NCBI RefSeq assembly: GCF_002797675.1
Contig: NZ_PGEX01000001.1
Span: 806,001-870,000, forward strand
Direction of reading: 5' to 3'
Source: Hallerella succinigenes
GTDB lineage: Bacteria; Fibrobacterota; Fibrobacteria; Fibrobacterales; Fibrobacteraceae
Length of the DNA stretch: 64,000 bases
Shown here in pieces: positions 1-64,000 of the stretch. Below the pieces are notes generated by a model that was not told where the DNA came from, made no database searches, and worked only from the letters and a program-made list of their open reading frames with translations. The position numbers and the translations under genes were made by a program. The stretch's first letter is position 1. Every line of letters begins with the position of its first letter.

Positions 1-396
1 GGATTCTTTCTTTTTTGAGTTTTTTTTGACGTTTTTTTCGACAAAGGACTCAATTCGGTCCAAAGTTTCGCTAGAAAGGACGTGTTCAATGGCACAGGCG
101 TCTTCATTTGCGATTTCCGACGGGACCCCTAACTGTTCAAGAAAGCCGCGCAAGAGCTTGTGACGGCAAAGGACCGACTTGGCCGCAGCCATGCCGGACG
201 GGGTGAGTTCTACGAGCCCATAAGGTTCCTGTTCCACGTACCCCAAAGCTTTCAACTCGCCCAAAGCCCGAACGACGGAGGGAGCCTTAACGCGAAGTTC
301 CGCAGCAATGTCTTTGAGGCGAACAGCCCCTTTTGACAAATGCAGCACGAGCACCGCTTCTAAGTAATCTTCTAGACTTTGGCTGAGCTTTTTCAT
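1..396 (-). CDS. DtxR/MntR-family metal-dependent repressor (3' end outside window)
   Basis: The 132 visible codons begin with an N-terminal winged helix (MKKLSQSLEDYLEAVL, then RLKDIAAELRVKAPSVV and the wing GYVEQEPYGLVELTPSG). The start of the DtxR dimerisation and metal-binding domain follows (CRHKLLRGFLEQLGV, then EDACAIEHVLS). In this family Fe2+ or Mn2+ binding lets the dimer bind operators of metal-uptake genes. The ATG at 394-396 heads the family-typical N terminus. The last visible residues are a Lys/Ser-rich stretch (about residues 119-131), so the protein may be short or carry a basic tail. The stop lies beyond base 1. The family call is firm; the metal cannot be told from sequence. 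A DtxR fragment at 57.4 kb is a distinct, diverged relative. Confidence 0.85.
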   Translation of the reverse strand, partial: MKKLSQSLEDYLEAVLVLHLSKGAVRLKDIAAELRVKAPSVVRALGELKALGYVEQEPYGLVELTPSGMAAAKSVLCRHKLLRGFLEQLGVPSEIANEDACAIEHVLSSETLDRIESFVEKNVKKNSKKKES

Positions 397-435
397 AGTT
401 CTACCAATCTACATAATTCCAAGATTCCCAAGAGC

Positions 436-1512
436 TCAGCGGATTTTCCACAGGACCCTTTTCGGGGCATTTTCCGAGATTTTTTGCACGTAAAAAGTTT
501 TGGAGCCGATGACCGAGCCGCCCTTCGCCGCAGTTTCGACCTTCCACTTGCCCTCGGGAACGTTCTTTTTGGTTGTATAGATGCGGAAACCTTCTTCTCG
601 ACTGCCCCGGGTCGTCATGCGCGCCGAGGTAATCGTGTTCAAAAGTTCATACTTGCCCGTCTTTGCATTCTGATGGTACCAGCGGTGTTCAAGCTGCGTT
701 TCGACCTTCGCCGGGGCAAAAACCGCGCTTACAAAGGTTACCCCTTCCCCTTCAGCAATCGAAAGTGTCGGAGAAAATCCCAAATAAACGCTCAGTCCGC
801 CGAGAAAATCGTTTTCATCGACGTAACACGTATAATCCTTGGAAAATCCCGTACAAGCATTCTGGTCCTTGAGCACGAGCGGCACAGGCGCAATCCAGTT
901 CGCGAGATAAGCGATGAGCAACATCCCGGAAATCACCGCCGGAGCGATCAACGCCCGCTTCGAACGGCGCGAAAGCTTGAAGGCCCCAAAGCAAATTCCA
1001 AAAGACATCGCGACCGAAACCAAGAACCAAAAAAAGCCGATCCCATTCACCAGATGCGGAATCAAAAAATTCAGGTACATCGTCCCGAGCAAATTAAAGA
1101 GAGCCAGCGAAAATTCAAACTTGGCATAGCTTTGCTGCAAGAATTCATTCGCCACCAGGAACACCGCAAGAAGCGCCACCAAAAAGAAGGCGCCCAACGA
1201 CCCGCTACTTTTAAAGTAGCACACGACCAGCGCACTGAAAAGGCTACCAAAGCAGAACTGTACCGCATAGGTAAAACGGTTCTGCCATTTTTCGTTCCAT
1301 GCGCGATTTAAGAATTTACCAGGCTCTGCGGCGAGCAACAGCAAAAAGACAAGCGACGCCACATAGTACAGCAAAAGAATCGCCAAGTCCGTCGTCTGAA
1401 CGAGCTTGCCAAGTGTAATGGAATCCCACGTAAACCCGCCAAAAAATGCGGCAGCCGGAAAGAATTTGCGTATTTTTTGAACAACAGAATTTTGCAGAGC
1501 ATTTTGAAGCAA
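436..1512 (-). CDS. Polytopic membrane protein with C-terminal DUF2914 domain
   Basis: The protein has 358 residues. About seven hydrophobic segments fill residues 20-215. A soluble C-terminal region follows (about 225-358), in which the DUF2914 signature is readable: a polar strand around VETQLEHRWYH, then GFRIYTTKKNVPEGKWKVET and a final GSVIGSKTFYV strand. The function of DUF2914 is unknown; the architecture suggests a periplasmic sensing or binding domain on a membrane anchor. No ATG is available at the N terminus, and the reading frame opens with TTG at 1510-1512. That TTG lies just after the stop of the DUF1232 gene, so the two genes look translationally coupled. Confidence 0.7.
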   Translation of the reverse strand: MLQNALQNSVVQKIRKFFPAAAFFGGFTWDSITLGKLVQTTDLAILLLYYVASLVFLLLLAAEPGKFLNRAWNEKWQNRFTYAVQFCFGSLFSALVVCYFKSSGSLGAFFLVALLAVFLVANEFLQQSYAKFEFSLALFNLLGTMYLNFLIPHLVNGIGFFWFLVSVAMSFGICFGAFKLSRRSKRALIAPAVISGMLLIAYLANWIAPVPLVLKDQNACTGFSKDYTCYVDENDFLGGLSVYLGFSPTLSIAEGEGVTFVSAVFAPAKVETQLEHRWYHQNAKTGKYELLNTITSARMTTRGSREEGFRIYTTKKNVPEGKWKVETAAKGGSVIGSKTFYVQKISENAPKRVLWKIR

Positions 1513-1517
1513 TTAGA

Positions 1518-1868
1518 CTAACCCTCAAACAAAACGATTCCCATAAAGAACAGAAAGACGATTATCAAAGCCGAAAAAACCGCCAAACCGCCGAAAATCC
1601 ATTTCACATAACGGGCAATCTTGACCGTTTTCGACTTGGAATCTGACGCAAAATGCTGATAGAGATTCAAACCGGCAAGCAATGTAGCGGCGGCATCGTC
1701 CACCCAGCCAGTTCCAGGCACCGAATCTGGAATCAAATCGACCGGGAAAATATCATAAATCAGCACCAATACCGCAAAAGCAATCGCCACCCCTTTGCAA
1801 AGGGGAGAACAGCCATCCGCTTGGCATTCTTCACACTTAAATTTTAGATCTCGATTCTCTTCCATCAT
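1518..1868 (-). CDS. Small DUF1232 (YkvA-type) membrane protein
   Basis: The protein has 116 residues. The DUF1232 core is recognisable: a hydrophobic helix, then YDIFPVDLIPDSVPGTGWVD and DAAATLLAGLNLYQ, followed by a second transmembrane helix near the C terminus (about 90-112). The N terminus has four cysteines (CEECQADGCSPLC) that could bind a metal. A GGAG ribosome-binding site precedes paired ATG codons at 1868. It is the first gene of a two-gene unit with the DUF2914 protein. The role of DUF1232 proteins is not established. Confidence 0.75.
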   Translation of the reverse strand: MMEENRDLKFKCEECQADGCSPLCKGVAIAFAVLVLIYDIFPVDLIPDSVPGTGWVDDAAATLLAGLNLYQHFASDSKSKTVKIARYVKWIFGGLAVFSALIIVFLFFMGIVLFEG

Positions 1869-1984
1869 AAACTCCGCTGCTCTTAAAATAATAAAACGAT
1901 TTTTTCACAAATAATGCAAAGGAAAAATTTTTTTATATTCTACCTGTCTAAATCATTCCACTTGAAAAATACAAGGAAATAAAA

Positions 1985-2734
1985 ATGAGTTACAAAATCG
2001 TTCTTATCCGCCACGGCGAATCCGAATGGAACCTCAAGAACTTGTTCACCGGCTGGAGCGATCCTGATCTGTCCGAAACCGGTCACAAGGAAGCCAAGCT
2101 CGGCGGCCAGCTCCTCAAGAAGGACGGCTTCACTTTCGATATCGCTTACACCTCCTTCCTCAAGCGTGCAATCCACACCTGCAACCACGTTCTCGAAGAA
2201 ATGGAACTCGAATGGATTCCGGTTGTGAAGAACTGGCGTTTGAACGAACGCCACTACGGCGCTCTCCAGGGCTTGAACAAGTCCGAAACCGCTGCAAAGT
2301 ACGGCGAAGACCAGGTGAAGATCTGGCGTCGTTCCTTCGACATCACTCCGCCGGCTCTCGAAGCCGACGATCCGCGTAACCCGCAGAAGGAAGCCAAGTA
2401 CGCGAACGAAGATCCGAAGATTCTCCCACTTACCGAATCCCTCAAGATTACGATCGACCGCGTTGTCCCGTACTGGGAAAATGTGATCAAGAAAGACGTC
2501 GCTGCAGGCAAGAAGGTTCTCATCGCGGCTCACGGTAATTCTCTCCGTGCTCTCGTGAAATACCTCGACAATATCTCTGACGACGAAATCACCGGTCTCA
2601 ACATCCCGACTGGCGTTCCTCTCGTCTACACGCTCGACGACAACTTCAAGCCGATCGAACATCACTACCTCGGCGATCAGGACGCCATCAACGCTAAGAT
2701 CAACGCCGTGAAGAACCAGGGCGCTAAGAAGTAA
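1985..2734 (+). CDS. gpmA: 2,3-bisphosphoglycerate-dependent phosphoglycerate mutase
   Basis: This glycolytic and gluconeogenic enzyme interconverts 3- and 2-phosphoglycerate through a phosphohistidine. The 249-aa length is normal for GpmA. The catalytic RHGESEWN motif sits at residues 9-16, followed by [14 protein letters not shown], then [16 protein letters not shown] with the acid catalyst Glu, and the second catalytic His in [11 protein letters not shown] near residue 184. An AAGGAA ribosome-binding site lies upstream of the ATG. It is monocistronic, closed by a strong terminator at 2759-2785. Codon use is strongly biased, as expected for a highly expressed gene. Confidence 0.97.
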
Positions 2735-2758
2735 TTCTTGCTATCTGATTTTCAAAAA

Positions 2759-2785
2759 GGCCGCTCGTTTGAGCGGTCTTTTTTT
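2759..2785 (+). terminator. Rho-independent terminator of gpmA
   Basis: An 8-bp stem (GGCCGCTC / GAGCGGTC with one G-U pair) closes a GTTT loop and is followed by seven T. It begins 24 bases after the gpmA stop. Confidence 0.9.
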
Positions 2786-2793
2786 ATGAACGC

Positions 2794-4593
2794 TTAATAA
2801 TCCTGGACGCAGCGGACCGGATAGTATTCGTGTTTGTTGGAACGGGCTCCAAATTCCACGCCTGCCTGCATCGATTCTGCGGCAGTGAATTTTTCATTGT
2901 CATCCTGGTTCGGGAGCCAGTAATAAACAGAGGTTTCTCCCTTTGAAGCCTGCCACACGAAGGTGCCCGAAGTCAGGAGCTTGTTTGCCAGATTTGCGTG
3001 GGCACGACCGCGGAGATAGGTGTAAAGCTTGGTCCATTCCGTGGAATCCGGCAAGTGCCAACCTTCCGGGCAAACGTGCTTGGCGGTTTCCCAGTTGTAA
3101 AGACGTCCGAGCGTGGTGCAGCTCTGTTCCTTGGAACCTTCGGCGCACTTGCTTCCCCAAAGAGTGCTGTAGTTCAAATGCGTCGCCATCCAAACCTGAT
3201 CGCCCGCCTGTACGACGCGGTAGATTTTACCGTCGCGGGAATCCTTAAAGTAAGTGCGCTTCGGACGGAACTTGCCCTTCACGAACTTCTTGCCCGAGAA
3301 ATCGCTGTCCCAGGTGTCTGCCTTGCTGAGCATTTTCCAGTTCTTGTCGCAGATGACGATTCCATGGGATGTCTTCTTTTCTGTGCCCATGTTCTTTTCG
3401 GTGCAAAGGCCGAACATCTTTTCATTATCGCTTTCGAGGCGCCAGCGGTGCAATTCCGCATCGCAAACAAATTCGCTAGCCTGCAAACCGTTCATGGTGC
3501 GGGGAACGCTTTTCTTTTTGACGGAGCCGTCGCAAGAAGTCTTGTGCATTTCAAAAATCTTATCGCAGTCGAAGAGTCTAAACGACACGCGCTTTTCGTA
3601 AGCGTCATCGATCGTCGGGTAAACGGAGCAAGCGTTCAAAAGCAAGAAGTTCCAAACGTCATCGGTCTTCTGGAAGCCCGTGCGAATCTGTTCCACCAGG
3701 TTTTCTTCCGAATAGCCATAGCCCTTGCTCTGCAAGAACTTCATGTCTTCGACCCAGTTGGAGTCCCGATCGAACCAGTCCAAGTTCCAAAGGCCCGCCC
3801 AGAGGGCATCCATGTTGCGGTCAAAAAGCTTGACCTTTTCGCGGTGTTCAAATTTTTCGCGAGTTTCCTTGAGAACGACTTCCGTGGCACACTGTTTTTT
3901 GCGAGCCTGGACAAAGGCGTTCAGCATCTTGGTGCAGGCGAGCTTCGATTGTTTGGAATCGTCGAAGGCACAGGCGCCGAATTCAAACTGGAGAGAATCC
4001 CCCTCTTCGGCATCGGCAATACGACGCTTGGAAGTCTTGACGATTTCGTTCAGATCTCGGTAACATTCACCCTTGGTCATTTCCTTGTCGTAAACGGAAT
4101 CAACCGTTGTGACTTGGTAGAATTCCAAAAGGAACTTTTTATCGAGAGAGCGCAGGTACGGGCCAAGTTTTTCACGCGGAACGCTGTCGAGGTAAATTTT
4201 ACATGCGTGAATGGATTCCTGATTTTGGCAGAAAAGAGAATCCAAGCGTTGCAACGTAGCAAAGCTCTGCGTCTTCATCCATTCCACGCAAAGGTTTTCA
4301 TCCGTTACACCCGAGCAGGACTGCGAAATTTGAGATTCCATCAGGGCAAGGCTATCGACCGCCGCATAAACGATCGAATCCGCCGGAATTTCCGACATCG
4401 CCATCATTTCGGGAGAAGCTAAAGGATCTGTCGTCACCGAGTCCGTTGCAGCAGAATCTGCAACAGCGACCGAATCCTGTACCGTCGCGACCGAATCTTT
4501 TTTCGGAGCTACGCCCGAACTTTCTTGCGCAAACAGAGCCACCGCAAAAAACGCAGTCACCCCCCAAATCTGTGCCGTGAGTCTTTTGTACAT
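2794..4593 (-). CDS. Secreted protein with C-terminal Fibrobacter major paralogous domain
   Basis: The protein has 599 residues. It has a signal peptide (MYKRLTAQIWGVTAFFAVALFA), a Ser/Asp/Val/Ala-rich linker to about residue 75, and a Cys-rich middle region without a recognised domain. A C-terminal copy of the Fibrobacter succinogenes major paralogous domain (TIGR02145 type) spans about 445-599. Its hallmarks are FKDSRDGKIYRVVQAGDQVW, then LGRLYNWETAKHVCPEGWHLP and the end YPVRCVQDY. This domain is found in large paralogous sets of exported Fibrobacter proteins; its biochemical role is unknown. The start is fixed by an AAGGGGAATTT ribosome-binding site just before ATG 4593. Export and domain are firm; function is not inferred. 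Confidence 0.85.
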   Translation of the reverse strand: MYKRLTAQIWGVTAFFAVALFAQESSGVAPKKDSVATVQDSVAVADSAATDSVTTDPLASPEMMAMSEIPADSIVYAAVDSLALMESQISQSCSGVTDENLCVEWMKTQSFATLQRLDSLFCQNQESIHACKIYLDSVPREKLGPYLRSLDKKFLLEFYQVTTVDSVYDKEMTKGECYRDLNEIVKTSKRRIADAEEGDSLQFEFGACAFDDSKQSKLACTKMLNAFVQARKKQCATEVVLKETREKFEHREKVKLFDRNMDALWAGLWNLDWFDRDSNWVEDMKFLQSKGYGYSEENLVEQIRTGFQKTDDVWNFLLLNACSVYPTIDDAYEKRVSFRLFDCDKIFEMHKTSCDGSVKKKSVPRTMNGLQASEFVCDAELHRWRLESDNEKMFGLCTEKNMGTEKKTSHGIVICDKNWKMLSKADTWDSDFSGKKFVKGKFRPKRTYFKDSRDGKIYRVVQAGDQVWMATHLNYSTLWGSKCAEGSKEQSCTTLGRLYNWETAKHVCPEGWHLPDSTEWTKLYTYLRGRAHANLANKLLTSGTFVWQASKGETSVYYWLPNQDDNEKFTAAESMQAGVEFGARSNKHEYYPVRCVQDY

Positions 4594-4609
4594 AAATTCC
4601 CCTTATAAA

Positions 4610-4765
4610 TCAACGCGACACAAAATAGAAAATTTCAAACGGAAAATGCATTTCTCCGGAGTAATTTCCAAGGCCCATCAGAGCCACTGTCGCCGTTCCC
4701 GGCTCCACATTGTTTGCAAAAGCCAATTCGCAATAAAGCGGATCGCCCATCATCGGGAGAATCGC
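4610..4765 (-). pseudogene. C-terminal scrap of a repeat-type surface protein
   Basis: The reading frame ending at 4610 contains LYCELAFANNVEPGTATVA followed by LMGLGNYSGEMHFPFEI. This pattern (NN-x-GTATV-x6-GNYSG...F-I) is that of beta-sandwich repeats in large bacterial surface proteins. No start or upstream repeats remain, and the upstream bases are taken up by the terminator of the next gene. I read it as the leftover last repeat of a deleted adhesin-like gene. Confidence 0.45.
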
Positions 4766-4780
4766 ATCGGAATGGGCAAA

Positions 4781-4812
4781 AAAAAACGGAAGCGCTTGCG
4801 TCTCCGTTTTCT
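4781..4812 (-). terminator. Terminator of the lipoprotein gene at 4835-5911
   Basis: Reading the minus strand, AAAACGGAGACGC pairs with GCGCTTCCGTTTT (two-base internal mismatch) and runs into an eight-T tract. Confidence 0.75.
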
Positions 4813-4834
4813 TCAGATTCAATCAGTCTGAAAA

Positions 4835-5911
4835 TTACTTCTTAAGGTTCTTCACAGCCTTGTAGAATTCGCGACGAAGCTTACCGAACTTCTTATAATC
4901 GACAGAGCTTGCTGACGTCTTGTAAAGGACCTGATCCTTAGAACTGCCGAAGAACATCCTGTTCAAGCAGTCGTTGAATTCATCTTCTGTATTCTTTTCA
5001 TATTCATCCACATAAGAGAATTCATAGCCATAAGCATCATCCGTTTCATCGATGTCGAAGTAAGCGGCATTTTCTGCCTTGCAATACTTGCTAGACATTT
5101 CGTAGACACTCGCATATTCGAGAGCGCAAGTCTGAGTGCCCGACACAACGGAAAGCTTCAAAGAAACCTCTTCCGAATCTTCGTCGTAGTTGAATTCATC
5201 CATGCTCACCGTCACCTTGTTATCGTTCACGGTAAACGTCATCTTGTTCTTCGACTTGGAGCTGACCGGATAGTAAACGGAGTAGCTCATAACCGCAGAC
5301 GAATCCTCATTGCCAAGACTCCAAACGCTCAGGTCAAAATCGTCTTCCATATAGAGACTGTAAAAGAAGCGATTCATGAACGAAGAATTCATGTAGTCGT
5401 CAAATCGTACGCCTTCTTTTTCTTCGGCATCTACATCTTTAAAGAAGATAATCTTGCCACTTACCGAGGACTTGGTAAACGTGTACTGATAGATGTACGA
5501 CGCCATATTCAAATCGGAATTGCAATCAATCTCACCCTCTTTATATACGCAGTGATTGCTCGTCCAAGTTCCATAGAGCTTGCCAGCCGTACCGCCGGTC
5601 AAAACCATACCGATTTCGTAAGAAGACCCCGGATTGTCAATCACGATCAAGGTATCATTTGCAAACTTGTAGCCCCATACCAAGGTATCGTCATACATCT
5701 GGACTTTCTTCCAGATATAGGTATTATTTTCGGATCGGACACAGTAGTCACGCGAAAGATTTCGCAGGAGCGAAATCGTCTGCGCTTCTTCATCGATGAC
5801 CGCAGAAAGCGTCTCCGAGTCGTTATCCGATGCGCTGCTCGAACTCGAACCGCAAGCGGCGAGCATAACCATACCCATCGCAAAGAGAGAACCGCCGAGA
5901 ATTTTTTTCAT
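4835..5911 (-). CDS. Ser-rich Fibrobacter lipoprotein, function unknown
   Basis: The protein has 358 residues from the chosen start. The N terminus is a classical lipoprotein signal (MKKILGGSLFAMGMVMLAAC) followed directly by a Ser-rich spacer (GSSSSSASDNDS), so it should be lipid-anchored in the envelope. The rest is acidic with aromatic beta-strand-like segments and no domain I recognise. The frame opens 63 bases further upstream, but ATG 5909-5911 is preferred: it has a GAGGT ribosome-binding site and starts the signal peptide exactly. It is monocistronic, with a terminator at 4781-4812. Several similarly built unknown lipoproteins occur in this window. Confidence 0.75.
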   Translation of the reverse strand: MKKILGGSLFAMGMVMLAACGSSSSSASDNDSETLSAVIDEEAQTISLLRNLSRDYCVRSENNTYIWKKVQMYDDTLVWGYKFANDTLIVIDNPGSSYEIGMVLTGGTAGKLYGTWTSNHCVYKEGEIDCNSDLNMASYIYQYTFTKSSVSGKIIFFKDVDAEEKEGVRFDDYMNSSFMNRFFYSLYMEDDFDLSVWSLGNEDSSAVMSYSVYYPVSSKSKNKMTFTVNDNKVTVSMDEFNYDEDSEEVSLKLSVVSGTQTCALEYASVYEMSSKYCKAENAAYFDIDETDDAYGYEFSYVDEYEKNTEDEFNDCLNRMFFGSSKDQVLYKTSASSVDYKKFGKLRREFYKAVKNLKK

Positions 5912-6030
5912 ATATACCTCATTGTAGGTGGTGAACAACCTAAAAAAAAGATAACAAAGTCGGTCATTTTTCAAAGCAAAAGCATATTTTTTTGTTTACA
6001 ATATAGGGGAAGAACGTTTATCTTTTAAAT

Positions 6031-7188
6031 ATGCAACCGACTTTTGACTTACTAACCATCTGTATCGCCAACATTTTGGGCATCATCCTGATTGGCGTAT
6101 TGATTGCGGGGAACATCTGGCGTTTTAGGGACAAAACTCCAGAAAACATGACCCTGATGGTGTTGATGTTCCTGACGCTTTCGAACTGTATTGCGGACCC
6201 GGTTTCCTATTACTTCGACGGCAAACCCGGAGATGTCGCCCGTGCGCTCATCTATTTATCGAACGCTTGGCTGTACACATCCATTATGCTGACCGGCCTA
6301 TACTGGATGCGATTCCTTGCCATCCACTTGAACGGCCGCTTTTCACAATTGCACCAAGGAGTCCTACTTGTCTTTATCGGTACAGGCGCCTTCTTGATGC
6401 TTGCGAACTTTGCCCAGCCGATCGTCTTCTCGGTGGATTCGAACAACGTCTATCGCCGTCAGGCTTGGTACTGGTACTACCTGGCCGTAGACTACGGTAT
6501 TTTGATCGATTCACTGATTTTCTACAGCAAAACCCGTATGAAGGGCGGTATTTTGAAGCACTTCCCGATGTGGGCATACTTCATTCCAGCTTTGATCGGC
6601 GCCCTGATTCAATCCTTCTTCTACGGCGTTTCCGTGGTGGCTTCAACCCTCGCAATTTCTGTCGCCGGCATTTTGGCAAACCTCCAGAACGAACAGATTT
6701 TCCGCGACAACCTCACAGGACTTTTCAACCGGGCCTATCTGGACTACCTGCTCCGCAAATATCCGCGTATTCGAGAATACAAGATTACCGGCATCATGTT
6801 GAACTTGAACAACTTCAAAAAGATCAACCGGACTTACGGTCACAAGGAAGGCGACAAGATCCTCGGGGAAACCGCAAGAATCCTCCAGGCAGCCGTCAGC
6901 GATATGGGACTTGTGACCCGCTATTCGAGCGATGAATTCATTGTTCTGCTGAAGACCCAGTCCGACCCGGTGATTCAGACCTGCATCGAACAAATCAACT
7001 CCCGAATTGATCAGTACAACTATCACAACCATTCCGACTATCTGCTGTCCGTCGCCATAGGCACGTGCAAGTTGGATTTGAACACGCAAACGACCGATGA
7101 CTTTGTGAACGAACTGGATAAGCGGATGTACGAAAACAAACGCGAATTCTACACCCGATATGCCCAGTACGACAGAAGAAAAAGCTGA
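6031..7188 (+). CDS. Seven-helix membrane protein with degenerate GGDEF domain
   Basis: The protein has 385 residues. Residues 5-215 hold about seven hydrophobic helices, and a GGDEF-family domain fills about 220-370 (DNLTGLFNRAYLDYLL, GHKEGDKILGETARIL). Two catalytic features are altered. The metal-binding D-x-D of active diguanylate cyclases reads LNLNNFKKIN, so both acids are Asn. The GGDEF loop reads YSSDEF. By family knowledge such a protein is unlikely to make cyclic di-GMP and may instead bind a nucleotide or pass on a membrane signal. No Shine-Dalgarno sequence is visible before the ATG. Family call firm; inactivity is inference from the lost residues. Confidence 0.85.
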   Translation: MQPTFDLLTICIANILGIILIGVLIAGNIWRFRDKTPENMTLMVLMFLTLSNCIADPVSYYFDGKPGDVARALIYLSNAWLYTSIMLTGLYWMRFLAIHLNGRFSQLHQGVLLVFIGTGAFLMLANFAQPIVFSVDSNNVYRRQAWYWYYLAVDYGILIDSLIFYSKTRMKGGILKHFPMWAYFIPALIGALIQSFFYGVSVVASTLAISVAGILANLQNEQIFRDNLTGLFNRAYLDYLLRKYPRIREYKITGIMLNLNNFKKINRTYGHKEGDKILGETARILQAAVSDMGLVTRYSSDEFIVLLKTQSDPVIQTCIEQINSRIDQYNYHNHSDYLLSVAIGTCKLDLNTQTTDDFVNELDKRMYENKREFYTRYAQYDRRKS

Positions 7189-7270
7189 TTTGGGGAAAAA
7201 TTATCGATGGTACTAGCTTTTTTGTTCCCTCTTTTTAGGTTGCTCTAGTGAATCAGATTCAGGGGAGTTC

Positions 7271-7417
7271 TTTCACTATGACGCATTCTCCTTGTCGCAT
7301 TTTCCCGAAAGCGGATGAATCGTTTCCGAATTATACAGACAAGGTATTGAACGGTATAGAGAAATCATTCAGGGTTTGTATCGTTTTGTGTATGAAATTC
7401 GAGAAAACAGCGACTAA
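7271..7417 (+). pseudogene. RelE/ParE-family toxin fragment with internal stop
   Basis: The frame reads FHYDAFSLSHFPESG, then a TGA codon where an Arg is normal (probably CGA to TGA). It continues IVSELYRQGIERYREIIQG and LYRFVYEIRENSD before a TAA at 7415. The FPESG-x-IVPEL and YREII...YRFVYEI blocks are typical of ParE-type toxins. The N-terminal half and any antitoxin gene are missing, so this is a dead relic. Confidence 0.6.
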
Positions 7418-7447
7418 GAACTAAAGTTCTAAGTCTTGTATAGGTAC

Positions 7448-7560
7448 GCCCGCGCCGCTCTTGCAACGGCGCCACAGCGCCGCCCCAAGGGGTCACTTAC
7501 AGAAACACTTGAAAGTCAACTCCCTTAGTGTTCTTATCCCCTTTGGGGAATCCCTAACGC
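7448..7560 (+). repeat. Dispersed structured repeat, copy 1
   Basis: It shares a block with 16710-16812: a GGCGCCacaGCGCC stem, then CCAAGGGG...AGAAACACTT paired across a central palindrome with AGTGTTCTTATCCCCTTTGG, ending in the conserved AATCCCTAACGC. The long imperfect hairpin is preserved in both copies while the inner bases differ (GAAAGTCAACTC here, GGGAGTTAACTC in the other). Confidence 0.75.
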
Positions 7561-7806
7561 AGAATCACAATTACAAATGCGTTGGGCCGTTCTCGACGCA
7601 ATAGCCATATTTAAATTCTGGATTATATTCGCAGACCACCGCTTTGTTTGACGCTTCAAGTGTGAAAAAATGTTACAACAGCTGAGTAAATTACCCAAAA
7701 ATTTGGCGTTCCAATGAATAAAGCTATGATAGATGGTGGTGAAATCTGGACCTATATCTACATGGACGCTCAAGGTACCACAGGTTTAACAACATCTCAG
7801 AGTTCT

Positions 7807-7834
7807 CCCCTGTACAGACTGTACAGGGGCTTTT
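7807..7834 (+). terminator. Strong hairpin terminator without an obvious gene
   Basis: CCCCTGTACAG and CTGTACAGGGG form a perfect stem around one A and run into CTTTTCGTTTTTT. No confident gene precedes it on the plus strand, so it may end a small RNA or be left from a lost gene. Confidence 0.65.
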
Positions 7835-8034
7835 CGTTTTTTCATTGTTGGCTTGATTTCGAATTTAGGGTGCATTTATACAGTACAAGTTCAATTATTT
7901 CAGAAATGCGCTATTTTGTCAGAGACGAAAGATAGAGAAACTCTAAAATCGTCTGCAATGCAGACGATTTGATAATCAACGATTATCAAATTCGGTACAA
8001 AACAACTGAATTTTGCATGTCCGCTCTTGGGAAA

Positions 8035-8745
8035 TTAGTCTCTATTGAATCGGCCTCGACAATTTAGAAAAAGCTTTTCTATTCCGGGGACTGTATTTTG
8101 CAATTCTTGAATTAAGACCATGGTTGATTTTTTTGCTCGAACGGAAAGCTTTGGCACATGTATGATAGAAGCTTCGTCTAGGTGTTTGTCTTTTCTTATG
8201 ACATAAATGTCAAATGGCGAAAAAATTTTTCCGGGAAGTGAAACAGATGTGTTTTCTGCATTGAAACTGAGATATGCTCTTAAAAGATTGTCCGCTTGTA
8301 TTTTCGTTATTTGGGGTGCAGGACAGCTACCAATGATTATCCGGTCACAGAACCACCCACCATCGGGAGTGTGGTAGCAGCGTTCATCTTTTACGTAATG
8401 GACTGTTGTATAAATTTCATTTTGGGTCGCGTTAATAATTAAATAAGGGGCGAATCCATCATTGTATATGAATTTATCTGTGATTGCAATACTGTAATCA
8501 AAATCTCTTTTCTTTATATATTTTGGGGGTCCATTGCTTACCCTAGGATTGATGTCGTCAAGTTCGTATTCGGGGGCAAACTCCTTTTCCTCGTAATGGG
8601 GAGACGGTGTTTTTAAAATCATATATGTAACATAGATAATATAACACGCTAGGGCAATAAAACCGACGCCAGCAATAACTGTGAGATAAATTATTGTTTT
8701 TTTTAGAATCTTCAATCCATGTTGAATGTATTTTTTAGATGTCAC
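8035..8745 (-). CDS. Single-pass membrane-anchored protein of unknown function
   Basis: The protein has 236 residues. One strong transmembrane helix near the N terminus (about 20-46, IIYLTVIAGVGFIALACYII) is followed by an extracytoplasmic domain. That domain has a Cys pair around ERCYHTPDGGWFCDR and a third Cys in GSCPAP. No family is recognised. It resembles the protein at 38269-39207 only in layout (short basic N terminus, one anchor, soluble domain). The IS element at 8765-10197 lies 20 bases upstream of its start codon, so its native promoter was probably displaced. Confidence 0.6.
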   Translation of the reverse strand: MTSKKYIQHGLKILKKTIIYLTVIAGVGFIALACYIIYVTYMILKTPSPHYEEKEFAPEYELDDINPRVSNGPPKYIKKRDFDYSIAITDKFIYNDGFAPYLIINATQNEIYTTVHYVKDERCYHTPDGGWFCDRIIIGSCPAPQITKIQADNLLRAYLSFNAENTSVSLPGKIFSPFDIYVIRKDKHLDEASIIHVPKLSVRAKKSTMVLIQELQNTVPGIEKLFLNCRGRFNRD

Positions 8746-8867
8746 ACCGTTTAATATACCTTTTTATTAGTGTCCGGAGAAAATTTTCAGAACGTCTAGA
8801 CCCCAGAATTTACGCGGTCTAGACTTTGACTTTGCCGTTGCAAGCCCCCTCCCTAGAAATTTGGACG

Positions 8868-10079
8868 CTACGATGGGCAAGGTGGATGCTGCAGCATGCG
8901 TTCCCAGTCCCTTGTGGGATGTTCAAAAAAGTCAAACATGTCAATGTAGAGCATCAGGATTATTCGCATCATTGTCGCAAGTCCGGAAAAGCTCCAGCGC
9001 CGTTCAAGGCTGCGCTGCACAAGGGTCAGGAGAAGGTTCGCGATGAGGGTTACCCAGATCTGGGTCTTGATGGCGTTCTCGCTCACCCCAGAGAAGTAGC
9101 GCAGGGGAAAGTTCTGCTTAAGTTGCTTGAAAAGCGATTCGATCTGCCAGCGCCTTTGATAGATGGCGATAACTTCATCCACGCCGAGATCGTGGCTGTT
9201 TGTCAGCAGCTGGACCTCCTGCTCCTTGCTCCCTCTCCTCGAAGTCTTGGTCTCGGTGTACGAGATAATCCGGGCCCTATGCGTTGTAGCGCCCTTGTGG
9301 AACACGACGTCCCTGACCGACCTGTTCCGGTACCTGCCATCGTCGAGCAGGACGCTCTCCGAGACCGTCTCGTAGGTCAGGTTTCTTTTCATCTTGGTCA
9401 CGTAGGTAACGCCATGCTGCGTCAGATCCTCCAGCTTTTCATAGTCGATGTAGGCGCGGTCCATGGCGAGCACGTCGCCGTCGTCAAAGTCGCATGGCTT
9501 GAGCATGAAGCTGTCGTGGGTGGCCGCGGAAGTAAACTTGATGTCGCCGGGAACCCCCTCGTTCGCGCTGATGACTGTATGGACCTTTATGCCGCCTTTC
9601 TTCTTTCCAATTTTCGGGTCCCTGCCGACACCCCTGAAAACCAGGTTGGAGAACAGCGTCACCGTTGTGGAATCGATGATTTTGAGCCGTCCCAGCCATC
9701 CGGGCAGCCCGTTGAGGCGGCTGTCCGGTAAAAGTCGGCTTCTGTGCGCTCTTAGCAGGCTGAAATAGGTGTCCCCGAAGATGGACTCGCTTCTCTTCGC
9801 GTTGGCGTCCCCCAGCGTACTCCGCTTGGGCACGCAGCTCATCTGCAGGTGCGGCATTCTGCTCACGAATGTCAGCGCAGACGCCTCTATCTCCCGCAGG
9901 GAATCGAACCGCATCACGACCGCATAGAGCATCGAAAGCAGGTGAGTCCATGCGTCAAAGGACTTTCTGTAGCGTTCTCCGCCGGATTCCGTGCTGATTC
10001 TGAGGATTTCGTCCCTGTCGAGATACTTGCAGAGTTGCGCGAAGACCGGCTGTCCGGTAAAAAATGTACTTTTGGCCAT
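8868..10079 (-). CDS. IS4-family transposase
   Basis: The protein has 403 residues. An N-terminal DUF4372-like region (FFTGQPVFAQLCKYLDRDEI and on to about residue 75) precedes a DDE transposase domain. The first Asp is in IIDSTTVTLF and the second in LAMDRAYIDYE. The IS4 signature Y-x2-R-x3-E-x6-K is complete as YQRRWQIESLFKQLK. No frameshift or stop interrupts it, so the enzyme should be active for cut-and-paste transposition of the element at 8765-10197. Confidence 0.93.
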   Translation of the reverse strand: MAKSTFFTGQPVFAQLCKYLDRDEILRISTESGGERYRKSFDAWTHLLSMLYAVVMRFDSLREIEASALTFVSRMPHLQMSCVPKRSTLGDANAKRSESIFGDTYFSLLRAHRSRLLPDSRLNGLPGWLGRLKIIDSTTVTLFSNLVFRGVGRDPKIGKKKGGIKVHTVISANEGVPGDIKFTSAATHDSFMLKPCDFDDGDVLAMDRAYIDYEKLEDLTQHGVTYVTKMKRNLTYETVSESVLLDDGRYRNRSVRDVVFHKGATTHRARIISYTETKTSRRGSKEQEVQLLTNSHDLGVDEVIAIYQRRWQIESLFKQLKQNFPLRYFSGVSENAIKTQIWVTLIANLLLTLVQRSLERRWSFSGLATMMRIILMLYIDMFDFFEHPTRDWERMLQHPPCPS

Positions 10080-10130
10080 AGCGTTTTGTTTCCCTTTGTT
10101 TTGTGGTAATTACAAGGTAAAAACAAAACG

Positions 10131-10158
10131 GGCAGGTTCTTCGTCTGAGGAGCCTGCC
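10131..10158. terminator. Bidirectional hairpin shielding the transposase promoter
   Basis: GGCAGG...CCTGCC, extended inward by TTC/GAG pairs, forms a stem with T-rich runs on both sides (ATTTTTATTTTT on the plus strand, CGTTTTGTTTTT on the minus strand). It lies inside the IS right end, upstream of the transposase, where it would stop outside transcription from entering the gene. Confidence 0.6.
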
Positions 10159-10239
10159 ATTTTTATTTTTGGCTATATTTTTTACCGGACACTAATAATA
10201 CCTTTTTATATTTTGACGGTTTTACCTTCATCTCGCTTG

Positions 10240-11694
10240 CTACGAATAACCGCGTGAATTGTTTCTCGCGAATCGTTGGTTTTTGCTCTTGGGCTTGTCA
10301 GGGATTGTGAGTGAAAGCAGCCCTTCCTTAACCATCGGGTAGATATGCCGAGTCATCAGATAGGCCCCGGTCAATTCGCTTTTGAACTCGGTTTCCAATT
10401 CGCTGCGGCTTCTTGGAACTTTGCAGAATTCTAAAATCCGTTGCTGCAATTCTGTTAGCGGTGCGGAAACTTTTTTTAGAGTGTTGTACAAAGTCACGCG
10501 GAAAATGCCTCGAGCGCTTTCAAATTTAGGAGGTTCCAATCCGGCTTCTTCCATGGCTCGGCGGATTGTCGGTATTCCGCTGTAGCGGTTTTCGGCTTGC
10601 CCGATAATTTCGAGTGCGTTTGCAAGGTAGGGATTTCGGGTGTCCGCGCCATAATCTCCAAGCGTATCTATGCGATTGCGGCCATAAAGTCCGCCTGGAT
10701 TTTCAACCTCGATTCTGTTTGTGAACATTCTGATTGTAATGGGGCAATTGTCCGTATGAATGCTGTAATCGCGATGGACGAGGGCGTTCAGGATGATTTC
10801 ACGAATGGCGATAACGGGATATTCAGTCTTGTCTGTTCGTTCGCCTGTTTTTTCGTCGATGACGGTGCGCACCCTCATGTTTCGGATGACGAAAGCTACG
10901 GCATCATCCTTCATTTGTGAAATTGTCCCTTCGATACGTTTGTTGTCTAAAAAACGCTCGCCAATTTCGCCAATTCCACTGACTTCTGTTCCAGGAACTG
11001 CAACCGCTGTTATCCCTAGTTGCGGGAAATACCCTTGCGGGTAGGCACTAAACATGAATAATCCTACAATAGTTGGGTGCCCGTTTGACACAAAACCTTG
11101 CAGCATCATCCATCGTTGAACCGGAAGTGCGAATACATGGGGCTTTTTTTCTTGCAAGGCCAAAGTGTATTTCTTGAAGGTGTCCGTTTGCAATTCTTTT
11201 TTATCGGCGCGTTCGACGGGGCGTAACTCGTCTTCGATTTTTTTCTTGAACGACTCGAAGGTGTAAACCTCGTATTCTGTCATTTGTCGGTCGCTATCGC
11301 CGACGCGTACGAATGATCCCCTGAGTCGCCCGTCACCCTTATAAAAACAGGGCTTCTGGAAATCGTCCATTTCGGGGATTTCTGCACAGACGACTGTCTT
11401 ACGATGTAACGTTGTTGTTGTGCAAAGAGCTTTTACTGGAGGCTCCATTTGCAGACATTGCTCAGATATTTTCTTTATCAAGTCGGCTACGTTATATACG
11501 CCGCAAATTTTGAAATCGTTTTCTTCGTCTATACCGAACAGGATAATACCGCCATCTTTCTGATTTGAAAATGAAGATAACGTATCGAATAATCGAGGGC
11601 AGCCGCCCGCAGATTTCTTGATTTCGATATGATTGCTTTCGCTTTTTTGCAAACAGACTTCTTCAACGATTTTCTTTAATTTCTTCTCTAGCAT
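10240..11694 (-). CDS. AlbA_2 (Schlafen-like) plus RecG-like ATPase-fold regulator
   Basis: The protein has 484 residues. An N-terminal AlbA_2 domain (ESNHIEIKKSAGG, FSNQKDGGIILFGIDEEND) covers about 12-135. A GHKL/HATPase_c_4-type region (REIILNALVHRDYS, ITIRMFTNRIEVENPGG) covers about 290-395. A winged helix at about 410-465 is seen in LTELQQRILEFCKVPRSRSELE. Such proteins are usually annotated as putative transcriptional regulators or RecG-like helicases, but no helicase motifs are present. The upstream DNA has six or seven phased copies of one motif, consistent with autoregulation. No clear ribosome-binding site precedes ATG 11694. Family firm; regulatory role inferred. Confidence 0.8.
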   Translation of the reverse strand: MLEKKLKKIVEEVCLQKSESNHIEIKKSAGGCPRLFDTLSSFSNQKDGGIILFGIDEENDFKICGVYNVADLIKKISEQCLQMEPPVKALCTTTTLHRKTVVCAEIPEMDDFQKPCFYKGDGRLRGSFVRVGDSDRQMTEYEVYTFESFKKKIEDELRPVERADKKELQTDTFKKYTLALQEKKPHVFALPVQRWMMLQGFVSNGHPTIVGLFMFSAYPQGYFPQLGITAVAVPGTEVSGIGEIGERFLDNKRIEGTISQMKDDAVAFVIRNMRVRTVIDEKTGERTDKTEYPVIAIREIILNALVHRDYSIHTDNCPITIRMFTNRIEVENPGGLYGRNRIDTLGDYGADTRNPYLANALEIIGQAENRYSGIPTIRRAMEEAGLEPPKFESARGIFRVTLYNTLKKVSAPLTELQQRILEFCKVPRSRSELETEFKSELTGAYLMTRHIYPMVKEGLLSLTIPDKPKSKNQRFARNNSRGYS

Positions 11695-11695
11695 A

Positions 11696-11814
11696 TTTTT
11701 GACGAATCCTATTTTCGTTAAATTTAATCAAAATTCGTCAAAAATCAATAATTTTCGTCAAAATTAGAAAATTTTCCTCAAAAATTCATCAAAAACAGGC
11801 GTTCTTCCTCAAAA
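11696..11814. promoter_or_regulatory. Phased TTCNTCAAAA repeats upstream of the AlbA_2 gene
   Basis: The motif TTCgTcAAAA or a close variant starts at 11714, 11734, 11754 and 11774 (exactly 20 bp apart), and again at 11785 and 11805 (20 bp apart). One inverted copy (TTTTTGACGAA) lies at 11696-11706, against the start codon of the gene at 10240-11694. The regular spacing puts sites near one DNA face, as in cooperative operator arrays. Confidence 0.6.
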
Positions 11815-11816
11815 AG

Positions 11817-12985
11817 TTACTTGAATTCGCTCGTGATTTGCATTGAGCCGCTACATCCATATTGGTCCTTGTAGATGAGGCGGCTGGAATACCTTTTGGC
11901 GAGGTCGGGCAGTTCCCAACCATGACAGTATCCTGCCATATCGTCCTTGTAATAGGAATGCGCAACGACCCTGCAACCGTATTCGTTCTTGGAAACAGTG
12001 ACACATGTTCTTGTTCGCAATAATCGACTAATGATTGTATACAGGGAATTTCATTTATTATGGAGTCCGTCGTTTCTGGATTGGAAAGGCTCGTGTAATG
12101 CTCTGTTATTTTCTCGAAGTCTTCAGAATTTGCCGAAGCAAATGGAGAGTATCTAACAGTAGGATTGAGGCCGCTTCCGTCATGGTAGAGGATGATTCCT
12201 TCTGGGAGCCCTTCGGCATAAAGCCGATAGCATCCTTCGTAACGGAAAAGGACTTCGCACCCGTTGGCCGAGAGCGTTTCTAGATGACTTTTGACATTTG
12301 CCTTGTCAAATTCGGGAATGTTGCTGTATGGGATATATGAGGTGATTGCGCTGTCCCCGAGATTCACATCAAAGAGAAGTGTTGTTTCTGTGCTTTCGTG
12401 AAAGTATCTGCCGTATGCGCTACTGTCGTTGTCATGATAATCCACTTGTATTGTGATTCCACCATACGGAACACTGATGGTGCCGCCGACATTTTCCATG
12501 CATTGTCCCTGCTTGCATTTAAAACTTCCGTCTTCATACAAAAAACATTAATTGAGGGAGAAAAATCCCGTGTCTAGTTTTCCTTCTTCCGCTGGGTAGA
12601 GCACCCGCAAATTTACAGTGCGTGTTTCATTTGAATCGATAAAAGACCGTAATGGTATTGTTGCAACACCGCTACCGGAAGAACTCAGGGGTGCGTCGGG
12701 TTCGACCAAGTCATTATGTCTTTTGCTGGAACTACTGCGCTGAAAAATGTTGCTGGATGATGATGGAGTGACAGAACTCGAACTGACACTCGGACCTTCT
12801 GTCGAAGAATCCAAAATGGAACTTGATGAAACTTGATTCGAAAACGGAACTGGAACTGATTGAAGTTGACGAATCCATGTCAGATGAACTTTCTGTGCTT
12901 ATTTCTTCGGTGAAAGGTGTGGGACGCTCGGGCTTTCAGAGCAATTTGCAAAAAGGGCTAATGCCGCTGTAAGCTTCCCCATAAT
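11817..12985 (-). pseudogene. Ser-rich lipoprotein gene broken by several frameshifts
   Basis: On the minus strand the protein can be followed only by changing frame. First comes LFANCSESPSVPHLSPKK (lipobox-like), then EISTESSSDMDSSTSISSSS, then a frame at 12548-12814 (Ser-rich linker, ending GKLDTGFFSLN). Next is a frame at about 12541-12025 (YEDGSFKCKQGQCMEN and on to SLVDYCEQ). Last is a frame ending at 11817 (CVTVSKNEYGCRVVAHSYY to MQITSEFK). Each piece looks like natural protein, so this is a decayed envelope lipoprotein of the kind seen elsewhere here. Sequencing error could explain one shift but not all of them. Confidence 0.7.
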
Positions 12986-13003
12986 TGTAAGCTTCCCCAT
13001 AAT
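12968..13003. repeat. Perfect 18-bp tandem duplication
   Basis: The unit TGTAAGCTTCCCCATAAT occurs twice in direct succession (12968-12985 and 12986-13003). It lies at the junction between the broken lipoprotein and a gene tail. Confidence 0.9.
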
Positions 13004-13138
13004 CACTTCGCTCTCTACGAGTTAATCGAAGCCGTTGAGAAAAGTGGGGCTGAAGATTCCAAAGAACTTTTGGATGTACTTATTAAAGGAAAGCGACTGA
13101 AGGATATCAGTGATTTGCCTTTAGATTTGGTTGTGTAA
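13001..13138 (+). pseudogene. C-terminal tail of a lost gene
   Basis: From the tandem repeat to TAA 13136-13138 the plus strand reads NHFALYELIEAVEKSG, then AEDSKELLDVLIKGKRL and KDISDLPLDLVV. This is good protein sequence of about 45 residues without a start. It looks like the end of an unidentified gene whose 5' part was lost at the repeat junction. Confidence 0.45.
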
Positions 13139-13253
13139 ATTCTAAAATGAAAAGTTGCGCCGGATTTGACATAGAACGCTGAATCTTTGACAGGGACTCT
13201 CCGTCCACATAATACAATATAATTACATTAAAAGAATGATAAAACTCTTTTTC

Positions 13254-14024
13254 TCATTCAGTTTGGCTATGTAGATTAATTCTTTTAGAGCAGTTGCTAA
13301 AAACAACCCGTTTCAATGCGTCTACAAGCCCAGCATAATCAAGGGTTCGCAAAGGTTCTTTTCCACCAGCATAGCTGCAGTGATTGACTTTCTTGTCCCA
13401 AGACACCGACACAAATTTTGAAGGGATTTCGCATTTTAACAAACAAGACGGACTTTGGAATGGTTTGCCATTTGCAACAAAAGCCATTTGCTTTGCCGTA
13501 GGAGTATCACCGAATCGTTTCGGAATTAGAATAATTTGATTTGATTGCAGAGTTTCTAAAAGTTTTGCATAAACCTCTTGACATTCCGCAATACAATACG
13601 AAGAAACCAAAAGATTTACACCGGGCTTAATTTTTGTTTTACTCAATTCAACGACTTGTTCAATCACTCTAATCACTTCTTTCTGATTATCTGGATTATG
13701 TATCGTCAAATGAATTTTATCGGGGCTATGCTTCAACAATTTTTCAAAGACATCCCTTTTCAAAAGCGGAAGCCCATTTGACGTCACACTTAAATAGGTT
13801 ATTGGATAAAGAGCATCCATTATTTTAAAAATGCCTTCATACTCAAAAGGTTCCCCACCACCTAAAGAAACTGCCTTGATTCCATTTTTTACACAATCGG
13901 AGGCAAAATCAATTACCTCCGCAGGTTTCCACATTATTGCACCTTCAGGATTGCTGTGGTTATAGCAGAACGAGCAACGCTTGGAACAATAGTTTGACAA
14001 ATCTATGGAGAGAAGTTCTTTCAT
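13254..14024 (-). CDS. Radical SAM enzyme of unknown substrate
   Basis: The protein has 256 residues from ATG 14024. The cluster-binding motif C-x3-C-x2-C is CSKRCSFC (Cys 13, 17, 20), and the SAM-binding GGGEP is at residues 55-59. Additional cysteines near the C terminus (SCLLKCEIP, NHCSYAGG, FSNCSKR) could hold an auxiliary cluster, as in SPASM/Twitch-type enzymes, but the spacing is not canonical. The start overlaps the upstream gene by ATGA (stop TGA 14021-14023, start ATG 14022-14024), so translation is coupled. The upstream MVENAM extension is less likely. The pair is AT-rich compared with its surroundings, suggesting transfer. Enzyme class firm; substrate unknown. Confidence 0.85.
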   Translation of the reverse strand: MKELLSIDLSNYCSKRCSFCYNHSNPEGAIMWKPAEVIDFASDCVKNGIKAVSLGGGEPFEYEGIFKIMDALYPITYLSVTSNGLPLLKRDVFEKLLKHSPDKIHLTIHNPDNQKEVIRVIEQVVELSKTKIKPGVNLLVSSYCIAECQEVYAKLLETLQSNQIILIPKRFGDTPTAKQMAFVANGKPFQSPSCLLKCEIPSKFVSVSWDKKVNHCSYAGGKEPLRTLDYAGLVDALKRVVFSNCSKRINLHSQTE

Positions 14025-15349
14025 TGCATTTTCAACCACTTTTCAATGTCTTCTTTATCTAGAATCAACAGAAGTTGTTTTCCTCTATATGGTTTATTTG
14101 CCAAACATTCAATTTCCTTTTTTCGATTATCTAATTCACTTAACAAATAATATGGATACTCTATTCCAAGAATGGAAATTTTATTATTAGAAACTTCTAA
14201 TTCATTCAAAACATTTTCAAAAATACTATCTTCAATAATAACGACATGCGGATTTATAATATCAAAGACCTGATCCCAATATTCAACAAAACCAGAGAAA
14301 TATTTCCACCAATCTTTTTTGAGCATTTTAATCTTGGATATGAACATTTCGTCCCTTTTCCCAGAAAAACTTCTAATTCGTTCTTTTTCTTCAAAATAAG
14401 ATCTTTCTTCATACGGGAATATAGCACCGCTTTTCATACAAAGAACAGGGTCTTCTTGAAGTAAAGAATTGTCATCGTAACAGCTTCCAATAAAAAGAAT
14501 TGTGGGTCTTTCCGTATAACATTTCGTAAATAACGAAACTGGCAAATAAGATGTGTTAATATACTTGAAATTTCCATTAGTCAATGGCAACAAATCAAAG
14601 CCATGATTACCTATACTAACATAATCATTGCCACAACTGTAAGAAGGTAAAAATTCTGCTATTTGAAGTTTTGAACATTCGTCAAAACTTATGGGTAGCC
14701 GCAAAACCCTTTTTTGATCATCTGGATTGAATTGAGTTATCTTAAACTTACATTTAGGAACAAAGGTACGTTCCGTTAAATGAGCAGTCCAATACGGTTG
14801 CTGATAAAGATAGAATGGGAAAATTTCAAATAAATCATCGTGAACATAATTATACGACCCTGTTTTTTCATCATACACATCATTATTTATATCAAAGAAA
14901 AATATCTTTGACTTTAAAATGATTTTTCTTTGAATCAACTCATTTGCTGTAGTCTTCGCTTCATAAGGTTCAATGAGATAAAGTCCTTTTGATTTGGAAT
15001 AACAGGCATGTAGATACTTATTTTTTAAGGCCGACTTCAGAAATTCTTCCGTTTGCGCCACATCAATTAAAACGATATATTCACCATATTCATCAAATTC
15101 ACTAGGCGTTTTTAATTTTTCAATAATGATGTCGGCTTGATTATCATCAAAATTAAAATTACGAATGCCTTTTTCATCTGGTAAAACAAAATCTTCTTCC
15201 AAGACTCCGTTAGCACTGCTTTCAGGAATGTCACACGGAATAGGGCCGTTTTCATTAAAATCAAAAATGGCGATGTTGCCGTCTTTATCAGCAATGAACC
15301 AACCCGTGGACATTGAGTGAGTTGCAGGATATTCCTTATCTATAAACAT
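14021..15349 (-). CDS. Unknown 442-aa partner of the radical SAM enzyme
   Basis: I recognise no domain in these 442 residues. The N terminus is acidic and beta-rich (THSMSTGWFIADKDGNIAIF, then DFNENGPIP). The middle has several cysteines (KNKYLHACYSKSKG, VPKCKFKI). The C-terminal third alternates hydrophobic strands and charged helices, as in a Rossmann-like fold: PTILFIGSCYDDN, INPHVVIIEDSIFENV, ISILGIEYPYYLLSELDN and KQLLLILDKEDIEKWL. It overlaps the radical SAM gene by four bases and is the first gene of the pair. It may be the substrate carrier, scaffold or target-recognition partner of that enzyme; this is inference from context only. Confidence 0.65.
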   Translation of the reverse strand: MFIDKEYPATHSMSTGWFIADKDGNIAIFDFNENGPIPCDIPESSANGVLEEDFVLPDEKGIRNFNFDDNQADIIIEKLKTPSEFDEYGEYIVLIDVAQTEEFLKSALKNKYLHACYSKSKGLYLIEPYEAKTTANELIQRKIILKSKIFFFDINNDVYDEKTGSYNYVHDDLFEIFPFYLYQQPYWTAHLTERTFVPKCKFKITQFNPDDQKRVLRLPISFDECSKLQIAEFLPSYSCGNDYVSIGNHGFDLLPLTNGNFKYINTSYLPVSLFTKCYTERPTILFIGSCYDDNSLLQEDPVLCMKSGAIFPYEERSYFEEKERIRSFSGKRDEMFISKIKMLKKDWWKYFSGFVEYWDQVFDIINPHVVIIEDSIFENVLNELEVSNNKISILGIEYPYYLLSELDNRKKEIECLANKPYRGKQLLLILDKEDIEKWLKMQ

Positions 15350-15581
15350 AGGACGTTTCTCATCAAATTAACCTTAGTCATTACAAGTATATATTCAATC
15401 CAATGTCATAATCTGTCATTTTACAGTTAAAATCAAAATTTGGGGATAAAAACTCATCTAGCTCACATTTTTGACAAAAAAAAGAGGGTCAACAGCGGGA
15501 TTAGCCGGGGCGTTGCGAGTCGGCGACTGAGGGCTCACAGAAAGGGTAGCGAAAGACCCGGTCGGGCGGATTCGACAGAAG

Positions 15582-15601
15582 ATGCCCGCCTATGCGGGCA
15601 T
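15582..15601. repeat. Short dispersed hairpin ATGCCSGN type
   Basis: Perfect 8-bp stem with a four-base loop, flanked by GATGCC...GGCATGAC. A related hairpin with the same flanks lies at 21087-21108. Confidence 0.6.
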
Positions 15602-15660
15602 GACAATAAGGGCGGGACCGGGGCGGAAGCGAGGGGAAGGCTTTCCCCTTTTACCAAAAA

Positions 15661-15684
15661 ACATCCGCCTAATAAGACGGACGT
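15661..15684 (-). terminator. Terminator behind the thrS fragment
   Basis: Minus strand ACGTCCGTC and GGCGGATGT pair around TTATTA (one G-U pair), followed by TTTTTTGG. It is the counterpart of the thrS terminator at 21051-21073. Confidence 0.7.
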
Positions 15685-16070
15685 TTGAAATTTTCAGAGA
15701 TTGCTTCAGGGCTATTCGCCCTTCGCAATGACAAATGACTGACTAGCGCACGACTTTTCTGTCGTCTTCGGTCATTTCGAGGAACTGGGCGACGGTCATC
15801 TGACCCTTGTCGCCTTCCTTTCTCTTGTTGACTGCGATAACGCCTTCAGCCTGTTCCTTTTCGCCTACAATAATTTTGTACGGCACCTTCTGGAGTTCGC
15901 ACTGGCGGATCTTGTAGCCGAGCTTCTCGTTGCTTTCGTCCACTTCCACGCGGACGCCGGCGTTCACGAGTTCCTTCTCGACCTTCTTCGCGTAGTCAAC
16001 GAACTTCTCGGAAATCGGTAGCACGCGGGCCTGAACCGGAGCGAGCCATAGCGGGAAATCGCCCATGAAT

Positions 16071-16143
16071 TGGGCTTCGCCCCAGATGATGCGTCTCGGT
16101 CATGGTCAAACAAGTTTGACCGCGACACTCGACTTGTCATCTG
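16071..16143. repeat. Miniature two-hairpin insert, copy 1
   Basis: These 73 bases are absent from the matching site of the intact thrS. They carry a GGTCAAAC/GTTTGACC stem and a small GGGCTTCGCCC hairpin. The linkers CTCGGTCAT and GCGACACTCG are shared with copy 3. Confidence 0.85.
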
Positions 16144-16452
16144 TCTTCAATCAAAATGCCGAGGAAGCGTTCGATGGAACCGACAGCTGCACGGTGGAGC
16201 ATCACCGGAATGTGCTTCTGGTTGTCCTTGCCGACATATTCGGCACCAAGGCGCTGCGGCAAGTTGAAGTCCACCTGGATCGTACCGCACTGCCAGTCAC
16301 GACCGAGGCTGTCCTTCAGCGTGAATTCAAGCTTCGGGCCGTAGAAGACGCCTTCGCCCGGATTCAAAATGTAGTCGAGGCCAGCGAGCTTCGTCGCTTC
16401 GGCGAGGGCGGCTTCCGCCTTGTCCCAGATTTCGTTGGAACCCACGCGCTTT

Positions 16453-16532
16453 GGACGCCTTTGGCGTCTGCGCTTCGCCTCAGCAATGAAAACAAACGAG
16501 TTTGTTTTCGCTGCATTCGGCTTGTGCGCTAC
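16453..16532. repeat. Miniature two-hairpin insert, copy 2
   Basis: An 80-base insert relative to the intact thrS. It has a GAAAACAAAC/GTTTGTTTTC stem and a GACGCC-aaa-GGCGTC hairpin (minus-strand reading). GCGCT occurs at both edges and may be a target duplication. Confidence 0.85.
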
Positions 16533-16634
16533 TCCGGGCGGGTAGAGAACTTCACCACGATTTCGTCGAATCCGAAGTCGTGGTAGATTTCCTTGACAAG
16601 GGCGCAGAAGTCGGCCACTTCGTATGTTGGTCTT

Positions 16635-16812
16635 ATGGGCGTTCCCGCACATTCTGTGCGGTCGGGCTATATTTTAGGGGCGGTTGTCTTCGCTTCGCTC
16701 GACACCTGCCTCCTAAAACGGCGCCACAGCGCCGTCCCAAGGGGTCACTTATAGAAACACTTGGGAGTTAACTCCCTTAGTGTTCTTATCCCCTTTGGGG
16801 AATCCCTAACGC
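16635..16812. repeat. Dispersed structured repeat, copy 2 (full length)
   Basis: It begins GGGCGTTCCC-GCAC-attct-GTGC-GGTCGGGCT. It continues with a TTTTAGG...CCTAAAA stem, a CGGCGCC/GCGCCG stem and the long CCAAGGGG...CCCCTTTGG hairpin around GGGAGTTAACTCCC, and ends AATCCCTAACGC. It abuts the 5' break of the thrS copy. The same end sequences occur at 51177-51289 and part of the interior at 7448-7560. Confidence 0.8.
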
Positions 16813-16856
16813 AAATGAGCGAGCATACGCCCGCTCAAATTCGCATAAAAGAAGTT

Positions 16857-17165
16857 CTACTTGTTATTTCTAAGGGCTTCTGCGTAATGGAACAAATCGC
16901 AACACATCATGCGAGTGCGTAAAGGTTCGCTCTCGTGCAACTGTAAACTAGCTCGCTCTTCGTTTTCGGATTTGAAAATGAACGAAAACTCATTATTTCC
17001 ATAGAATTTTAAGACAGATTGGGCGTTGTAGGCATCAACAGCAAGAAACCTGCAACCAGTTTTATTGTGAGAGTCTGAAAACCAAATCTTTAGAAAGTCT
17101 AAGATTTCTGAACCGATACCATGTCCTTGAAAATCCTTGCTTACAGCAAGGCGACCGATTAGCAC
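16857..17165 (-). pseudogene. 5'-truncated GNAT acetyltransferase (toxin-type)
   Basis: The 102 residues after a possible GTG start contain only the core and C terminus of a GNAT domain. The acetyl-CoA motif AVSKDFQGHGIGSEILDFL is followed by TGCRFLAVDAYNAQSVLKFY. This is the pattern of TacT-like toxins that acetylate aminoacyl-tRNA. About 70 N-terminal residues are missing. The upstream bases are in another frame (STNCRLIKADQQLSFGANR), so an internal deletion or frameshift has occurred. The small gene immediately upstream is a likely former antitoxin. Confidence 0.75.
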
Positions 17166-17227
17166 CGAAGGATAGTTGTTGATCAGCCTTTATCAACCTG
17201 CAGTTGGTCGAAAGATAATTCATTTGG

Positions 17228-17383
17228 CTAAATCTTCGCCGTTTTGAGAATAGAAAGTGCAGCCTTGACCTTTTTGGACAGGTCAAGTTTTCTGTTCGCT
17301 TTCAGCGTCCGGTTCGCTTTTTTCACGAAGCGGTCAGCTGCTGCGTTTTCCAAAACAGGTAATGGTCGAATTGCTAATGCCAT
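17228..17383 (-). CDS. Small putative antitoxin upstream of the GNAT relic
   Basis: An intact 51-residue frame starts at ATG 17381-17383. It begins MALAIRPLPVLENAAADRF and continues VKKANRTLKANRKLDLSKKV. The opening (IRP-x-PVLE...A-x-RF) and the basic, helical remainder are like short proteins encoded just upstream of GNAT-type toxins in many genomes. It would neutralise that acetyltransferase by direct binding, as in type II systems. Since the GNAT gene is truncated, this antitoxin is probably orphaned. Family assignment is by resemblance and position only. Confidence 0.5.
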   Translation of the reverse strand: MALAIRPLPVLENAAADRFVKKANRTLKANRKLDLSKKVKAALSILKTAKI

Positions 17384-17911
17384 ACCCTAAATATAGACTT
17401 TTTTCAGGTCTAAAAGGCAAGTCATAGGCTTTTATACGATTCGCAACAAGGATTGTTAAGAAAAAATTTGCATAAAAGTGTGGCTTTTTGAGAGGGTAAA
17501 AGCCAACTAATAGATGTAAGCCTTACAGGTGAACAAAATCGGCAACAGACGGCCTAAATTCATTTTTGTCTTTGAATAGGTAGAGCAGACGATGCTATAT
17601 TTATAGAGACATAATGATTTTAGAGTAGAATCTTGTTCCTGTATTGAAAAGTCTGGTAAACTTGAAGTTAGCAGGGAACAGGATGTTACTCGCACCCATG
17701 TGGTGCGGGTCGTCTGTTGCTTATCGCTAACGGGTTACCAGAGCCTTCAATACGTAAGCCTGCGACTTCGCACCTTTTTTTGTTTCCTGAAAATCGTGCG
17801 GAGAAGTTGTAGCGTCATTGCGAGAAAAGCAAGTGACGAAACAATCTATAGTTGCGGGCTACCGAACAAGAGCTCTTCTCGCAAGCCGCCTTTGGCGGAA
17901 AGGGATGATGT
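17384..17911. other. Non-coding region with a large cruciform-type repeat
   Basis: No gene is seen. Bases 17650-17742 form an extended imperfect palindrome: TCTGGTAA...TTACCAGA outer arms, GTTAGC...GCTAAC next, then CGCACC-catgt-GGTGCG at the tip. The last 60 bases before the gene at 17912 include a GCCGCCTTTGGCGGAAAGGG stretch that supplies the ribosome-binding site. Confidence 0.5.
17650..17742. repeat. Large nested palindrome
   Basis: Nested arms TCTGGTAA/TTACCAGA, GTTAGC/GCTAAC and CGCACC/GGTGCG fold about 93 bases into one branched hairpin. Its architecture matches the palindrome at 24427-24542, though the sequence differs. Confidence 0.65.
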
Positions 17912-18349
17912 ATGAAAAAAGTTATTGTAGCAATGCTTCTTGCTTTGTATTCTTCGGCATTGGCTGAACAGTGCTATTTCCAAACGCGCAGAACAAGCTA
18001 TGATTCAGGTACTCGCGTCAAAAAGATATCTTGTGAAACTTTGAAAAATGTTCAACAAGATGTTTACTTTTACAATGGTAATGATAATTATGCTCGTTAT
18101 TACGAGCGACAATTTGGACAAGAAGGCAATTTGATTGTTGAAATTGACGGCTATGTTATGATGACAAAATTCTATTACGCTTTGGGTGAATTTCGTTATT
18201 ACGGACAAATTGTATATAATGGTGGAAATGTTGTAAGTTGTAAGACTACTACAAGCACCGGATATTGCGACCAAGTTGAATATACCGAGTTTGGAAATTA
18301 CTTGCGTGATTTCCTTAATTCGTCTGCTAGAAAGAAAAATCGTAAATAG
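17912..18349 (+). CDS. Small secreted protein, unknown function
   Basis: The protein has 145 residues. It has a signal peptide (MKKVIVAMLLALYSSALA, cleavage before EQCYF) and a Tyr-rich mature part with four cysteines (QCYF, ISCETL, VVSCKT, TGYCDQ). These could form two disulfides in the periplasm. The C terminus is basic (SSARKKNRK). It is the first of four short exported-protein genes in a row (17912-19918), all separated by fewer than 20 bases, so probably one operon. No family recognised. Confidence 0.65.
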   Translation: MKKVIVAMLLALYSSALAEQCYFQTRRTSYDSGTRVKKISCETLKNVQQDVYFYNGNDNYARYYERQFGQEGNLIVEIDGYVMMTKFYYALGEFRYYGQIVYNGGNVVSCKTTTSTGYCDQVEYTEFGNYLRDFLNSSARKKNRK

Positions 18350-18362
18350 GGAAGATATTTTT

Positions 18363-18947
18363 ATGATGAAAATAGGGATACTGATACTTTGCTTTGCGGT
18401 TTTATCTACAGCAGGTTCATTTAAGGATAAAAGAGATGGTCAAATTTATAAGACCGTAAAAATTGGCAACCAAGTATGGATGGCGCAGAATCTGAATTAT
18501 GCGGTTGATAACGGATATGGGAGCTGGTGCTACGACAACGAATATCGAAATTGTAAAAAATATGGACGGCTTTACACATACTACACGGCAATGAACGCCT
18601 GCCCATCTGGATGGCATTTGCCGTCTGAATCAGAATGGGAAACTCTATTTGCATTTGTTGGCGGACTACAGACTGCGGGCTACGTATTACGTTCAAAATA
18701 TTATGCGGGAGATAATCGTTACAAGTTTAATATTTTATTAGCAGGTTCTTACAATCGTTACGATGGTATTATGTATCAAGATGGCAGGGATAGATGGGAG
18801 TTTAGTTATAAAGGCCAATGGGCAATTTTTAGAACATCCTCTAGTAATGTGGGGTATTATTTTCCAGGACAATATACGAACGTTGTTCGAGATAACACTG
18901 TTGAGGAATATCAAGGCGTATCTGTTCGTTGTATAAAGGACTACTGA
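18363..18947 (+). CDS. Exported single-domain Fibrobacter major paralogous protein
   Basis: Nearly the whole 194-residue protein is one Fibrobacter major paralogous domain behind a short signal peptide (MMKIGILILCFAVLSTAG). It starts FKDKRDGQIYKTVKIGNQVW and has KKYGRLYTYYTAMNACPSGW then HLPSESEWETL. The C terminus YQGVSVRCIKDY is diagnostic. The frame is open upstream to 18276, but ATG 18363 follows GGGAAG at good spacing and begins the signal peptide. The stop overlaps the next start (TGATG), giving translational coupling. It is a useful minimal version of the domain seen at the C terminus of 2794-4593 and 36722-37915. Confidence 0.85.
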   Translation: MMKIGILILCFAVLSTAGSFKDKRDGQIYKTVKIGNQVWMAQNLNYAVDNGYGSWCYDNEYRNCKKYGRLYTYYTAMNACPSGWHLPSESEWETLFAFVGGLQTAGYVLRSKYYAGDNRYKFNILLAGSYNRYDGIMYQDGRDRWEFSYKGQWAIFRTSSSNVGYYFPGQYTNVVRDNTVEEYQGVSVRCIKDY

Positions 18948-19651
18948 TGCATCAAAATTTCGTCTATCTTTTTTTGTGCGTGATAGTCAGTGTTGCATTT
19001 GCAGACAATCCCATTTGTGATAACACCGAAGAGTATCAAATCTACAACACCCGTTGTTTTTCTTTTGGGGACGAATTCGTTTTTGTAAGCAAAAACTGGC
19101 CTGAATATGACAATGGCGAAGAAAAGCCCGAAGAAGGAACTACTTGCTTTGAAAAATTCAGAATATCAGAAAATAAGGATGCCAAAGAATTTTCCAAAAA
19201 CGGGATTCATTATGCAACTTATGCTTTAGACCAATATTGTTGTAAGCATCAAGTATTCCGAACAAAGGAAACTCGTTGGGGGGATGAAGATAACGGCTAT
19301 ACGGATTTTTCGTATTATGGGACTTTCGGAATTTTCTATTCGGAATGCGAATATCAAGAAAGCGAGCTAGCAAAGGTGCTGTTCGCAGAAACAAAATTAC
19401 AAAAACCCCTTGATAAAGTTGATTTTCTGAATTTCACGGCTGACGCAATTAGAATTTTCGGTTCTAGAAAAGACGCTATGATGAAAATTGGCGTATTAGC
19501 TTCCATAGGAAACAACGGAGAAACTCCCTTCAAGATTTACAGACAAAACGGTTCTATCAAATATATTGGAGGTGTCAATCTCGGTTTCTGTATGAGTAAA
19601 AACGGGAAAAAAGCACTAGATTTTGCCAAGGGACCGGACGATTGTCAGTAA
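18947..19651 (+). CDS. Secreted Cys-containing protein, unknown function
   Basis: The protein has 234 residues. The start is ATG 18947-18949, sharing one base with the preceding stop. The signal peptide is MHQNFVYLFLCVIVSVAFA, cleaved before DNPICDN. The mature part has seven or so cysteines (PICDN, NTRCFSF, TTCFEKF, QYCCKHQ, SECEYQ, GFCMS, DDCQ), typical of a disulfide-bonded periplasmic protein. No domain recognised. Third gene of the four-gene exported-protein operon. Confidence 0.65.
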   Translation: MHQNFVYLFLCVIVSVAFADNPICDNTEEYQIYNTRCFSFGDEFVFVSKNWPEYDNGEEKPEEGTTCFEKFRISENKDAKEFSKNGIHYATYALDQYCCKHQVFRTKETRWGDEDNGYTDFSYYGTFGIFYSECEYQESELAKVLFAETKLQKPLDKVDFLNFTADAIRIFGSRKDAMMKIGVLASIGNNGETPFKIYRQNGSIKYIGGVNLGFCMSKNGKKALDFAKGPDDCQ

Positions 19652-19663
19652 GATGGAGAATCC

Positions 19664-19918
19664 ATGCAAAAATTTTATTTACCTAAAATAGTATTGGCTT
19701 TACTAATTATTTGCCTTTGTTCATCTTTGGCGAATGCATATAACTTTAAATGTCAATCGCGTAATGGCTGGTCTCCAGGAAATGGCCGCTATAGTTATCA
19801 AGGCGAGTGGATCGCGTATTTTGGGGCCTATGCAAAGGCTGGGGAATATGTGCTGTTTTATTACCCCAGAGGCGGACATGGTTTTTGGTTTCCTAGAAAT
19901 AAGTGTATTGAACTTTAA
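19664..19918 (+). CDS. Very small secreted aromatic-rich protein
   Basis: The protein has 84 residues. A signal peptide (MQKFYLPKIVLALLIICLCS, then SLANA) is followed by a mature peptide of about 58 residues rich in Tyr, Trp and Gly, with one Cys near each end (FKCQSRNGWS and NKCIEL). It follows the previous gene by 12 bases with a GGAGA ribosome-binding site. Last gene of the operon. Function unknown. Confidence 0.55.
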   Translation: MQKFYLPKIVLALLIICLCSSLANAYNFKCQSRNGWSPGNGRYSYQGEWIAYFGAYAKAGEYVLFYYPRGGHGFWFPRNKCIEL

Positions 19919-20071
19919 CAAACAAAAGAGAGCGCTTTTGTGAAGAAAATGGCGAATTTGAGCCAATTTGTAAAGCCAAACGGGCTATTCCTACTTGGAA
20001 TGGACCTCCCTAAAACTTGCCTTTGAGGTGCGAAAAAGGTATATTTACACTGATAAGGATGACGCGACCCA

Positions 20072-20596
20072 ATGGAAATTGACATCCAAATAGATTCCCT
20101 AACGAATTGCCTAGTGTGCCGAGAAACAGGAGAACAACTCGATACCGAATTTCGACTTGTCCTAAAAACTATTTCAAAAAAGGATGCAGCAGCACTACAA
20201 CGAAAAGGATGGAAATTCGATTGGAGCATACCACATCAGCACGATTATGAGGTTTATGAGTTGTTGTTGAAGGATGACACTCAAGTGCAAGGTATGATAG
20301 CACTGAAGCATATCCGCGATCAATTTTATACACATGTAGATATTGTAGAAGCTGCTCCGGAGAATATCGGGCATTTAGGAAAATACAAGGGCGTAGGAGC
20401 TCATCTCTTTGCAATAGCTTGCAAGTTAAGCTGGGATGTCGGCAATGAGGGCTATATCCAATTTACCGCAAAAACGAATCTTGTAGAACATTATCGTGAA
20501 ACTTTAGGTGCGCGAAACATCGATTCTCAAAAAATGTACATAGACAGTTATGGAGCATTGAAACTAATTCAAACCTATTTTCCCGAGGAGGCATAA
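20072..20596 (+). CDS. GNAT acetyltransferase paired with a small downstream protein (pair 1)
   Basis: The protein has 174 residues. The central acetyl-CoA-binding block is GKYKGVGAHLFAIACKLSW, followed by GYIQFTAKTNLVEHYRETLG, the C-terminal half of a GNAT fold. The same layout and several identical stretches (GVG-x-HLFAIA, a paired HY...LGA) occur in the protein at 30989-31546. The next gene starts one base after the stop, so the two are an operon. The substrate is unknown; it could be a toxin, a protein acetylase or a small-molecule acetylase. An AAGGATG stretch 16 bases upstream is a weak ribosome-binding site. Confidence 0.75.
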   Translation: MEIDIQIDSLTNCLVCRETGEQLDTEFRLVLKTISKKDAAALQRKGWKFDWSIPHQHDYEVYELLLKDDTQVQGMIALKHIRDQFYTHVDIVEAAPENIGHLGKYKGVGAHLFAIACKLSWDVGNEGYIQFTAKTNLVEHYRETLGARNIDSQKMYIDSYGALKLIQTYFPEEA

Positions 20597-20597
20597 T

Positions 20598-20810
20598 ATG
20601 ATTGTAGCAGAACTCGAACCCGTCGTTGCTTCACGCAAGAGTAATACGCTGCGAGAAAATTTCGACCGCTTCGGAGAAGACTTTTCTGACGGTCGTTTGA
20701 CTGAACCATCTCCGACAGAACGACATTTCCGTTTGCATGAAGCAATTGCCTATTCAAACAGTTTGGGACGTCCGCTCACAGAGCAGGAAATGAAACTGTT
20801 CGAAATTTAA
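20598..20810 (+). CDS. Small partner of GNAT pair 1 (possible antitoxin)
   Basis: The protein has 70 residues, starting one base after the GNAT stop with GAGGAGG as ribosome-binding site. It begins MIVAELEPVVASRKSNTLRE and ends SNSLGRPLTEQEMKLFEI. The ending resembles that of the small partner of pair 2 (GKDFDDLTADEILQFKIP): a Gly, then LT-x2-E-x3-F-x-I. No DNA-binding fold is evident, unlike the RHH antitoxins usual for GNAT toxins. It may be an antitoxin, an acceptor substrate or a specificity subunit. Confidence 0.55.
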   Translation: MIVAELEPVVASRKSNTLRENFDRFGEDFSDGRLTEPSPTERHFRLHEAIAYSNSLGRPLTEQEMKLFEI

Positions 20811-21050
20811 ACGTTGGACATATTTTTCAGAAGGCCATTGCTGATAAAGCAATGGTCTTCTGTTTTGGGCGGGAGGGCGGGGTAAGCCCGGGCGTTACAG
20901 AAACCCCTGCGGCTCGGCCATAGCCATGCAAGCATGGCTGCGGCACTCGCCTTGCATGGCTTTGCGGGTGCGGCGACTGTACATCCGCTAGAAAGGGTGG
21001 AGAACAACGAAGTGCGAACCAGGGGAAGGCTTTCCCCTATACCAAAAAAA

Positions 21051-21073
21051 ACGCAGGCTCAATGAGTCTGCGT
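21051..21073 (-). terminator. thrS terminator
   Basis: Minus strand ACGCAGACTCA and TGAGCCTGCGT form a stem with one mismatch, followed by eight T. It lies 50 bases past the thrS stop. Confidence 0.8.
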
Positions 21074-21086
21074 TTTCTAAAAGGCG

Positions 21087-21108
21087 ATGCCGGAACAAAG
21101 TCCGGCAT
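21087..21108. repeat. Short dispersed hairpin near the thrS end
   Basis: ATGCCGGA-acaaag-TCCGGCAT, with the GATGCC...GGCATGAC frame also found at 15582-15601. Confidence 0.6.
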
Positions 21109-21122
21109 GACATGTTTGGCGA

Positions 21123-23060
21123 TTAGCGCACAACCTTGCGGTCTTCGGCGGTCATTTCGAGGAACTGGGCGACGGTCATCTGACCCTTGTCGCCTTCCTT
21201 TCTCTTGTTGACTGCGATAACGCCTTCAGCCTGTTCCTTTTCGCCAACGATGATCTTGTACGGCACCTTCTGGAGTTCGCACTGGCGGATCTTGTAGCCG
21301 AGCTTTTCGTTGGATTCGTCAACTTCCACGCGGACGCCGGCGTTCACGAGTTCCTTCTCGACCTTCTTAGCGTAGTCAACGAACTTTTCAGAAATCGGGA
21401 GCACGCGGGCCTGAACCGGAGCGAGCCACAGCGGGAAATCGCCCATGAACTCTTCGATAAGGATGCCGAGGAAGCGTTCGATGGAACCCACGGCGGCGCG
21501 GTGCAGCATCACCGGAATGTGCTTCTGGTTGTCCTTACCGACATATTCGGCGCCGAGACGCTGCGGCAAGTTGAAGTCCACCTGGATGGTACCGCACTGC
21601 CAGTCACGACCGAGGCTGTCCTTCAGCGTGAATTCAAGCTTCGGGCCGTAGAAGGCGCCTTCGCCCGGGTTCAAAATGTAGTCGAGGCCGGCGAGCTTGG
21701 TGGCTTCGGCGAGGGCGGCTTCAGCCTTGTCCCAAATTTCGTCGGAACCCACGCGCTTTTCCGGGCGGGTGGAGAACTTCACCACGATATCGTCAAAACC
21801 AAAGTCGTGGTAGATTTCCTTCACGAGGGCGCAGAAATCGGCCACTTCGCTTGCAATCTGGTCTTCGGTACAGAAGATGTGGGCATCGTCCTGCACAAAG
21901 CCGCGCACGCGCATCAGGCCGTGCATGGTACCGGCAGGTTCGTAACGGTGGCACTTACCGAATTCGGCAAGGCGCATCGGCAGGTCGCGCCAGCTGCGGA
22001 GACCCGTGTTGAAAATCTGGATGTGGCAGGGGCAGTTCATCGGCTTCACGGCCATTTCCACGTCGCCCGCGAGCGTCTTGAACATGTTCTCGTTGTACTT
22101 GTCGGCGTGGCCGGACTTGATCCACAAAGTCTTGTTCACGATTTCCGGCGTAATCACTTCGAGGTAGCCACGACGGTCAATCTTACCGCGGATGTAGTCC
22201 TTCAGGGCGTTCACCATCTTGGTGCCCTTCGGGTGCCAGAACACCATGCCCGGAGAATGGTCTTCGATGTGGTAGAGGTCCATTTCCTTGCCGATCTTGC
22301 GGTGGTCGCGCTTTTCGGCCTCTTCCAGGAACTTCAGGTATGTTTCGAGACCTTCCTTGTCGGCAAAGCAGGTGCCATAGACGCGGGTCAGCTGGTCGCT
22401 GTTCTGGTCACCATGCCAGTATGCACCCGACATGGAGAGCACCTTGAAATTCTTGAGCTTGCCAGTAGAAGGCACGTGGGGACCGGCACAGAGGTCTTCG
22501 AAGTTCTTGCCCGGTTCGCCAGTCACGTAGAAGCTAAGCGTACCGTCGCTGCCTTCGCGGGCGAGTGCGCGCTGCGCGTTATCCGTCTTGTACTTGTCGC
22601 CTTCGGTGCGCTTCAGGCCATCGGCGGCGCTGACTTCGCAACGGGTAAACGGACGGTCTTCCTTGATGATTTCCTTCATGCGCTTTTCAATGCGCTCGAA
22701 ATCCGACTGCTGGATCGGGGTCGGTGTCATCAAATCGTAGTAGAAACCCTTGTCGATAGCCGGACCGTAGGCGAGCTTGGTGCCCGGAAACAGGTCGCAG
22801 ATGGCTTCGGCAAGCACGTGGCTGCAGCTGTGACGCAGGAGCATCAGAGCATCCGGGTCGTCGTTGCTCGGCGTGATAATCTTGATGGTGCCGCTCTCGG
22901 TGAGCGGGCGCGTGAGGTCGAGGACCTTATCGCCGAGTTTGACGCCAAGCGCCTTGCGTGCAAGACCTTCGGAAATGCCCTTCGCAATTTCGAGGCCGGT
23001 GATGCCCGATGCTACGGAACGTACGGAGCCATCGGGGAAGGTGAGTTCGATTTGAGACAT
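21123..23060 (-). CDS. thrS: Threonyl-tRNA synthetase
   Basis: This 645-residue class II synthetase charges tRNA-Thr and is essential for translation. Domains in order are: TGS (1-62), the tRNA-SAD editing domain (HSCSHVLAEAICDLF with its HxxxH at about 78-82, then about 90-220), the catalytic core with motif 2 RYEPAGTMHGLMRVRGF, and the C-terminal anticodon-binding domain (from about 540). The zinc ligands are visible as Cys in MNCPCH, His in DDAHIF and His in [12 protein letters not shown]. The full length is standard. Transcription ends at 21051-21073. No T-box-like leader was seen in the 135 bases upstream. A broken partial copy lies at 15743-16640. Confidence 0.98.
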   Translation of the reverse strand: MSQIELTFPDGSVRSVASGITGLEIAKGISEGLARKALGVKLGDKVLDLTRPLTESGTIKIITPSNDDPDALMLLRHSCSHVLAEAICDLFPGTKLAYGPAIDKGFYYDLMTPTPIQQSDFERIEKRMKEIIKEDRPFTRCEVSAADGLKRTEGDKYKTDNAQRALAREGSDGTLSFYVTGEPGKNFEDLCAGPHVPSTGKLKNFKVLSMSGAYWHGDQNSDQLTRVYGTCFADKEGLETYLKFLEEAEKRDHRKIGKEMDLYHIEDHSPGMVFWHPKGTKMVNALKDYIRGKIDRRGYLEVITPEIVNKTLWIKSGHADKYNENMFKTLAGDVEMAVKPMNCPCHIQIFNTGLRSWRDLPMRLAEFGKCHRYEPAGTMHGLMRVRGFVQDDAHIFCTEDQIASEVADFCALVKEIYHDFGFDDIVVKFSTRPEKRVGSDEIWDKAEAALAEATKLAGLDYILNPGEGAFYGPKLEFTLKDSLGRDWQCGTIQVDFNLPQRLGAEYVGKDNQKHIPVMLHRAAVGSIERFLGILIEEFMGDFPLWLAPVQARVLPISEKFVDYAKKVEKELVNAGVRVEVDESNEKLGYKIRQCELQKVPYKIIVGEKEQAEGVIAVNKRKEGDKGQMTVAQFLEMTAEDRKVVR

Positions 23061-23195
23061 AATTAATCCTTTTTGTGGGCGGTTCTCGCCCGGTTCCCCA
23101 GAAATACGACATCTGGCGGTAAGGCGAAATTTAGAATAGAAAATGTCTATTGGTGAGCCTTATATTGAAAAATGAATTAGATGCAGATATATAAA

Positions 23196-24077
23196 TCAAT
23201 CCCCCAGCACGTGCCGGAGCGTATCGAGGAAAAGTTCCCCCGCCCGCGTGAACTGCTGGCCCCGCCGCCAAATGATGTACATGTTGGTGGTGAGCTCGGG
23301 CATGAGCGGCCTGAAACACAAACGCGAAGTGCGGCTCGTATCCACCAGACCATCGAAAGTGAGCAGGTAGCCAGTGCCCTCCTTCGCAAGCACCGAACCG
23401 TTGTATGAAAGGTCGAGCCCCACAATCAAATTCAGCTTTGCGATATCGTCGCCGAACCATTTCGGCAAATCCGCCACCATCGCCTGTCGCGACGCCATCA
23501 GCGGCTTGTCGAGCAAGTCCTTCGGCTCAATAAAATCTCGCTTGGCCAAAGGGTCGTTGCGACGCATCACCACGCCCCAGCGGTCCACCGAACGCACCGC
23601 AAGGCAGTTGTATTTTTCCAAATCGACGTTATCTACAACCACCGCGAAATCGAAAATGCCCTTGTCCAGCTTTTCCAGGGCGCGCTCGCTGTCGCCCGAA
23701 TATAAGTTGTACTTAATCTTCGGATAGTCGTCCCGGAGAATCCCGATGCACTTCGAGAGAAAGTTCACGTTCCGCGATTCCGCACAGGCAATGGCAATTT
23801 CACCCACCACCTCGTCTTCCTTCAGCGACTTGAAATCCTGCACCGTCCTGTCTGCCATCGAAAGGATGTCCTCCGCACGCTCCCGCAAGAGTTCCCCCGC
23901 AGACGTCAGCCGAATCGCGTAATTCGTGCGCTCGAAAAGCTTCTCGCCCAGTTCCTCCTCCAACTCCTTGAGCTGGCGACTCACCGTCGGCTGCGTCACG
24001 CAAAGATTATCCGCCGCGCGCGAGACATTCCCCAACCGCGCCGCCTCCAGAAAATACCGCAAAACTCGAAGTTCCAT
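23196..24077 (-). CDS. LysR-family transcriptional regulator
   Basis: The protein has 293 residues. The N-terminal winged helix is classical: MELRVLRYFLEAARLGNVSR, then AADNLCVTQPTVSRQLKELE and GEKLFERTNYAIRLTSAGE, within residues 1-65. A two-lobed periplasmic-binding-like effector domain fills about 90-293 (EVVGEIAIACAESRNVNFLS). The ligand and targets are unknown. It reads in the same direction as thrS with 135 bases between, too far for an obvious operon, and no divergent partner gene lies upstream. Confidence 0.92.
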   Translation of the reverse strand: MELRVLRYFLEAARLGNVSRAADNLCVTQPTVSRQLKELEEELGEKLFERTNYAIRLTSAGELLRERAEDILSMADRTVQDFKSLKEDEVVGEIAIACAESRNVNFLSKCIGILRDDYPKIKYNLYSGDSERALEKLDKGIFDFAVVVDNVDLEKYNCLAVRSVDRWGVVMRRNDPLAKRDFIEPKDLLDKPLMASRQAMVADLPKWFGDDIAKLNLIVGLDLSYNGSVLAKEGTGYLLTFDGLVDTSRTSRLCFRPLMPELTTNMYIIWRRGQQFTRAGELFLDTLRHVLGD

Positions 24078-24624
24078 ACCCGAAAACTAACAAAATCCAA
24101 GCCCCGCAGGTATGAATTTGCGAGAATAATGCTCGAAAGGAATAACTGATTGATTTGACGGTGGGGGGATGTATCCCCCTCGCTTGCTGCCTTGCCCCGT
24201 TGTCACCCTGGATTCTATCGCTACGCTCCAGAATGACAGCAGCGATAGGGTCCAGGGCAAGTCTTCCAGCACCCCCTCGCCTAAGGGGCTCCGCCCCCTA
24301 AAACCCCCGGCTTATCCCGCCCACCCGCCCTAATGTCATGCTCCGCTTGACGGGGCGTGTCCTTCTCACTTCTAATTATGTATATTTCAAACGACATATT
24401 TTTTTGAGTGATTGCTCTTATTCGTGTAGCTGGAAACTAGACACTTTCAAAACACAAGGGATAAGGCCAATCTGCTCACGCACTCTGTGCGTGGGCCGTT
24501 TGTGCGTTTTCTTGTGTTAGGCCTTGTCTAGTGGCTCAGCTACAAAAACCATATTCGGCTCCACGCCTTTTTCTTTTGTGCGAACCGAAAACAATAAGCG
24601 TCGTCACTCCTACTGGAGTCCTGT
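24078..24624. other. Repeat-rich intergenic region before the restriction-modification operon
   Basis: No gene is seen. The left half is GC-rich with a GGGGGATGTATCCCCC palindrome, a dispersed-repeat stretch (CTATCGCTACGCTCCAGAATGAC) and GGGGCTCCGCCCC. The right half is a large nested palindrome (24427-24542). The last 80 bases lead to the GGAG ribosome-binding site of the next gene. Confidence 0.55.
24427..24542. repeat. Large nested palindrome upstream of the BcgI-like operon
   Basis: Arms pair in order: TAGCTG/CAGCTA, ACTAGACA/TTGTCTAGT, AACACAAG/CTTGTGTT, with CCACGCAC-tct-GTGCGTGG-type pairing at the tip. The 116-base structure lies 82 bases before the methylase start and could affect transcription of the operon. 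Confidence 0.7.
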
Positions 24625-26451
24625 ATGGCGAATGAAAGATTGAACGAAGCGATAATCCGAGATCACTTTAAGAGTGATGTTCTTTTTGGTTCTATCAAAT
24701 TCGAAGAACAAAAATCCACGAACAAGAAGATTTCGGAACTTCTGAAAGGTATGTCCAAGGGTGGTGGAAACGGCGCTGGTTATCCAGAATTCATACTTAC
24801 ATTCCCGACGGATTCCCGTTATCTTATTGTTGTGGAATGTAAGGCGTTGCCATCAATGCATGAGTCTAAGAATAAAGACAAACCCAAAGATTATGCGGTT
24901 GATGGCGTTCTGCATTACGCCAAGGCTCTTTCAAAGGAATTTGAGGTTATTGCGATTGCGTCAAGCGGTGAATCTGAAACAGAATTGAAAATTTCGCACT
25001 ACCTATGGAAATGCGGCGCAAACACCTGCCAGAAACTTACGGATAAAAAACTTCTTTCCTTGAATGATTATCTTAAGATTTTTGACAATGAACGGTTTGC
25101 AGAAAACCTGCGTAGTGTAGATATCATTTCAAAAGCAATATATCTGAACGAAGAATATAATGATTATTCAATTCCTGAATTGACTCGCAATACCATGGTG
25201 AGCGCCATTCTGCTTTCACTCTTGAACAAGCCCTTCCGTGAAAGTTTTATGTCGCAGCCTACAATTCGTAGTCTTGGCGAAGCGATGATGGGAGCGATTA
25301 AGACGACTCTTTCTGCAAACAAAGTCCGTAACGAAAACGCCATGATTGGCGAATACAGCAAAATTTTGAACGAACCAATCTTTCGCGAAAATGCGGTAAA
25401 AAATAAAACCACCAAGAAACTCGTGTACAGCCTTGAAGTCATGAAAAACATCATAGACTATCTGTACAAGAACGTATATCCCTTAACGCAAATGGACGAT
25501 TCAGGATTCGATGTTTTGGGGCGTTTTTATACGGAATTCATTCGCTATGCGGGAAGTGAGCAAAAGCAAGGTCTCGTCCTGACCCCGTCGCATGTGACAG
25601 ATTTGTTCTGCGATTTAGTTGATCTGAATTTGAACGATGTCGCATATGACCCTTGTTGTGGTACGGCTGGTTTCCTTATTGCAGGAATGAAGCGTCTTTT
25701 CAAGTTGGCCGGAAATGACAAGCGAAGGCATTTGAAAATTCGTTCGTCGCAACTTGTCGGCGTGGAACTCCGTCCGCAAATGTACACCTACGCTTGTTCA
25801 AATATGATGCTCCGAGGCGATGGCCGCTCTAATATCTATTGCGGAGACTGTTTTCAAACCAAAGGAGCTATCGAAACTCATAAACCGACCGTAGCATTCT
25901 TGAATCCTCCCTACGATGTGGGGACGGCCCAACAAATGGAATTCATAGAACATGCTATTGATGTGGTGAAACCTCAGCAAGGTAGAGTTGCTGCTATTGT
26001 GCAAATGAGTTGCGGAATCAAGGATGAAAAGAATTTGATTGAGGTTAAGAGAAGAATCCTTGAAAAGGCTCATTTGAAGGCTGTTTTAAGCATGCCTGAC
26101 GATTTATTCTATCCCGTCGGCGTTGTAACGTGTGTAATGGTTTTTGACACATCTAAGGAAAATGCAGGACTTGAAAGTTGGTTCGGATATTTCAAGGACG
26201 ATGGATTTGAAAAGCGCAAGAACCAGGGACGCATTGATGCTCGTGGTAAATTTGCCGCCATAAAGGACAAATGGCTTGCTGCGTACAAAAATCTCAAAGA
26301 AGTTCCAGGCCTTTCCGTGCGCTATGAAGTCCAAGCCGAGGATGAATGGTGTGCCGAAGCCTACATGGAAACGGATTATAGTACACTCAATCAAAAAGAT
26401 TTTGAAAAGAAAATGAAGGAATACATCTCCTTCAAATTTTTAAGCGAGTAA
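24625..26451 (+). CDS. BcgI-like restriction-methylation subunit (nuclease fused to N6-adenine methylase)
   Basis: The protein has 608 residues. Residues 50-75 carry a PD-(D/E)XK-type nuclease motif (GYPEF...VVECKA: Glu 55, Glu 71, Lys 73). A gamma-class N6-adenine methyltransferase follows: SAM motif DPCCGTAGF at about 342 and catalytic NPPY at 427. Nuclease and methylase in one chain, partnered by one specificity subunit, is the plan of type IIB BcgI, whose A subunit is of similar length. Such enzymes methylate one target and cut on both sides of unmodified sites. The specificity gene follows after two bases. The operon is lower in GC than its surroundings. Type is inferred from architecture; a type I-like variant is possible. 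Confidence 0.85.
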   Translation: MANERLNEAIIRDHFKSDVLFGSIKFEEQKSTNKKISELLKGMSKGGGNGAGYPEFILTFPTDSRYLIVVECKALPSMHESKNKDKPKDYAVDGVLHYAKALSKEFEVIAIASSGESETELKISHYLWKCGANTCQKLTDKKLLSLNDYLKIFDNERFAENLRSVDIISKAIYLNEEYNDYSIPELTRNTMVSAILLSLLNKPFRESFMSQPTIRSLGEAMMGAIKTTLSANKVRNENAMIGEYSKILNEPIFRENAVKNKTTKKLVYSLEVMKNIIDYLYKNVYPLTQMDDSGFDVLGRFYTEFIRYAGSEQKQGLVLTPSHVTDLFCDLVDLNLNDVAYDPCCGTAGFLIAGMKRLFKLAGNDKRRHLKIRSSQLVGVELRPQMYTYACSNMMLRGDGRSNIYCGDCFQTKGAIETHKPTVAFLNPPYDVGTAQQMEFIEHAIDVVKPQQGRVAAIVQMSCGIKDEKNLIEVKRRILEKAHLKAVLSMPDDLFYPVGVVTCVMVFDTSKENAGLESWFGYFKDDGFEKRKNQGRIDARGKFAAIKDKWLAAYKNLKEVPGLSVRYEVQAEDEWCAEAYMETDYSTLNQKDFEKKMKEYISFKFLSE

Positions 26452-26453
26452 TT

Positions 26454-27470
26454 ATGGTTCCTTTGATTGATATTTTTGATGTATGGTATGGCGTCAATTT
26501 AGAGGTTGTCAATAGTGAGGTTGTATCGGCTGGCATTCCATTTGTTTCAAGGCAATCTGTAAATAATGGTGTTGTATGCCATGTAAAAAAGATGGACGAT
26601 GTTGAGCCTAATCCTTCACATACATTAAGTATTGCCGTCAGTGGTAGTGTCCTTTCAACATTTTATCACGATTATGAGTATTATAGCGGTCGAGATATCT
26701 ATGTGGCAAAGCCCAAAATTAAACTGACTAAAGAAGAAATGCTTTATTACTGCTATGTAATTGAGCAAAATAAATACAGATACAATTATGGCCGGGGTGC
26801 GAATAAAACGTTTAGAAGTATTTTAGTTCCGTCTAAAGATGAAATTCCAAAATATGTAAGAACAAAAGAAGCTGAGATTCGCTTCTGCAACAAGCCCATT
26901 ATTTCTAACAAAATCAAATTAAATACGGATAGTTGGAAGTGGTTTCGTTATGATGAAATATTTGAAATCTGCAAAGGTTTCTATAATAAAAAGCCTGAAG
27001 AAAATCCCATTGGTGATATTCCATTTATTGGAGCAACGGATTCAAACAACGGAATTACATCGATGCATGATTTAGACACGATTAAGGATGCGTCTAAAAC
27101 TGGCGATGAACCCAATGCTCCCCTTGAACAAAAGATTTTCAAGTCCAATTGCATAACCGTATCAAACAACGGTTCTGTAGGATACGCTTTTTATCAGCCA
27201 AAGGAGTTCACCTGTACTCATGATGTAAATCCATTATATATCCATAAGAAATGGAATAAGGAACTCAATATTTACATAGCAATGTTCTTATGTTCTCTTA
27301 TTGAAAAGGAACGTTTTAGATGGGATTATGGGCGAAAGTGGCGACCCAAAAGGATGCCTGATTCGTTGATAAAACTTCCTGTTCGCAAAATCACTCCCAA
27401 CGAATATGAACCTGATTGGCAATTTATGGAAGATTACATCAAGTCACTTCCGTATTCATCAAGTCTTTAA
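26454..27470 (+). CDS. Specificity (S) subunit of the BcgI-like system
   Basis: The protein has 338 residues with two half-repeats, each a target-recognition domain followed by a helical spacer: about 1-150 (VPLIDIFDVWYGVN...IPFVSRQSVNNG) and 160-338 (WFRYDEIFEICKGFYN...IPFIGATDSNNGIT). This is the HsdS/BcgIB layout and implies a bipartite DNA target. The length is close to that of BcgIB. It starts two bases after the stop of the methylase-nuclease gene. The sequence is AT-rich and intact. The recognition sequence cannot be predicted here. Confidence 0.88.
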   Translation: MVPLIDIFDVWYGVNLEVVNSEVVSAGIPFVSRQSVNNGVVCHVKKMDDVEPNPSHTLSIAVSGSVLSTFYHDYEYYSGRDIYVAKPKIKLTKEEMLYYCYVIEQNKYRYNYGRGANKTFRSILVPSKDEIPKYVRTKEAEIRFCNKPIISNKIKLNTDSWKWFRYDEIFEICKGFYNKKPEENPIGDIPFIGATDSNNGITSMHDLDTIKDASKTGDEPNAPLEQKIFKSNCITVSNNGSVGYAFYQPKEFTCTHDVNPLYIHKKWNKELNIYIAMFLCSLIEKERFRWDYGRKWRPKRMPDSLIKLPVRKITPNEYEPDWQFMEDYIKSLPYSSSL

Positions 27471-27489
27471 CTCAAACAAGGAGGCGTAA

Positions 27490-27837
27490 ATGTCGATGTT
27501 ACTTTCTGGGCTAGTGGAAAAAGTCAAAGAACTATCGTATCGAGAAAAGCTGAAACTGGCTCAAAAGCTAATTCAAATGGCTTGTATTGAAGAAGAACGG
27601 CTAAATAGTGCTTCTCAAGCAGAAGAAATGGAAACGATAAAAAAACGTTTGTTGAAATCAAAGCCTGCAAAATATGATGCCCTTACAAATTTCATCAAAG
27701 CAATGTACAATTTCAATGGTGGCATTGAAGATGCTAAGGTTACAAAAATTATAGAAAACCTTCAAAAAAGTAAATTCATTCGCCTTGATAAAAATAAAGT
27801 AGAATACCTTACAATCGAAAAGACTCTTTCTAAGTAA
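27490..27837 (+). CDS. Third gene of the restriction-modification operon, unknown
   Basis: The protein has 115 residues and follows the S subunit by 19 bases with a GGAGG ribosome-binding site. The N-terminal half is a charged helix (LVEKVKELSYREKLKLAQKL). The C-terminal half looks like a small winged helix (YDALTNFIKAMYNF...VTKIIENLQKSKFIRLDKNK). BcgI-type systems are normally two genes, so this could be a controller, an assembly factor or an unrelated passenger. No homology recognised. Confidence 0.6.
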   Translation: MSMLLSGLVEKVKELSYREKLKLAQKLIQMACIEEERLNSASQAEEMETIKKRLLKSKPAKYDALTNFIKAMYNFNGGIEDAKVTKIIENLQKSKFIRLDKNKVEYLTIEKTLSK

Positions 27838-27852
27838 ATTTTAAATATATCC

Positions 27853-27966
27853 CCCTTGACATCTGCCTTCTAGTATTTTACGTTTAGTGCACAAGTGTGT
27901 AGAAAACTACTTTTCGCGCACGAAGCAAACCAATCAAAGCCCCGCCTTTTATGCATGTAGGCGGAA
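27853..27966 (+). repeat. Promoter-leader repeat, copy A (gene lost)
   Basis: It carries TTGACA (27856) and TACGTT (27879) at 17-bp spacing, a GTGCACAAGTGTGTAG...CTAC...GCGCAC hairpin, and the conserved CAAAGCCCCGCCTTTTATGC stretch. Copy B at 30862-30976 is nearly identical and drives a GNAT gene. Here the coding part after the leader is missing. Confidence 0.75.
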
Positions 27967-28014
27967 AACCAAGGCGAACGGCGCAGAATCAAACTTGTTT
28001 GATTTTATTTCTCT

Positions 28015-28180
28015 TCAGTATACCATTTTGCATTTTTTGCAAATTACAAATTCGGGCAAACCAGTCGGAAATTCCGACAGGTTCAAATCAAGAGTTTCCA
28101 CAAGGTCTTTGTTGCTCGTAGTATTGAAATACGAATAACCCCAGTGGTTATGTAAAATTTCGTTACGCCCCTTGCCAGTT
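28015..28180 (-). pseudogene. Orphan C-terminal gene tail
   Basis: The minus strand reads GKGRNEILHNHWGYSYFN, then TTSNKDLVETLDLNL and SEFPTGLPEFVICKKCKMVY before TGA 28015-28017. This is plausible protein with a terminal CxxC, but it is cut by an in-frame stop at its left side and has no start codon. Unidentified remnant. Confidence 0.35.
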
Positions 28181-28200
28181 TTTCAAATATTAGGTACAAT
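28172..28200 (+). promoter_or_regulatory. Sigma-70-type promoter
   Basis: TTGCCA (28172-28177), 17-bp spacer, TACAAT (28195-28200). Transcription would start about 28207, just before the hairpin at 28211. Confidence 0.55.
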
Positions 28201-28210
28201 AATGCCCGAC

Positions 28211-28247
28211 GCATTTTTCCGTCTAATGGAAAAATGCGCCTTTTTTT
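28211..28247 (+). terminator. Terminator immediately after a promoter (attenuator-like)
   Basis: GCATTTTTCC and GGAAAAATGC form a perfect 10-bp stem around GTCTAAT, followed by GCC and seven T. Only a few bases separate it from the predicted start site, so it would end a roughly 40-base transcript or attenuate the nuclease gene at 28336. Confidence 0.65.
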
Positions 28248-28678
28248 ATTCTGGATTTTCGGAATACAAGAGACGCCTCTAACACTAACCAGCCGCGAAA
28301 GCGGTGTCGCTAATTGCGGCCAAATGGAGGCTAATATGGCTAAAGAAGTTATCTCTACGAAGCTGGTCCAAGATGCCAAGCAAATCATCGAGACTGCGCG
28401 GAAAAATGCGGTCAGGAGCGTTGATTTCTGTCGTGTCCAGATGTACTGGAAACTTGGCAAGCGTATTTTCGAAGAAGAACAGCATGGCAAGAAGCGTGCC
28501 GATTATGGGGCGTATATCGTGAAATCGCTTGCAGAAAAACTGGAAGCGGAATATGGCAGCGGATTTTCTAAGCGTCAATTAGAATTTTGCCGCCAATTTT
28601 TCATTACCTAGTCATCCCTTAAAATCCCGCCCAGCCCGCATAACTGTTGGGAAAAACTGATTTCTACCCTGTGAAAAT

Positions 28679-28723
28679 ATTGCAAGGTTTTCTAAAATAT
28701 GATTGAAAACCTTGCAATTTTTT
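28679..28723 (+). terminator. Read-through blocking hairpin before the IS5-type transposase
   Basis: ATTGCAAGGTTTTC and GAAAACCTTGCAAT form a perfect 14-bp stem followed by six T, ending directly at the transposase ATG (28724). It would stop transcription entering from the host gene. Confidence 0.75.
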
Positions 28724-30076
28724 ATGTACAGACCGCCAAAATCCCACGCACAGACAAGCCTTTTCTGTTCCCTTGAGGAGCAGTTGAACCACAAGCATTC
28801 CCTCTACGTTCTCGCGAACAAGATTGACTGGAACAAGTTCGAGACCGAGTTTTCGAAACGGTTTGACGACAAAATGGGTGCGCCGAACAAGCCGATCCGT
28901 CTCATGACCGGGCTCATCATCCTGAAGCACATCCGCAACGTATCGGACGAGTCCGTCGTGGAGCAGTTTCAGGAAAACGCCTATTACCAGTATTTTTGCG
29001 GAGAACGGTTCTTCTCGACGGAGCAACCCTGCGACCCGAGCGAACTTGTTCACTTCCGGCACATGATTGGCGAAGCGGGCATGGACATGATCCTCAAGGA
29101 AAGTATCCTCGTCAACGATGACCACGATAAACAAGGACCGACAGGATGCGGCACGGTCTTTCTTGACACGACCGTGCAGGAAAAGAACATCACGTTCCCT
29201 ACAGACGCCAAACTTGCGAACAAGATAATAGAACAGGTACAGAGGATCGTGGAAGAGCATGATCTTCCGCAAAGACAGTCCTACAAGAGAACCTTGAAGA
29301 AGGTCCATCGTGACCAGCGTTTCCGCAATCACCCGAAGAACGGCAAGAAGGCTCACAAGGCAGATCGCAGGCTGAAGACAATCGCGGGACGGCTCGTCCG
29401 TGAATTAGAGCGAAATCTCGCCAGCAAGAACTTGTTGAACACGTACAAAGAAAAAATCGAGCTTTTCAAAAAAGTTCTGGCACAGAAGAAATGCGACAAG
29501 GACAAGGTCTATTCGCTTCACGAACCCGAAGTAAAATGCATCGGCAAGGGCAAGGAACACAAGAAATACGAGTTCGGCAACAAGGTGTCAATCGCCCGGA
29601 GCTACAGCGGCATCATTGTCGGCGCGGTCTCGTTCCGGGACGAGTATGACGGACATACGATAGACGATACGCTTGACCATGTTGAACAAATGCTTGGATT
29701 CAGGCCGAGCCAGGCCGCATGCGACCGAGGCTACCGCGGACAAAAGGAATCCGGAACGACAAAGATCGTGATACCGGACGTCCCGAAGAAAAACGCGACT
29801 TACTACCAGAAGGAAAAGGCTCACAAGCTTTTTTGCAAGAGGGCAGGCATCGAGCCTATCAACGGCCACCTGAAAAGCGACCACCGTATGGGTAGAAATT
29901 TCTACAAGGGAATCTTTGGCGACATGCTCAATGCAAAGCTTGCAGCAGCGGCGTTCAACTTCAAGAGGGCCATGAGGCGCTTTTTTGTCCTGTTGGAATG
30001 GCTATACTGTTGCTTCCTTTGCCGGGAAGGGGTGAATAAAAACGGCGAACCTCCTTATCCTGCGCTCGCGAAGTGA
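28724..30076 (+). CDS. IS5-superfamily transposase
   Basis: The protein has 450 residues from ATG 28724; an upstream in-frame TTG at 28703 lies in the terminator stem and is less likely. The DUF772-type N terminus (NKPIRLMTGLIILKHIRNVS) is followed by the DDE triad: Asp in FLDTTVQEKNITFPTDAKL, Asp in AACDRGYRGQ, Glu in GIEPINGHLKSDHRMGRN. A basic coiled region lies between the first two acids. The frame is intact, so the enzyme is probably active. The subgroup is not assigned. Confidence 0.88.
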   Translation: MYRPPKSHAQTSLFCSLEEQLNHKHSLYVLANKIDWNKFETEFSKRFDDKMGAPNKPIRLMTGLIILKHIRNVSDESVVEQFQENAYYQYFCGERFFSTEQPCDPSELVHFRHMIGEAGMDMILKESILVNDDHDKQGPTGCGTVFLDTTVQEKNITFPTDAKLANKIIEQVQRIVEEHDLPQRQSYKRTLKKVHRDQRFRNHPKNGKKAHKADRRLKTIAGRLVRELERNLASKNLLNTYKEKIELFKKVLAQKKCDKDKVYSLHEPEVKCIGKGKEHKKYEFGNKVSIARSYSGIIVGAVSFRDEYDGHTIDDTLDHVEQMLGFRPSQAACDRGYRGQKESGTTKIVIPDVPKKNATYYQKEKAHKLFCKRAGIEPINGHLKSDHRMGRNFYKGIFGDMLNAKLAAAAFNFKRAMRRFFVLLEWLYCCFLCREGVNKNGEPPYPALAK

Positions 30077-30861
30077 CTTTTTAAGGGTCAACTACCTATC
30101 CAATTGCGAACGCACTGCGTTCGCAATTGAACTGGTCGCAATATCGTATGTTGATTCAGATTCCTGACCCCGACAAGCGCGAATATTACGAACTTGAGGC
30201 GGTGAACAATTCTTGGAACGGGCGCGAACTCGAACGCCAAATCAACAGCCAGCTATACGAGCGCCTTTTGCTCAGTAACGATAAGGAATCCGTGCTGGCG
30301 GTCGCTCGCAAGGAACGCATCCCCGAAACCCCGCAAGAGGTCATCAAGGATCCGATGGTCCTGGAATTTCTTGGGCTGGAAAGGAATCCCGCCTTTTATG
30401 AAAGCGATCTGGAAGGCGCGATTATTTCGCATATCACTGATTTCCTTCTCGAACTGGGTAAGGGATTTGCCTTTGTTGCTCGGCAGAAGCGGATTATGCT
30501 CGAAGACGATGAATTCTTCATTGACCTCGTTCTTTACAACAGGTTGCTTCGCTGTTTTGTGGTTATTGAAATCAAGACGGGCAAAATCACGCATCAGGAC
30601 CTCGGCCAGCTCCAGATGTACGTGAATTACCACGACCGCATTGAAAAACTGCCCGATGAAAATCCTACCATCGGCATTCTTTTGTGCGCAGGCAAAAACG
30701 ACACTGCCGTGAAAATGACTTTGCCCGAAGACAATAAGACTATCCTTGCTAGTGAGTATAAGTTGTATCTGCCCACCACTGAGCAACTGGTCGGCGAAAT
30801 CAACGAGGCCAAGGAACTCGTGAAAAAATCCAAGCGAATAAAGAAAAAATAACGCGTCTCG

Positions 30862-30976
30862 CTCTTGACAGTCGCCTTCTAGTAATTTACATTATAGTGC
30901 ACAAGTGTGTAGTAAACTACTTTTTTGCGCACGAAGCAAACCAATCAAAGCCCCACCTTTTTTATGCATGTAGGCG
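30862..30976 (+). promoter_or_regulatory. Promoter-leader repeat, copy B, in front of GNAT pair 2
   Basis: TTGACA (30865-30870), 17 bp, TACATT (30888-30893), then a leader hairpin GTGC...GTAG-taaa-CTAC...GCGCAC, and CAAAGCCCCACC...ATGCATGTAGGCGGAGGGAGG, which provides a very strong ribosome-binding site for the gene at 30989. Confidence 0.75.
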
Positions 30977-30988
30977 GAGGGAGGAAAG

Positions 30989-31546
30989 ATGAAGAATGGC
31001 GTAATCGCTGGTGGTGTCGGCATATGGCTCGACGAAATTGTTCCCTGCCTCAAGGATACCGAAACTGGGGAAATCAAGGAAACTGTGGTATTCAGGATTG
31101 AAAGCAGGTCTTTCCTGGAAAAATTCAACGAAAAGAACGGGTGGGAAATTAATTGGATCAAAATTCCCAAAGAAGTTGAGGTCTTTGCCCTTGCCTTGAA
31201 AGAAAATAATGAAATTCAAGGGCTTGTCGGAGTAAGAAATGATGTGGATGTAAAAGCTGCCTATTTGCATTGGGCTTGCACCGCTCCGCAAAATAACAAA
31301 CATGCTTTTGGTAAGCAAAAATACATCGGTGTTGGGGGTCATCTTTTTGCCATAGCGGCGGACCGTTCCCTTGCATGGGGATATGACGGATTTATTCATG
31401 GTTTTGCCCTTAACAAAGAGCTGCTAAATCACTATCTTGATGTTCTAGGTGCAACTTATTTGGGTGCTTTGCATCCATATCAATTTGCTTTTAGCAGGAT
31501 GGCATCACAAAAACTTCTGGAGGTCTATACCTATGAGTGGAATTAG
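30989..31546 (+). CDS. GNAT acetyltransferase paired with a small downstream protein (pair 2)
   Basis: The protein has 185 residues. The acetyl-CoA block reads KYIGVGGHLFAIAADRSLAW and the following strand and helix GFALNKELLNHYLDVLGATY, matching pair 1 at 20072-20596 in position and pattern. The N-terminal part differs (WLDEIVPCLKDTETGEIKET). GGAGGGAGGA precedes the ATG, so expression should be high. The small partner gene overlaps its last 14 bases. No toxin family is assigned; duplication of the whole two-gene layout suggests the partner is functionally required. Confidence 0.75.
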   Translation: MKNGVIAGGVGIWLDEIVPCLKDTETGEIKETVVFRIESRSFLEKFNEKNGWEINWIKIPKEVEVFALALKENNEIQGLVGVRNDVDVKAAYLHWACTAPQNNKHAFGKQKYIGVGGHLFAIAADRSLAWGYDGFIHGFALNKELLNHYLDVLGATYLGALHPYQFAFSRMASQKLLEVYTYEWN

Positions 31547-31724
31547 AAAGCCCGCCGTCATTCTGGCGGATTCCATGGAAGAGTACTTGACTCCTCCGAA
31601 TCCTTATAAAAACCCGCCTAAAGGCAAGTTGAACCTGCTGGAATTAGGGCGATATGCCGAGCGTGTGGGAAAGGATTTTGATGATCTGACTGCCGATGAA
31701 ATCCTGCAGTTCAAGATTCCGTAA
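31533..31724 (+). CDS. Small partner of GNAT pair 2 (possible antitoxin)
   Basis: The protein has 63 residues. ATG 31533 lies inside the GNAT gene (14-base overlap), preceded by GGAGG at 31519. It begins MSGIRKPAVILADSMEEYLT and continues PPNPYKNPPKGKLNLLEL before the C-terminal GKDFDDLTADEILQFKIP. The Pro-rich middle and the LT-x2-E ending are shared in outline with the partner of pair 1. The frame is also open upstream to 31449, but the overlap start has the ribosome-binding site. A short GTTATAG/CTATAAC hairpin follows the stop. Confidence 0.55.
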   Translation: MSGIRKPAVILADSMEEYLTPPNPYKNPPKGKLNLLELGRYAERVGKDFDDLTADEILQFKIP

Positions 31725-31759
31725 TCTATAACCATGACGTTATAGTAGCCCGTAGCCCC

Positions 31760-31791
31760 GCCTTTTATGCATGTAGGAGGAGGGAGGAACG
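31760..31791 (+). repeat. Promoter-leader repeat, copy C (3' part only)
   Basis: AGCCCCGCCTTTTATGCATG followed by TAGGAGGAGGGAGGA repeats the end of copies A and B and gives the RhuM-like remnant its ribosome-binding site. The promoter part is not present here. Confidence 0.7.
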
Positions 31792-32135
31792 ATGAAGAAT
31801 GCCGGTTTATTGTCGTCGGGTGAAGTTGACGGCGAGAAGAATGAAATCATCGTGTATCAGCCGGAAGGGGGCGAATTTCACATCGAAGTTCGCGTGGATC
31901 AGGATACCGTCTGGCTGACGCAGGCGCAAAATCGTACAAAACGAGTGTCGCAAAATCAAGCTAGCTTGATTTTATGACCGAGTTGCAGCCGATTGCACAT
32001 AGTGCAAATGGCGGAGCTGTTCAATACGGACTGAACTTCAATAAATCGGCATATTCGCAACATTTTTTCAGATGCTGGAATTGTATGGAAATTCAACTTG
32101 TGTAAAAAATGCACAGGTTCGTTTGGAGGGGGGGA
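31792..32135 (+). pseudogene. RhuM-family gene remnant with miniature insert and stop codon
   Basis: It starts MKNAGLLSSGEVDGEKNEII and continues VYQPEGGEFHIEVRVDQDTV-WLTQAQ, the usual RhuM/Fic-associated N terminus. At that point 73-78 bases of a two-hairpin element are inserted. After the insert the frame resumes as QMAELFNTD, then TGA (for Arg), then TSINRHIRNIFSDAGIVWKF, and is lost soon after. RhuM proteins are often linked to toxin-antitoxin loci. Doubly inactivated and 3'-truncated. Confidence 0.8.
31931..32003. repeat. Miniature two-hairpin insert, copy 3
   Basis: The insert is flanked by GCAAA on both sides (possible 5-bp duplication). The main stem AAAATCAAGC/GCTTGATTTT is framed by CGAGTGTCGC and ATGACCGAG, the reverse complement of the linkers in copy 1. 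A GCAC-ata-GTGC hairpin lies at the other end. Confidence 0.85.
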
Positions 32136-32192
32136 TCCATTAAACGAGTCGTTCCGTAAAATTCCGCCAATGTTTTTCTGCTGTTGCCAACA

Positions 32193-32501
32193 TCACAATC
32201 CCAAAATCCTTAGGTAGTCCATCCGGCTATTCAAAATTCGAATGACAAAAACTTTATCACGTTCGTTCCGGTAAAAGACCAAATACCCGCTGACAGAAAG
32301 GCAACGATACTTCGTCAAGCTATTTACCTTACCTCTTAACGAAGGGCCGATCTCGGGGAAAACGGCTAGGTTGTCAATGGCGTCAAGAATTTCAATGACC
32401 TTTTCATTCGCCGCTTTAGGGCTGCCTAGCTCGGATTCTATATAAGCGTTGATGCCGTCTAAATCTTAGACGGCTTTCGGCGAAAATACGATGAAGGGAA
32501 T
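32193..32501 (-). pseudogene. ParE/RelE-family toxin gene without start and with internal stop
   Basis: Directly after the antitoxin stop the minus strand reads IPFIVFSPKAV, TAA, DLDGINAYIESELGSPKAAN, then EILDAIDNLAVFPEIGPSL and YLVFYRNERDKVFVIRILN before TGA 32193-32195. This is a complete ParE body, but no ATG, GTG or TTG start is available at its head and an in-frame TAA follows codon 11. The toxin is therefore dead while the antitoxin gene remains intact. Confidence 0.8.
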
Positions 32502-32747
32502 CTAGACCTCGTATTTTTTCCGCACATCAGCGGCGGAAAGCCATCGTCGCTGTTCGGCGGAGCGTTCGCCTTCGGCAAGAGCCTTCTGTAACTTCAGTTC
32601 GGCGACCATGCGTTCGTATTCCTTGATGTCTATTACAACGTAACAACCCCGGCCGTTCTTGGTCAAAAAGACTGGGGAATCTTCGGTCACGTTCTGAAGA
32701 ACTTCGTTATAATTGCGCAAATCAGAAACTGGCAAAATACAGGGCAT
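32502..32747 (-). CDS. Phd/YefM-family antitoxin
   Basis: The protein has 81 residues. The N-terminal Phd/YefM fold is clear: MPCILPVSDLRNYNEVLQNV and SPVFLTKNGRGCYVVIDIKE, which dimerises on DNA. The C-terminal helix (ALAEGERSAEQRRWLSAADV) would wrap a ParE-type toxin. AGGAGG precedes the ATG. The stop codon is immediately followed by the decayed ParE frame, so this was a standard antitoxin-toxin operon. It may now act only as an autorepressor or as an anti-addiction module against related toxins. Confidence 0.85.
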   Translation of the reverse strand: MPCILPVSDLRNYNEVLQNVTEDSPVFLTKNGRGCYVVIDIKEYERMVAELKLQKALAEGERSAEQRRWLSAADVRKKYEV

Positions 32748-32944
32748 GGGAAACCTCCTTTCCTAAAATACAAAATTTTAAGAATAATTACAAGTAAAAT
32801 TCAACGAAGTATGTGTCGTATTGCGAGTTTTCTGCCTTAATTCTATGCCTTATAAGCATATCTAGTTATGAAAACAAAGTATTTATAATGTCTGAAAAGC
32901 AAAGGTATATTTGAACACGTAAAGACTTCAACCGAGAGGAACCT

Positions 32945-33484
32945 ATGAAAAAAGTATTGGTCTTGTCCAGCAGCTTGCGCAAGGGAAGCAACTCCGAAAC
33001 CCTGGCGCAGGAGTTCGCGAAGGGTGCCGCCGAGGCGGGCAACAAGGTGGAATTCGAATCGCTGCGCGGCAAGAAAATCGGTTTTTGCATGGGCTGCCTC
33101 GCTTGCCAGAACAAGGGCAAGTGCGTCATCAAGGACGACGCACCCGCCATTACCAAGAAGATGGAATCGGCCGATGTTATCGCGTTCGCAACGCCGATTT
33201 ACTATTACGAGATGAGCGGCCAGCTCAAGACGATGCTCGACCGCGCTAATTCCCTCTATGCGAGCGATTACAAGTTCCGCGAGATTTACCTGCTCACATC
33301 TGCCGCCGATACGGACGCGAAGGCCATGAACATCGCAAAACGCGGCATTGGCGGGTGGATCGCCTGTTTCGACGGCGTGAAGCTCAAGGGCTCCCTCTGT
33401 GCCACGGGAGCCGAAAGCGCAGGCGATGTCCAGAAGAATTCCGCGCTCCTGAAAAAAGCGTTCGCCATGGGAAAGAAAGTTTAA
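32945..33484 (+). CDS. Flavodoxin-fold NAD(P)H-dependent FMN reductase
   Basis: The protein has 179 residues. The phosphate-binding loop SSSLRKGSNSE is at 8-18. A Cys-rich segment (FCMGCLACQNKGKC, about 47-60) is typical of the iron-sulfur flavoprotein/NADPH-FMN reductase group, and ATPIYYYEMSGQLKTMLDR is the flavin-binding helix. It would reduce flavins, quinones or nitro compounds in the cytoplasm. GAGAGGAAC precedes the ATG. It forms an operon with the alpha/beta hydrolase lipoprotein 17 bases downstream. Confidence 0.85.
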   Translation: MKKVLVLSSSLRKGSNSETLAQEFAKGAAEAGNKVEFESLRGKKIGFCMGCLACQNKGKCVIKDDAPAITKKMESADVIAFATPIYYYEMSGQLKTMLDRANSLYASDYKFREIYLLTSAADTDAKAMNIAKRGIGGWIACFDGVKLKGSLCATGAESAGDVQKNSALLKKAFAMGKKV

Positions 33485-33501
33485 CCACAAGGAGATAAAT
33501 C

Positions 33502-34701
33502 ATGAAATCCAGATTCTTTAAAGCGGCACTCGCCGTGGTTTCCGCATGCACCCTGATGGCATGCTGCCCCGAAAAAGAAAACAAGGCTGCTGCGCAAGGT
33601 GCCGCCACGCCGGCCACGCAGTCCGCAACAGAAACCGCACAACAGACAAAGGACGAAAATATGAACAAGCTCACGCTCACCGCCGAATGGGACAAGGTTT
33701 TCCCCAAGAGCGACAAGGTCGAACATTCCAAGGTCACTTTCAAGAACCACTTTGGCATTGAACTCGCCGCAGACATGTTCGTGCCCAAGGACACGAGCCT
33801 CAAGGTGAACGGCAAGTTCCCGGCGATTGCAGTCTCGGGCCCGTTCGGTGCCGTCAAGGAACAGTCCAGCGGCCTTTACGCCCAGCAGATGGCGGAACGC
33901 GGATTTCTGACCATCGCATTCGACCCGAGCTTCACCGGCGAATCGGGCGGCGAACCGCGCTACATGAACAGCCCGGACATCAACACCGAAGACTTCATGG
34001 CGTCTGTCGATTTTCTCTCGACCCGCGACAACGTGGATCCGGAACGTATCGGCATCATCGGCATTTGCGGCTGGGGCGGCATGGCGATTAACGCCGCCGG
34101 CATTGACACCCGCGTAAAGGCGACGGTGGCCTCGACCATGTACGACATGAGCCGCGTAACCGCGAACGGCTACTTCGATGCGGCAAACAACGCCGACGCC
34201 CGCAACGAGGCCCGCAAGGCTCTGATGGTCCAGCGCACCAAGGACTTCAAGAACGGTACGTACGACCTGGCCGGCGGCGTGATGGACCCGCTCCCGGACG
34301 ACGCTCCTTACTTTGTCAAGGATTACTACGCCTACTACAAGACCCCGCGCGGCTATCACAAGCGCTCGCTGAACAGCAACAAGGGCTGGGCTGCCTCCGC
34401 AGGCACCTCGCTCCTGAACACGAAACTCCTCGCATACGCCGACGAAATCCGTAACCCGGTGCTCATCATCCACGGCGAAAAGGCCCACAGCCGCTACTTC
34501 GGCGAAGGCGCTTTCGAAAAGATGACCGGCAAAAAGGCAAACGTCCCTGCAAAACTCGACGCCACCAAGAACTGGAGCAAGACCGTCGGCAACAAGGAAT
34601 TACTCGTTATTCCCGGAGCCTCCCACGTGGACCTCTACGACAACCTGGAAAAAATCCCCTTCGAAAAGCTGAACGAATTTTTCCAAGCGAATTTGAAGTA
34701 A
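33502..34701 (+). CDS. Alpha/beta hydrolase lipoprotein with Cys nucleophile motif
   Basis: The protein has 399 residues. Lipoprotein signal with lipobox (MKSRFFKAALAVVSACTLMA-C, then CPEKENKAA) and an Ala/Thr/Gln linker to about residue 55. The hydrolase fold follows. The nucleophile elbow reads GICGWGG, with Cys in place of Ser at about residue 189, as in dienelactone-hydrolase-type and YcjY-like members. The acid and base regions appear as NPVLIIHGEKAHS and PGASHVDLYD. It should act in the envelope on small esters or lactones. An AAGGAG ribosome-binding site is present. Family firm; substrate unknown. Confidence 0.85.
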   Translation: MKSRFFKAALAVVSACTLMACCPEKENKAAAQGAATPATQSATETAQQTKDENMNKLTLTAEWDKVFPKSDKVEHSKVTFKNHFGIELAADMFVPKDTSLKVNGKFPAIAVSGPFGAVKEQSSGLYAQQMAERGFLTIAFDPSFTGESGGEPRYMNSPDINTEDFMASVDFLSTRDNVDPERIGIIGICGWGGMAINAAGIDTRVKATVASTMYDMSRVTANGYFDAANNADARNEARKALMVQRTKDFKNGTYDLAGGVMDPLPDDAPYFVKDYYAYYKTPRGYHKRSLNSNKGWAASAGTSLLNTKLLAYADEIRNPVLIIHGEKAHSRYFGEGAFEKMTGKKANVPAKLDATKNWSKTVGNKELLVIPGASHVDLYDNLEKIPFEKLNEFFQANLK

Positions 34702-34707
34702 AAGTGA

Positions 34708-34953
34708 TTGCTTAAACAAAACGTCATTCCTGCCTCAGAGCCGGAATCTGAACAAAAGCGGCTTGCGAATTGCGGGTCGCTTTTTGTTGATGGATACCAT
34801 GTTGGGAAAGATGGTGTTGTAAATAATACCCTGCAAAATCAAATTGCCTCGCAGTTGAATGATCCTGATGCCGGTTTGCCTGGCATTGTAAGGCAGGATG
34901 GCGAAATCGTCAGTGTTGATAAGGCAACATTACTCTCTGTTCTTGCCGCCTAG
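34708..34953 (+). CDS. Doubtful 81-aa open frame after the hydrolase
   Basis: The frame begins in a dispersed repeat (MLKQNVIPASEPESEQK is the usual translation of such repeats) and runs through a terminator hairpin. Only the second half (LFVDGYHVGKDGVVNNTLQN to DKATLLSVLAA) looks like protein. It may be the tail of a lost gene. No ribosome-binding site is visible. Confidence 0.25.
   Translation: MLKQNVIPASEPESEQKRLANCGSLFVDGYHVGKDGVVNNTLQNQIASQLNDPDAGLPGIVRQDGEIVSVDKATLLSVLAA
34754..34785 (+). terminator. Terminator after the hydrolase operon
   Basis: AAAAGCG...CGCTTTT with an inner TTGCGAA/TTGCGG pairing, followed by five T and GTT. Confidence 0.55.
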
Positions 34954-36539
34954 TGGGATAATTCCACAACCTTCCATTCGCCGATGGTACGCTTTTCCTG
35001 GTCGAACGTAACGCCGATTTTGAACAACTTTTTCGGCGAGCCGTCCTTGGTCATCGTGACCGAGTATGGAATCAGATAGCCCTTGTCGTCGATTTGTTTT
35101 AACGCGTCATCCACAGTCGCGGAAGAGTCCAGCTTGAACTCGAAAATGTAAACAGCATCGGCGGTCTCCACGACGGCATCGGCGCGGCCCGCAGCACTGC
35201 ATTCCTCGGTACGCACGACGTATGGCGTACACAGCTTGAAAATCAGGAACAGCACCGTCTTGTAGTGGTTTTCGTCCTTGCGTTCCGCATTATACGGGAT
35301 GCCGCTCATGAACGCGCGGATGTGAGTCATCGCATCATCAATTTTACCTTTCCGCAGCGCCTTCGTGAAACGGAGCATGAACATGTCGTTGTCAACAACG
35401 TCGTCCATCGCGTAATAAGGCATCAGCGCCTTCAGAAAGCCGAGACGCACTTCTTCGTTCGGGAAGCCAATCGTGTAAGCAAAACCATCAAAATTCTTGA
35501 TCGTCAAGTACCCGCTCTGGTAAAGCATCGGGATAGGGTTCTTGGCAGTCTCCGTCGGTGCGTCGAACATGTCCTGCGTAGCCTCGAACCCGGTATCGAA
35601 AGGCGTCGGGTCCACCTTGTACTTGCGCATGAGCTTGGTCAGAATCGTCGGCGTTCCCGTGGAAAACCAGTAGTTGGCAAGTTCGCGTTTGCTCAAAGCG
35701 TTTATCAAACTGAACGGGTTGAACACGTCCGGCGAGTTCTTGCTGAAGTGGTAGCCGTCATACTGGCGCGTTAGCGTCTCGCAGGCACCGTCATAAGTCA
35801 AGCCGTTCTTGTCGGCGAGGGCCTGGATCTCGGGCTGCATCTGTGTCAGCACTTCTTCCTTCGTGATACCGCAGATGGCCGCATACTCGTCATCCATAGT
35901 GATGACGTTCAGGTTGTTGAGTTCGCTGAAAATCGAGAGCTGGCTGAACTTGCTGATGCCCGTGAGGAACACGAAGCGGAGGATGCCGCCCAAATCCTTG
36001 AGCGGGCTGAACAGCTTGCGCATCTCGTTCTTGAGCGTGAGCTGGAGTTCCGGATTTTCCATGGAATCCAGCAGCGGGGCGTCGTATTCATCGACAAGCA
36101 CCACAGGGGGCATGCCTGTGCTTGCATGAGCAGCCTTGATAAGCAACTCGAAACGCACACCCCAAGCCGACTTGTCGGACGGCACAAGCCCATACTGGCG
36201 TTCCCATTCGCCAAGCTTCAAATTGAGCGTATCTGCCAGGTCCTCTTCGGTAATGAACTTGTTCCCCGCGAAACTCAACTTGAACACCGGGTACTTTTTC
36301 CACTCGGTCTCGAGTTTCTCCATCGCGAGGCCAGTGAACAAGTCCTTGCGCCCTTCAAAATAGTATTGCAGCGTGCTGACCAGCAGCGATTTCCCGAAAC
36401 GGCGCGGACGGGACAAAAAGAAATACCTGTCCGCTTTGACCAATTTATAGATCAAGTCGGTTTTGTCAACGTAATACTTGCCGTCTTCGCGAATCACCGC
36501 GAAATCCTGCACACCGATGGGAAATCTCTTTAACGCCAT
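34950..36539 (-). CDS. AAA-ATPase-like protein with C-terminal PD-(D/E)XK nuclease domain
   Basis: The protein has 529 residues from ATG 36539. The N-terminal AAA-ATPase-like domain begins RFPIGVQDFAVIREDGKYYV, with the Walker A-like SRPRRFGKSLLVSTL and Walker B VVLVDEYDAPL. The C-terminal PDDEXK_9-type domain is recognised by GRADAVVETADAVYIFEFKL. Such genes are abundant in gut Fibrobacter and Bacteroidota and are suspected to be mobile or defensive, but function is unproven. The frame extends five codons further upstream (MYFVT); the MALKR start is the family-typical N terminus. Confidence 0.88.
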   Translation of the reverse strand: MALKRFPIGVQDFAVIREDGKYYVDKTDLIYKLVKADRYFFLSRPRRFGKSLLVSTLQYYFEGRKDLFTGLAMEKLETEWKKYPVFKLSFAGNKFITEEDLADTLNLKLGEWERQYGLVPSDKSAWGVRFELLIKAAHASTGMPPVVLVDEYDAPLLDSMENPELQLTLKNEMRKLFSPLKDLGGILRFVFLTGISKFSQLSIFSELNNLNVITMDDEYAAICGITKEEVLTQMQPEIQALADKNGLTYDGACETLTRQYDGYHFSKNSPDVFNPFSLINALSKRELANYWFSTGTPTILTKLMRKYKVDPTPFDTGFEATQDMFDAPTETAKNPIPMLYQSGYLTIKNFDGFAYTIGFPNEEVRLGFLKALMPYYAMDDVVDNDMFMLRFTKALRKGKIDDAMTHIRAFMSGIPYNAERKDENHYKTVLFLIFKLCTPYVVRTEECSAAGRADAVVETADAVYIFEFKLDSSATVDDALKQIDDKGYLIPYSVTMTKDGSPKKLFKIGVTFDQEKRTIGEWKVVELSH

Positions 36540-36721
36540 GGTAACAAAATACAATTTTTTCGGCGGGCATTACTCCCCGATAGGGGTGCCTAGGCTGGTT
36601 GGGATTGTGCTATATTTCGGGGATAGCGAGGTACCGCCCGAAGCGGTTATCGAGGCCCCGGCGGTGATTGGTGTGTGGGCGGCAGTGGCAACACAAAAGT
36701 TTAATAACAGGAGAATGGATA

Positions 36722-37915
36722 ATGAAAACGATAAAGAAACTCGGCTTGGTGAGCGCTGTAGCTTTTGCAATGCTTGCGCTTTCGGCTTGCGATGACTCTT
36801 CGTCGGCTAGTTCCGACGAAACCGGTAGTTCCAGTTCATCGGTAGAGTCTTCTGATTTGGATGAGTCGTCATCTTCTGTTGACAAGAAGTCGTCGGGAAA
36901 TGAATCTACAGAAAAAGACAAGTCTTCCAGTAGTGTCAAGGGATCTGAGCCTGTCGAAGTGTCAAGCAGTTCCGCGAAAGAAACAAAGGACTCGGCCGAC
37001 TCCAAGAGTTCCAGTTCTGTGAAGTCGGGTGAATCTTCTAGCAGTAGTAAGGATAAGTCCAGTTCGTCGGTGAGTTCGTCTTCGAGTGAAAAGCAAAGTA
37101 GTAGTTCTGTAGGATCGTCTAGTTCTTCTGAGAAGCAGTCTTCGTCGTCAGTTGCTTCGAGTAGCAGTGAGTATGTACCATTTGATCATTCTAAAGCTTT
37201 TGATGGAACATTGTGGCGTAAGGGGGCTTATAAAACATTTGTTGATGAAAGGAATAATCGTGAATATTATTACTTACAGATTGATGGTAAAAAATGTCTA
37301 GAATACAGTGAAACTGACAGATGCCTTTCTACTAAAGATACTTCGATTTCTGTAATGGCTGAAAATCTGAATGTTGGTGAAATGGTTCGTGGTTTCAAAG
37401 ATCAAAAAGATGATTCTAAAATCGAACGCTATTGCTATGACAATGATACAACGAATTGTGACCGCTATGGCGGGCTTTACCAGTGGGCTGAAATGATGGG
37501 CTTCAACGATAGTTGTAATACCAAGAGTTGTGCCCATTTGATTCAAGAGAATCATCAGGGAATTTGCCCGAATGGTTGGCGACTTTTGACTTATGATGAT
37601 TTTTATATCATAGTCAATAGTAACGGGAATACCCATGGTGTCGAGGGGGTGCGTTCTACATTCGGTTTTGGAGGCTTCAACACTACTGGATTTAGTCTTG
37701 TAGGAGCTGGTCTGCGTAAGGATAATGGACAATTTTCACAATTAAATGATATCACATTATGGTATTATCCTGCTGAATTAGTTGACAATGGGAATGTTTA
37801 TCCCAAATCAGGTTCAACAACATACTCAGGAACGGCATTTTATCCAGAAAATCATGGAAACTATACTAAACTTGCTGGTTTTTCAGTCCGGTGTGTGATA
37901 GTCAATCAAAAATAA
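36722..37915 (+). CDS. Poly-Ser lipoprotein with Fibrobacter major paralogous domain
   Basis: The protein has 397 residues. The lipoprotein signal is MKTIKKLGLVSAVAFAML, lipobox LSAC. About 125 residues of Ser/Asp/Glu/Lys-rich linker follow, forming a long flexible stalk. The C-terminal domain (about 155-397) is of the Fibrobacter major paralogous type: YGGLYQWAEMMGFN, GICPNGWRLLTYDDFY and the end LAGFSVRCVIVNQ. Start ATG 36722 has CAGGAG upstream. It should be a surface-exposed or periplasmic lipid-anchored protein; the role of the family is unknown. Confidence 0.88.
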   Translation: MKTIKKLGLVSAVAFAMLALSACDDSSSASSDETGSSSSSVESSDLDESSSSVDKKSSGNESTEKDKSSSSVKGSEPVEVSSSSAKETKDSADSKSSSSVKSGESSSSSKDKSSSSVSSSSSEKQSSSSVGSSSSSEKQSSSSVASSSSEYVPFDHSKAFDGTLWRKGAYKTFVDERNNREYYYLQIDGKKCLEYSETDRCLSTKDTSISVMAENLNVGEMVRGFKDQKDDSKIERYCYDNDTTNCDRYGGLYQWAEMMGFNDSCNTKSCAHLIQENHQGICPNGWRLLTYDDFYIIVNSNGNTHGVEGVRSTFGFGGFNTTGFSLVGAGLRKDNGQFSQLNDITLWYYPAELVDNGNVYPKSGSTTYSGTAFYPENHGNYTKLAGFSVRCVIVNQK

Positions 37916-37935
37916 TTGTTTGAGAAGGGTGAATT

Positions 37936-38076
37936 ATGTCCAGAAACGAGAAAAATCTTAACAATTACAAAATTGAACATCTTGAACGCAGAGAGATGTT
38001 TAGTGCTGATGCTCCCATTGATTTATCGGACAATAATGCTGTTGATAATCAACTTAATGATAATTCCACGTGCTAA
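37936..38076 (+). pseudogene. N-terminal remnant of a large LEPR-type surface protein
   Basis: An open frame of 46 codons reads MSRNEKNLNNYKIEHLERRE, then MFSADAPIDLSDNNA. The LE-x-R-x-(M/L)-x-SAD motif near the N terminus resembles the LEPR-XLL start of very large exported proteins. The frame stops after NDNSTC, where it runs into the end of an opposite-strand gene tail. GAGAAGGGTG upstream could serve as a ribosome-binding site. Probably all that remains of a large gene. Confidence 0.4.
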
Positions 38077-38263
38077 TTCCGCGCACGTTCAATTCAGAAT
38101 CCAACAGAACGTAGCCTTCGAGATACTCACACGATGGAGACCTTCCTTTATCCGTACGAATAAACGACAAGCGGATATAATATTCATCAGGTTCATACGC
38201 CTTGGGGGCTTCCACAAAACCAATTGCGGTAAGTTCTTTTGCAGCCGCATAAAATTTAACACT
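38054..38263 (-). pseudogene. Orphan C-terminal gene tail
   Basis: The minus strand reads SVKFYAAAKELTAIGFVEAP, KAYEPDEYYIRLSFIRTDKG and EYLEGYVLLDSELNVRGIST, ending WNYH-TAA at 38054. It is protein-like for about 68 codons but begins at an in-frame stop with no start codon. Family not recognised. It overlaps the LEPR-type remnant by 23 bases, marking a recombination junction. Confidence 0.5.
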
Positions 38264-38268
38264 TTATA

Positions 38269-39207
38269 TTACTCTCTCTTGACCACCGTTGTAACTTCCA
38301 GCGTATCAGCTTCGCTATAAGGAGTCTTGTATATCAATTTCCAGGTGAAAGAACTATCCTTTAAAGACAATACGTTCATCGCATAAAAATGACGTTCTGG
38401 AGGAGCAGGCATATTCGTGTATTTAGGATTTCCGCAATAAGTAGGATAATTGACGCAATAACATGTAAAGTGCGGAAGCGTACGTCCCAAAACATCAGGA
38501 CATGCAATAGAAAGCTTTGCCGGTTTCGTCTTGAGATTCGAACTTAATGAATCTTTGCGTTCGCTTTTTTCTTTTGACTTTGCAGGTTTTTGGGAGTCCA
38601 TTTTCTTTCCTGTTTCATAGAACATTACACCACTAGGCAAATCAATAGCCGTCAACTCGTAAGAAGACAAGAACGTTTTTGAATGAGAACAAGGGAATGT
38701 TTTCTTTACCGAAGCAAATTGTTTTTTAAAATAAGCGGTGTCAAATTTTGCATATACAGGACGAGGGATATAACTCGTTTTCTTGAACAAACCAAAATTT
38801 AAATTTATGATGGCAGTATCTTGATACACATTTGTATCCGGTTTATATTTCCGCGAAAGCGGATATCCTCTCAATTTATCATCGGGGCACAGCTCAGCAT
38901 GACAGTGAAATTCAGCCCCATTTATTTCACAGTTAGAAGCACGCCATACTGAAATTTCGCCCTTGTGATCTTTAATGCGATAATACACCAAAGCATTTTC
39001 AGGAATACGATTGCTATAGTACAGAAAGAAAAGTGTTCCTGCAACCAAAATAAGCAAAATAGGTAATGCAATTTTCAAAGCAAATTTGAACTTCACATCG
39101 CACAACATACAAAAGTAAAACAGTGCGCGCAAGAGACTTCTCAAAGTCGTTCGCTGTTTTACCTCTCTTACCGTACTTGTTTTCCAAATTTTAATTGTAT
39201 ATTCCAT
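38269..39207 (-). CDS. Membrane-anchored protein of unknown function
   Basis: The protein has 312 residues. A basic N-terminal tail of about 45 residues precedes one transmembrane helix (FALKIALPILLILVAGTLFF). The extracytoplasmic part has paired cysteines (SNCEINGAEFHCHAELCPDD, and ACPDVL...FTCYCVNYPTYCG) and a Lys/Ser-rich linker (SQKPAKSKEKSERKDSLSS). The start is uncertain: MLCDVKFKF, 33 codons in, is an alternative. Divergently placed from the coiled-coil gene at 39242, with only 34 bases between. No family recognised. Confidence 0.6.
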   Translation of the reverse strand: MEYTIKIWKTSTVREVKQRTTLRSLLRALFYFCMLCDVKFKFALKIALPILLILVAGTLFFLYYSNRIPENALVYYRIKDHKGEISVWRASNCEINGAEFHCHAELCPDDKLRGYPLSRKYKPDTNVYQDTAIINLNFGLFKKTSYIPRPVYAKFDTAYFKKQFASVKKTFPCSHSKTFLSSYELTAIDLPSGVMFYETGKKMDSQKPAKSKEKSERKDSLSSNLKTKPAKLSIACPDVLGRTLPHFTCYCVNYPTYCGNPKYTNMPAPPERHFYAMNVLSLKDSSFTWKLIYKTPYSEADTLEVTTVVKRE

Positions 39208-39241
39208 TTAGCACCATCTTTTATATGGAGATGTATGGTTT

Positions 39242-40930
39242 ATGCAGTTGGTAAGAACTTCCTTAAATTTAAGAAGTGATTTGCGCTGGGCTGAGGATGC
39301 CTATGAAAAAGGAATTTTCGCCTGGATAAACGGAAGTAAAAATAGTGCGACCAAGAAAAAGAATTATGAGGCGATTCTACGAATATTGCCCCCACGTATA
39401 GATTTTGTCAAGGAACCGAACAAAAAGTTCAAGTTTGCAGGAGAGTCGCTTGAATATGAATCCTTCTCTTTTGATGGTAAGGACTATCTGGGCTTCCTTT
39501 TTACAAACACCCAGTTGGGACGTAGTTGGAACACCCGCGTAGCCTTTTGTCGAAACACAAAGCATGTACAATGCTTTGTCTCGCTAGAATGTGACCTGCA
39601 AAAGGGCGCCTCTCTACCTTCGATTTCTAAGCCGAAGATTTTGGATTATCTCATCAAGTTCCAGGATGGAGATGGCGGATTAGACATAACAGACAAGCCC
39701 CATATAATTGAGTACAACGATATTTCGAAAGCAAAATGTGCCTTGACAGCAAAATTAGGCAACGTTTTGCCCATCGTTTATTTGAGCTGTTCCGAGCGCA
39801 CACATTCTTTAAAACCAAGCGAGGTTGCGAAAAAACTTTTTGGGGTTGCCCACGTTCTTGCTGAAAAAGATAAGACGATATATGAGCGTCTCCGCATCGA
39901 CATGAAGGGCGCTAATTATCCCAAAAGAGGTGAAATAGGAATCTGTTATCAAGGCCAGCCAATAGATATTTTTAATCGCTATTCTGTGGTTGATTGGTCT
40001 GAAAATCCTGAAACACTTGTCCAAGACATATTCCTCAAGATTCTAAAGAAGAATCTGTCTCTCAAGTTTAATTTTACCTGGGATGATTTCCTGGATGCGC
40101 AGACAAAGTTTACTGTCGAACAAACTGAAAAAGAACGACTTGCCAAGATTCAGACAGTGGAGAAAATGCGCAATGAATTGGCAGCGTCCAAGTCAACGAC
40201 CGAGGAGCTTTCTAAGCAAGTAAAGAAGCTGATGCAAGAACTGGAGGCTGTTTCCAAAGAACGGGACCAGTACAAAGATGAACACGCACGATACATTATG
40301 TTGGAAAAACTGTACAAGAGCTGCAAGGAAGAGCGTGATTCTTGGGAGAATCTTGCGATACAGTCTGATGATAAACGAATTGCCGCCGAAAAGGAACTCG
40401 CCGACGCAAAACAATCGCTGCATAATACGAACGTCAAAAACGCAGCTCTTGAAAAGAACTTTAATACAGCTTCTAGCAAGAACGTACAAAACTTGCCACT
40501 TGTCATGCCCAAAGATATCCAGATGTTCCCCGATGAATATAAATGTCAGCTTATTAGCATCTTACGGCTGGCTCAAAAAAATGTTCGCAAAACAACCATA
40601 TCACCCAAAATGCGAACGGCGGATATAATTGAAAAAATCTTAGCAGCCAATGTGAACGCAATGAATTGCTATGAGGAAATGAATAAGAATAAAGAAATTC
40701 TGGAATCCGTTGCAAAACAGCAGAATCTTAATTCCAGTGATGGGACCAAAGCGATGAAGCCGTTTAACATGGAAATCGTAAAGAAAGGGAATAATCACGG
40801 CAAAATACGATTTGTCAAGGATGAAAGCGAAAGTTTCCTTGGTTCAGAAGCATCAACAGCCAGCGAAACGGCCCGTGGTGGCAAGAATCAAGCCGCCGAC
40901 CTGGTAAAAGCTATGCTTTGGTCTGATTAA
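39242..40930 (+). CDS. Coiled-coil protein upstream of the Wadjet operon, unknown
   Basis: The protein has 562 residues. Residues 1-280 form a globular domain without a recognised family (SLECDLQKGASLPSISKPKI, NVLPIVYLSCSERTHSLKPS). About 285-415 is a strong coiled coil (TEKERLAKIQTVEKMRNELA, EELSKQVKKLMQELEAVSKE). The C-terminal part is helical and polar. GGAGATG precedes the ATG. It ends with its own terminator (40953-40984), so it is not cotranscribed with the SMC genes. The coiled coil and position beside an SMC operon make it a candidate accessory factor, but this is inference. Confidence 0.6.
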   Translation: MQLVRTSLNLRSDLRWAEDAYEKGIFAWINGSKNSATKKKNYEAILRILPPRIDFVKEPNKKFKFAGESLEYESFSFDGKDYLGFLFTNTQLGRSWNTRVAFCRNTKHVQCFVSLECDLQKGASLPSISKPKILDYLIKFQDGDGGLDITDKPHIIEYNDISKAKCALTAKLGNVLPIVYLSCSERTHSLKPSEVAKKLFGVAHVLAEKDKTIYERLRIDMKGANYPKRGEIGICYQGQPIDIFNRYSVVDWSENPETLVQDIFLKILKKNLSLKFNFTWDDFLDAQTKFTVEQTEKERLAKIQTVEKMRNELAASKSTTEELSKQVKKLMQELEAVSKERDQYKDEHARYIMLEKLYKSCKEERDSWENLAIQSDDKRIAAEKELADAKQSLHNTNVKNAALEKNFNTASSKNVQNLPLVMPKDIQMFPDEYKCQLISILRLAQKNVRKTTISPKMRTADIIEKILAANVNAMNCYEEMNKNKEILESVAKQQNLNSSDGTKAMKPFNMEIVKKGNNHGKIRFVKDESESFLGSEASTASETARGGKNQAADLVKAMLWSD

Positions 40931-40952
40931 AAATCTCTACTTATTGAGTTTT

Positions 40953-40984
40953 GCCTAGCCTACTTGACTAGGCTTCTTTTTTTT
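40953..40984 (+). terminator. Terminator after the coiled-coil gene
   Basis: GCCTAG-cctacttga-CTAGGC followed by TTC and eight T. Confidence 0.8.
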
Positions 40985-40994
40985 CAATTCACCC

Positions 40995-41024
40995 TTTGTA
41001 AGCGAGGAATGAAAAAGGTATAAA
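40995..41024 (+). promoter_or_regulatory. Putative promoter of the Wadjet-type operon
   Basis: TTTGTA (40995) and TATAAA (41019) at 18-bp spacing. The predicted start (about 41031) lies only a few bases before ATG 41035 and 90 bases before the jetA ATG. Confidence 0.4.
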
Positions 41025-41034
41025 CTAGAGTAGT

Positions 41035-41124
41035 ATGAACAACGAAACTTTCCTCCCACAACAACATTTTGAACATTGGAAAAAGGATCCAAAAGCCTTT
41101 ATTTTAATATTTTTCCCACTATGA
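41035..41124 (+). other. 29-codon leader frame overlapping the jetA start
   Basis: MNNETFLPQQHFEHWKKDPK-AFILIFFPL ends with TGA 41122-41124, which overlaps ATG 41121 of jetA (ATGA). It may be a coupled leader peptide. Alternatively it is the true N terminus of JetA, thrown out of frame by one extra T in the TTTTT run at about 41110. The protein-like composition favours the second view slightly. Confidence 0.4.
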
Positions 41125-42314
41125 ACAGTTTTCGCTCTATCGACGAACTCATACAAGCTCTTTCACGGGAAAAGACGCTCTTAAAAGAAATGTTCGCAAA
41201 ACGCAAGACGCTTTCGTTCCGGCTAGATTTAGCAGAGACGCTAGTGGATTACAAGATGTCGCGTATCCAGTATCTCGTAGATTACGGAGTCATTCGCGAC
41301 AACGGAAACTTTCTGGAACTCGAAGACGTCTATCTGAAATTTTTCGAGGAAGTCCTCAAAGTCAACGAAGAAATCAATGTTGAAAGCGTCAAGGCAAATA
41401 TTGACCACTTGAACGAAACCATCGAATATTATTTGCAAGAGACCAACGAATCGTCAAAATACAATTATCTTCGTGAAGTTCGTCGTAGCCTGAAAAATAT
41501 TGCGCTAAACACAAAACGAAACGTAATCGACCTCAAGCGTAATGTTGACAACACTTACAAAAACGAGCCGAACTACAAAATCAAAAAGTCAAAACTCAAG
41601 CACCTTGACGAAAAACGAGACGGCATTAAATTACAAATAAAAGAAGCGGAAAGAGTTCTTGAAAATCAGACCGCATTTTTCAAAGTCGCGATGGACGCGG
41701 ACTTGCAAATTGTCATTGACGACCTTCGATACGACCTCAACGAATCTTCGCACAATCTCATCGAAATCGAAAAGCAGATTATCGATTACCTAAACTTGAT
41801 AGACTACCAAAGCGAACTGCTCAAGAAAATCCGTCAGGTGAAATACTTCCGTGATCAGCAAGTGCTCGAAACGAATACCGATGTGGCAAATATGCTTGCT
41901 AACAAAAATCCCGTGTGGATGGAGCCTAGCACCGGGTATCGCATCAAAGTTTCGCTTGATTGGCTCCGTTCAACGGACGGCGGCCTTTCTGTTCTCCGCG
42001 AGGTTCAAAACCGCCGAAAAATTCAAGGTAAACAGCGCAAACAACTCGCTGATCCATTAGACCAAAATGAGATGGCCGCTCAAAGCATCATCATCCCCAT
42101 GGTGGATCAAACCGAAATGAAAAACGGCTTCATGGCCGCAGGTACAGACCTTTTCTATTTTGTCATGAACTACAGTTATCCTTACCCAATCGACCTTGAA
42201 GGAAAACTGGTGCTGTTTTGCCAACTAGTCTCGCAGTTTTCCGATGAACTTGAAATTACGGACAAATACACTGTCGCTGAAGGCTTTGAGTATCCGCTAA
42301 TTTATCCAAGATAG
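41121..42314 (+). CDS. jetA: Wadjet JetA / MksF-like kleisin subunit
   Basis: The protein has 397 residues from ATG 41121. An N-terminal winged-helix-like region (LIQALSREKTLLKEMFAKRK...LVDYGVIRDNGNFLELEDVY) is followed by a long helical middle (KLKHLDEKRDGIKLQIKEAE) and a C-terminal domain. This is the plan of MukF/MksF-type kleisins. It should bridge the JetC SMC heads and bind JetB. Position, size and the three following genes identify it as JetA of an anti-plasmid SMC system. The subtype cannot be set by eye. The start may be affected by a frameshift (see 41035-41124). Confidence 0.78.
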   Translation: MNSFRSIDELIQALSREKTLLKEMFAKRKTLSFRLDLAETLVDYKMSRIQYLVDYGVIRDNGNFLELEDVYLKFFEEVLKVNEEINVESVKANIDHLNETIEYYLQETNESSKYNYLREVRRSLKNIALNTKRNVIDLKRNVDNTYKNEPNYKIKKSKLKHLDEKRDGIKLQIKEAERVLENQTAFFKVAMDADLQIVIDDLRYDLNESSHNLIEIEKQIIDYLNLIDYQSELLKKIRQVKYFRDQQVLETNTDVANMLANKNPVWMEPSTGYRIKVSLDWLRSTDGGLSVLREVQNRRKIQGKQRKQLADPLDQNEMAAQSIIIPMVDQTEMKNGFMAAGTDLFYFVMNYSYPYPIDLEGKLVLFCQLVSQFSDELEITDKYTVAEGFEYPLIYPR

Positions 42315-42320
42315 GTTTTT

Positions 42321-42872
42321 ATGCTGAAACATTCCAAAGAAATTTTTGATATTCTGAGCAAGGGCGGATTTCTCTCGCTCAATAGCGTTGTGCAGGCAAA
42401 CCGCAATTATTACGATGTGATAGAAGACGGCTTTGATGCCTACCGCGATTACTACGAGGGAGTCGGTTTCGTACTGGAAAGCGGTAACGGTTATTTTTAT
42501 TTTTCGAGACCAGAGCCTAAAGTAAATGCGGTTGACAAACTGGCCCGTTTCTGCGACTGGATTGACCGTTTGGATTTTCTAAAAACATTTAATTCAGCAT
42601 TCGGCTCTGGATATGTTTTTACCAAAGCAAAAATTTTAGAACGCATTTCTTGCGATATAGAACTGAAAGAAAAAGTTTCAAAACTTTACGCAGACAAAAA
42701 GACACACGCAGAAGTCATTGAAAAACTCGTTGACGACTTGGAGAAAATCGGATTTGTCGAACAGGAAAATGAATTAGAAGGTTCGTACAAAGTGACCGCC
42801 GCATTCCATTATCTTGAAGAAATGGTGAATTGCTTGAACATTGTCGAGGGGGCAACCGATGAGGTTCCTTAA
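42321..42872 (+). CDS. jetB: Wadjet JetB / MksE-like KITE subunit
   Basis: The protein has 183 residues. Two small winged-helix-like segments are visible (FDILSKGGFLSLNSVVQANR and KLYADKKTHAEVIEKLVDDL then KIGFVEQENELEGSYKVTAA), as in KITE proteins that bind the kleisin middle. It starts 6 bases after jetA and overlaps jetC by 14 bases, so the three are translated together. Length and context match JetB/MksE. Confidence 0.8.
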   Translation: MLKHSKEIFDILSKGGFLSLNSVVQANRNYYDVIEDGFDAYRDYYEGVGFVLESGNGYFYFSRPEPKVNAVDKLARFCDWIDRLDFLKTFNSAFGSGYVFTKAKILERISCDIELKEKVSKLYADKKTHAEVIEKLVDDLEKIGFVEQENELEGSYKVTAAFHYLEEMVNCLNIVEGATDEVP

Positions 42873-45800
42873 CAAGATTATTTTCATCAACAGCGCTCAT
42901 GTACGCTATGCAGAAATCGGGCTTAACGGAAATGTTCACCTGATTGGAACGCAGGGCGTAGGCAAGAGTACGTTGCTCCGTGCATTACTGTTCTTTTACA
43001 ATGCAGACAAGCAACGTCTCGGCATCCCGAAAGAAAAGAAATCCTTTGACGATTTTTATTTTGAACAAGCAAATTCGTATATTGTCTATGAAGTTGTTCG
43101 CGACGAAAGCGCATTCTGCGTTCTCGTAAACAAAACTGCAGGGCGTGCTGTATTCAGATTTATTGATGCTCCTTACAAAAAAGAATGGTTGATTGACAAA
43201 CAAGGAGAAGTCACCGCCGAAATACCGACGATTCGTACCCGGCTAGAAGGAGCCTATATGAGCCCGATTGTCGATCGCTACGAGCAGTTTCGAGACATCA
43301 TTTATGGAAATCATCAGGCCGTTGCACGCAAAGAATTTTATAAATTTTCCATCGCAGAAAGCAGCCGCTATCAGAATATTCCGCGAAGCATCCAGAACGT
43401 GTTTTTAAATTCGAAATTGGATGCCGATTTTATCAAGGAAACGATTATCCAGTCAATGGATAGCGAAAGTTCGTTTATTGATCTCGGATATTTTCGGCAA
43501 CAAGTTTCGGAGTTCGAGCAGGAATACACCGATATCGGATTGTGGTTTAGCTACAATAAACGTGGCGAATGCGAAACTCGCATTGACGCAGAACGCGTCG
43601 TAACGCTTTATCGAACGCTGTTGCAACTCAAGAAAAATATAGACGATTGCGGACGGCAATTGAATTACGCTTACCGCACCGCAAAAGAACAGCTCCCTTC
43701 ACTTGCGATTGAAATTGAAAAGGCGAATGCATCTCTTAACGATACGATTCGTTTAATCGGTGAAGAAACCGGCAAGTATAACCGTGAACGCGATGGCTTA
43801 AATGCGAGCCTCACTCTTGTCAAAGACAAGTTGAAAAAATGCCGCGAAAAATCGCAGGAATACCAAGCACAAAACATCGAAGAAGTTCTAAAAAAGCAAG
43901 AACGCGAAAGTTCACTCAAAGTCGAAAAAGAACATCTCGAAGAACGATTGCATCTGCTCACGCGAGAATTTGACGATGTCAAGGAAAAATACGACAATCT
44001 TCTAAAGCAAGCAAGGCAAGCTTTTGAAGAATTCAAGCAAAATCAAAATGCACGTCTGAACGAACGCAATGCTGAATTGCTCAAAAAACAACAAGATATT
44101 CTGCAAAAATTTGAACAGTCGCGAGCCTTAATTTTTGACCGTTTCGAAGAAAAAATATCAAACGTCCGTGCAGAAAAGGAAGCTCTTAGCAGCGAGAAAA
44201 ATTCCTGCGAAAAGAAGTTGCTTGAGCTCAACTACATTCACCCGTTTGCAGAAAAAATTGAAGCATGTCGTTCGGAAATTTCGAAATTAGACGTTTGCGA
44301 AAATCAAACCAAGATTGCAAAAACCGCAGCACAAGCCGAACTGAATAAACTCACCGCACAGCGAGATGCCGAACAGGCGAAAAACCGCACAGAATACGAA
44401 AAACAAAATGACTCCCTGCTCGTCGAAGCCAAACAAAACGTGGCGAAGTTAAAAGAACTGGATAACCTTCTCGAAAAGCAAAAAGGGTCGCTATATGAAT
44501 GGCTTACGCAGAATAAACCCGGCTGGGAAAACACCATCGGCAAAGTAGCTGACGAAGAATCAATTCTTTACAACACAGGACTTTCGCCAGAATTAATTGT
44601 TGAGGTTGCGGCTCAGGAAGCGATAGACGAATCCTTATTTGGAGTCAAGGTAAACCTCGAAGATTTGCCCATTCGCGTACGCACACCCGAAGAAATTTCA
44701 GCCGAACGCAAAACCACTTTAAAAGCAATCGAAGAAAACAAAGCTCATGCAACCGAGTTAGCCGATGCACTCGAAAAGATGAATGCCGCCGTTGATCGCA
44801 GTTATTCACCCAAGATAAAGTCATTGCTTGACAAAATCCGCGATTGCGATACAGAATTGGTGCAACTTCCGATAAAGCGGAAACGATCCGAAAACGAACT
44901 TGCGTCCATTCTGCAAGCCGATAAAGCTGAAATCGAAAAACGCAAAAAAGAAATCCAGTCCAAGATAAACGATATCGCGACAAAAATTCTCAATGCGGAA
45001 GATTCGCTCAAAAAACTGACAACAGAAAAGACACAAGAACTCAAAGCAAACGAAAAGGCGAAACAGCGAGAACAGAAATTGCAACAAGAAGAATTTGATG
45101 AATTCAAAATCCAGATTCTCGCCGAAATCGAATCTCGTAAAAAAGAGTTTGAAAAAGAACGCGAAGATTTGCTCCAAAAACGCGATGATGAACTTAGAAA
45201 CAAGAACATCGATACAACTGCACTCAAGGATTGCGAAGCTGAAATTGCAACAGTCCAGCGCAAGCTAGATGACATCGAAAATCACCGCGAATTCGTTGCA
45301 CGTTACCGCTACGACAAACAGGAACTTTTCGACCACGAAGACGAATTCAAAAGCGAAAAGCAGAATGTAGAAGACAAGCTAAGCGATTTACAACAGAAAT
45401 TCAACGCTCGGAAGGTTAGGCTCGACGCGAAAAAAACAGAACAAGAAAAGACGCTGCAACAGCACCGCGACCGCGAAAAAACACTGCAACAATCTATCGA
45501 AGAAACGGACAAGTTCGCCGCATCCAGTTTTTGCCCCGAAAACATCAAAGACCTTGGCGAAACGCCCAACGCACGGCTTTGTACCGAAATATTGAGTGAA
45601 CTCAAAGAATCGCTCATAAACAGCCAAAAGCGAAGCAAGGATCTCGAAGTCGCATCAAATATATTCCGAGGAAGATTCTCGAAACGCAATACGTTCAAAT
45701 TCAAGACGGAACTCAACACCGAAGCAGACTTTATGGAATTTGCGGACAACCTGAGCGATTTTCTGCTGAACGAGAAAATCGAAGATTACCGCGAACGCAC

Positions 45801-46554
45801 CAGCAACCGCTACTCCGATATTCTCGCACGAATTGCAAAAGAGATTGGCGATGTCACACGCCAAAAAACGGAAATCGAGAAAATCATCAGCGGCGTGAAC
45901 CGGGACTTTATCGAAAAAAATTTTGCAGGAGTCATCAAAAGTATTGCGCTCCGCACAGAAGAATCAAGCGACAAACTGATGCGGCTGATGCTAGCCATCC
46001 AAAAGTTTTTCACCGAAAATCAGTACGCTCTTGGCGAGATTAATTTATTCTCCACGGGCAATACCGAAAATGCGAACCGCGAAGCGGTCAACTTGCTACT
46101 GCAATTCGTGAAATCTCTGAACGAAGAATCCAACCGCACGCAGCTGAATCTCAGCGATTCGTTCCGTTTGCAATTCCGCGTACAAGAAAACGACAACGAT
46201 ACCGGCTGGATTGATAAAATTTCGAATGTCGGCTCCGAAGGCACGGACGTGCTCGTGAAAGCGATGGTGAACATTATGCTCATCAACGTTTTCAAGACGC
46301 AGGCATCGCGCAAGTTCGGCGAATTCAAGCTCCACTGTATGATGGACGAAATCGGAAAACTTCACCCGAAAAACGCAAACGGCATCTTGAAATTTGCGAA
46401 CAGCCGAAACATCTATCTGGTCAACGGTTCGCCTACCACGCAAAGCGTATCGGAATACCGCTACACCTATCTGCTCGAAAAGAACGCAAAATCGCAGACC
46501 GTGGTAAGGCCTCTCATGACGAGAGTTCAACCCACATCGCCAGCCAAAGGGTAG
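42859..46554 (+). CDS. jetC: Wadjet JetC / MksB-like SMC ATPase
   Basis: The protein has 1231 residues. The N-terminal head has Walker A GTQGVGKST at 30-38. Long coiled-coil arms follow (about 230-1010), with a central globular hinge near 560-640 (SLYEWLTQNKPGWENTIGKV). The C-terminal head ends with Walker B-type LHCMMDEIGKL and NSRNIYLVNGSP. It is the motor that extrudes DNA loops and positions the JetD nuclease on plasmids in Wadjet systems. Start ATG 42859 has GAGGGGG upstream and overlaps jetB; the longer frame from 42841 is not preferred. Intact, no frameshift. Confidence 0.9.
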   Translation: MRFLNKIIFINSAHVRYAEIGLNGNVHLIGTQGVGKSTLLRALLFFYNADKQRLGIPKEKKSFDDFYFEQANSYIVYEVVRDESAFCVLVNKTAGRAVFRFIDAPYKKEWLIDKQGEVTAEIPTIRTRLEGAYMSPIVDRYEQFRDIIYGNHQAVARKEFYKFSIAESSRYQNIPRSIQNVFLNSKLDADFIKETIIQSMDSESSFIDLGYFRQQVSEFEQEYTDIGLWFSYNKRGECETRIDAERVVTLYRTLLQLKKNIDDCGRQLNYAYRTAKEQLPSLAIEIEKANASLNDTIRLIGEETGKYNRERDGLNASLTLVKDKLKKCREKSQEYQAQNIEEVLKKQERESSLKVEKEHLEERLHLLTREFDDVKEKYDNLLKQARQAFEEFKQNQNARLNERNAELLKKQQDILQKFEQSRALIFDRFEEKISNVRAEKEALSSEKNSCEKKLLELNYIHPFAEKIEACRSEISKLDVCENQTKIAKTAAQAELNKLTAQRDAEQAKNRTEYEKQNDSLLVEAKQNVAKLKELDNLLEKQKGSLYEWLTQNKPGWENTIGKVADEESILYNTGLSPELIVEVAAQEAIDESLFGVKVNLEDLPIRVRTPEEISAERKTTLKAIEENKAHATELADALEKMNAAVDRSYSPKIKSLLDKIRDCDTELVQLPIKRKRSENELASILQADKAEIEKRKKEIQSKINDIATKILNAEDSLKKLTTEKTQELKANEKAKQREQKLQQEEFDEFKIQILAEIESRKKEFEKEREDLLQKRDDELRNKNIDTTALKDCEAEIATVQRKLDDIENHREFVARYRYDKQELFDHEDEFKSEKQNVEDKLSDLQQKFNARKVRLDAKKTEQEKTLQQHRDREKTLQQSIEETDKFAASSFCPENIKDLGETPNARLCTEILSELKESLINSQKRSKDLEVASNIFRGRFSKRNTFKFKTELNTEADFMEFADNLSDFLLNEKIEDYRERTSNRYSDILARIAKEIGDVTRQKTEIEKIISGVNRDFIEKNFAGVIKSIALRTEESSDKLMRLMLAIQKFFTENQYALGEINLFSTGNTENANREAVNLLLQFVKSLNEESNRTQLNLSDSFRLQFRVQENDNDTGWIDKISNVGSEGTDVLVKAMVNIMLINVFKTQASRKFGEFKLHCMMDEIGKLHPKNANGILKFANSRNIYLVNGSPTTQSVSEYRYTYLLEKNAKSQTVVRPLMTRVQPTSPAKG

Positions 46555-46565
46555 AAGGAATTTTT

Positions 46566-47483
46566 ATGGCATATACTATTACAACGTCCTTACTGAATCG
46601 TCTCATTGCATTGGCGAAAGGGGCGGAACTATCTTCGAGCGATTGTAAGGGAACCATCTTTAATGAACTCGTCCAAGAAGGTTTACTCATTACAATTCCC
46701 AAAGGCAGAGGTTCATGCTGTAAAGCCCCAAATGGGAAAGCCCTTAGAGTGTACCTTGCGACACGTGATGACGCATTCAAAGATCTTGAAAAAACAGAAG
46801 CTATCTATCGTGAAATTTCTTGCTCTGAAGATGGAGCTACACCATTTGCACCAAGAAATATTCAGGCATCAACAACCGGCAATTCCAAAATACGAAAAAC
46901 TCGCAGTTGCAAGGGGTTCTTGGTAAACTGCTACGAACCGATTTTAGTGAGTTTGAATGAAAAAAAATTTGAAATAAATCCTCCCGAAGGCTCTTTCGTC
47001 TTTATCGCTGATTACGAATCTTTTTTTATACCTGAAAATGTGATTGTTGTGGGCGTCGAAAATATGGAAAATTTTCGCTACATCAGTCGTCAACAGAAAT
47101 TATTTCAAGATTACCTCATCAAATGTTTTGGCGACTCCAATTACACCCATGCCTCACTTCTCTTTGTATCTCGCTATCCGCAATCTAGCGATCTTGTCAA
47201 GTGGCTGCAAAACAGCAAAAATTTATATATACATTTTGGCGACCTCGACCTTGCTGGCATCAACATCTATTTGACCGAATTTTTTGCAAGGATTGGTGAC
47301 CGAGCGTCATTCCTGATTCCACCAGATGCCGATAGTCGCATTGCAAACGGATGCCGCGAACGATATGACGATCAAATCTTGAAATTTGAAAAAATGAAAG
47401 TGGCAGACAAACGCGTCCAGCCACTAGTTGACCTTATCAGGAAATACCATAAGGGTTACGATCAAGAAGGTTTTATTGACTAA
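46566..47483 (+). CDS. jetD: Wadjet JetD / MksG-like Toprim nuclease
   Basis: The protein has 305 residues. The C-terminal Toprim fold shows the catalytic Glu in VVGVENMENF (Glu 165) and the D-x-D in HFGDLDLAGI (Asp 226, 228). The N-terminal half holds a winged-helix-like arm (TIFNELVQEGLLITIPKGRG). JetD cleaves circular DNA bent by the JetABC motor and so removes plasmids. GAAGGA precedes the ATG, 11 bases after jetC. All expected acidic residues are present, so the system looks functional. Confidence 0.85.
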   Translation: MAYTITTSLLNRLIALAKGAELSSSDCKGTIFNELVQEGLLITIPKGRGSCCKAPNGKALRVYLATRDDAFKDLEKTEAIYREISCSEDGATPFAPRNIQASTTGNSKIRKTRSCKGFLVNCYEPILVSLNEKKFEINPPEGSFVFIADYESFFIPENVIVVGVENMENFRYISRQQKLFQDYLIKCFGDSNYTHASLLFVSRYPQSSDLVKWLQNSKNLYIHFGDLDLAGINIYLTEFFARIGDRASFLIPPDADSRIANGCRERYDDQILKFEKMKVADKRVQPLVDLIRKYHKGYDQEGFID

Positions 47484-47486
47484 AAG

Positions 47487-47514
47487 CCCCAACGGAGTAT
47501 GATTCCGTCAGGGC
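47487..47514 (+). terminator. Hairpin closing the Wadjet operon
   Basis: AGCCC-ca-ACGGA...TCCGT-ca-GGGCT forms a stable stem right after the jetD stop. The T-tract is poor, so it may be a processing or weak termination site. Confidence 0.5.
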
Positions 47515-47537
47515 TGCTTCAATCCAAAACACTATAA

Positions 47538-48155
47538 GAAAAGATTGACGAACTCGCCGGAGCCGCATCCGTGATTTACCTTGCCATTGGCGGGAACCTC
47601 GCGGGAGTGCTTTGCATTAGCGACCCTCCGCGTGACGAAGCCGCCGAAGCCATCCGCATGCTGCGCGAACGCGGAATCAGGCATGTGGCGATGATTACCG
47701 GCGATAGCCAGAAAGCCGCTGAACGCACGGCGCAACTTTTGGGCATCGACACATTCTTTGCGCAGGTGCTGCCCGAAGACAAGCACCGCTATGTGGAAAA
47801 AATGAAGGCCGAAGGCCGCCGCGTGATTATGGTGGGCGAAGGAATCAACGATGCGCCCGCATTGGCTGCCGCGAACGTGTCGGTTGCCATGAGCGATGCC
47901 AGCGACATTGCCCGCGAAACCGCCGATGTGACCCTCCGCATCGAAGACCTGCGCGACCTCGCCGAACTCCGCACATTGAGTACGCAGCTCATGGAACGCA
48001 TCCAGGCGAATTACCGCTTTATCGTCGCTTTCAACACGTCGCTCCTGGCCACAGGTTTCTTTGGGACACTTGCCCCCTCGACCTCGGCCCTGCTGCATAA
48101 CCTCTCGACCATGGCGATTTGCGCCAAGAGCATGACGCCGTTAAAGCGCGCGTAG
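47538..48155 (+). pseudogene. 5'-truncated heavy-metal P-type ATPase
   Basis: The frame opens after TAA 47535-47537 and encodes only the last 206 residues of a P1B-type ATPase. It covers the end of the N domain (VLCISDPPRDEAAEAIRMLR), MITGDS, the hinge GEGINDAPALAAANVSVAM and the last two helices. The transmembrane metal-binding and DKTGT phosphorylation parts are gone. The break lies between jetD and this fragment, so arrival of the Wadjet block or a later deletion removed the 5' part. Its terminator at 48198-48225 is intact. Confidence 0.85.
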
Positions 48156-48197
48156 GGATGTAACGCTCGAAAACGGCCCAAATTATCAAAAAAAGCT

Positions 48198-48225
48198 AAA
48201 AAGGTAGTCTATGGACTGCCTTTTT
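48198..48225 (+). terminator. Terminator of the P-type ATPase remnant
   Basis: AAAAAGGTAGTC-tatg-GACTGCCTTTTT, a long A/T-flanked stem ending in T5. Confidence 0.8.
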
Positions 48226-48272
48226 GCTTAGTTTTTGATGAAATTTTATACATTTGTTCACTAATTTAGGTA

Positions 48273-48349
48273 CGAAAAAATGTCGAAATGAATTGATTTT
48301 ATGTGCGGAAAAATGTAATTTACAAGGGGAAATATATGCGGAAAAATGT
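48273..48349. promoter_or_regulatory. Three CGGAAAAATGT-type sites spaced 33 bp
   Basis: CGAAAAAATGT at 48273 and CGGAAAAATGT at 48306 and 48339, exactly 33 bp apart, ending four bases before the ATG of the DUF4143 ATPase. A matching AGGAAAAATGT precedes the second DUF4143 ATPase at 62877. Confidence 0.5.
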
Positions 48350-48352
48350 AAA

Positions 48353-49633
48353 ATGAAACGAATCGCCCTAGAAAATCTGCTTAAATGGAAAGAAAGCGCA
48401 AACCGAAAGCCCTTGATTCTTAACGGGGCGCGTCAAGTCGGCAAGACCTGGCTTTTGCGGGAATTTGCCAAGACTGCATATCAGAAAGAAGCCTATATCG
48501 TTTGCCGAAAAAATGAGTTGGTGAAACAGGTGTTCGCCCGCGATTTTGACATAAAACGAATCTTGCGCGATTTAAGGGCCTTAAGCAAGGTTGACATCAC
48601 TCCCGGTGACACGTTGATTATTTTGGACGAAGTTCAAGATGTTCCCGAAGCCATCGAAGCGCTGAAATATTTCTACGAGCAAGCGCCCGAATATCATATT
48701 GCCGTTGCGGGATCGTTGCTTGGAATTTCGCTCCATCAGGGAGTGTCGTTCCCTGTCGGAAAAGTGGACGAGCTAGACATTTTCCCGATGAATTTTATGG
48801 AATTCCTTGACGCCATCGGCGAACAGAACACTGCGGATCTCATTGCAAAAAGAGATTTTGCTAGCATTGCTCCGTTGCACGAAAAGTGCGTCGATTTGCT
48901 CAGGCAATACTACTATGTGGGCGGCATGCCCGAAGCCGTTAAACAGTATGCTGAAACCGGGGCTCTGCAGAGCGTGCGCGAAATACAGAAAAGCATCTTG
49001 CGTGGATATGAGCAGGATTTTTCAAAACATGCGCCCAAAGACCAGGTTGCAAAGATAAAGCTTGTTTGGAAAAGCGTTCCCTCGCAACTGTTCAAGGAAA
49101 ACAAGAAGTTTATTTACGGGGCACTCCGCAAGGGCGCCCGTGCAACGCAATACGCAGAAGCTATCGAATGGCTTGTGGATTCCGGCTTGCTTTACAAGGT
49201 GTCTCGCGTTTCTAAACCCGCTTTGCCATTAAGCATTTATGAAGAACTGAACATTTTCAAGTTATATGCATTGGATGTCGGTCTGTTGGGTGCGATGGCA
49301 AATACAGATTCTTCGCAGATTCTAATCAAAAGCGACCTGATTGCAGAATTCAATGGCGGACTTGCAGAACAGTTTATTTTGCAACAAATGAAAAGTAAAC
49401 AGATTGACCCGATTTACTACCACTCGACGGACGATTCAAGGCTAGAATTAGATTTCCTGATACAGTCGGAAGGCCGCCTCTTGCCCATCGAAGTCAAGTC
49501 CGGAGAATCAGTGCGCTCCAACTCCCTTTCGACTCTGCTGCAAAACACGCCAGGACTTCAGGCAATTCGCTACTCCATGCGCCCCTATAAGGAGCAAGCA
49601 TCTTTGACTAATGTTCCGCTTTATGCGGCGTAA
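48353..49633 (+). CDS. AAA+ ATPase with DUF4143 C-terminal domain
   Basis: The protein has 426 residues from ATG 48353. Walker A is NGARQVGKTWLLREF and Walker B TLIILDEVQDVPE, with sensor AVAGSLLG. The DUF4143 nuclease-like C-terminal domain holds LELDFLIQSEGRLLPIEVKS. Typical of a large family in gut anaerobes, thought to act on DNA; function not established. The frame is open to 48254, but the upstream codons only translate the repeated operator-like sites, and MKRIALENLLKW is the family N terminus. A terminator follows at 49676-49702. Confidence 0.9.
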   Translation: MKRIALENLLKWKESANRKPLILNGARQVGKTWLLREFAKTAYQKEAYIVCRKNELVKQVFARDFDIKRILRDLRALSKVDITPGDTLIILDEVQDVPEAIEALKYFYEQAPEYHIAVAGSLLGISLHQGVSFPVGKVDELDIFPMNFMEFLDAIGEQNTADLIAKRDFASIAPLHEKCVDLLRQYYYVGGMPEAVKQYAETGALQSVREIQKSILRGYEQDFSKHAPKDQVAKIKLVWKSVPSQLFKENKKFIYGALRKGARATQYAEAIEWLVDSGLLYKVSRVSKPALPLSIYEELNIFKLYALDVGLLGAMANTDSSQILIKSDLIAEFNGGLAEQFILQQMKSKQIDPIYYHSTDDSRLELDFLIQSEGRLLPIEVKSGESVRSNSLSTLLQNTPGLQAIRYSMRPYKEQASLTNVPLYAA

Positions 49634-49675
49634 AAATGTTGAACCGTATCGCCCCAAAATCTATAAAATCTCGTT

Positions 49676-49702
49676 AAAAGGTGGTGTAATGCCACTTTTT
49701 TT
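49676..49702 (+). terminator. Terminator of the DUF4143 ATPase gene
   Basis: AAAAGGTGG-tgtaatg-CCACTTTTTTT. Confidence 0.75.
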
Positions 49703-49816
49703 CGTTTTTTTACGGATGCGTTCTTATGCGACGCTATTTGTCGCAGTCATTATGTATTTTTAGTGAATAAGAATTTCACTAAAATCAATGGTTTTTCGCA
49801 AAAATAGGGTGCCATA

Positions 49817-50488
49817 ATGACAACAGACCTTTCACGTGCACCGCGGTGGGACACTCTCCGGAATTTCTACCGCGATTTCGATAACGGCCGCAAGCGCGGC
49901 TGTGTCGAAAAGTGGAAAAAAGAAATGCCCCAAAGCAGGTTTGAACAGGAACTTTTCGAAACAAAAATCCACACCGAATTCCTGCGCGACCGCCAGAAGA
50001 TGCTGAACAAGAATTTCCGTTGGACCTACGCGAACATGAAAAAGCTCATCGCGCTCGACCAGTATTTCAGGGAACTGCACCGGAGCATCGCCCGCACCTT
50101 CGAAGCGACCAAGAAGGACATCGCTGCTCTCTCCGTGCAAAATCACAAGTGGTACAGGGAATACGAACTCGAAGCCGAAATTTGCCCCGCAAACGACTGG
50201 GACATTCCCGGCGAACATGAATACATCAGCGATTTGCTCTTCTGGTACGCGAACTGGGAATCCATCAACATTTGCTTGAGCACGAACGAGGATCAACACG
50301 AACGCCACAAGGCCTACAACGTTCCTGCCTGGAAAGAAATACAACTCATTGATAGATTCGTAAACAGCGGTGTCACATGGGAACTCGACGCGTTGCTATA
50401 CGACAGCGAAGCGAGCCTTTACGCGTTCAAGGACATCGTGCACATGCGCCCGGAACAATTCGAAGTGAGATACAAGCTGAGTTTTTAA
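49817..50488 (+). CDS. Unknown 223-aa protein, first of a pair
   Basis: The protein is mostly helical, rich in Trp, Tyr, Arg and Glu (RAPRWDTLRNFYRDFDNGRK, FRWTYANMKKLIALDQYFRE, SVQNHKWYREYELEAEICPA). There is no signal peptide, membrane segment or recognised domain. It is followed after 13 bases by another unknown gene with GCGAGGT as ribosome-binding site, so the two form an operon. They lie between a DUF4143 ATPase and an HNH nuclease in the defence-rich part of the window. Confidence 0.6.
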   Translation: MTTDLSRAPRWDTLRNFYRDFDNGRKRGCVEKWKKEMPQSRFEQELFETKIHTEFLRDRQKMLNKNFRWTYANMKKLIALDQYFRELHRSIARTFEATKKDIAALSVQNHKWYREYELEAEICPANDWDIPGEHEYISDLLFWYANWESINICLSTNEDQHERHKAYNVPAWKEIQLIDRFVNSGVTWELDALLYDSEASLYAFKDIVHMRPEQFEVRYKLSF

Positions 50489-50501
50489 ACAGCGAGGTAC
50501 T

Positions 50502-51161
50502 ATGAGAGGACGATATATTTATCAGCTGGCAGCAACGATACTGCCGAATGGGCTGGGCAATGACACCATTGACCATGATCTGGGGATTTTCACGTCGCTA
50601 CGCACTGCCGAAAAAATCCTGCGAGATTATGTTGAGAGTGGAAATTTTTATTGCCCGGTCTATAGCTATTCCATCATGTTCCTGCCCGTCAATGACGATT
50701 TGGAATATGAATCTGAACGGCAAATCAATGTCTATTCGCCCGATGGCAAATTGCAGCTTTCTGAATTCAACATGATGTCCTGTAACGGGGCGTGGAGTAA
50801 AAATCTGAATATAGACCTTCGCGCCGTCATCGACATCGGCCCCGGCAAAAAGCCTTATTTCACGCTGTACAACCATTGGAAACGAGGACTCGCGACCAAG
50901 TGCGCACGCATCTCCTTTCTGGAACCCAAATACGAACTAGGCACCTCGTACAATAAATCCGTCTGGTTCCTGGACGACAACGAAAAAGAAATGCTCGTGG
51001 ATTTCCTGAGAACAAAATGCAGGAGCATATTTAGCGACAAGTGCACGAACAACTGGATGAGCGTCATCGGGGCGTTCAACAACGAAGTCCAAGGCGATGA
51101 CGACAGCCGCATTCTGCCCTACGATTTACCCATCCCGAATTACAACAAACTAGAACCGTAG
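50502..51161 (+). CDS. Unknown 219-aa protein, second of a pair
   Basis: The N-terminal half is beta-rich with aromatic residues (RYIYQLAATILPNGLGNDTI, YSYSIMFLPVNDDLEYESER). A central FTLYNHWKRGLATKCARISF precedes a C-terminal helical tail. No domain recognised. It is downstream of and coupled to the 223-aa gene. A dispersed structured repeat starts about 15 bases after the stop. Confidence 0.6.
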   Translation: MRGRYIYQLAATILPNGLGNDTIDHDLGIFTSLRTAEKILRDYVESGNFYCPVYSYSIMFLPVNDDLEYESERQINVYSPDGKLQLSEFNMMSCNGAWSKNLNIDLRAVIDIGPGKKPYFTLYNHWKRGLATKCARISFLEPKYELGTSYNKSVWFLDDNEKEMLVDFLRTKCRSIFSDKCTNNWMSVIGAFNNEVQGDDDSRILPYDLPIPNYNKLEP

Positions 51162-51176
51162 TGAAAATTTTCCTTA

Positions 51177-51289
51177 TGGGCGTTCCCCTGACGGGTCGGG
51201 CCATACTCGCACGCCGCTAACGGCGCACTCACCGAGCCTTGCTTACGTAAGTCTCGTCCCTTCGGGTAACTGTCCCTAACGCGATTCCG
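51177..51289. repeat. Dispersed structured repeat, copy 3 (short form)
   Basis: It opens GGGCGTTCCCCTGACGGGTC and closes CTGTCCCTAACGC, the same ends as at 16635-16812. The interior is different: CGCAC-gccgctaacggc-GCAC and GCTTACGTAAG stems. Confidence 0.7.
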
Positions 51290-51428
51290 CTAAGGCAACA
51301 GATTGCTAAGTGGCTGGAGGCCTGACGCATGGTGCAGAAAAGTGTTCCCAGTTGGAGTATTTTTCTTGAAATTTTATAACGAAAAGAGTATAGATCTAAT
51401 AGAAAAGATTCTTAAAAAAGGAGAAAAA

Positions 51429-52349
51429 ATGAAAAAGCCTGAAGCAACTGTTATGCTACGATCTTTCTACAATCGCAATATGAACGAAAAAATGCCTGAA
51501 GTTCACAAATATGCAAACGAAGGGTATTATTGCATAATAGCCCAGTCTGATAAAGTAAAATTAGAATTATGGTATGAAGAATGGCCTGATTCCAAAGACG
51601 AATCAAATAAAAAATATGTTTTTGCAATTTGTTTTGAATATGCAAGTAAAGAATTACTTGCTAGTGACTTTCCTTCTTGGGGGGACTATAAGAAAACAAA
51701 TAAAGATATATACAACGTAAAGAAACTTCCTGATGAAAATGCTGTATTCCTACAAAAAGGCAAAGATGCTAAAACAAAAAAAATCCGTTGGTATTGGGGA
51801 ATATACATTAGTCCAGAAAATGAAGCTCAATCACTACAATTATTTTTTGACAATGAAAAATTTCAAACTGTTTTTGAAAAATATTCCATAAATCTAAATG
51901 ATGACTGCGGAAAAAATTTTACAGAACGATTTCAACAAATACTGGCTCGTGTTGGACAAGGCATGTATCGAGAAAATCTTGAAAAATTGTGGGACCGCGC
52001 CTGCGCGGTAACCGGTTGTCGTATTAGAGAAGTTTTAAGAGCTAGCCATGCTAAACCATGGAAAGACTGCAAGGATAAAGATGAAGAACAACGGCTTGAC
52101 GGACATAATGGCCTACTTCTTTCCGCCAATTACGACGCCTTATTTGACAAAGGGCTGATTTCTTTTTCGGCACTTAAAGAAGGTTGGAAAATAATGATAT
52201 CTCCATCAATCGAAGAATCACAATTGGAGAATCTTGGAATTGGTAAAAATGTCCGCTTAAATCCACCAAAAAATCTAAAACTTGAAGATAAAGAAAGAAT
52301 AGATGAATTTCTCAAATATCATCGTGAGCAAATCTTTAAAGTTAAGTGA
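51429..52349 (+). CDS. HNH endonuclease
   Basis: The protein has 306 residues from ATG 51429, chosen because AAGGAG sits eight bases upstream; the frame opens further up in the repeat region. The first two thirds have no recognised fold (about 1-190). The C-terminal HNH_2-type domain holds CAVTGCRIREVLRASHAKPW, then LDGHNGLLLSANYDALFDKG, with His in SHA, Asn in HNG and His in DGHNG. Such genes occur in restriction and defence loci; the target is unknown. AT-rich and closed by a terminator at 52374. Confidence 0.85.
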   Translation: MKKPEATVMLRSFYNRNMNEKMPEVHKYANEGYYCIIAQSDKVKLELWYEEWPDSKDESNKKYVFAICFEYASKELLASDFPSWGDYKKTNKDIYNVKKLPDENAVFLQKGKDAKTKKIRWYWGIYISPENEAQSLQLFFDNEKFQTVFEKYSINLNDDCGKNFTERFQQILARVGQGMYRENLEKLWDRACAVTGCRIREVLRASHAKPWKDCKDKDEEQRLDGHNGLLLSANYDALFDKGLISFSALKEGWKIMISPSIEESQLENLGIGKNVRLNPPKNLKLEDKERIDEFLKYHREQIFKVK

Positions 52350-52373
52350 AATCTGGTAGAGAATTTTTAAAAA

Positions 52374-52405
52374 CACCCTTGAGACTCTTCTCAAGGATGT
52401 TTTTT
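52374..52405 (+). terminator. Terminator of the HNH gene
   Basis: CACCCTTGAG-actctt-CTCAAGGATG followed by six T. Confidence 0.85.
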
Positions 52406-52472
52406 GCAAAAAAGACATTCCAAACAAGAATGTTTTTCTTGAAATTTTGAGAGGAAATGGATACCGTGAAAT

Positions 52473-52499
52473 TCTAGAGTCAAAATTATTGACCCTAGA
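52473..52499. repeat. Hairpin between convergent genes
   Basis: TCTAGAGTCA-aaattat-TGACCCTAGA (one mismatch) lies at the meeting point of the HNH and SLOG genes and may end transcription from either side. A second hairpin ACATTC-caaacaa-GAATGT-TTTT is just to its left. Confidence 0.5.
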
Positions 52500-52517
52500 A
52501 CAGGGAAAAATCATCCT

Positions 52518-52928
52518 TCAATCCTCGTTTATAATTCTGTACGGTTTCCCCATTTCTTTTATGCGGCGGATGTTCTCAGCGGTGCCTTTGCTTTTTCCGT
52601 CCCAAATCATGAGAGCCGTATCGCAATCTTGCGCCATCTGGATGTCTTTAACATAATGGAATGCGCTGCCTGTAAGGCCTTTGGCGGCTTCTGCGCAAGA
52701 ACATACTTTTGCTCCCGTAACAAAATTGTTCCTTGGTGTTTCACCGCTGCAGTAAACGATTACGTTGCTGTATCCTTTGGAATCTAAATACTTTTGTACT
52801 ACCGCATCAACGCCGTAGCAGTCACCCACGAGAATTTCCGCTCCAGTGTCAATGTAACTGTCAAGTAGCGACTTGACTTCTTCGGGCAACGCTGAAATCG
52901 ATTTAGAGCCGGAGATGAAAACTTTCAT
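52518..52928 (-). CDS. SLOG-like (DUF2493/YspA-type) nucleotide-binding protein
   Basis: The protein has 136 residues with a single Rossmann-like domain: strand and Gly loop MKVFISGSKSIS (1-12), EILVGDCYGVDAVVQKYL (GDxxGVD at 35-41), NVIVYCSGETPRNNF, and ALMIWDGKSKGTAENIRRIK near the C terminus. This is the SLOG pattern, proteins that bind or sense nucleotide-derived ligands and often serve as sensors or effectors in defence loci. It is the last gene of the minus-strand operon; its start abuts the stop of the 125-aa gene. Assignment by pattern, not by search. Confidence 0.7.
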   Translation of the reverse strand: MKVFISGSKSISALPEEVKSLLDSYIDTGAEILVGDCYGVDAVVQKYLDSKGYSNVIVYCSGETPRNNFVTGAKVCSCAEAAKGLTGSAFHYVKDIQMAQDCDTALMIWDGKSKGTAENIRRIKEMGKPYRIINED

Positions 52929-53306
52929 TCATACCTCCTTTTTTATATAGAAGAATCGGTTCAGCTCGTGGTCGGTTCCGATGGTTTTGCCATAGCAGAT
53001 AAGAACCCACGGGTTGGGCCACGCCTTGTCAATGGCGCCTAAGAAGGCTTTTTCCATTTCTACGGCTCTTTTGTCAAGATCCGTGGCGTCGACAACGATG
53101 TCGATGTGGGTAAGGAGCCCTTCATGTTCGGTAAGCCGCGAAAACGCCTCTAAATTGTTTTCCTGGATCTCGTTCCCATTGTTCGCAAGAATGTAGCCTG
53201 CGATATATTCCCACATCTCGTTCCGTTCTTTTTCGTCTGCATACGAACGCTTTACTAGCGATTTCAAGTCGTTGTATTTTTGTGTCGGTGTCATGATAAT
53301 GTTCAT
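52929..53306 (-). CDS. Unknown 125-aa protein in the AAA/SLOG operon
   Basis: The N-terminal two thirds are helical (YNDLKSLVKRSYADEKERNE, MWEYIAGYILANNGNEIQEN). The C-terminal part has two strands around IDIVVDATDLDKRAVEMEKA and PWVLICYGKTIGTDHELNRF. No family recognised. It lies 12 bases after the hydrolase gene and directly before the SLOG gene, with an AAGGAG-type ribosome-binding site, so it belongs to the operon. Confidence 0.6.
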   Translation of the reverse strand: MNIIMTPTQKYNDLKSLVKRSYADEKERNEMWEYIAGYILANNGNEIQENNLEAFSRLTEHEGLLTHIDIVVDATDLDKRAVEMEKAFLGAIDKAWPNPWVLICYGKTIGTDHELNRFFYIKKEV

Positions 53307-53317
53307 ATTCGCACTCC

Positions 53318-53929
53318 TTATTTTAATTTATCTTCAGAATTTAGCAGCTTCATCAACTCTATTAGTCGAAATTCATTTCTTGAAAAATGATGGTCTTGCC
53401 CTGGCACAACCACAACGTGCATGTTTTCACGTTCGTGGAGCTTAAGAAGCCCTGCTAAATGTGCTGAAGGATCAAGACTCCCGAAAACGAATGTCATCAT
53501 GTCTCCGTCAAATGCCTTGGCGCTGCGGCATATCCGAGTCGTGTTAATCATGAGCGGGGGATTCACCAACAGGAATCGGCTAATTTCCGGAAATAGAGAT
53601 CGACCAATGCACCCGATGGAGGCGCCCATTGACATTCCCATAAAGTAGATTTGGGTATGGCCACCGATTTCAAATTCCGATTTTATCACTTCGGCGAATT
53701 GCGCCATCTGGCTGATGTCAGATGATGGAGTGGACGCGCAAACCACCGAGAACCCGCACAGCTCGCGCATTTCGCAGGCAAGTTTCAGGTACTTGTTGCG
53801 ATACCCATAAATGGAACCACCTTGTCCCGCCTTTATCAGCAGAATTTTTTGACGGTCATCGCCAAAGGCGAAACCGTAATCAACCTGATTTTCACCATCA
53901 CCGAAAGATTTAATTAAATCAAATTCCAT
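53318..53929 (-). CDS. Small alpha/beta hydrolase in the AAA/SLOG operon
   Basis: The protein has 203 residues. The nucleophile elbow GMSMG (Ser 100) follows the strand HTQIYF. The acid is probably in FVFGSLDPSAH and the catalytic His in VVPGQDHHFSRN. The oxyanion region is LLIKAGQGGSIYGYR. No signal peptide, so it is cytoplasmic. It is short for the superfamily and lacks a large cap. It begins 16 bases after the ATPase stop, with GGAG before the ATG. As an effector it could attack a lipid, a signalling molecule or a modified nucleotide; none is indicated by sequence. Confidence 0.7.
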   Translation of the reverse strand: MEFDLIKSFGDGENQVDYGFAFGDDRQKILLIKAGQGGSIYGYRNKYLKLACEMRELCGFSVVCASTPSSDISQMAQFAEVIKSEFEIGGHTQIYFMGMSMGASIGCIGRSLFPEISRFLLVNPPLMINTTRICRSAKAFDGDMMTFVFGSLDPSAHLAGLLKLHERENMHVVVVPGQDHHFSRNEFRLIELMKLLNSEDKLK

Positions 53930-53945
53930 GAAAACTCCTGATATT

Positions 53946-56270
53946 TTACAGTCCCATCCTACGGCCTTCGCGAGTATTTTTGCATTCTATTTCATGACGG
54001 AGAGCCTCCAGGATGCTGTCTGTGGTTACTTCGCTTTCTTCGTAGTATTTGAAGGTGTCATAAACAGCCTTGAAATCGCCCGGAGCGAGCGCCTTTAGGT
54101 CTCGTGCGGCTGCGGAGCATTCTACTTTCGGGAAGAATGCTTGCCACACCTTTTCGATTCCGTCGGGTTTCAGATAGTTGAATTTGAGTTTAAGCGCAAA
54201 GCGCCTGCGTGAGGCGGCATCCAAATTGTCATTGAAGTTGGTCGCCGCAATGAATATCCCCTTGAAGTTTTCCATCTGCGTCAGGAGTTCGTTTACTTGC
54301 GATACTTCCCAACTGTGTTCAGAACCGGCGCGTTCGCTGAGCATACTATCGGCTTCATCCAAAAAGAGAATTGCTTTCTTTTCTTCTGCCTCGCGGAACA
54401 TTTTGCGGATTTTCTTTTCTGTTTCACCCACATAGCAATCCAAGAGATCGCTCGCTTTCTTGACAATCAATTTTCGGTTCAATGTTCTTGCGATGTGTTT
54501 TGCGAGTTCTGTTTTGCCTGTGCCGGGAACACCGTAGAACAATATGTTCAAAGACTCCGGACAATCCATCTCCTGCATAGTTTCCCATTTAGCGTTAAAA
54601 GACTGCATTACTTTCATAATGCGGTTCATGTCTCCTTCAACATTCAATGCGTCTAGGATGTACTTGGGCGCATGGCTTTCTTTGTTGCGTTTGGCATATT
54701 CGCAGTTCAGTGAAAGTAAGTTTGTCTGTGCATCGGCAATGATACGGACTGCTTGTTCTGGCGGAATCTTACTGCCTGTCTCCTGCAGTAATTTTGCTCC
54801 AGCAATCGCCTGGGTCACGCCACCGGCGGTAATGGGGAAGGTGTCTGCAAACTGTTGCACCGTCAAGGGGTCAAGCATTTTACCGGTGCCCTGCTCGCTA
54901 ATGACGGACTGCCAAATCTGCAATCTTTTTTCAGAATCAAGCCTTTCGAATGCGATGGAGTAATCAAATCGACGAAGGGTACTATTTTCAATAAATCGGA
55001 TGTCGTTTGAGATCCAAATAACGGGGACTTTTATTTGTTCTAGGAAAAAGTTGAGGGCACCCTTTTCGCAGCAATTCAAAATTACATCGGCCTCATCCAC
55101 CAAGAGAATGACACGCTTGTTTTGGTACTTGGTCGCCGCAAACATAATGCTTCCCAAGCGCTCCTGGATAGTTGAATCCTCCTTGCTTTCTCTATGAACG
55201 CCATCAATGCTGATATTGGTAAGAACCAGCGGACGTCGGAGTTCTTTTGCGATGGCCTTCGCAAGTTCAGTCTTACCGGTACCTTCGACTCCGTAGAAGA
55301 AAATATTGATTCCCTGATTCAGCTTTACATGTTTCAACAAGTCAAAGGCAACTTCTACTTTCGGGTTGTTGTTGCACAGTTTTTTATAGGGTACGTTATT
55401 GCCGTCGTAAATCTTGAAATAGAGCGAATCGAGGTCGTTTCCTGAGACCCCATCTAGGAACAACCCTATTCTCTTTGAAATTTCCAGGTCGTTATCGACA
55501 AGTCCCATCCGCTTGAGAGAAGACTTGTTGTAACATGCCTTTTCTATATCAAGTTCAGGATAAATGGATGCGAATACATCGACAAAAACGCAATCTCCGA
55601 ATCTTCGCGAACCAATCATGTCGCGGAGAGGCTCGCAAATGTCTTTTTTAAAGAAAATCCACGAGAATATCAGGATCTCCATTTCAACGGAATCTAGGTT
55701 GAATGCTTTCTGCACAATGTCGAGGCGCTTTAAGTATGGATCACAGATATTCTTTTGATGCTTGAGGATGTCCATAAGTTCCTTGGTGATACCCTCGTAA
55801 AAAATCTTTTTGGCAGGGCCATTGAAGATATCTTCGCCAACAAGAGTGCTGTGGGTGACATATTTTATATCTCCGCTGGAGCCGCTATTCTTGATAGTGT
55901 CGCGAATTTTGCTGATGGCTCTTTTGCGGTTGCGATAGGATTCTGATTTATCCACGTCATCATTTCCGTAAAAACAGGCGTCTATTTCGCTTGTTCGTGA
56001 ACGAGAAACCTTTCCTTTGACCTTGGGCTTCCTATCCTCAGCTTTGTTCAAAAGTTCAAAATGTGTAGTAATGCCCTTCAAAATTCGCGATGCATTTTCC
56101 TTCGGGAAAATACCGATGCTGTCGTCTGCGTCGGGATAGTTTTTAGAAATTCTCAGCATACGAATCCAGTATTCATAGCCTTTGAGAGTTACAAAATTGA
56201 TGCCCAAAGACTTCTTTTCAGTATTCTTTTGCAGGGATTTAAAAACATCGTTAAAATACCCATTTTTCAT
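53946..56270 (-). CDS. Tandem AAA+ ATPase (CDC48-like), lead gene of a four-gene operon
   Basis: The protein has 774 residues. The N-terminal 300 residues have no recognised domain (KKSLGINFVTLKGYEYWIRM). Two AAA+ modules follow. The first has Walker A GVEGTGKT (327-334) and Walker B VILLVDEAD (387-395). The second has GVPGTGKT (580-587) and AILFLDEAD (633-641), with pore-like YVGETEKK and an Arg-finger area AASRRRFALK. All nucleotide-binding residues are present in both. It probably forms a hexameric unfoldase or remodeller. The AAGGAG ribosome-binding site and a perfect inverted repeat in the promoter are noted separately. Operon order: ATPase, hydrolase, 125-aa, SLOG. Confidence 0.85.
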   Translation of the reverse strand: MKNGYFNDVFKSLQKNTEKKSLGINFVTLKGYEYWIRMLRISKNYPDADDSIGIFPKENASRILKGITTHFELLNKAEDRKPKVKGKVSRSRTSEIDACFYGNDDVDKSESYRNRKRAISKIRDTIKNSGSSGDIKYVTHSTLVGEDIFNGPAKKIFYEGITKELMDILKHQKNICDPYLKRLDIVQKAFNLDSVEMEILIFSWIFFKKDICEPLRDMIGSRRFGDCVFVDVFASIYPELDIEKACYNKSSLKRMGLVDNDLEISKRIGLFLDGVSGNDLDSLYFKIYDGNNVPYKKLCNNNPKVEVAFDLLKHVKLNQGINIFFYGVEGTGKTELAKAIAKELRRPLVLTNISIDGVHRESKEDSTIQERLGSIMFAATKYQNKRVILLVDEADVILNCCEKGALNFFLEQIKVPVIWISNDIRFIENSTLRRFDYSIAFERLDSEKRLQIWQSVISEQGTGKMLDPLTVQQFADTFPITAGGVTQAIAGAKLLQETGSKIPPEQAVRIIADAQTNLLSLNCEYAKRNKESHAPKYILDALNVEGDMNRIMKVMQSFNAKWETMQEMDCPESLNILFYGVPGTGKTELAKHIARTLNRKLIVKKASDLLDCYVGETEKKIRKMFREAEEKKAILFLDEADSMLSERAGSEHSWEVSQVNELLTQMENFKGIFIAATNFNDNLDAASRRRFALKLKFNYLKPDGIEKVWQAFFPKVECSAAARDLKALAPGDFKAVYDTFKYYEESEVTTDSILEALRHEIECKNTREGRRMGL

Positions 56271-56315
56271 TTTTTTGCTCCTTATTTCGATTTATCATCA
56301 AAATAGGTTTTTACT

Positions 56316-56332
56316 ACGACAAATAATGTCGT
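56316..56332. promoter_or_regulatory. Inverted repeat in the AAA/SLOG operon promoter
   Basis: ACGACA-aataa-TGTCGT, perfect 6-bp arms with a 5-bp spacer, 46 bases upstream of the ATPase ATG. A candidate operator for the adjacent WYL regulator. Confidence 0.5.
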
Positions 56333-56353
56333 GACTAAAACGGTATTTTTAAA

Positions 56354-56378
56354 GAAAAAAAGCCCGCACATAGCGGGC
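56354..56378 (-). terminator. Terminator between the WYL gene and the AAA/SLOG operon
   Basis: Minus strand GCCCGC-tatgt-GCGGGC followed by seven T. It separates the WYL transcript from the operon downstream, implying that the operon has its own promoter. Confidence 0.85.
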
Positions 56379-56458
56379 ATGGAAAGTTTAATCATTGCAG
56401 CTTTACTTTTTATCGCTAATGATTTCTGCGGTAGGTGCTGTCGAGGAAATACGAGAAT

Positions 56459-57439
56459 TCACGGAGTTTTTTTGCGGAGGGCGATGGGCTTGATGACTTC
56501 GGCGCTGTCGGCGTACGAAAGTACCCAGCGGAAAAGGAGCTCGTCGTTTAGGGCCTTCATCGTGACCAACAGGCGACCGTCGCGGAGTTTTTCCACCTTC
56601 ATGGAGCGTTGGAACGGCTTTTCTTCGAGGTAATGCAGCGCATGACTGCTGAACACGATTTCAACATCTTCGGCTTTCGGGTCTTGCGGCCCAAAAATGG
56701 CAGAACCGAGCTGCACACGCTTGCGCAACATTTCAAGTGTCTTTGGGTTGTCCTGGAATGTTTCCTTGGTTAGTTCAACTTTCTGGATTCGGCGGAACTT
56801 GAGCGTATAGGTATCGCCAGGACGTGTCTGCGATTCACAGCCGATGTAGATTTCGCCTTGGTACAAGATGACCATCAGCGGAATTCGTATATGGGGTATA
56901 TTACCGGTTTCGCTGATATAGGTAACGAGGATTTTGCGGCGTTCGTGAATCGCCCGCAGTATTATCTTGATTTTTTCGCTGGAATCTTCCTCGAACATGG
57001 GTGGGGTTCCCGCAAAAAGGATTCGCGAATTCAGATCCTGAGCGAGTTGCTCCACGGCCTTCTTTTCGCTTGCAGGCAGACTCTTCCGGATTTTTTCGAG
57101 CAAATCCGTGACCGTCTCGCTTGCGGCAGGGTACATATTCGCGATGCGTTGTAAAAATACAAAATGCAACATTGTGTTTTCGAAGTTCGGGAATAGCAGT
57201 TTATCCGCAGACTTGATTGCAGACTGGTAACGGAAAGCGCGTTGGTCACCAATCACGCGAATGTAGGTACCTCCGTTGACAGAAGTCAGGAGATTCATAT
57301 CGCGCTGCACATTGCGGCGCTCTTTTTCGGGAATTTCCAGAGCCTCCATCAAGTCGCTGATGGAATAGCTCTTGCTGGGATTTGATATCAAAATCGCGAA
57401 TAATTGAATAACGCGGTCTGCGCGGGTTATGTCAGCCAT
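56459..57439 (-). CDS. WYL-domain transcriptional regulator
   Basis: The protein has 326 residues. The N-terminal winged helix is ADRVIQLFAILISNPSKSYS, then ISDLMEALEIPEKERRNVQR, within 1-65. The WYL domain at about 165-250 binds a ligand (ILRAIHERRKILVTYISETG, PLMVILYQGEIYIGCESQTR), and a WCX-like C-terminal domain at about 255-320 (VEIVFSSHALHYLEEKPFQR) completes it. WYL proteins of this build (BrxR, CapW, PafBC-like) repress phage-defence operons and release on nucleic-acid signals. It is encoded on the same strand directly upstream of the AAA/SLOG operon, with a terminator between. Regulation of that operon is inferred. Confidence 0.88.
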   Translation of the reverse strand: MADITRADRVIQLFAILISNPSKSYSISDLMEALEIPEKERRNVQRDMNLLTSVNGGTYIRVIGDQRAFRYQSAIKSADKLLFPNFENTMLHFVFLQRIANMYPAASETVTDLLEKIRKSLPASEKKAVEQLAQDLNSRILFAGTPPMFEEDSSEKIKIILRAIHERRKILVTYISETGNIPHIRIPLMVILYQGEIYIGCESQTRPGDTYTLKFRRIQKVELTKETFQDNPKTLEMLRKRVQLGSAIFGPQDPKAEDVEIVFSSHALHYLEEKPFQRSMKVEKLRDGRLLVTMKALNDELLFRWVLSYADSAEVIKPIALRKKTP

Positions 57440-58127
57440 ATTAAACCTCTATGTTTTAATATATATTATTGCCGCGGCTCTCGGCGTGAAAATGCCGTCG
57501 GTAGCGAAGGCTATGATTGAACTCAAGAAGCTCGGGCTTGTGACACAGGAACCATACAGCGGAGTAGAGCTTACCGAAGAAGGTCAGCGCGCTGCCGCCA
57601 TGATTCTGAACCGCCATATCCTTCTGAAGGGATTCCTGATTAAACTAGGCGTGTCCGAAAAGGCTTGCGTTGACCCGAAGCGCATTTATGCGGCAGGATT
57701 TTCGATGGGCGGCGGTTTTTCGAATTATGCAGGTTGTTTTCTTTCGGAATATTTTGCAGCAGCGGCGCCTTCCGCCTTTGACCTTTCCGAAGAAATTGTC
57801 AATGCGGGAAAATGCTCCCCAGCACGTGCATTTCCGATTCTCAATTTCCGCGGGACAAATGATTTCGTAGTCAACTACGACGGAGGCTATTCCTCGATTG
57901 TTTCCGGGAAACCGATTACGTTTTTGGGCGCTCAAAAGAATTTTGAAAAATGGGCGGAGTTGAACGGTTGCTCCGAAGAACCCGTGGATAAAGGAAATGG
58001 TTGCAAATATTATGAAAATTGCAGAGACGGCGTACAAGTGGGGCTTTGCACCATACAGGGAGGCGGGCATTCCGAAGGCGATGGCAAAACTGCCTGGGAT
58101 TTCGTGAAACAATTCCGTTTGCCGTAA
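57429..58127 (+). pseudogene. Chimera of a DtxR fragment and an esterase C-terminal half
   Basis: Two unrelated pieces share one open frame. Residues 16-80 (AAALGVKMPSVAKAMIELKK, EPYSGVELTEEGQRA, HILLKGFLIKLGVSEKA) are the wing and following helices of a DtxR-type regulator without its recognition helix. From residue 81 (CVDPKRIYAAGFSMGGGFSN) to the end is a PHB-depolymerase/feruloyl-esterase-type domain lacking its first strands but keeping GFSMGG, GTNDFVV and GGGHSEG. Neither part is complete, so a deletion fused two dead genes in frame. It could still be translated, but activity is unlikely. No ribosome-binding site at 57429. Confidence 0.8.
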
Positions 58128-58149
58128 AAATTTTGCCGTAATTCGTAAT

Positions 58150-58290
58150 GCCTGGTTACGCCCCCCCAAGCGGTTCGGATTCCCTGCTGTAGAAAGTCCG
58201 CAAAGTTCTTGGGCCCAAATTCGATATTGCACTTGGCGACACGCCACGCCGTGAAGGACCATGAGAACATGATAAAGCTTATTGCGGCCT
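58150..58290 (-). pseudogene. Possible unidentified gene scrap
   Basis: The minus strand reads YKAAISFIMFSWSFTAWRVA, then KCNIEFGPKNFADFLQQGIR and TAWGGVTRHYELRQ. This is protein-like for about 45 residues without clear boundaries. No family recognised; low confidence. Confidence 0.25.
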
Positions 58291-58338
58291 TGTATTGTGA
58301 TTTGATAGGAATCCTAAATTATTAGATTTGATTAGGAA

Positions 58339-60075
58339 ATGTACAAGTACCGTGATAATTTAAGATTGTTCCTTTTTTGGGGTGTCATTTGCGCCGTAGC
58401 AAATATTCTATGCACCTTTGCCAGTGCTTTTGAAAGTGACCAGGGCTATTGGGTTGGCTGGATTAAGAAACTCATGGAAGAAGGTTTCGCCGGTTTTGAC
58501 GGAAACTATCCGCCGCTGTATGTCTTCTGGTTATGGGTGGTGGCTCAGGTCTATTCCTTATTCGATATCGCTGTAGATAAAAATCTCTTCTTGAAGTTTA
58601 CCTGCCTCTGGCCTGTCTTTTTCGCGCATCTCTTTCTAGTGGATTGGGTCTGCCGCCTTTTGGGCAAGTTCAATTATCCGGATTGGAAAAAGCACTTGAT
58701 GGTGGGCTTTGCCGCCTTGAATCCGGCTCTGCTTTTAAACGGCCCTATTTGGGGACAGGTGGATTTGTTTCCGTCGGTGATTGCAGTCATGGCGATTTAC
58801 TGCATCAATCGTCCTCGCCTTATTTTCCTTGCATCCATGTTCTATGTACTCGCCTTGTTGACCAAGTTCCAGATGATTGCTTTCCTGCCCGTTTTTGGAG
58901 GCTTGTTTATCCGTCATTGGAAAACGTCTTGGAAGGGCCTGCCTCTAGCTGTATTGGCGCTGGTCCTTGTTCTGCTTCCTTTTGCTGTTGGCGGAAATCT
59001 TCAGGGAATGCTGACTCGGGCTTACGTGCAGACGACAAGCCAGTATGCCTATGCTACTTTTAATGCAGCGAACATCTGGATTCTGCTTGCGGGAAATGTA
59101 TCTCCGGATAATGTGCCGATTTGGGAAGTGAGCGAATACGGCCTGGGTTTCTTGCTCAAGCCCGTTCATCTAGGTAAGATTCTCTTTGTCATAGTTTCCA
59201 TTTTGGTACTGGTAAAATCTGTTCTTTGTAGAAATATTCGCACCGCCTTTGCCCTTTGCACCTTGAACGCTCTTGCCTTCTTTATGCTTTTGCCCCAAAT
59301 GCATGAACGCTACCTGCTGTACGCCGTACCCATGGCTCTCTGCTGGCTTGTGTGGGACATGCAGCGTGGTGGTATCTTGTGTCTGGCCGTTACAGCTGTG
59401 GCGGCAGTCAATATCAACCTGCTAAACACTTTCCGCGGTGATTATGTCTGGAAAATGGATGCTTATGCAGGCTGTATTGCGCTCTTGGTCGGAATTCTGC
59501 TTGTCCTTTGCCCTCGGCGGTTGGAAAAGCTGGTCCACAAGGTGAGTTCCCTTCGGTTGCCTGCATTTGTGCCTTATGGGGTGCTTCTGTTGATTCTAAC
59601 GGTTGTGAGCGGCTTCCTGGCATTTCAATCCCGTCCGATCGCGGCTCCAAAAGGTGACGGTTATATGTTGGTTACGGATTTGCCGATGGAATCGTCGGTA
59701 CAGCGTTTTAGATCTCCCCGTATAAATCAGTCTGTTGACGGACATCTCTTGACGGTGGATAACCGTGTCTATATAAATGGCATTGGGACTCATGCTCCCT
59801 CGACGATTACCTATACGCTGCCGGAAGAGGCGGATTCGCTGTTTCTGGGTGTAGGTATTGATGGGGAATGCCACGAGAATGGTCAGGCGACCTTCATTGT
59901 AAAGTTAGATGGGGATGTTGTCTGGCGTCGCAGTAGGGTTCGTGGCGCACAAAAGCCTTATTTTGCATCTATTTCCGTGCAAGAAGCGAATGTTCTAGAA
60001 CTGAGAACGGATCCGGAAGGTTCCGATCATTGTGACCATACGGACTGGCTAAATGCCTATGTAAAGCTCCGCTAG
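58339..60075 (+). CDS. GT-C-type membrane glycosyltransferase fused to an NPCBM-like domain
   Basis: The protein has 578 residues. About ten transmembrane helices fill residues 5-420. They carry motifs typical of polyprenyl-phosphate-sugar-dependent transferases: FESDQGYWVGWIKKLMEEGF with acidic loop residues, LLNGPIWGQVDLFPSV, and LLPQMHERYLLYAVP. Residues 430-578 are extracytoplasmic and match the NPCBM carbohydrate-binding pattern (PRINQSVDGHLLTVDNRVYI, GIGTHAPSTITYTLP, DSLFLGVGIDGECHENGQAT, LELRTDPEGSDHCDHTDW). Fusion of the two suggests a transferase that holds its glycan product or acceptor. Monocistronic. Families inferred by motif; substrate unknown. Confidence 0.75.
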   Translation: MYKYRDNLRLFLFWGVICAVANILCTFASAFESDQGYWVGWIKKLMEEGFAGFDGNYPPLYVFWLWVVAQVYSLFDIAVDKNLFLKFTCLWPVFFAHLFLVDWVCRLLGKFNYPDWKKHLMVGFAALNPALLLNGPIWGQVDLFPSVIAVMAIYCINRPRLIFLASMFYVLALLTKFQMIAFLPVFGGLFIRHWKTSWKGLPLAVLALVLVLLPFAVGGNLQGMLTRAYVQTTSQYAYATFNAANIWILLAGNVSPDNVPIWEVSEYGLGFLLKPVHLGKILFVIVSILVLVKSVLCRNIRTAFALCTLNALAFFMLLPQMHERYLLYAVPMALCWLVWDMQRGGILCLAVTAVAAVNINLLNTFRGDYVWKMDAYAGCIALLVGILLVLCPRRLEKLVHKVSSLRLPAFVPYGVLLLILTVVSGFLAFQSRPIAAPKGDGYMLVTDLPMESSVQRFRSPRINQSVDGHLLTVDNRVYINGIGTHAPSTITYTLPEEADSLFLGVGIDGECHENGQATFIVKLDGDVVWRRSRVRGAQKPYFASISVQEANVLELRTDPEGSDHCDHTDWLNAYVKLR

Positions 60076-60309
60076 CCAAAAGCAGGACTATAACATAGGC
60101 GTCACCGACCTTCCGACTTTACCACCAGGCTTTATCTCATGAAATTCTAGAAACTGCGACCGATACTAATCAGAAATACGCCCATCAGAAAATCTCTGTG
60201 CACGAAACGGCAACGCTCTTCCTATGTTATAATAGATAGAGATTAGGCTATTGCGCAGGCCTTTCTGATTGATGGCTTTTAATACAAATGTCAGCCTTGG
60301 TACAAAACA

Positions 60310-60610
60310 CACCGAGGATGCTCCACATTTCTTCGGCGATATGCGGGACAAACGGGTGCAAGAGTTTCTGCAACGTTTCACAAGGTTCACGGTAACGCTT
60401 GTCCATCTTCATCATTTCGTTGTTGAAGATCATCAGATGGCTAATCGCGGTGTTGAAGCTCATGTTCTCGATGTCGCTCGTGACCTTGATGACGGTCTGG
60501 TGCATCACCTTCTCGATTGTCTCAGGTGCGGTTTCATCAACGTAAACAGGAGTTTCGTCTTCGGTTGGTGAGCTTGCCGAACCATCGCCCACCACAGAAC
60601 GCCAGGCGCA
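60310..60610 (-). pseudogene. Fragment of leuS (anticodon-binding region)
   Basis: About 100 codons match leucyl-tRNA synthetase: ETPVYVDETAPETIEKVMHQ, TVIKVTSDIENMSFNTAISH, NNEMMKMDKRYREPCETLQK and LLHPFVPHIAEEMWSILG. The match ends abruptly on both sides; the frame then continues into unrelated bases (VFCTKADICIKS). The intact leuS is not in this window. This is the second aminoacyl-tRNA synthetase gene present as a partial copy here. Confidence 0.85.
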
Positions 60611-60634
60611 TCCTATGCAATCTTGATATGACAA

Positions 60635-60924
60635 TATCTATTGGCTACCTATTATTTGCAAATTCACTTTCACTACCACAAAAGTCTTGAAATTTGGGAT
60701 CATGAAACTTCACAACAGGCAGAAGAATTCTATCACTATGCGTAAAAAGCATAGTGAAATATAAAAAATAAGCATTATGAAAACTTCGAAAAATGATTTA
60801 TACTGTTGGATACCAATGAAAAACTTCTTGACATTATTTTTTCGCCTTGGCACTCTCTTGTTCAGAAGGTTTGGCCTTTTGAAATTTTAATTGAGATGAA
60901 GAGGTAATGAAAAGGAGGAATGTT
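60635..60924. other. Intergenic region before the CMD/cupin gene
   Basis: AT-rich, with a CACTATGC-gtaaaaa-GCATAGTG hairpin near 60735 and a possible gene scrap just before the ribosome-binding site (VWPFEILIEMKR then stop). The last bases hold AAAAGGAGG for the gene at 60925. Nothing else is seen. Confidence 0.45.
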
Positions 60925-62130
60925 ATGATGAAAAAAGGAATTTTCATGAGTACTTTAAGCCTTGCGGCGATTCTTGCCGCATGTGACTGCTGCCCGCAGG
61001 GCGAAGCAAAGGCGCTTTCGCAGGACAAGGAACTGCGTGCCGTGATGGACAACTTCACGCAGAATGAGGTTCCGGCGGCGACCCCGCTTGTGGAAAAGCG
61101 CGAAGTGGAGTTGATTCGCCTGGTGTCGCTTGTGACTCAGCAGTCGGGCGCTCTTTTGCAAGAAGAAGTGGCGACGGCGCTTGCGCAGGGGCTATCACCT
61201 GAAGAAATTCTCGAGGCGATTTACCAGTGCGCCCCCTACACCGGGTTCCCGCGGACGGTGGATGCGGTTGAAATTGCCCGCAGCGTGTTCAAGGCGAAGA
61301 ACGTGAAGGTGGATGAAAACCGTAGGACAGTAACAGCGCAGTCCCGCCTGGAGGCGGGTGCCGACGCGCAGGGAACGCTGTTCGGAGAGACCTTCCCCGA
61401 CATGGCGAAAAACGGCAAGGACGGGATGCCGATCATCAACTACTTCCTTGCGAGCAACTGCTTTGGCGATTATTATACCCGCAAGGGGCTCGACCTGAAT
61501 ACCCGTGAACTTTTGACGATGGCGATCCTCGTGAACTTGGGAACGGAGCCGCAGCTCAAGGCGCATATCGGCGCGAACCTGAAGATTCGCACGGCCGAAT
61601 ACGTGGAACAGGCGATTTACAACTGCTTGCCGTATTGCGGTTACCCGCGCACGCTGAACGCGTTGCGACTGCTTAAGGAAGCGGCGGCTGAGGCGAAGAC
61701 CGCGACGGTTGCAAAAACCATGCCAGGCAAGGACTGGAGCGTATTCCCGGTGGGTAAGCCGAACGATGCCTACGCCAAGTATTTCGTGGGCAAGAGCTAT
61801 CTCGACATGATCAGCACTGAACAGGTGGGCGTCGGGAACGTGACTTTTGAGCCGGCGTGTCGCAACAACTGGCATATCCATCACGCAAAGAAGGGCGGAG
61901 GCCAGATTCTCATTGCGACGGCGGGCCGCGGCTACTATCAGGAATGGGGCAAGCCGGCGGTGGAATTGAAGCCCGGCGACGTGGTGAACATTCCGGCTGG
62001 CGTCAAGCATTGGCACGGGGCGGCTCCGGATTCCTGGTTCCAGCATTTGGCAATTGAAGTTCCCGGCGAAGGAACAAGCAACGAATGGCTTGAACCCGTG
62101 AGCGACGAAGAATATGCTAGACTAAAGTAA
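60925..62130 (+). CDS. Lipoprotein with two carboxymuconolactone-decarboxylase domains and a cupin
   Basis: The protein has 401 residues. Lipoprotein signal MMKKGIFMSTLSLAAILAA-C with a Cys-rich start (CDCCPQ). The first CMD/AhpD-like domain is about 45-130 (LIRLVSLVTQQSGALLQEEV, EEILEAIYQCAPYTGFPRTV). The second is about 160-255 (NTRELLTMAILVNLGTEPQL, YVEQAIYNCLPYCGYPRTLN). A C-terminal cupin with the metal-binding NNWHIHHAKKGGGQ and HWHGAAPDS is at 300-385. The CMD motif Cys are partly kept. It may act on reactive or lactone substrates in the envelope, with the flavodoxin 25 bases downstream as redox partner. Ribosome-binding site AGGAGG six bases before ATG 60925. Confidence 0.85.
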   Translation: MMKKGIFMSTLSLAAILAACDCCPQGEAKALSQDKELRAVMDNFTQNEVPAATPLVEKREVELIRLVSLVTQQSGALLQEEVATALAQGLSPEEILEAIYQCAPYTGFPRTVDAVEIARSVFKAKNVKVDENRRTVTAQSRLEAGADAQGTLFGETFPDMAKNGKDGMPIINYFLASNCFGDYYTRKGLDLNTRELLTMAILVNLGTEPQLKAHIGANLKIRTAEYVEQAIYNCLPYCGYPRTLNALRLLKEAAAEAKTATVAKTMPGKDWSVFPVGKPNDAYAKYFVGKSYLDMISTEQVGVGNVTFEPACRNNWHIHHAKKGGGQILIATAGRGYYQEWGKPAVELKPGDVVNIPAGVKHWHGAAPDSWFQHLAIEVPGEGTSNEWLEPVSDEEYARLK

Positions 62131-62155
62131 CACTCTTCACAACGGGATCACCATC

Positions 62156-62716
62156 ATGAAAAAAGCAATTCTATTCTTGTTAACATTCCTCTTAGGAGTC
62201 TCGATGGCTGCCGAAAAGAAAGTTCTCATCGTCTATTATTCCCGTGCCGACGAAAACTACTCCGTCGGAAACATTTCCAAGGGCAATACCGAAATCATCG
62301 CCGAGATGATTGCAAAAAAGACGGGTGGCACGCTCTTGCACGTGGAACCCGCAAAGGAATACCCGAAGGGCTACGACGACTGCATCAACTTGGCCAAGAA
62401 GGAACTTGCGCAGGACGCGCGCCCGGCCATCAAGCCGGTGAACGTGAATCCCGAAGACTTTGACGAAATTTACGTCGGCTATCCGGTGTGGTGGGGCGAA
62501 ATGCCCATGCCTATGTTCACCTTCCTCGAAAAGTACAATCTGAAGGGCAAGACGATTCACCCGTTCATGACGCACGAAGGCAGCGGCCTCTCGGGTGTTG
62601 CCCGCCTCAAGAAGGTAACCGGCGCGAACGTGACCTCCGGCCTCGCCATCTACGGACACGTGGCCCAGAATGAACGCGAAAAGGCCCAGAAAGAAGTGGA
62701 CAAGTGGGTGAAATAG
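62156..62716 (+). CDS. Secreted flavodoxin
   Basis: The protein has 186 residues. A signal peptide (MKKAILFLLTFLLGVSMAA) precedes a flavodoxin_4-type domain with FMN phosphate loop VYYSRADENYSVGNISKGNT and flavin-stacking GYPVWWGEMPMPMFTFLEKY, then PFMTHEGSGLSG. An exported flavodoxin would shuttle electrons in the periplasm. It follows the CMD/cupin lipoprotein in one operon. A related redox pair (flavin reductase plus hydrolase lipoprotein) sits at 32945-34701. Confidence 0.87.
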   Translation: MKKAILFLLTFLLGVSMAAEKKVLIVYYSRADENYSVGNISKGNTEIIAEMIAKKTGGTLLHVEPAKEYPKGYDDCINLAKKELAQDARPAIKPVNVNPEDFDEIYVGYPVWWGEMPMPMFTFLEKYNLKGKTIHPFMTHEGSGLSGVARLKKVTGANVTSGLAIYGHVAQNEREKAQKEVDKWVK

Positions 62717-62831
62717 CCCTGAAATTAAGGGTTATTCAACCTAGCGGAAGCCCTGGCGTTTCATTTTACATTTTTAATACGATTAACCAGCATCAGTTCG
62801 AGATTTTTGTGATGAAACACATCAAAATGGC

Positions 62832-62842
62832 AGGAAAAATGT
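62832..62842. promoter_or_regulatory. AGGAAAAATGT site before the second DUF4143 ATPase
   Basis: It matches the CGGAAAAATGT motif repeated three times upstream of the other DUF4143 ATPase at 48353. Here there is a single copy, 34 bases before the ATG. Confidence 0.4.
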
Positions 62843-62876
62843 GATTTTTTGATAAAAATAGCCTATATTTTTGTGT

Positions 62877-64000
62877 ATGGAATACACTCTCAGACGAAAG
62901 TTGGACTCTTTTTTGGTCGATTGGAAGGCAAATCCCGACCATTTGCCACTCATTATAAAGGGTGCGAGGCAGGTCGGAAAAACTTCTTCCATTACGCATT
63001 TTGCGAAGAACTACAAGAGTTTCATCTCGATAAACTTTATCGAGGAACCCCAGTACAAGAGAATTTTCGAGAAGGGCTTCAAACCGGACACGGTTATCCG
63101 AGAAATTTCGTTCTTGAATTCGGATTGGGAGTTCATTCCGCACGATACGCTCATCTTGTTCGACGAAATGCAGGAGTGTCCCGATTGCACCACGTCGCTC
63201 AAGTTTTTTAAGTTGGATGGCCGCTTCGACGTCATCTGTTCGGGTTCGCTGCTTGGAGTGCACTACAAGGAAATTTCGTCAGTCAGTGTCGGCTTCAAGG
63301 AAGACTATGAAATGCATTCCCTGGATTTCGAGGAGTTCCTTTGGGCAAAAGGCTACAAGCAGGAGCAAATCGATTCCATCTACGAACATATGGTATCTCA
63401 GACGCCATTCTCTAACATCGAATACGATGTATGGATTGAAAATTTCAGGGAATACATGACCATCGGGGGAATGCCCGCCATTGTAGACAAATTTGTATCA
63501 CAGAAAAATTTTTCAGGGGTGTTGGCGGCGCAGAAAAAGATTCTCCAGGACTACGAGGACGACATCACAAAATACGCCGAAGGACTAGACAAAGAAAAGA
63601 TAAAGAATGTCTATAACCACATTCCCGTTTTCCTTGGCAAAGAGAACAAGAAATTCCAGATAACGAAGGTCGCCACCGGGGCGCGTTCCAGAGAATATGT
63701 GGGGACAGTCGAATGGCTGAACGATGCGGGCATCATCAACCGTTGCTACTGTCTGGATCAGCCGGAACTTCCGCTAAAAGGCAACTACAAGCCTAATGAC
63801 TTCAAAATTTATTACCGCGATACGGGACTGCTGATTGCTTCGCTCGACGACGAAGCCCAAGAGGACTTGCGCGCAAACAAGAATTTCAATGCGTACAAAG
63901 GCGCTATCTACGAAAATGTCGTTGCCGACATGCTCGTAAAAGAAGGTTACGGGCTCTACTATTACAAGAACGAGAAATCCACCCTTGAAATGGATTTTTT
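62877..64000 (+). CDS. AAA+ ATPase with DUF4143 domain (3' end outside window)
   Basis: 374 codons are visible from ATG 62877-62879. It starts MEYTLRRKLDSFLVDWKANP; Walker A is KGARQVGKTSSITHFAK, Walker B DTLILFDEMQECPD and sensor VICSGSLLGV. The DUF4143 part begins with REYMTIGGMPAIVDKFVSQK and YYRDTGLLIASLDDEAQEDL. The frame is open to the last base. It is a paralogue of the gene at 48353 but clearly diverged. Role unknown, as for the family. Confidence 0.88.
   Translation, partial: MEYTLRRKLDSFLVDWKANPDHLPLIIKGARQVGKTSSITHFAKNYKSFISINFIEEPQYKRIFEKGFKPDTVIREISFLNSDWEFIPHDTLILFDEMQECPDCTTSLKFFKLDGRFDVICSGSLLGVHYKEISSVSVGFKEDYEMHSLDFEEFLWAKGYKQEQIDSIYEHMVSQTPFSNIEYDVWIENFREYMTIGGMPAIVDKFVSQKNFSGVLAAQKKILQDYEDDITKYAEGLDKEKIKNVYNHIPVFLGKENKKFQITKVATGARSREYVGTVEWLNDAGIINRCYCLDQPELPLKGNYKPNDFKIYYRDTGLLIASLDDEAQEDLRANKNFNAYKGAIYENVVADMLVKEGYGLYYYKNEKSTLEMDF

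Follow-up and report, generated by a model that had tools for sequence, protein, structure and literature searches.

Does the SMC operon at positions 41121–47483 of this Hallerella succinigenes window (the whole stretch of DNA analysed, 64,000 nucleotides) encode a Wadjet system, and do the coiled-coil gene to its left and the broken P-type ATPase gene to its right belong to its history? We find that the operon probably encodes a complete predicted Wadjet/MksBEFG-type SMC complex, from a branch of such systems found in Fibrobacterota and Bacteroidota. It consists of four genes in the order jetA-jetB-jetC-jetD (MksF-E-B-G):

41121–42314, plus strand: jetA (mksF), 397 aa, kleisin-like; start taken from ortholog alignment
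42321–42872, plus strand: jetB (mksE), 183 aa, KITE-type; Pfam PF21980
42859–46554, plus strand: jetC (mksB), 1231 aa, SMC ATPase with Walker A and Walker B motifs; Pfam PF12128
46566–47483, plus strand: jetD (mksG), 305 aa, Toprim nuclease subunit; its N-terminal part suggests a winged helix

The original prediction had called these genes intact, and all five reading frames, the four jet genes and the 562-codon gene upstream, were indeed present and open, with the catalytic residues of the operon kept. We place the jetA start at ATG 41121 and not at TTG 41076 because homologues begin there. jetC starts at ATG 42859 and overlaps jetB by 14 bases, an overlap also present in most relatives. Homology breaks at about 39216 and at 47483 bound a block of around 8.27 kb (39217–47483) that holds the operon and the 562-aa gene, and the jetD stop is the right edge of the operon.

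Two of the subunits were identified directly by family. JetB supplies the KITE-type subunit, matching Pfam MksE (PF21980) above cut-off at 6.2e-42, and JetC supplies the SMC-type ATPase, matching the MukB-like family DUF3584 (PF12128) above cut-off at 2.1e-60. The predicted Walker A (GTQGVGKST) and Walker B (MMDEIGKL) motifs both lie in JetC; across all 6 JetC proteins aligned, the first never varies and the second does so only at its K. Profile–profile comparison by hhalign, in which the comparison set was the DUF4194-type (canonical) Wadjet proteins of the same phylum only, gave 86% for JetB (E 5e-6) and 86% for JetC. Mismatched A–D pairs scored at most 4.6%, and the unrelated 562-aa family, used as a control, scored 18% with canonical JetC by virtue of its coiled coil.

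JetA was recognised by none of the sequence profiles tried, including the PADLOC JetA models (0 of 52 in a deep set), and scored 0.2% by hhalign against the canonical JetA set. The expectation that both JetA and JetB would match kleisin or KITE profiles thus held for JetB and failed for JetA. In an AlphaFold2 model of JetA (pLDDT 81, pTM 0.44), Foldseek ranks 1–4 were chains of MukBEF and JetABCD entries, the first matches being 9gm7_C and 7nz2_C1 (MukBEF entries, E ~1e-3) and 8q72_E (E. coli JetABCD, E 2e-3), and MukF(1-287) came at rank 6. The resemblance is modest (TM-scores 0.15–0.30), and in a second look with VIA the helix bundles of syntaxin and STAT had a Z as high or higher. Model resemblance and gene position support JetA as the putative kleisin, more weakly than the other assignments. 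DUF2397, tried as a JetA family, was a wrong guess; it had no match in the genome itself, which carries no weight because the controls were equally silent. Together with the MksE and DUF3584 families, the top four JetA matches support the proposal of a complete Wadjet/MksBEFG-type operon.

JetD has the fold and the catalytic acids of a Toprim nuclease subunit. Its model (pLDDT 92.7) aligned in VIA with 8b7f_A, 'Nuclease from C. glutamicum', which we take to be MksG (Z 12.8, rmsd 3.0 over 153 residues), with Topo VI-A 1d3y_A (Z 12.0, rmsd 5.7 over 211) and with P. aeruginosa JetD 7til_B (Z 11.2, rmsd 3.4 over 154); these and Spo11 spanned Z 10.2–12.8, as against 5.5 or less for other folds. Foldseek ranked Spo11 first and JetD sixth (E 0.01), with unrelated MutS-beta chains at ranks 3–5. 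The predicted Toprim residues Glu 165, Asp 226 and Asp 228 (E and DxD) were found in place and never vary among the aligned JetD proteins (56 of 56). At least 90% of the JetD proteins aligned here also keep a C-terminal QE pair, as do 8 of 8 canonical ones. The hhalign value against canonical JetD, 56% over 55 Toprim columns, must be weighed against the 18% coiled-coil control. We also observed that Y204 is invariant in 56 of 56 proteins, 22 residues ahead of D226. An excerpt of PMC10123090 proposes a catalytic Y258 in C. glutamicum MksG, 21 residues ahead of D279; this spacing offers a lead only.

The branch extends across Fibrobacterota and Bacteroidota, with 252 relatives in one scan, of which the best 80 provided the scan-derived locus counts. 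Adding 7 other Fibrobacterota loci brings the fetched set to 87, but three of the 80 belong to contigs of those 7, which leaves 84 distinct loci. Because the operon recurs throughout them, chance is not an issue. All four genes stand in A-B-C-D order as one operon in the window and in 75 of these best 80 of 252; 3 of the other 5 end at a contig edge. jetD is found in 76 of the 80, with 2 of its 4 misses at a contig edge; two loci, L107 and L129, keep the ABC genes with no JetD present. Counted among the 75 are four loci with genes inserted within the operon (L076, L077, L097 and L137) and one, L094, in which jetD is split across two frames. Defence-type genes are nested between jetA and jetB or between jetB and jetC in some operons of the branch.

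PADLOC models for Wadjet types I–III barely see these proteins. In the window, JetC best matched JetC1 (3.2e-5) and JetD best matched JetD1 (7.1e-4), and JetA and JetB matched no PADLOC Jet model; in a deep JetB set, the best single JetB1 model matched 10 of 43 (best E 2.2e-6). The comparison with the three Wadjet subtypes that the original prediction had called for accordingly gave no strong fit to type I, II or III, although type I appears nearest. Type II and III JetC models, searched at E <=1e-20, found nothing in 167 genomes and nothing in the controls either, a result that does not amount to absence. PDB sequence searches with small and deep Jet alignments returned no matches, or matches of unrelated name, and the titles and abstract starts of the matches listed in open PMC papers hold no account of Wadjet or Mks systems of this branch.

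By analogy with studied systems, JetC would form an ATP-driven SMC ring that JetA, as kleisin, and JetB, as KITE, would close and clamp; the complex would extrude DNA loops, and a small circular molecule, once fully reeled in, would be cut by the Toprim centre of JetD. The extrusion of loops, the choice of small circles and their cutting are inferred. Full-length JetC occurs patchily, in 8 of 167 Fibrobacterota genomes, and an ordinary Smc (983 bits) is present in the H. succinigenes genome as well; both observations favour an accessory, anti-plasmid role for the operon.

The best-surviving rival is that the complex is a chromosome-organising, MksBEF-like condensin, in which JetD would be no plasmid nuclease but a regulator or a topology factor. 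The MksE and DUF3584 families do include condensins, and P. aeruginosa MksBEF, which organises the chromosome (PMC10586767, in part), offers a precedent. L107 and L129, which lack JetD, would also suit such a role. Furthermore, a Hi-C study of two Bacteroidetes gut species found no known condensin and concluded that chromosome arms are aligned by unidentified SMC complexes (PMC10197239, in excerpt), which makes the divergent branch a candidate organiser there. We nevertheless consider this reading unlikely for the operon, given its patchy distribution (8 of 167), the retention of JetD in 76 of the best 80 of 252 loci with half of the misses at contig ends, the invariance of the JetD acids in 56 of 56 proteins, and the ordinary Smc of the window genome, the Smc search having been positive in a Bacteroides control genome too.

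The second question concerns the gene upstream of the operon:

39242–40930, plus strand: 562-aa gene, coiled coil; possibly distant HEC-07-like
40957–40984, plus strand: stem and T-run resembling a terminator, downstream of the 562-aa gene; pattern scan, folding z -2.3

The predicted coiled coil agrees with weak coiled-coil family matches at residues 286–432. The stem and T-run of the proposed terminator are present, and the pattern by itself is weak (15 sites in the scan versus 10.8 in shuffles). Might the gene be a functional accessory that arrived with the operon? It adjoins the operon on the same strand within the same block, and G077 has full-length copies of it and of the operon, on different contigs. 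With the window genome counted, the two occur together in 2 of 8 carriers (P 0.049). That genome was selected because it holds the pair; once it is left out, co-occurrence falls to 1 genome versus 0.30 expected (P 0.26). Within the DNA examined, the 562-aa gene was not found near the 7 other Fibrobacterota operons or near any of the best 80 of 252 loci; the idea that it recurs as a Wadjet neighbour fails, as it was found beside none of the 84 other distinct loci. The terminator-like site separates it from the operon, and its relatives lie apart from such operons, some of them next to other defence genes: type I restriction-modification, PDC-M11 with type II restriction-modification, PDC-M09A and viperin-like genes. 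An accessory role is therefore very unlikely, and the gene looks like a separate passenger and candidate defence gene outside the operon. One apparent case of it upstream of an SMC-like operon, L049, proved to be PDC-M11A/B with type II restriction-modification genes. No relatives were found in viral contigs (pattern scan) or phages, and plasmids yielded one partial match (28% identity).

To the right of jetD lie three further features:

47484–47541, no strand assigned: hairpin-bearing flank; folds at -17.6 kcal/mol, z -4.5
47539–48155, plus strand: heavy-metal P-type ATPase 3' remnant, residues 497–697 of a 699-aa relative
48148–49650, plus strand: separate insert directly behind the ATPase stop, carrying an AAA/DUF4143 gene (48254–49633; PADLOC PDC-S01)

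G+C is 0.41 in jetD and jumps to 0.595 in the ATPase fragment, which, as predicted, has lost its 5' part, matching only residues 497–697 of its relative. That truncation had been read as a junction of the insertion. The bases that follow jetD, however, recur in the relatives examined (4 of 4) as the same 59–62 bases (82–98% identity), 11.6–11.8 kb upstream of the ATPase part. The truncation is therefore not the insertion junction: the 5' part of the ATPase gene was lost in a separate deletion next to the block, about 11.8 kb long. G098 carries the same insert (97.4% aa identity), and the site behind the ATPase gene is a cargo site. That the operon, too, is a decaying relic, intact in appearance only, is most improbable: it adjoins a deletion scar and a pseudogene, but its four frames are open and its catalytic residues retained.

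What is new here is a predicted member of the plasmid-restricting SMC kind, in a gut bacterium related to Fibrobacter, from a branch hardly recognised by standard defence-finding models. If the branch restricts plasmids, genetic work in Fibrobacter and Bacteroidota would face in it a concrete obstacle that can be deleted, and PADLOC-type models would undercount Wadjet in these groups. Its function also bears on which SMC complexes serve some Bacteroidetes (PMC10197239, in excerpt). More tentatively, these Fibrobacterota–Bacteroidota operons might constitute a fourth Wadjet type missed by PADLOC, whose JetA would be MukF-like and whose short JetD would have only a small part, resembling a winged helix, ahead of the Toprim domain. 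Such a type could also carry nested cargo, since some members hold defence-type genes between jet genes, and might double as a chromosome organiser in Bacteroidota without a recognised condensin.

Among known systems, PADLOC HEC-07 resembles the 562-aa family, matching 8 of 8 members weakly; for the window protein the two run colinearly over about 110 residues (355–464 versus 343–447 of 553; E 2.9e-6). It differs in that the best E is only 7.8e-8, partly across the coiled coil, and kinship is uncertain because unrelated coiled-coil models (JetC2, JetC3 and LmuB) also match 2–3 of 8 members, more weakly. The main-text portions of PMC8565338 and PMC9252829 contain no mention of HEC. C. glutamicum MksBEFG shares with the operon the MksE family and a nuclease, 8b7f_A, that is the top VIA match of the JetD model; only the Toprim half aligns (model residues 112–305), the N-terminal part of JetD being shorter here. 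The MukBEF and P. aeruginosa MksBEF condensins are alike in their MksE family and MukB-like JetC, and chains of MukBEF entries top the JetA fold search; these condensins are not known to have a Toprim nuclease. For MksBEF, a loss of JetD has been suggested (PMC10586767, in part). Compared with Wadjet type I (JetABCD with a DUF4194-type JetB), JetA here is not recognisable by profile and is shorter (397 aa versus about 472–517 aa), and JetD is shorter by around 100 residues (305 versus 381–418 aa), whereas the same four subunits stand in the same order, JetB, JetC and JetD are related by profile, and the Toprim E...DxD and C-terminal QE pair are shared.

The jetABCD genes form an intact operon, as the original prediction had it: all four frames are open, closely packed and on one strand (+), in a host genome of 3.13 Mb on one contig. 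The jetA start first proposed was slightly too long, as homologues begin at the ATG at 41121; the longest jetC frame is also slightly too long, homologue starts pointing to the ATG at 42859.

41121-42314, + strand, jetA, open frame
42321-42872, + strand, jetB, open frame
42859-46554, + strand, jetC, open frame
46566-47483, + strand, jetD, open frame

JetB and JetC match Pfam families well above cut-off (MksE, 6.2e-42, and DUF3584, 2.1e-60, respectively), the single JetA match is weak and far under cut-off, and that of JetD to DUF7281 is weak and under cut-off too. With the PADLOC Jet models, JetC matched at 3.2e-5 and JetD at 7.1e-4; JetA matched nothing and JetB matched no Jet model. Across the deep alignments, none of the 52 JetA proteins matched the PADLOC JetA models, the best single JetB1 model matched 10 of 43 JetB proteins and one JetB protein also matched a JetA2 model (0.007). 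Against canonical, DUF4194-type sets (9 or 10 proteins each, from Fibrobacterota), hhalign gave 86% for JetB, 86% for JetC, 56% for JetD and 0.2% for JetA; a control, the family of the 562-aa coiled-coil protein encoded upstream of jetA versus canonical JetC, gave 18%. The JetA model (52 sequences; pLDDT 81, pTM 0.44) found chains of MukBEF entries 9gm7, 7nz2 and 7nyw and of E. coli JetABCD 8q72 at Foldseek ranks 1-4, with E of 1e-3 to 0.04, low TM-scores and one match at E ≤0.001; MukF(1-287) came sixth. In VIA, syntaxin and STAT helix bundles reached Z 13-14, equal to or above the kleisin-entry chains: MukF-containing entries gave chains at about 12-13, and a chain of Wadjet-II JetABC scored 10.4 (rmsd 31 over 298). 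We take JetA to be a probable kleisin.

To the right of jetD lies the remnant of a heavy-metal ATPase gene.

47539-48155, P-type ATPase fragment, matching residues 497-697 of a 699-aa P-type ATPase

This truncation had been read as an insertion junction; the 5' loss instead traces to a separate deletion of about 11.8 kb, the corresponding stretch being present in four of the four relatives examined (G069, G098, G099 and G137, genomes chosen for having the ATPase with the window's right-hand neighbours). In G069, window bases 47480-47541 (62 bases) correspond to L219:1572-1633 (98% match), and the ATPase part follows in the same orientation at L219:13449-14058; the order is the same in G098 (97%), G099 and G137 (both 82%), with 11.6-11.7 kb between. 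The joined sequence at the window's deletion point has a few bases in common with each side. The host genome has no second close ATPase copy (relatives at 35% and 30% only) and just a 28% partial relative of a 758-aa gene of the missing stretch, a gene with no close copy in G140 and G141 and a 70-75% copy in G143 and G144. About 11.8 kb is thus absent between the jetD flank and the ATPase part, which puts the right edge of the jet block at the jetD stop. The left edge lies at about 39216: in three of four relatives the homology with a 312-aa gene's flank ends there, and in the fourth it stops at 39088. Because these left-flank relatives are on other contigs than the ATPase, the block may have arisen by rearrangement instead of simple insertion.

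The interval behind the ATPase appears to serve as a cargo site. A different Fibrobacter clade (G077, G105, G127, G135) has the jet operon flanked by an intact ATPase on one side and an MMPL gene on the other. G105 and G067 match until about 3 bases beyond the ATPase stop, and the match resumes on the MMPL side; between these shared flanks G105 has jetABCD, whereas G067 has 1.6 kb of other DNA. Of 111 family genomes, 49 have the ATPase, and the region behind it was inspected in 25. ATPase and MMPL gene stand tail to tail in 14 of these, separated by the operon (4), by ≤310 bp (3) or by 1.6-5.4 kb of other DNA (7); the window's right-hand genes follow the ATPase instead in three (G069, G099, G137), and neither layout is within reach in eight (G070, G072, G095, G097, G098, G100, G102, G118). 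In the window, and likewise in G098, an AAA/DUF4143 gene (PADLOC PDC-S01; insert at window 48148-49650) comes directly behind the ATPase stop. The G098 copy (L214:10523-11896) is nearly identical, and the insert is absent from four related arrangements (G069, G099, G137 and G077:C12). A second AAA/DUF4143 relative, 32% identical, lies near the window end (62913-63998).

The 562-aa gene, first described as a coiled-coil neighbour of the Wadjet operon, was not found in the DNA available around the 7 other Fibrobacterota operons or 80 genome-contig loci, some of which are cut short on one side by a contig end. Seven other genomes hold full-length relatives, and weak partial matches occur in ten more, including G141 (jet operon on another contig). 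Besides the window's genome, only G077 (8% contamination) has both a full-length copy and a jet operon, on another contig. Co-occurrence is within chance without the window genome (P 0.26) and 2/8 (P 0.049) with it, that genome having been chosen for having both. Neighbours of the relatives include a type I RM gene and an integrase (locus L047), PDC-M11A/B and type II RM (L049), PDC-M09A (L048) and a viperin-like gene (L046); the subset of neighbours scanned in L043, L044 and L045 gave no PADLOC match. All eight members of the 562-aa family weakly match the PADLOC model HEC-07. We conclude that this is an independent candidate defence gene. L043 and L046 also carry a 37% relative of the AAA/DUF4143 gene.

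Of 167 Fibrobacterota genomes, 8 encode a full-length JetC; another five have weak or partial matches only, among them a contig-end piece of 43% identity. Wadjet of the DUF4194 type is present in 17 of the 167, none among those eight, and the window's host also has an ordinary Smc. Other Fibrobacterota genomes (L033:1483-4263, L034, L032, L030, L031) encode an SMC-like ATPase of another kind, about 900 aa long, the L033 protein matching JetC1 and LmuB weakly. A genome-contig scan with two peptide patterns yielded 252 relatives (E ≤1e-3), and the best 80 were analysed. By title, these best 80 of 252 are mostly Bacteroidales, Flavobacteriia or related groups; three are Fibrobacter contigs that the 7 Fibrobacterota loci already include, which leaves 84 distinct loci out of 87. 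Named relatives are Fibrobacter; for G140, of the same genus, the jet contig and the F. intestinalis ATCC 43854 contig of L078 are one and the same. The full set of four genes was found in 75 of these best 80 loci; at contig ends, jetA is missing from L079 and jetD from L131 and L142. L107 (B. fragilis S82) and L129 hold jetABC but no jetD, though DNA continues beyond. In Prevotella disiens, jetD (L094:13651-14506) is split over two frames. Ten plasmid records have JetC relatives (coverage at least 80% in six); none turned up in the pattern scan of viral contigs.

Some operons harbour embedded genes (4/7 Fibrobacterota and 4/80 genome-contig loci, two loci being common to both sets). Four Fibrobacter operons (L036-L039) have 1.7-1.8 kb between jetA and jetB (embedded genes at L036:5752-7239), holding an ORF6N gene (L038) or an ORF6N remnant plus a YhcG-type nuclease. 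Between jetB and jetC, L097 has a Schlafen/AlbA_2-type gene (8380-10011), which ends in the same residues as jetB, and L137 has eight genes (1678-9984), including RhuM, AbiEii-like, REase-ARP and metallophosphatase genes. A YhcG-type nuclease ORF in the window (30127-30852) covers just the end of the DUF1016 N-terminal domain and is probably truncated.

The JetD model (56 sequences; pLDDT 92.7) resembles, in VIA, the C. glutamicum nuclease (Z 12.8, with 153 aligned at rmsd 3.0), Topo VI-A (Z 12.0, 211 at rmsd 5.7), P. aeruginosa JetD (Z 11.2, 154 at rmsd 3.4) and also Spo11; other folds, including winged-helix regulators over residues 1-72, reach Z ≤5.5. In Foldseek, Spo11 is the top match (E 1.5e-4), ranks 3-5 go to MutS-beta chains and rank 6 to JetD. 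The predicted Toprim residues E165, D226 and D228 proved invariant in 56/56 aligned JetD proteins, and eight canonical JetD proteins keep that order, with E-N, DxD and then a C-terminal EQE. Y204 is invariant in 56/56 too; its spacing to DxD nearly equals that of the Tyr proposed as catalytic in C. glutamicum MksG (PMC10123090). The sequence and model data establish the four genes, the families of JetB and JetC, and the fold and motifs of JetD. Going by the systems already studied (review PMC10586767, MksG paper PMC10123090), jetABCD likely works through loop extrusion by JetABC and cutting by JetD, and it is by analogy with them that we infer extrusion, circle sensing and cutting for the window's complex.
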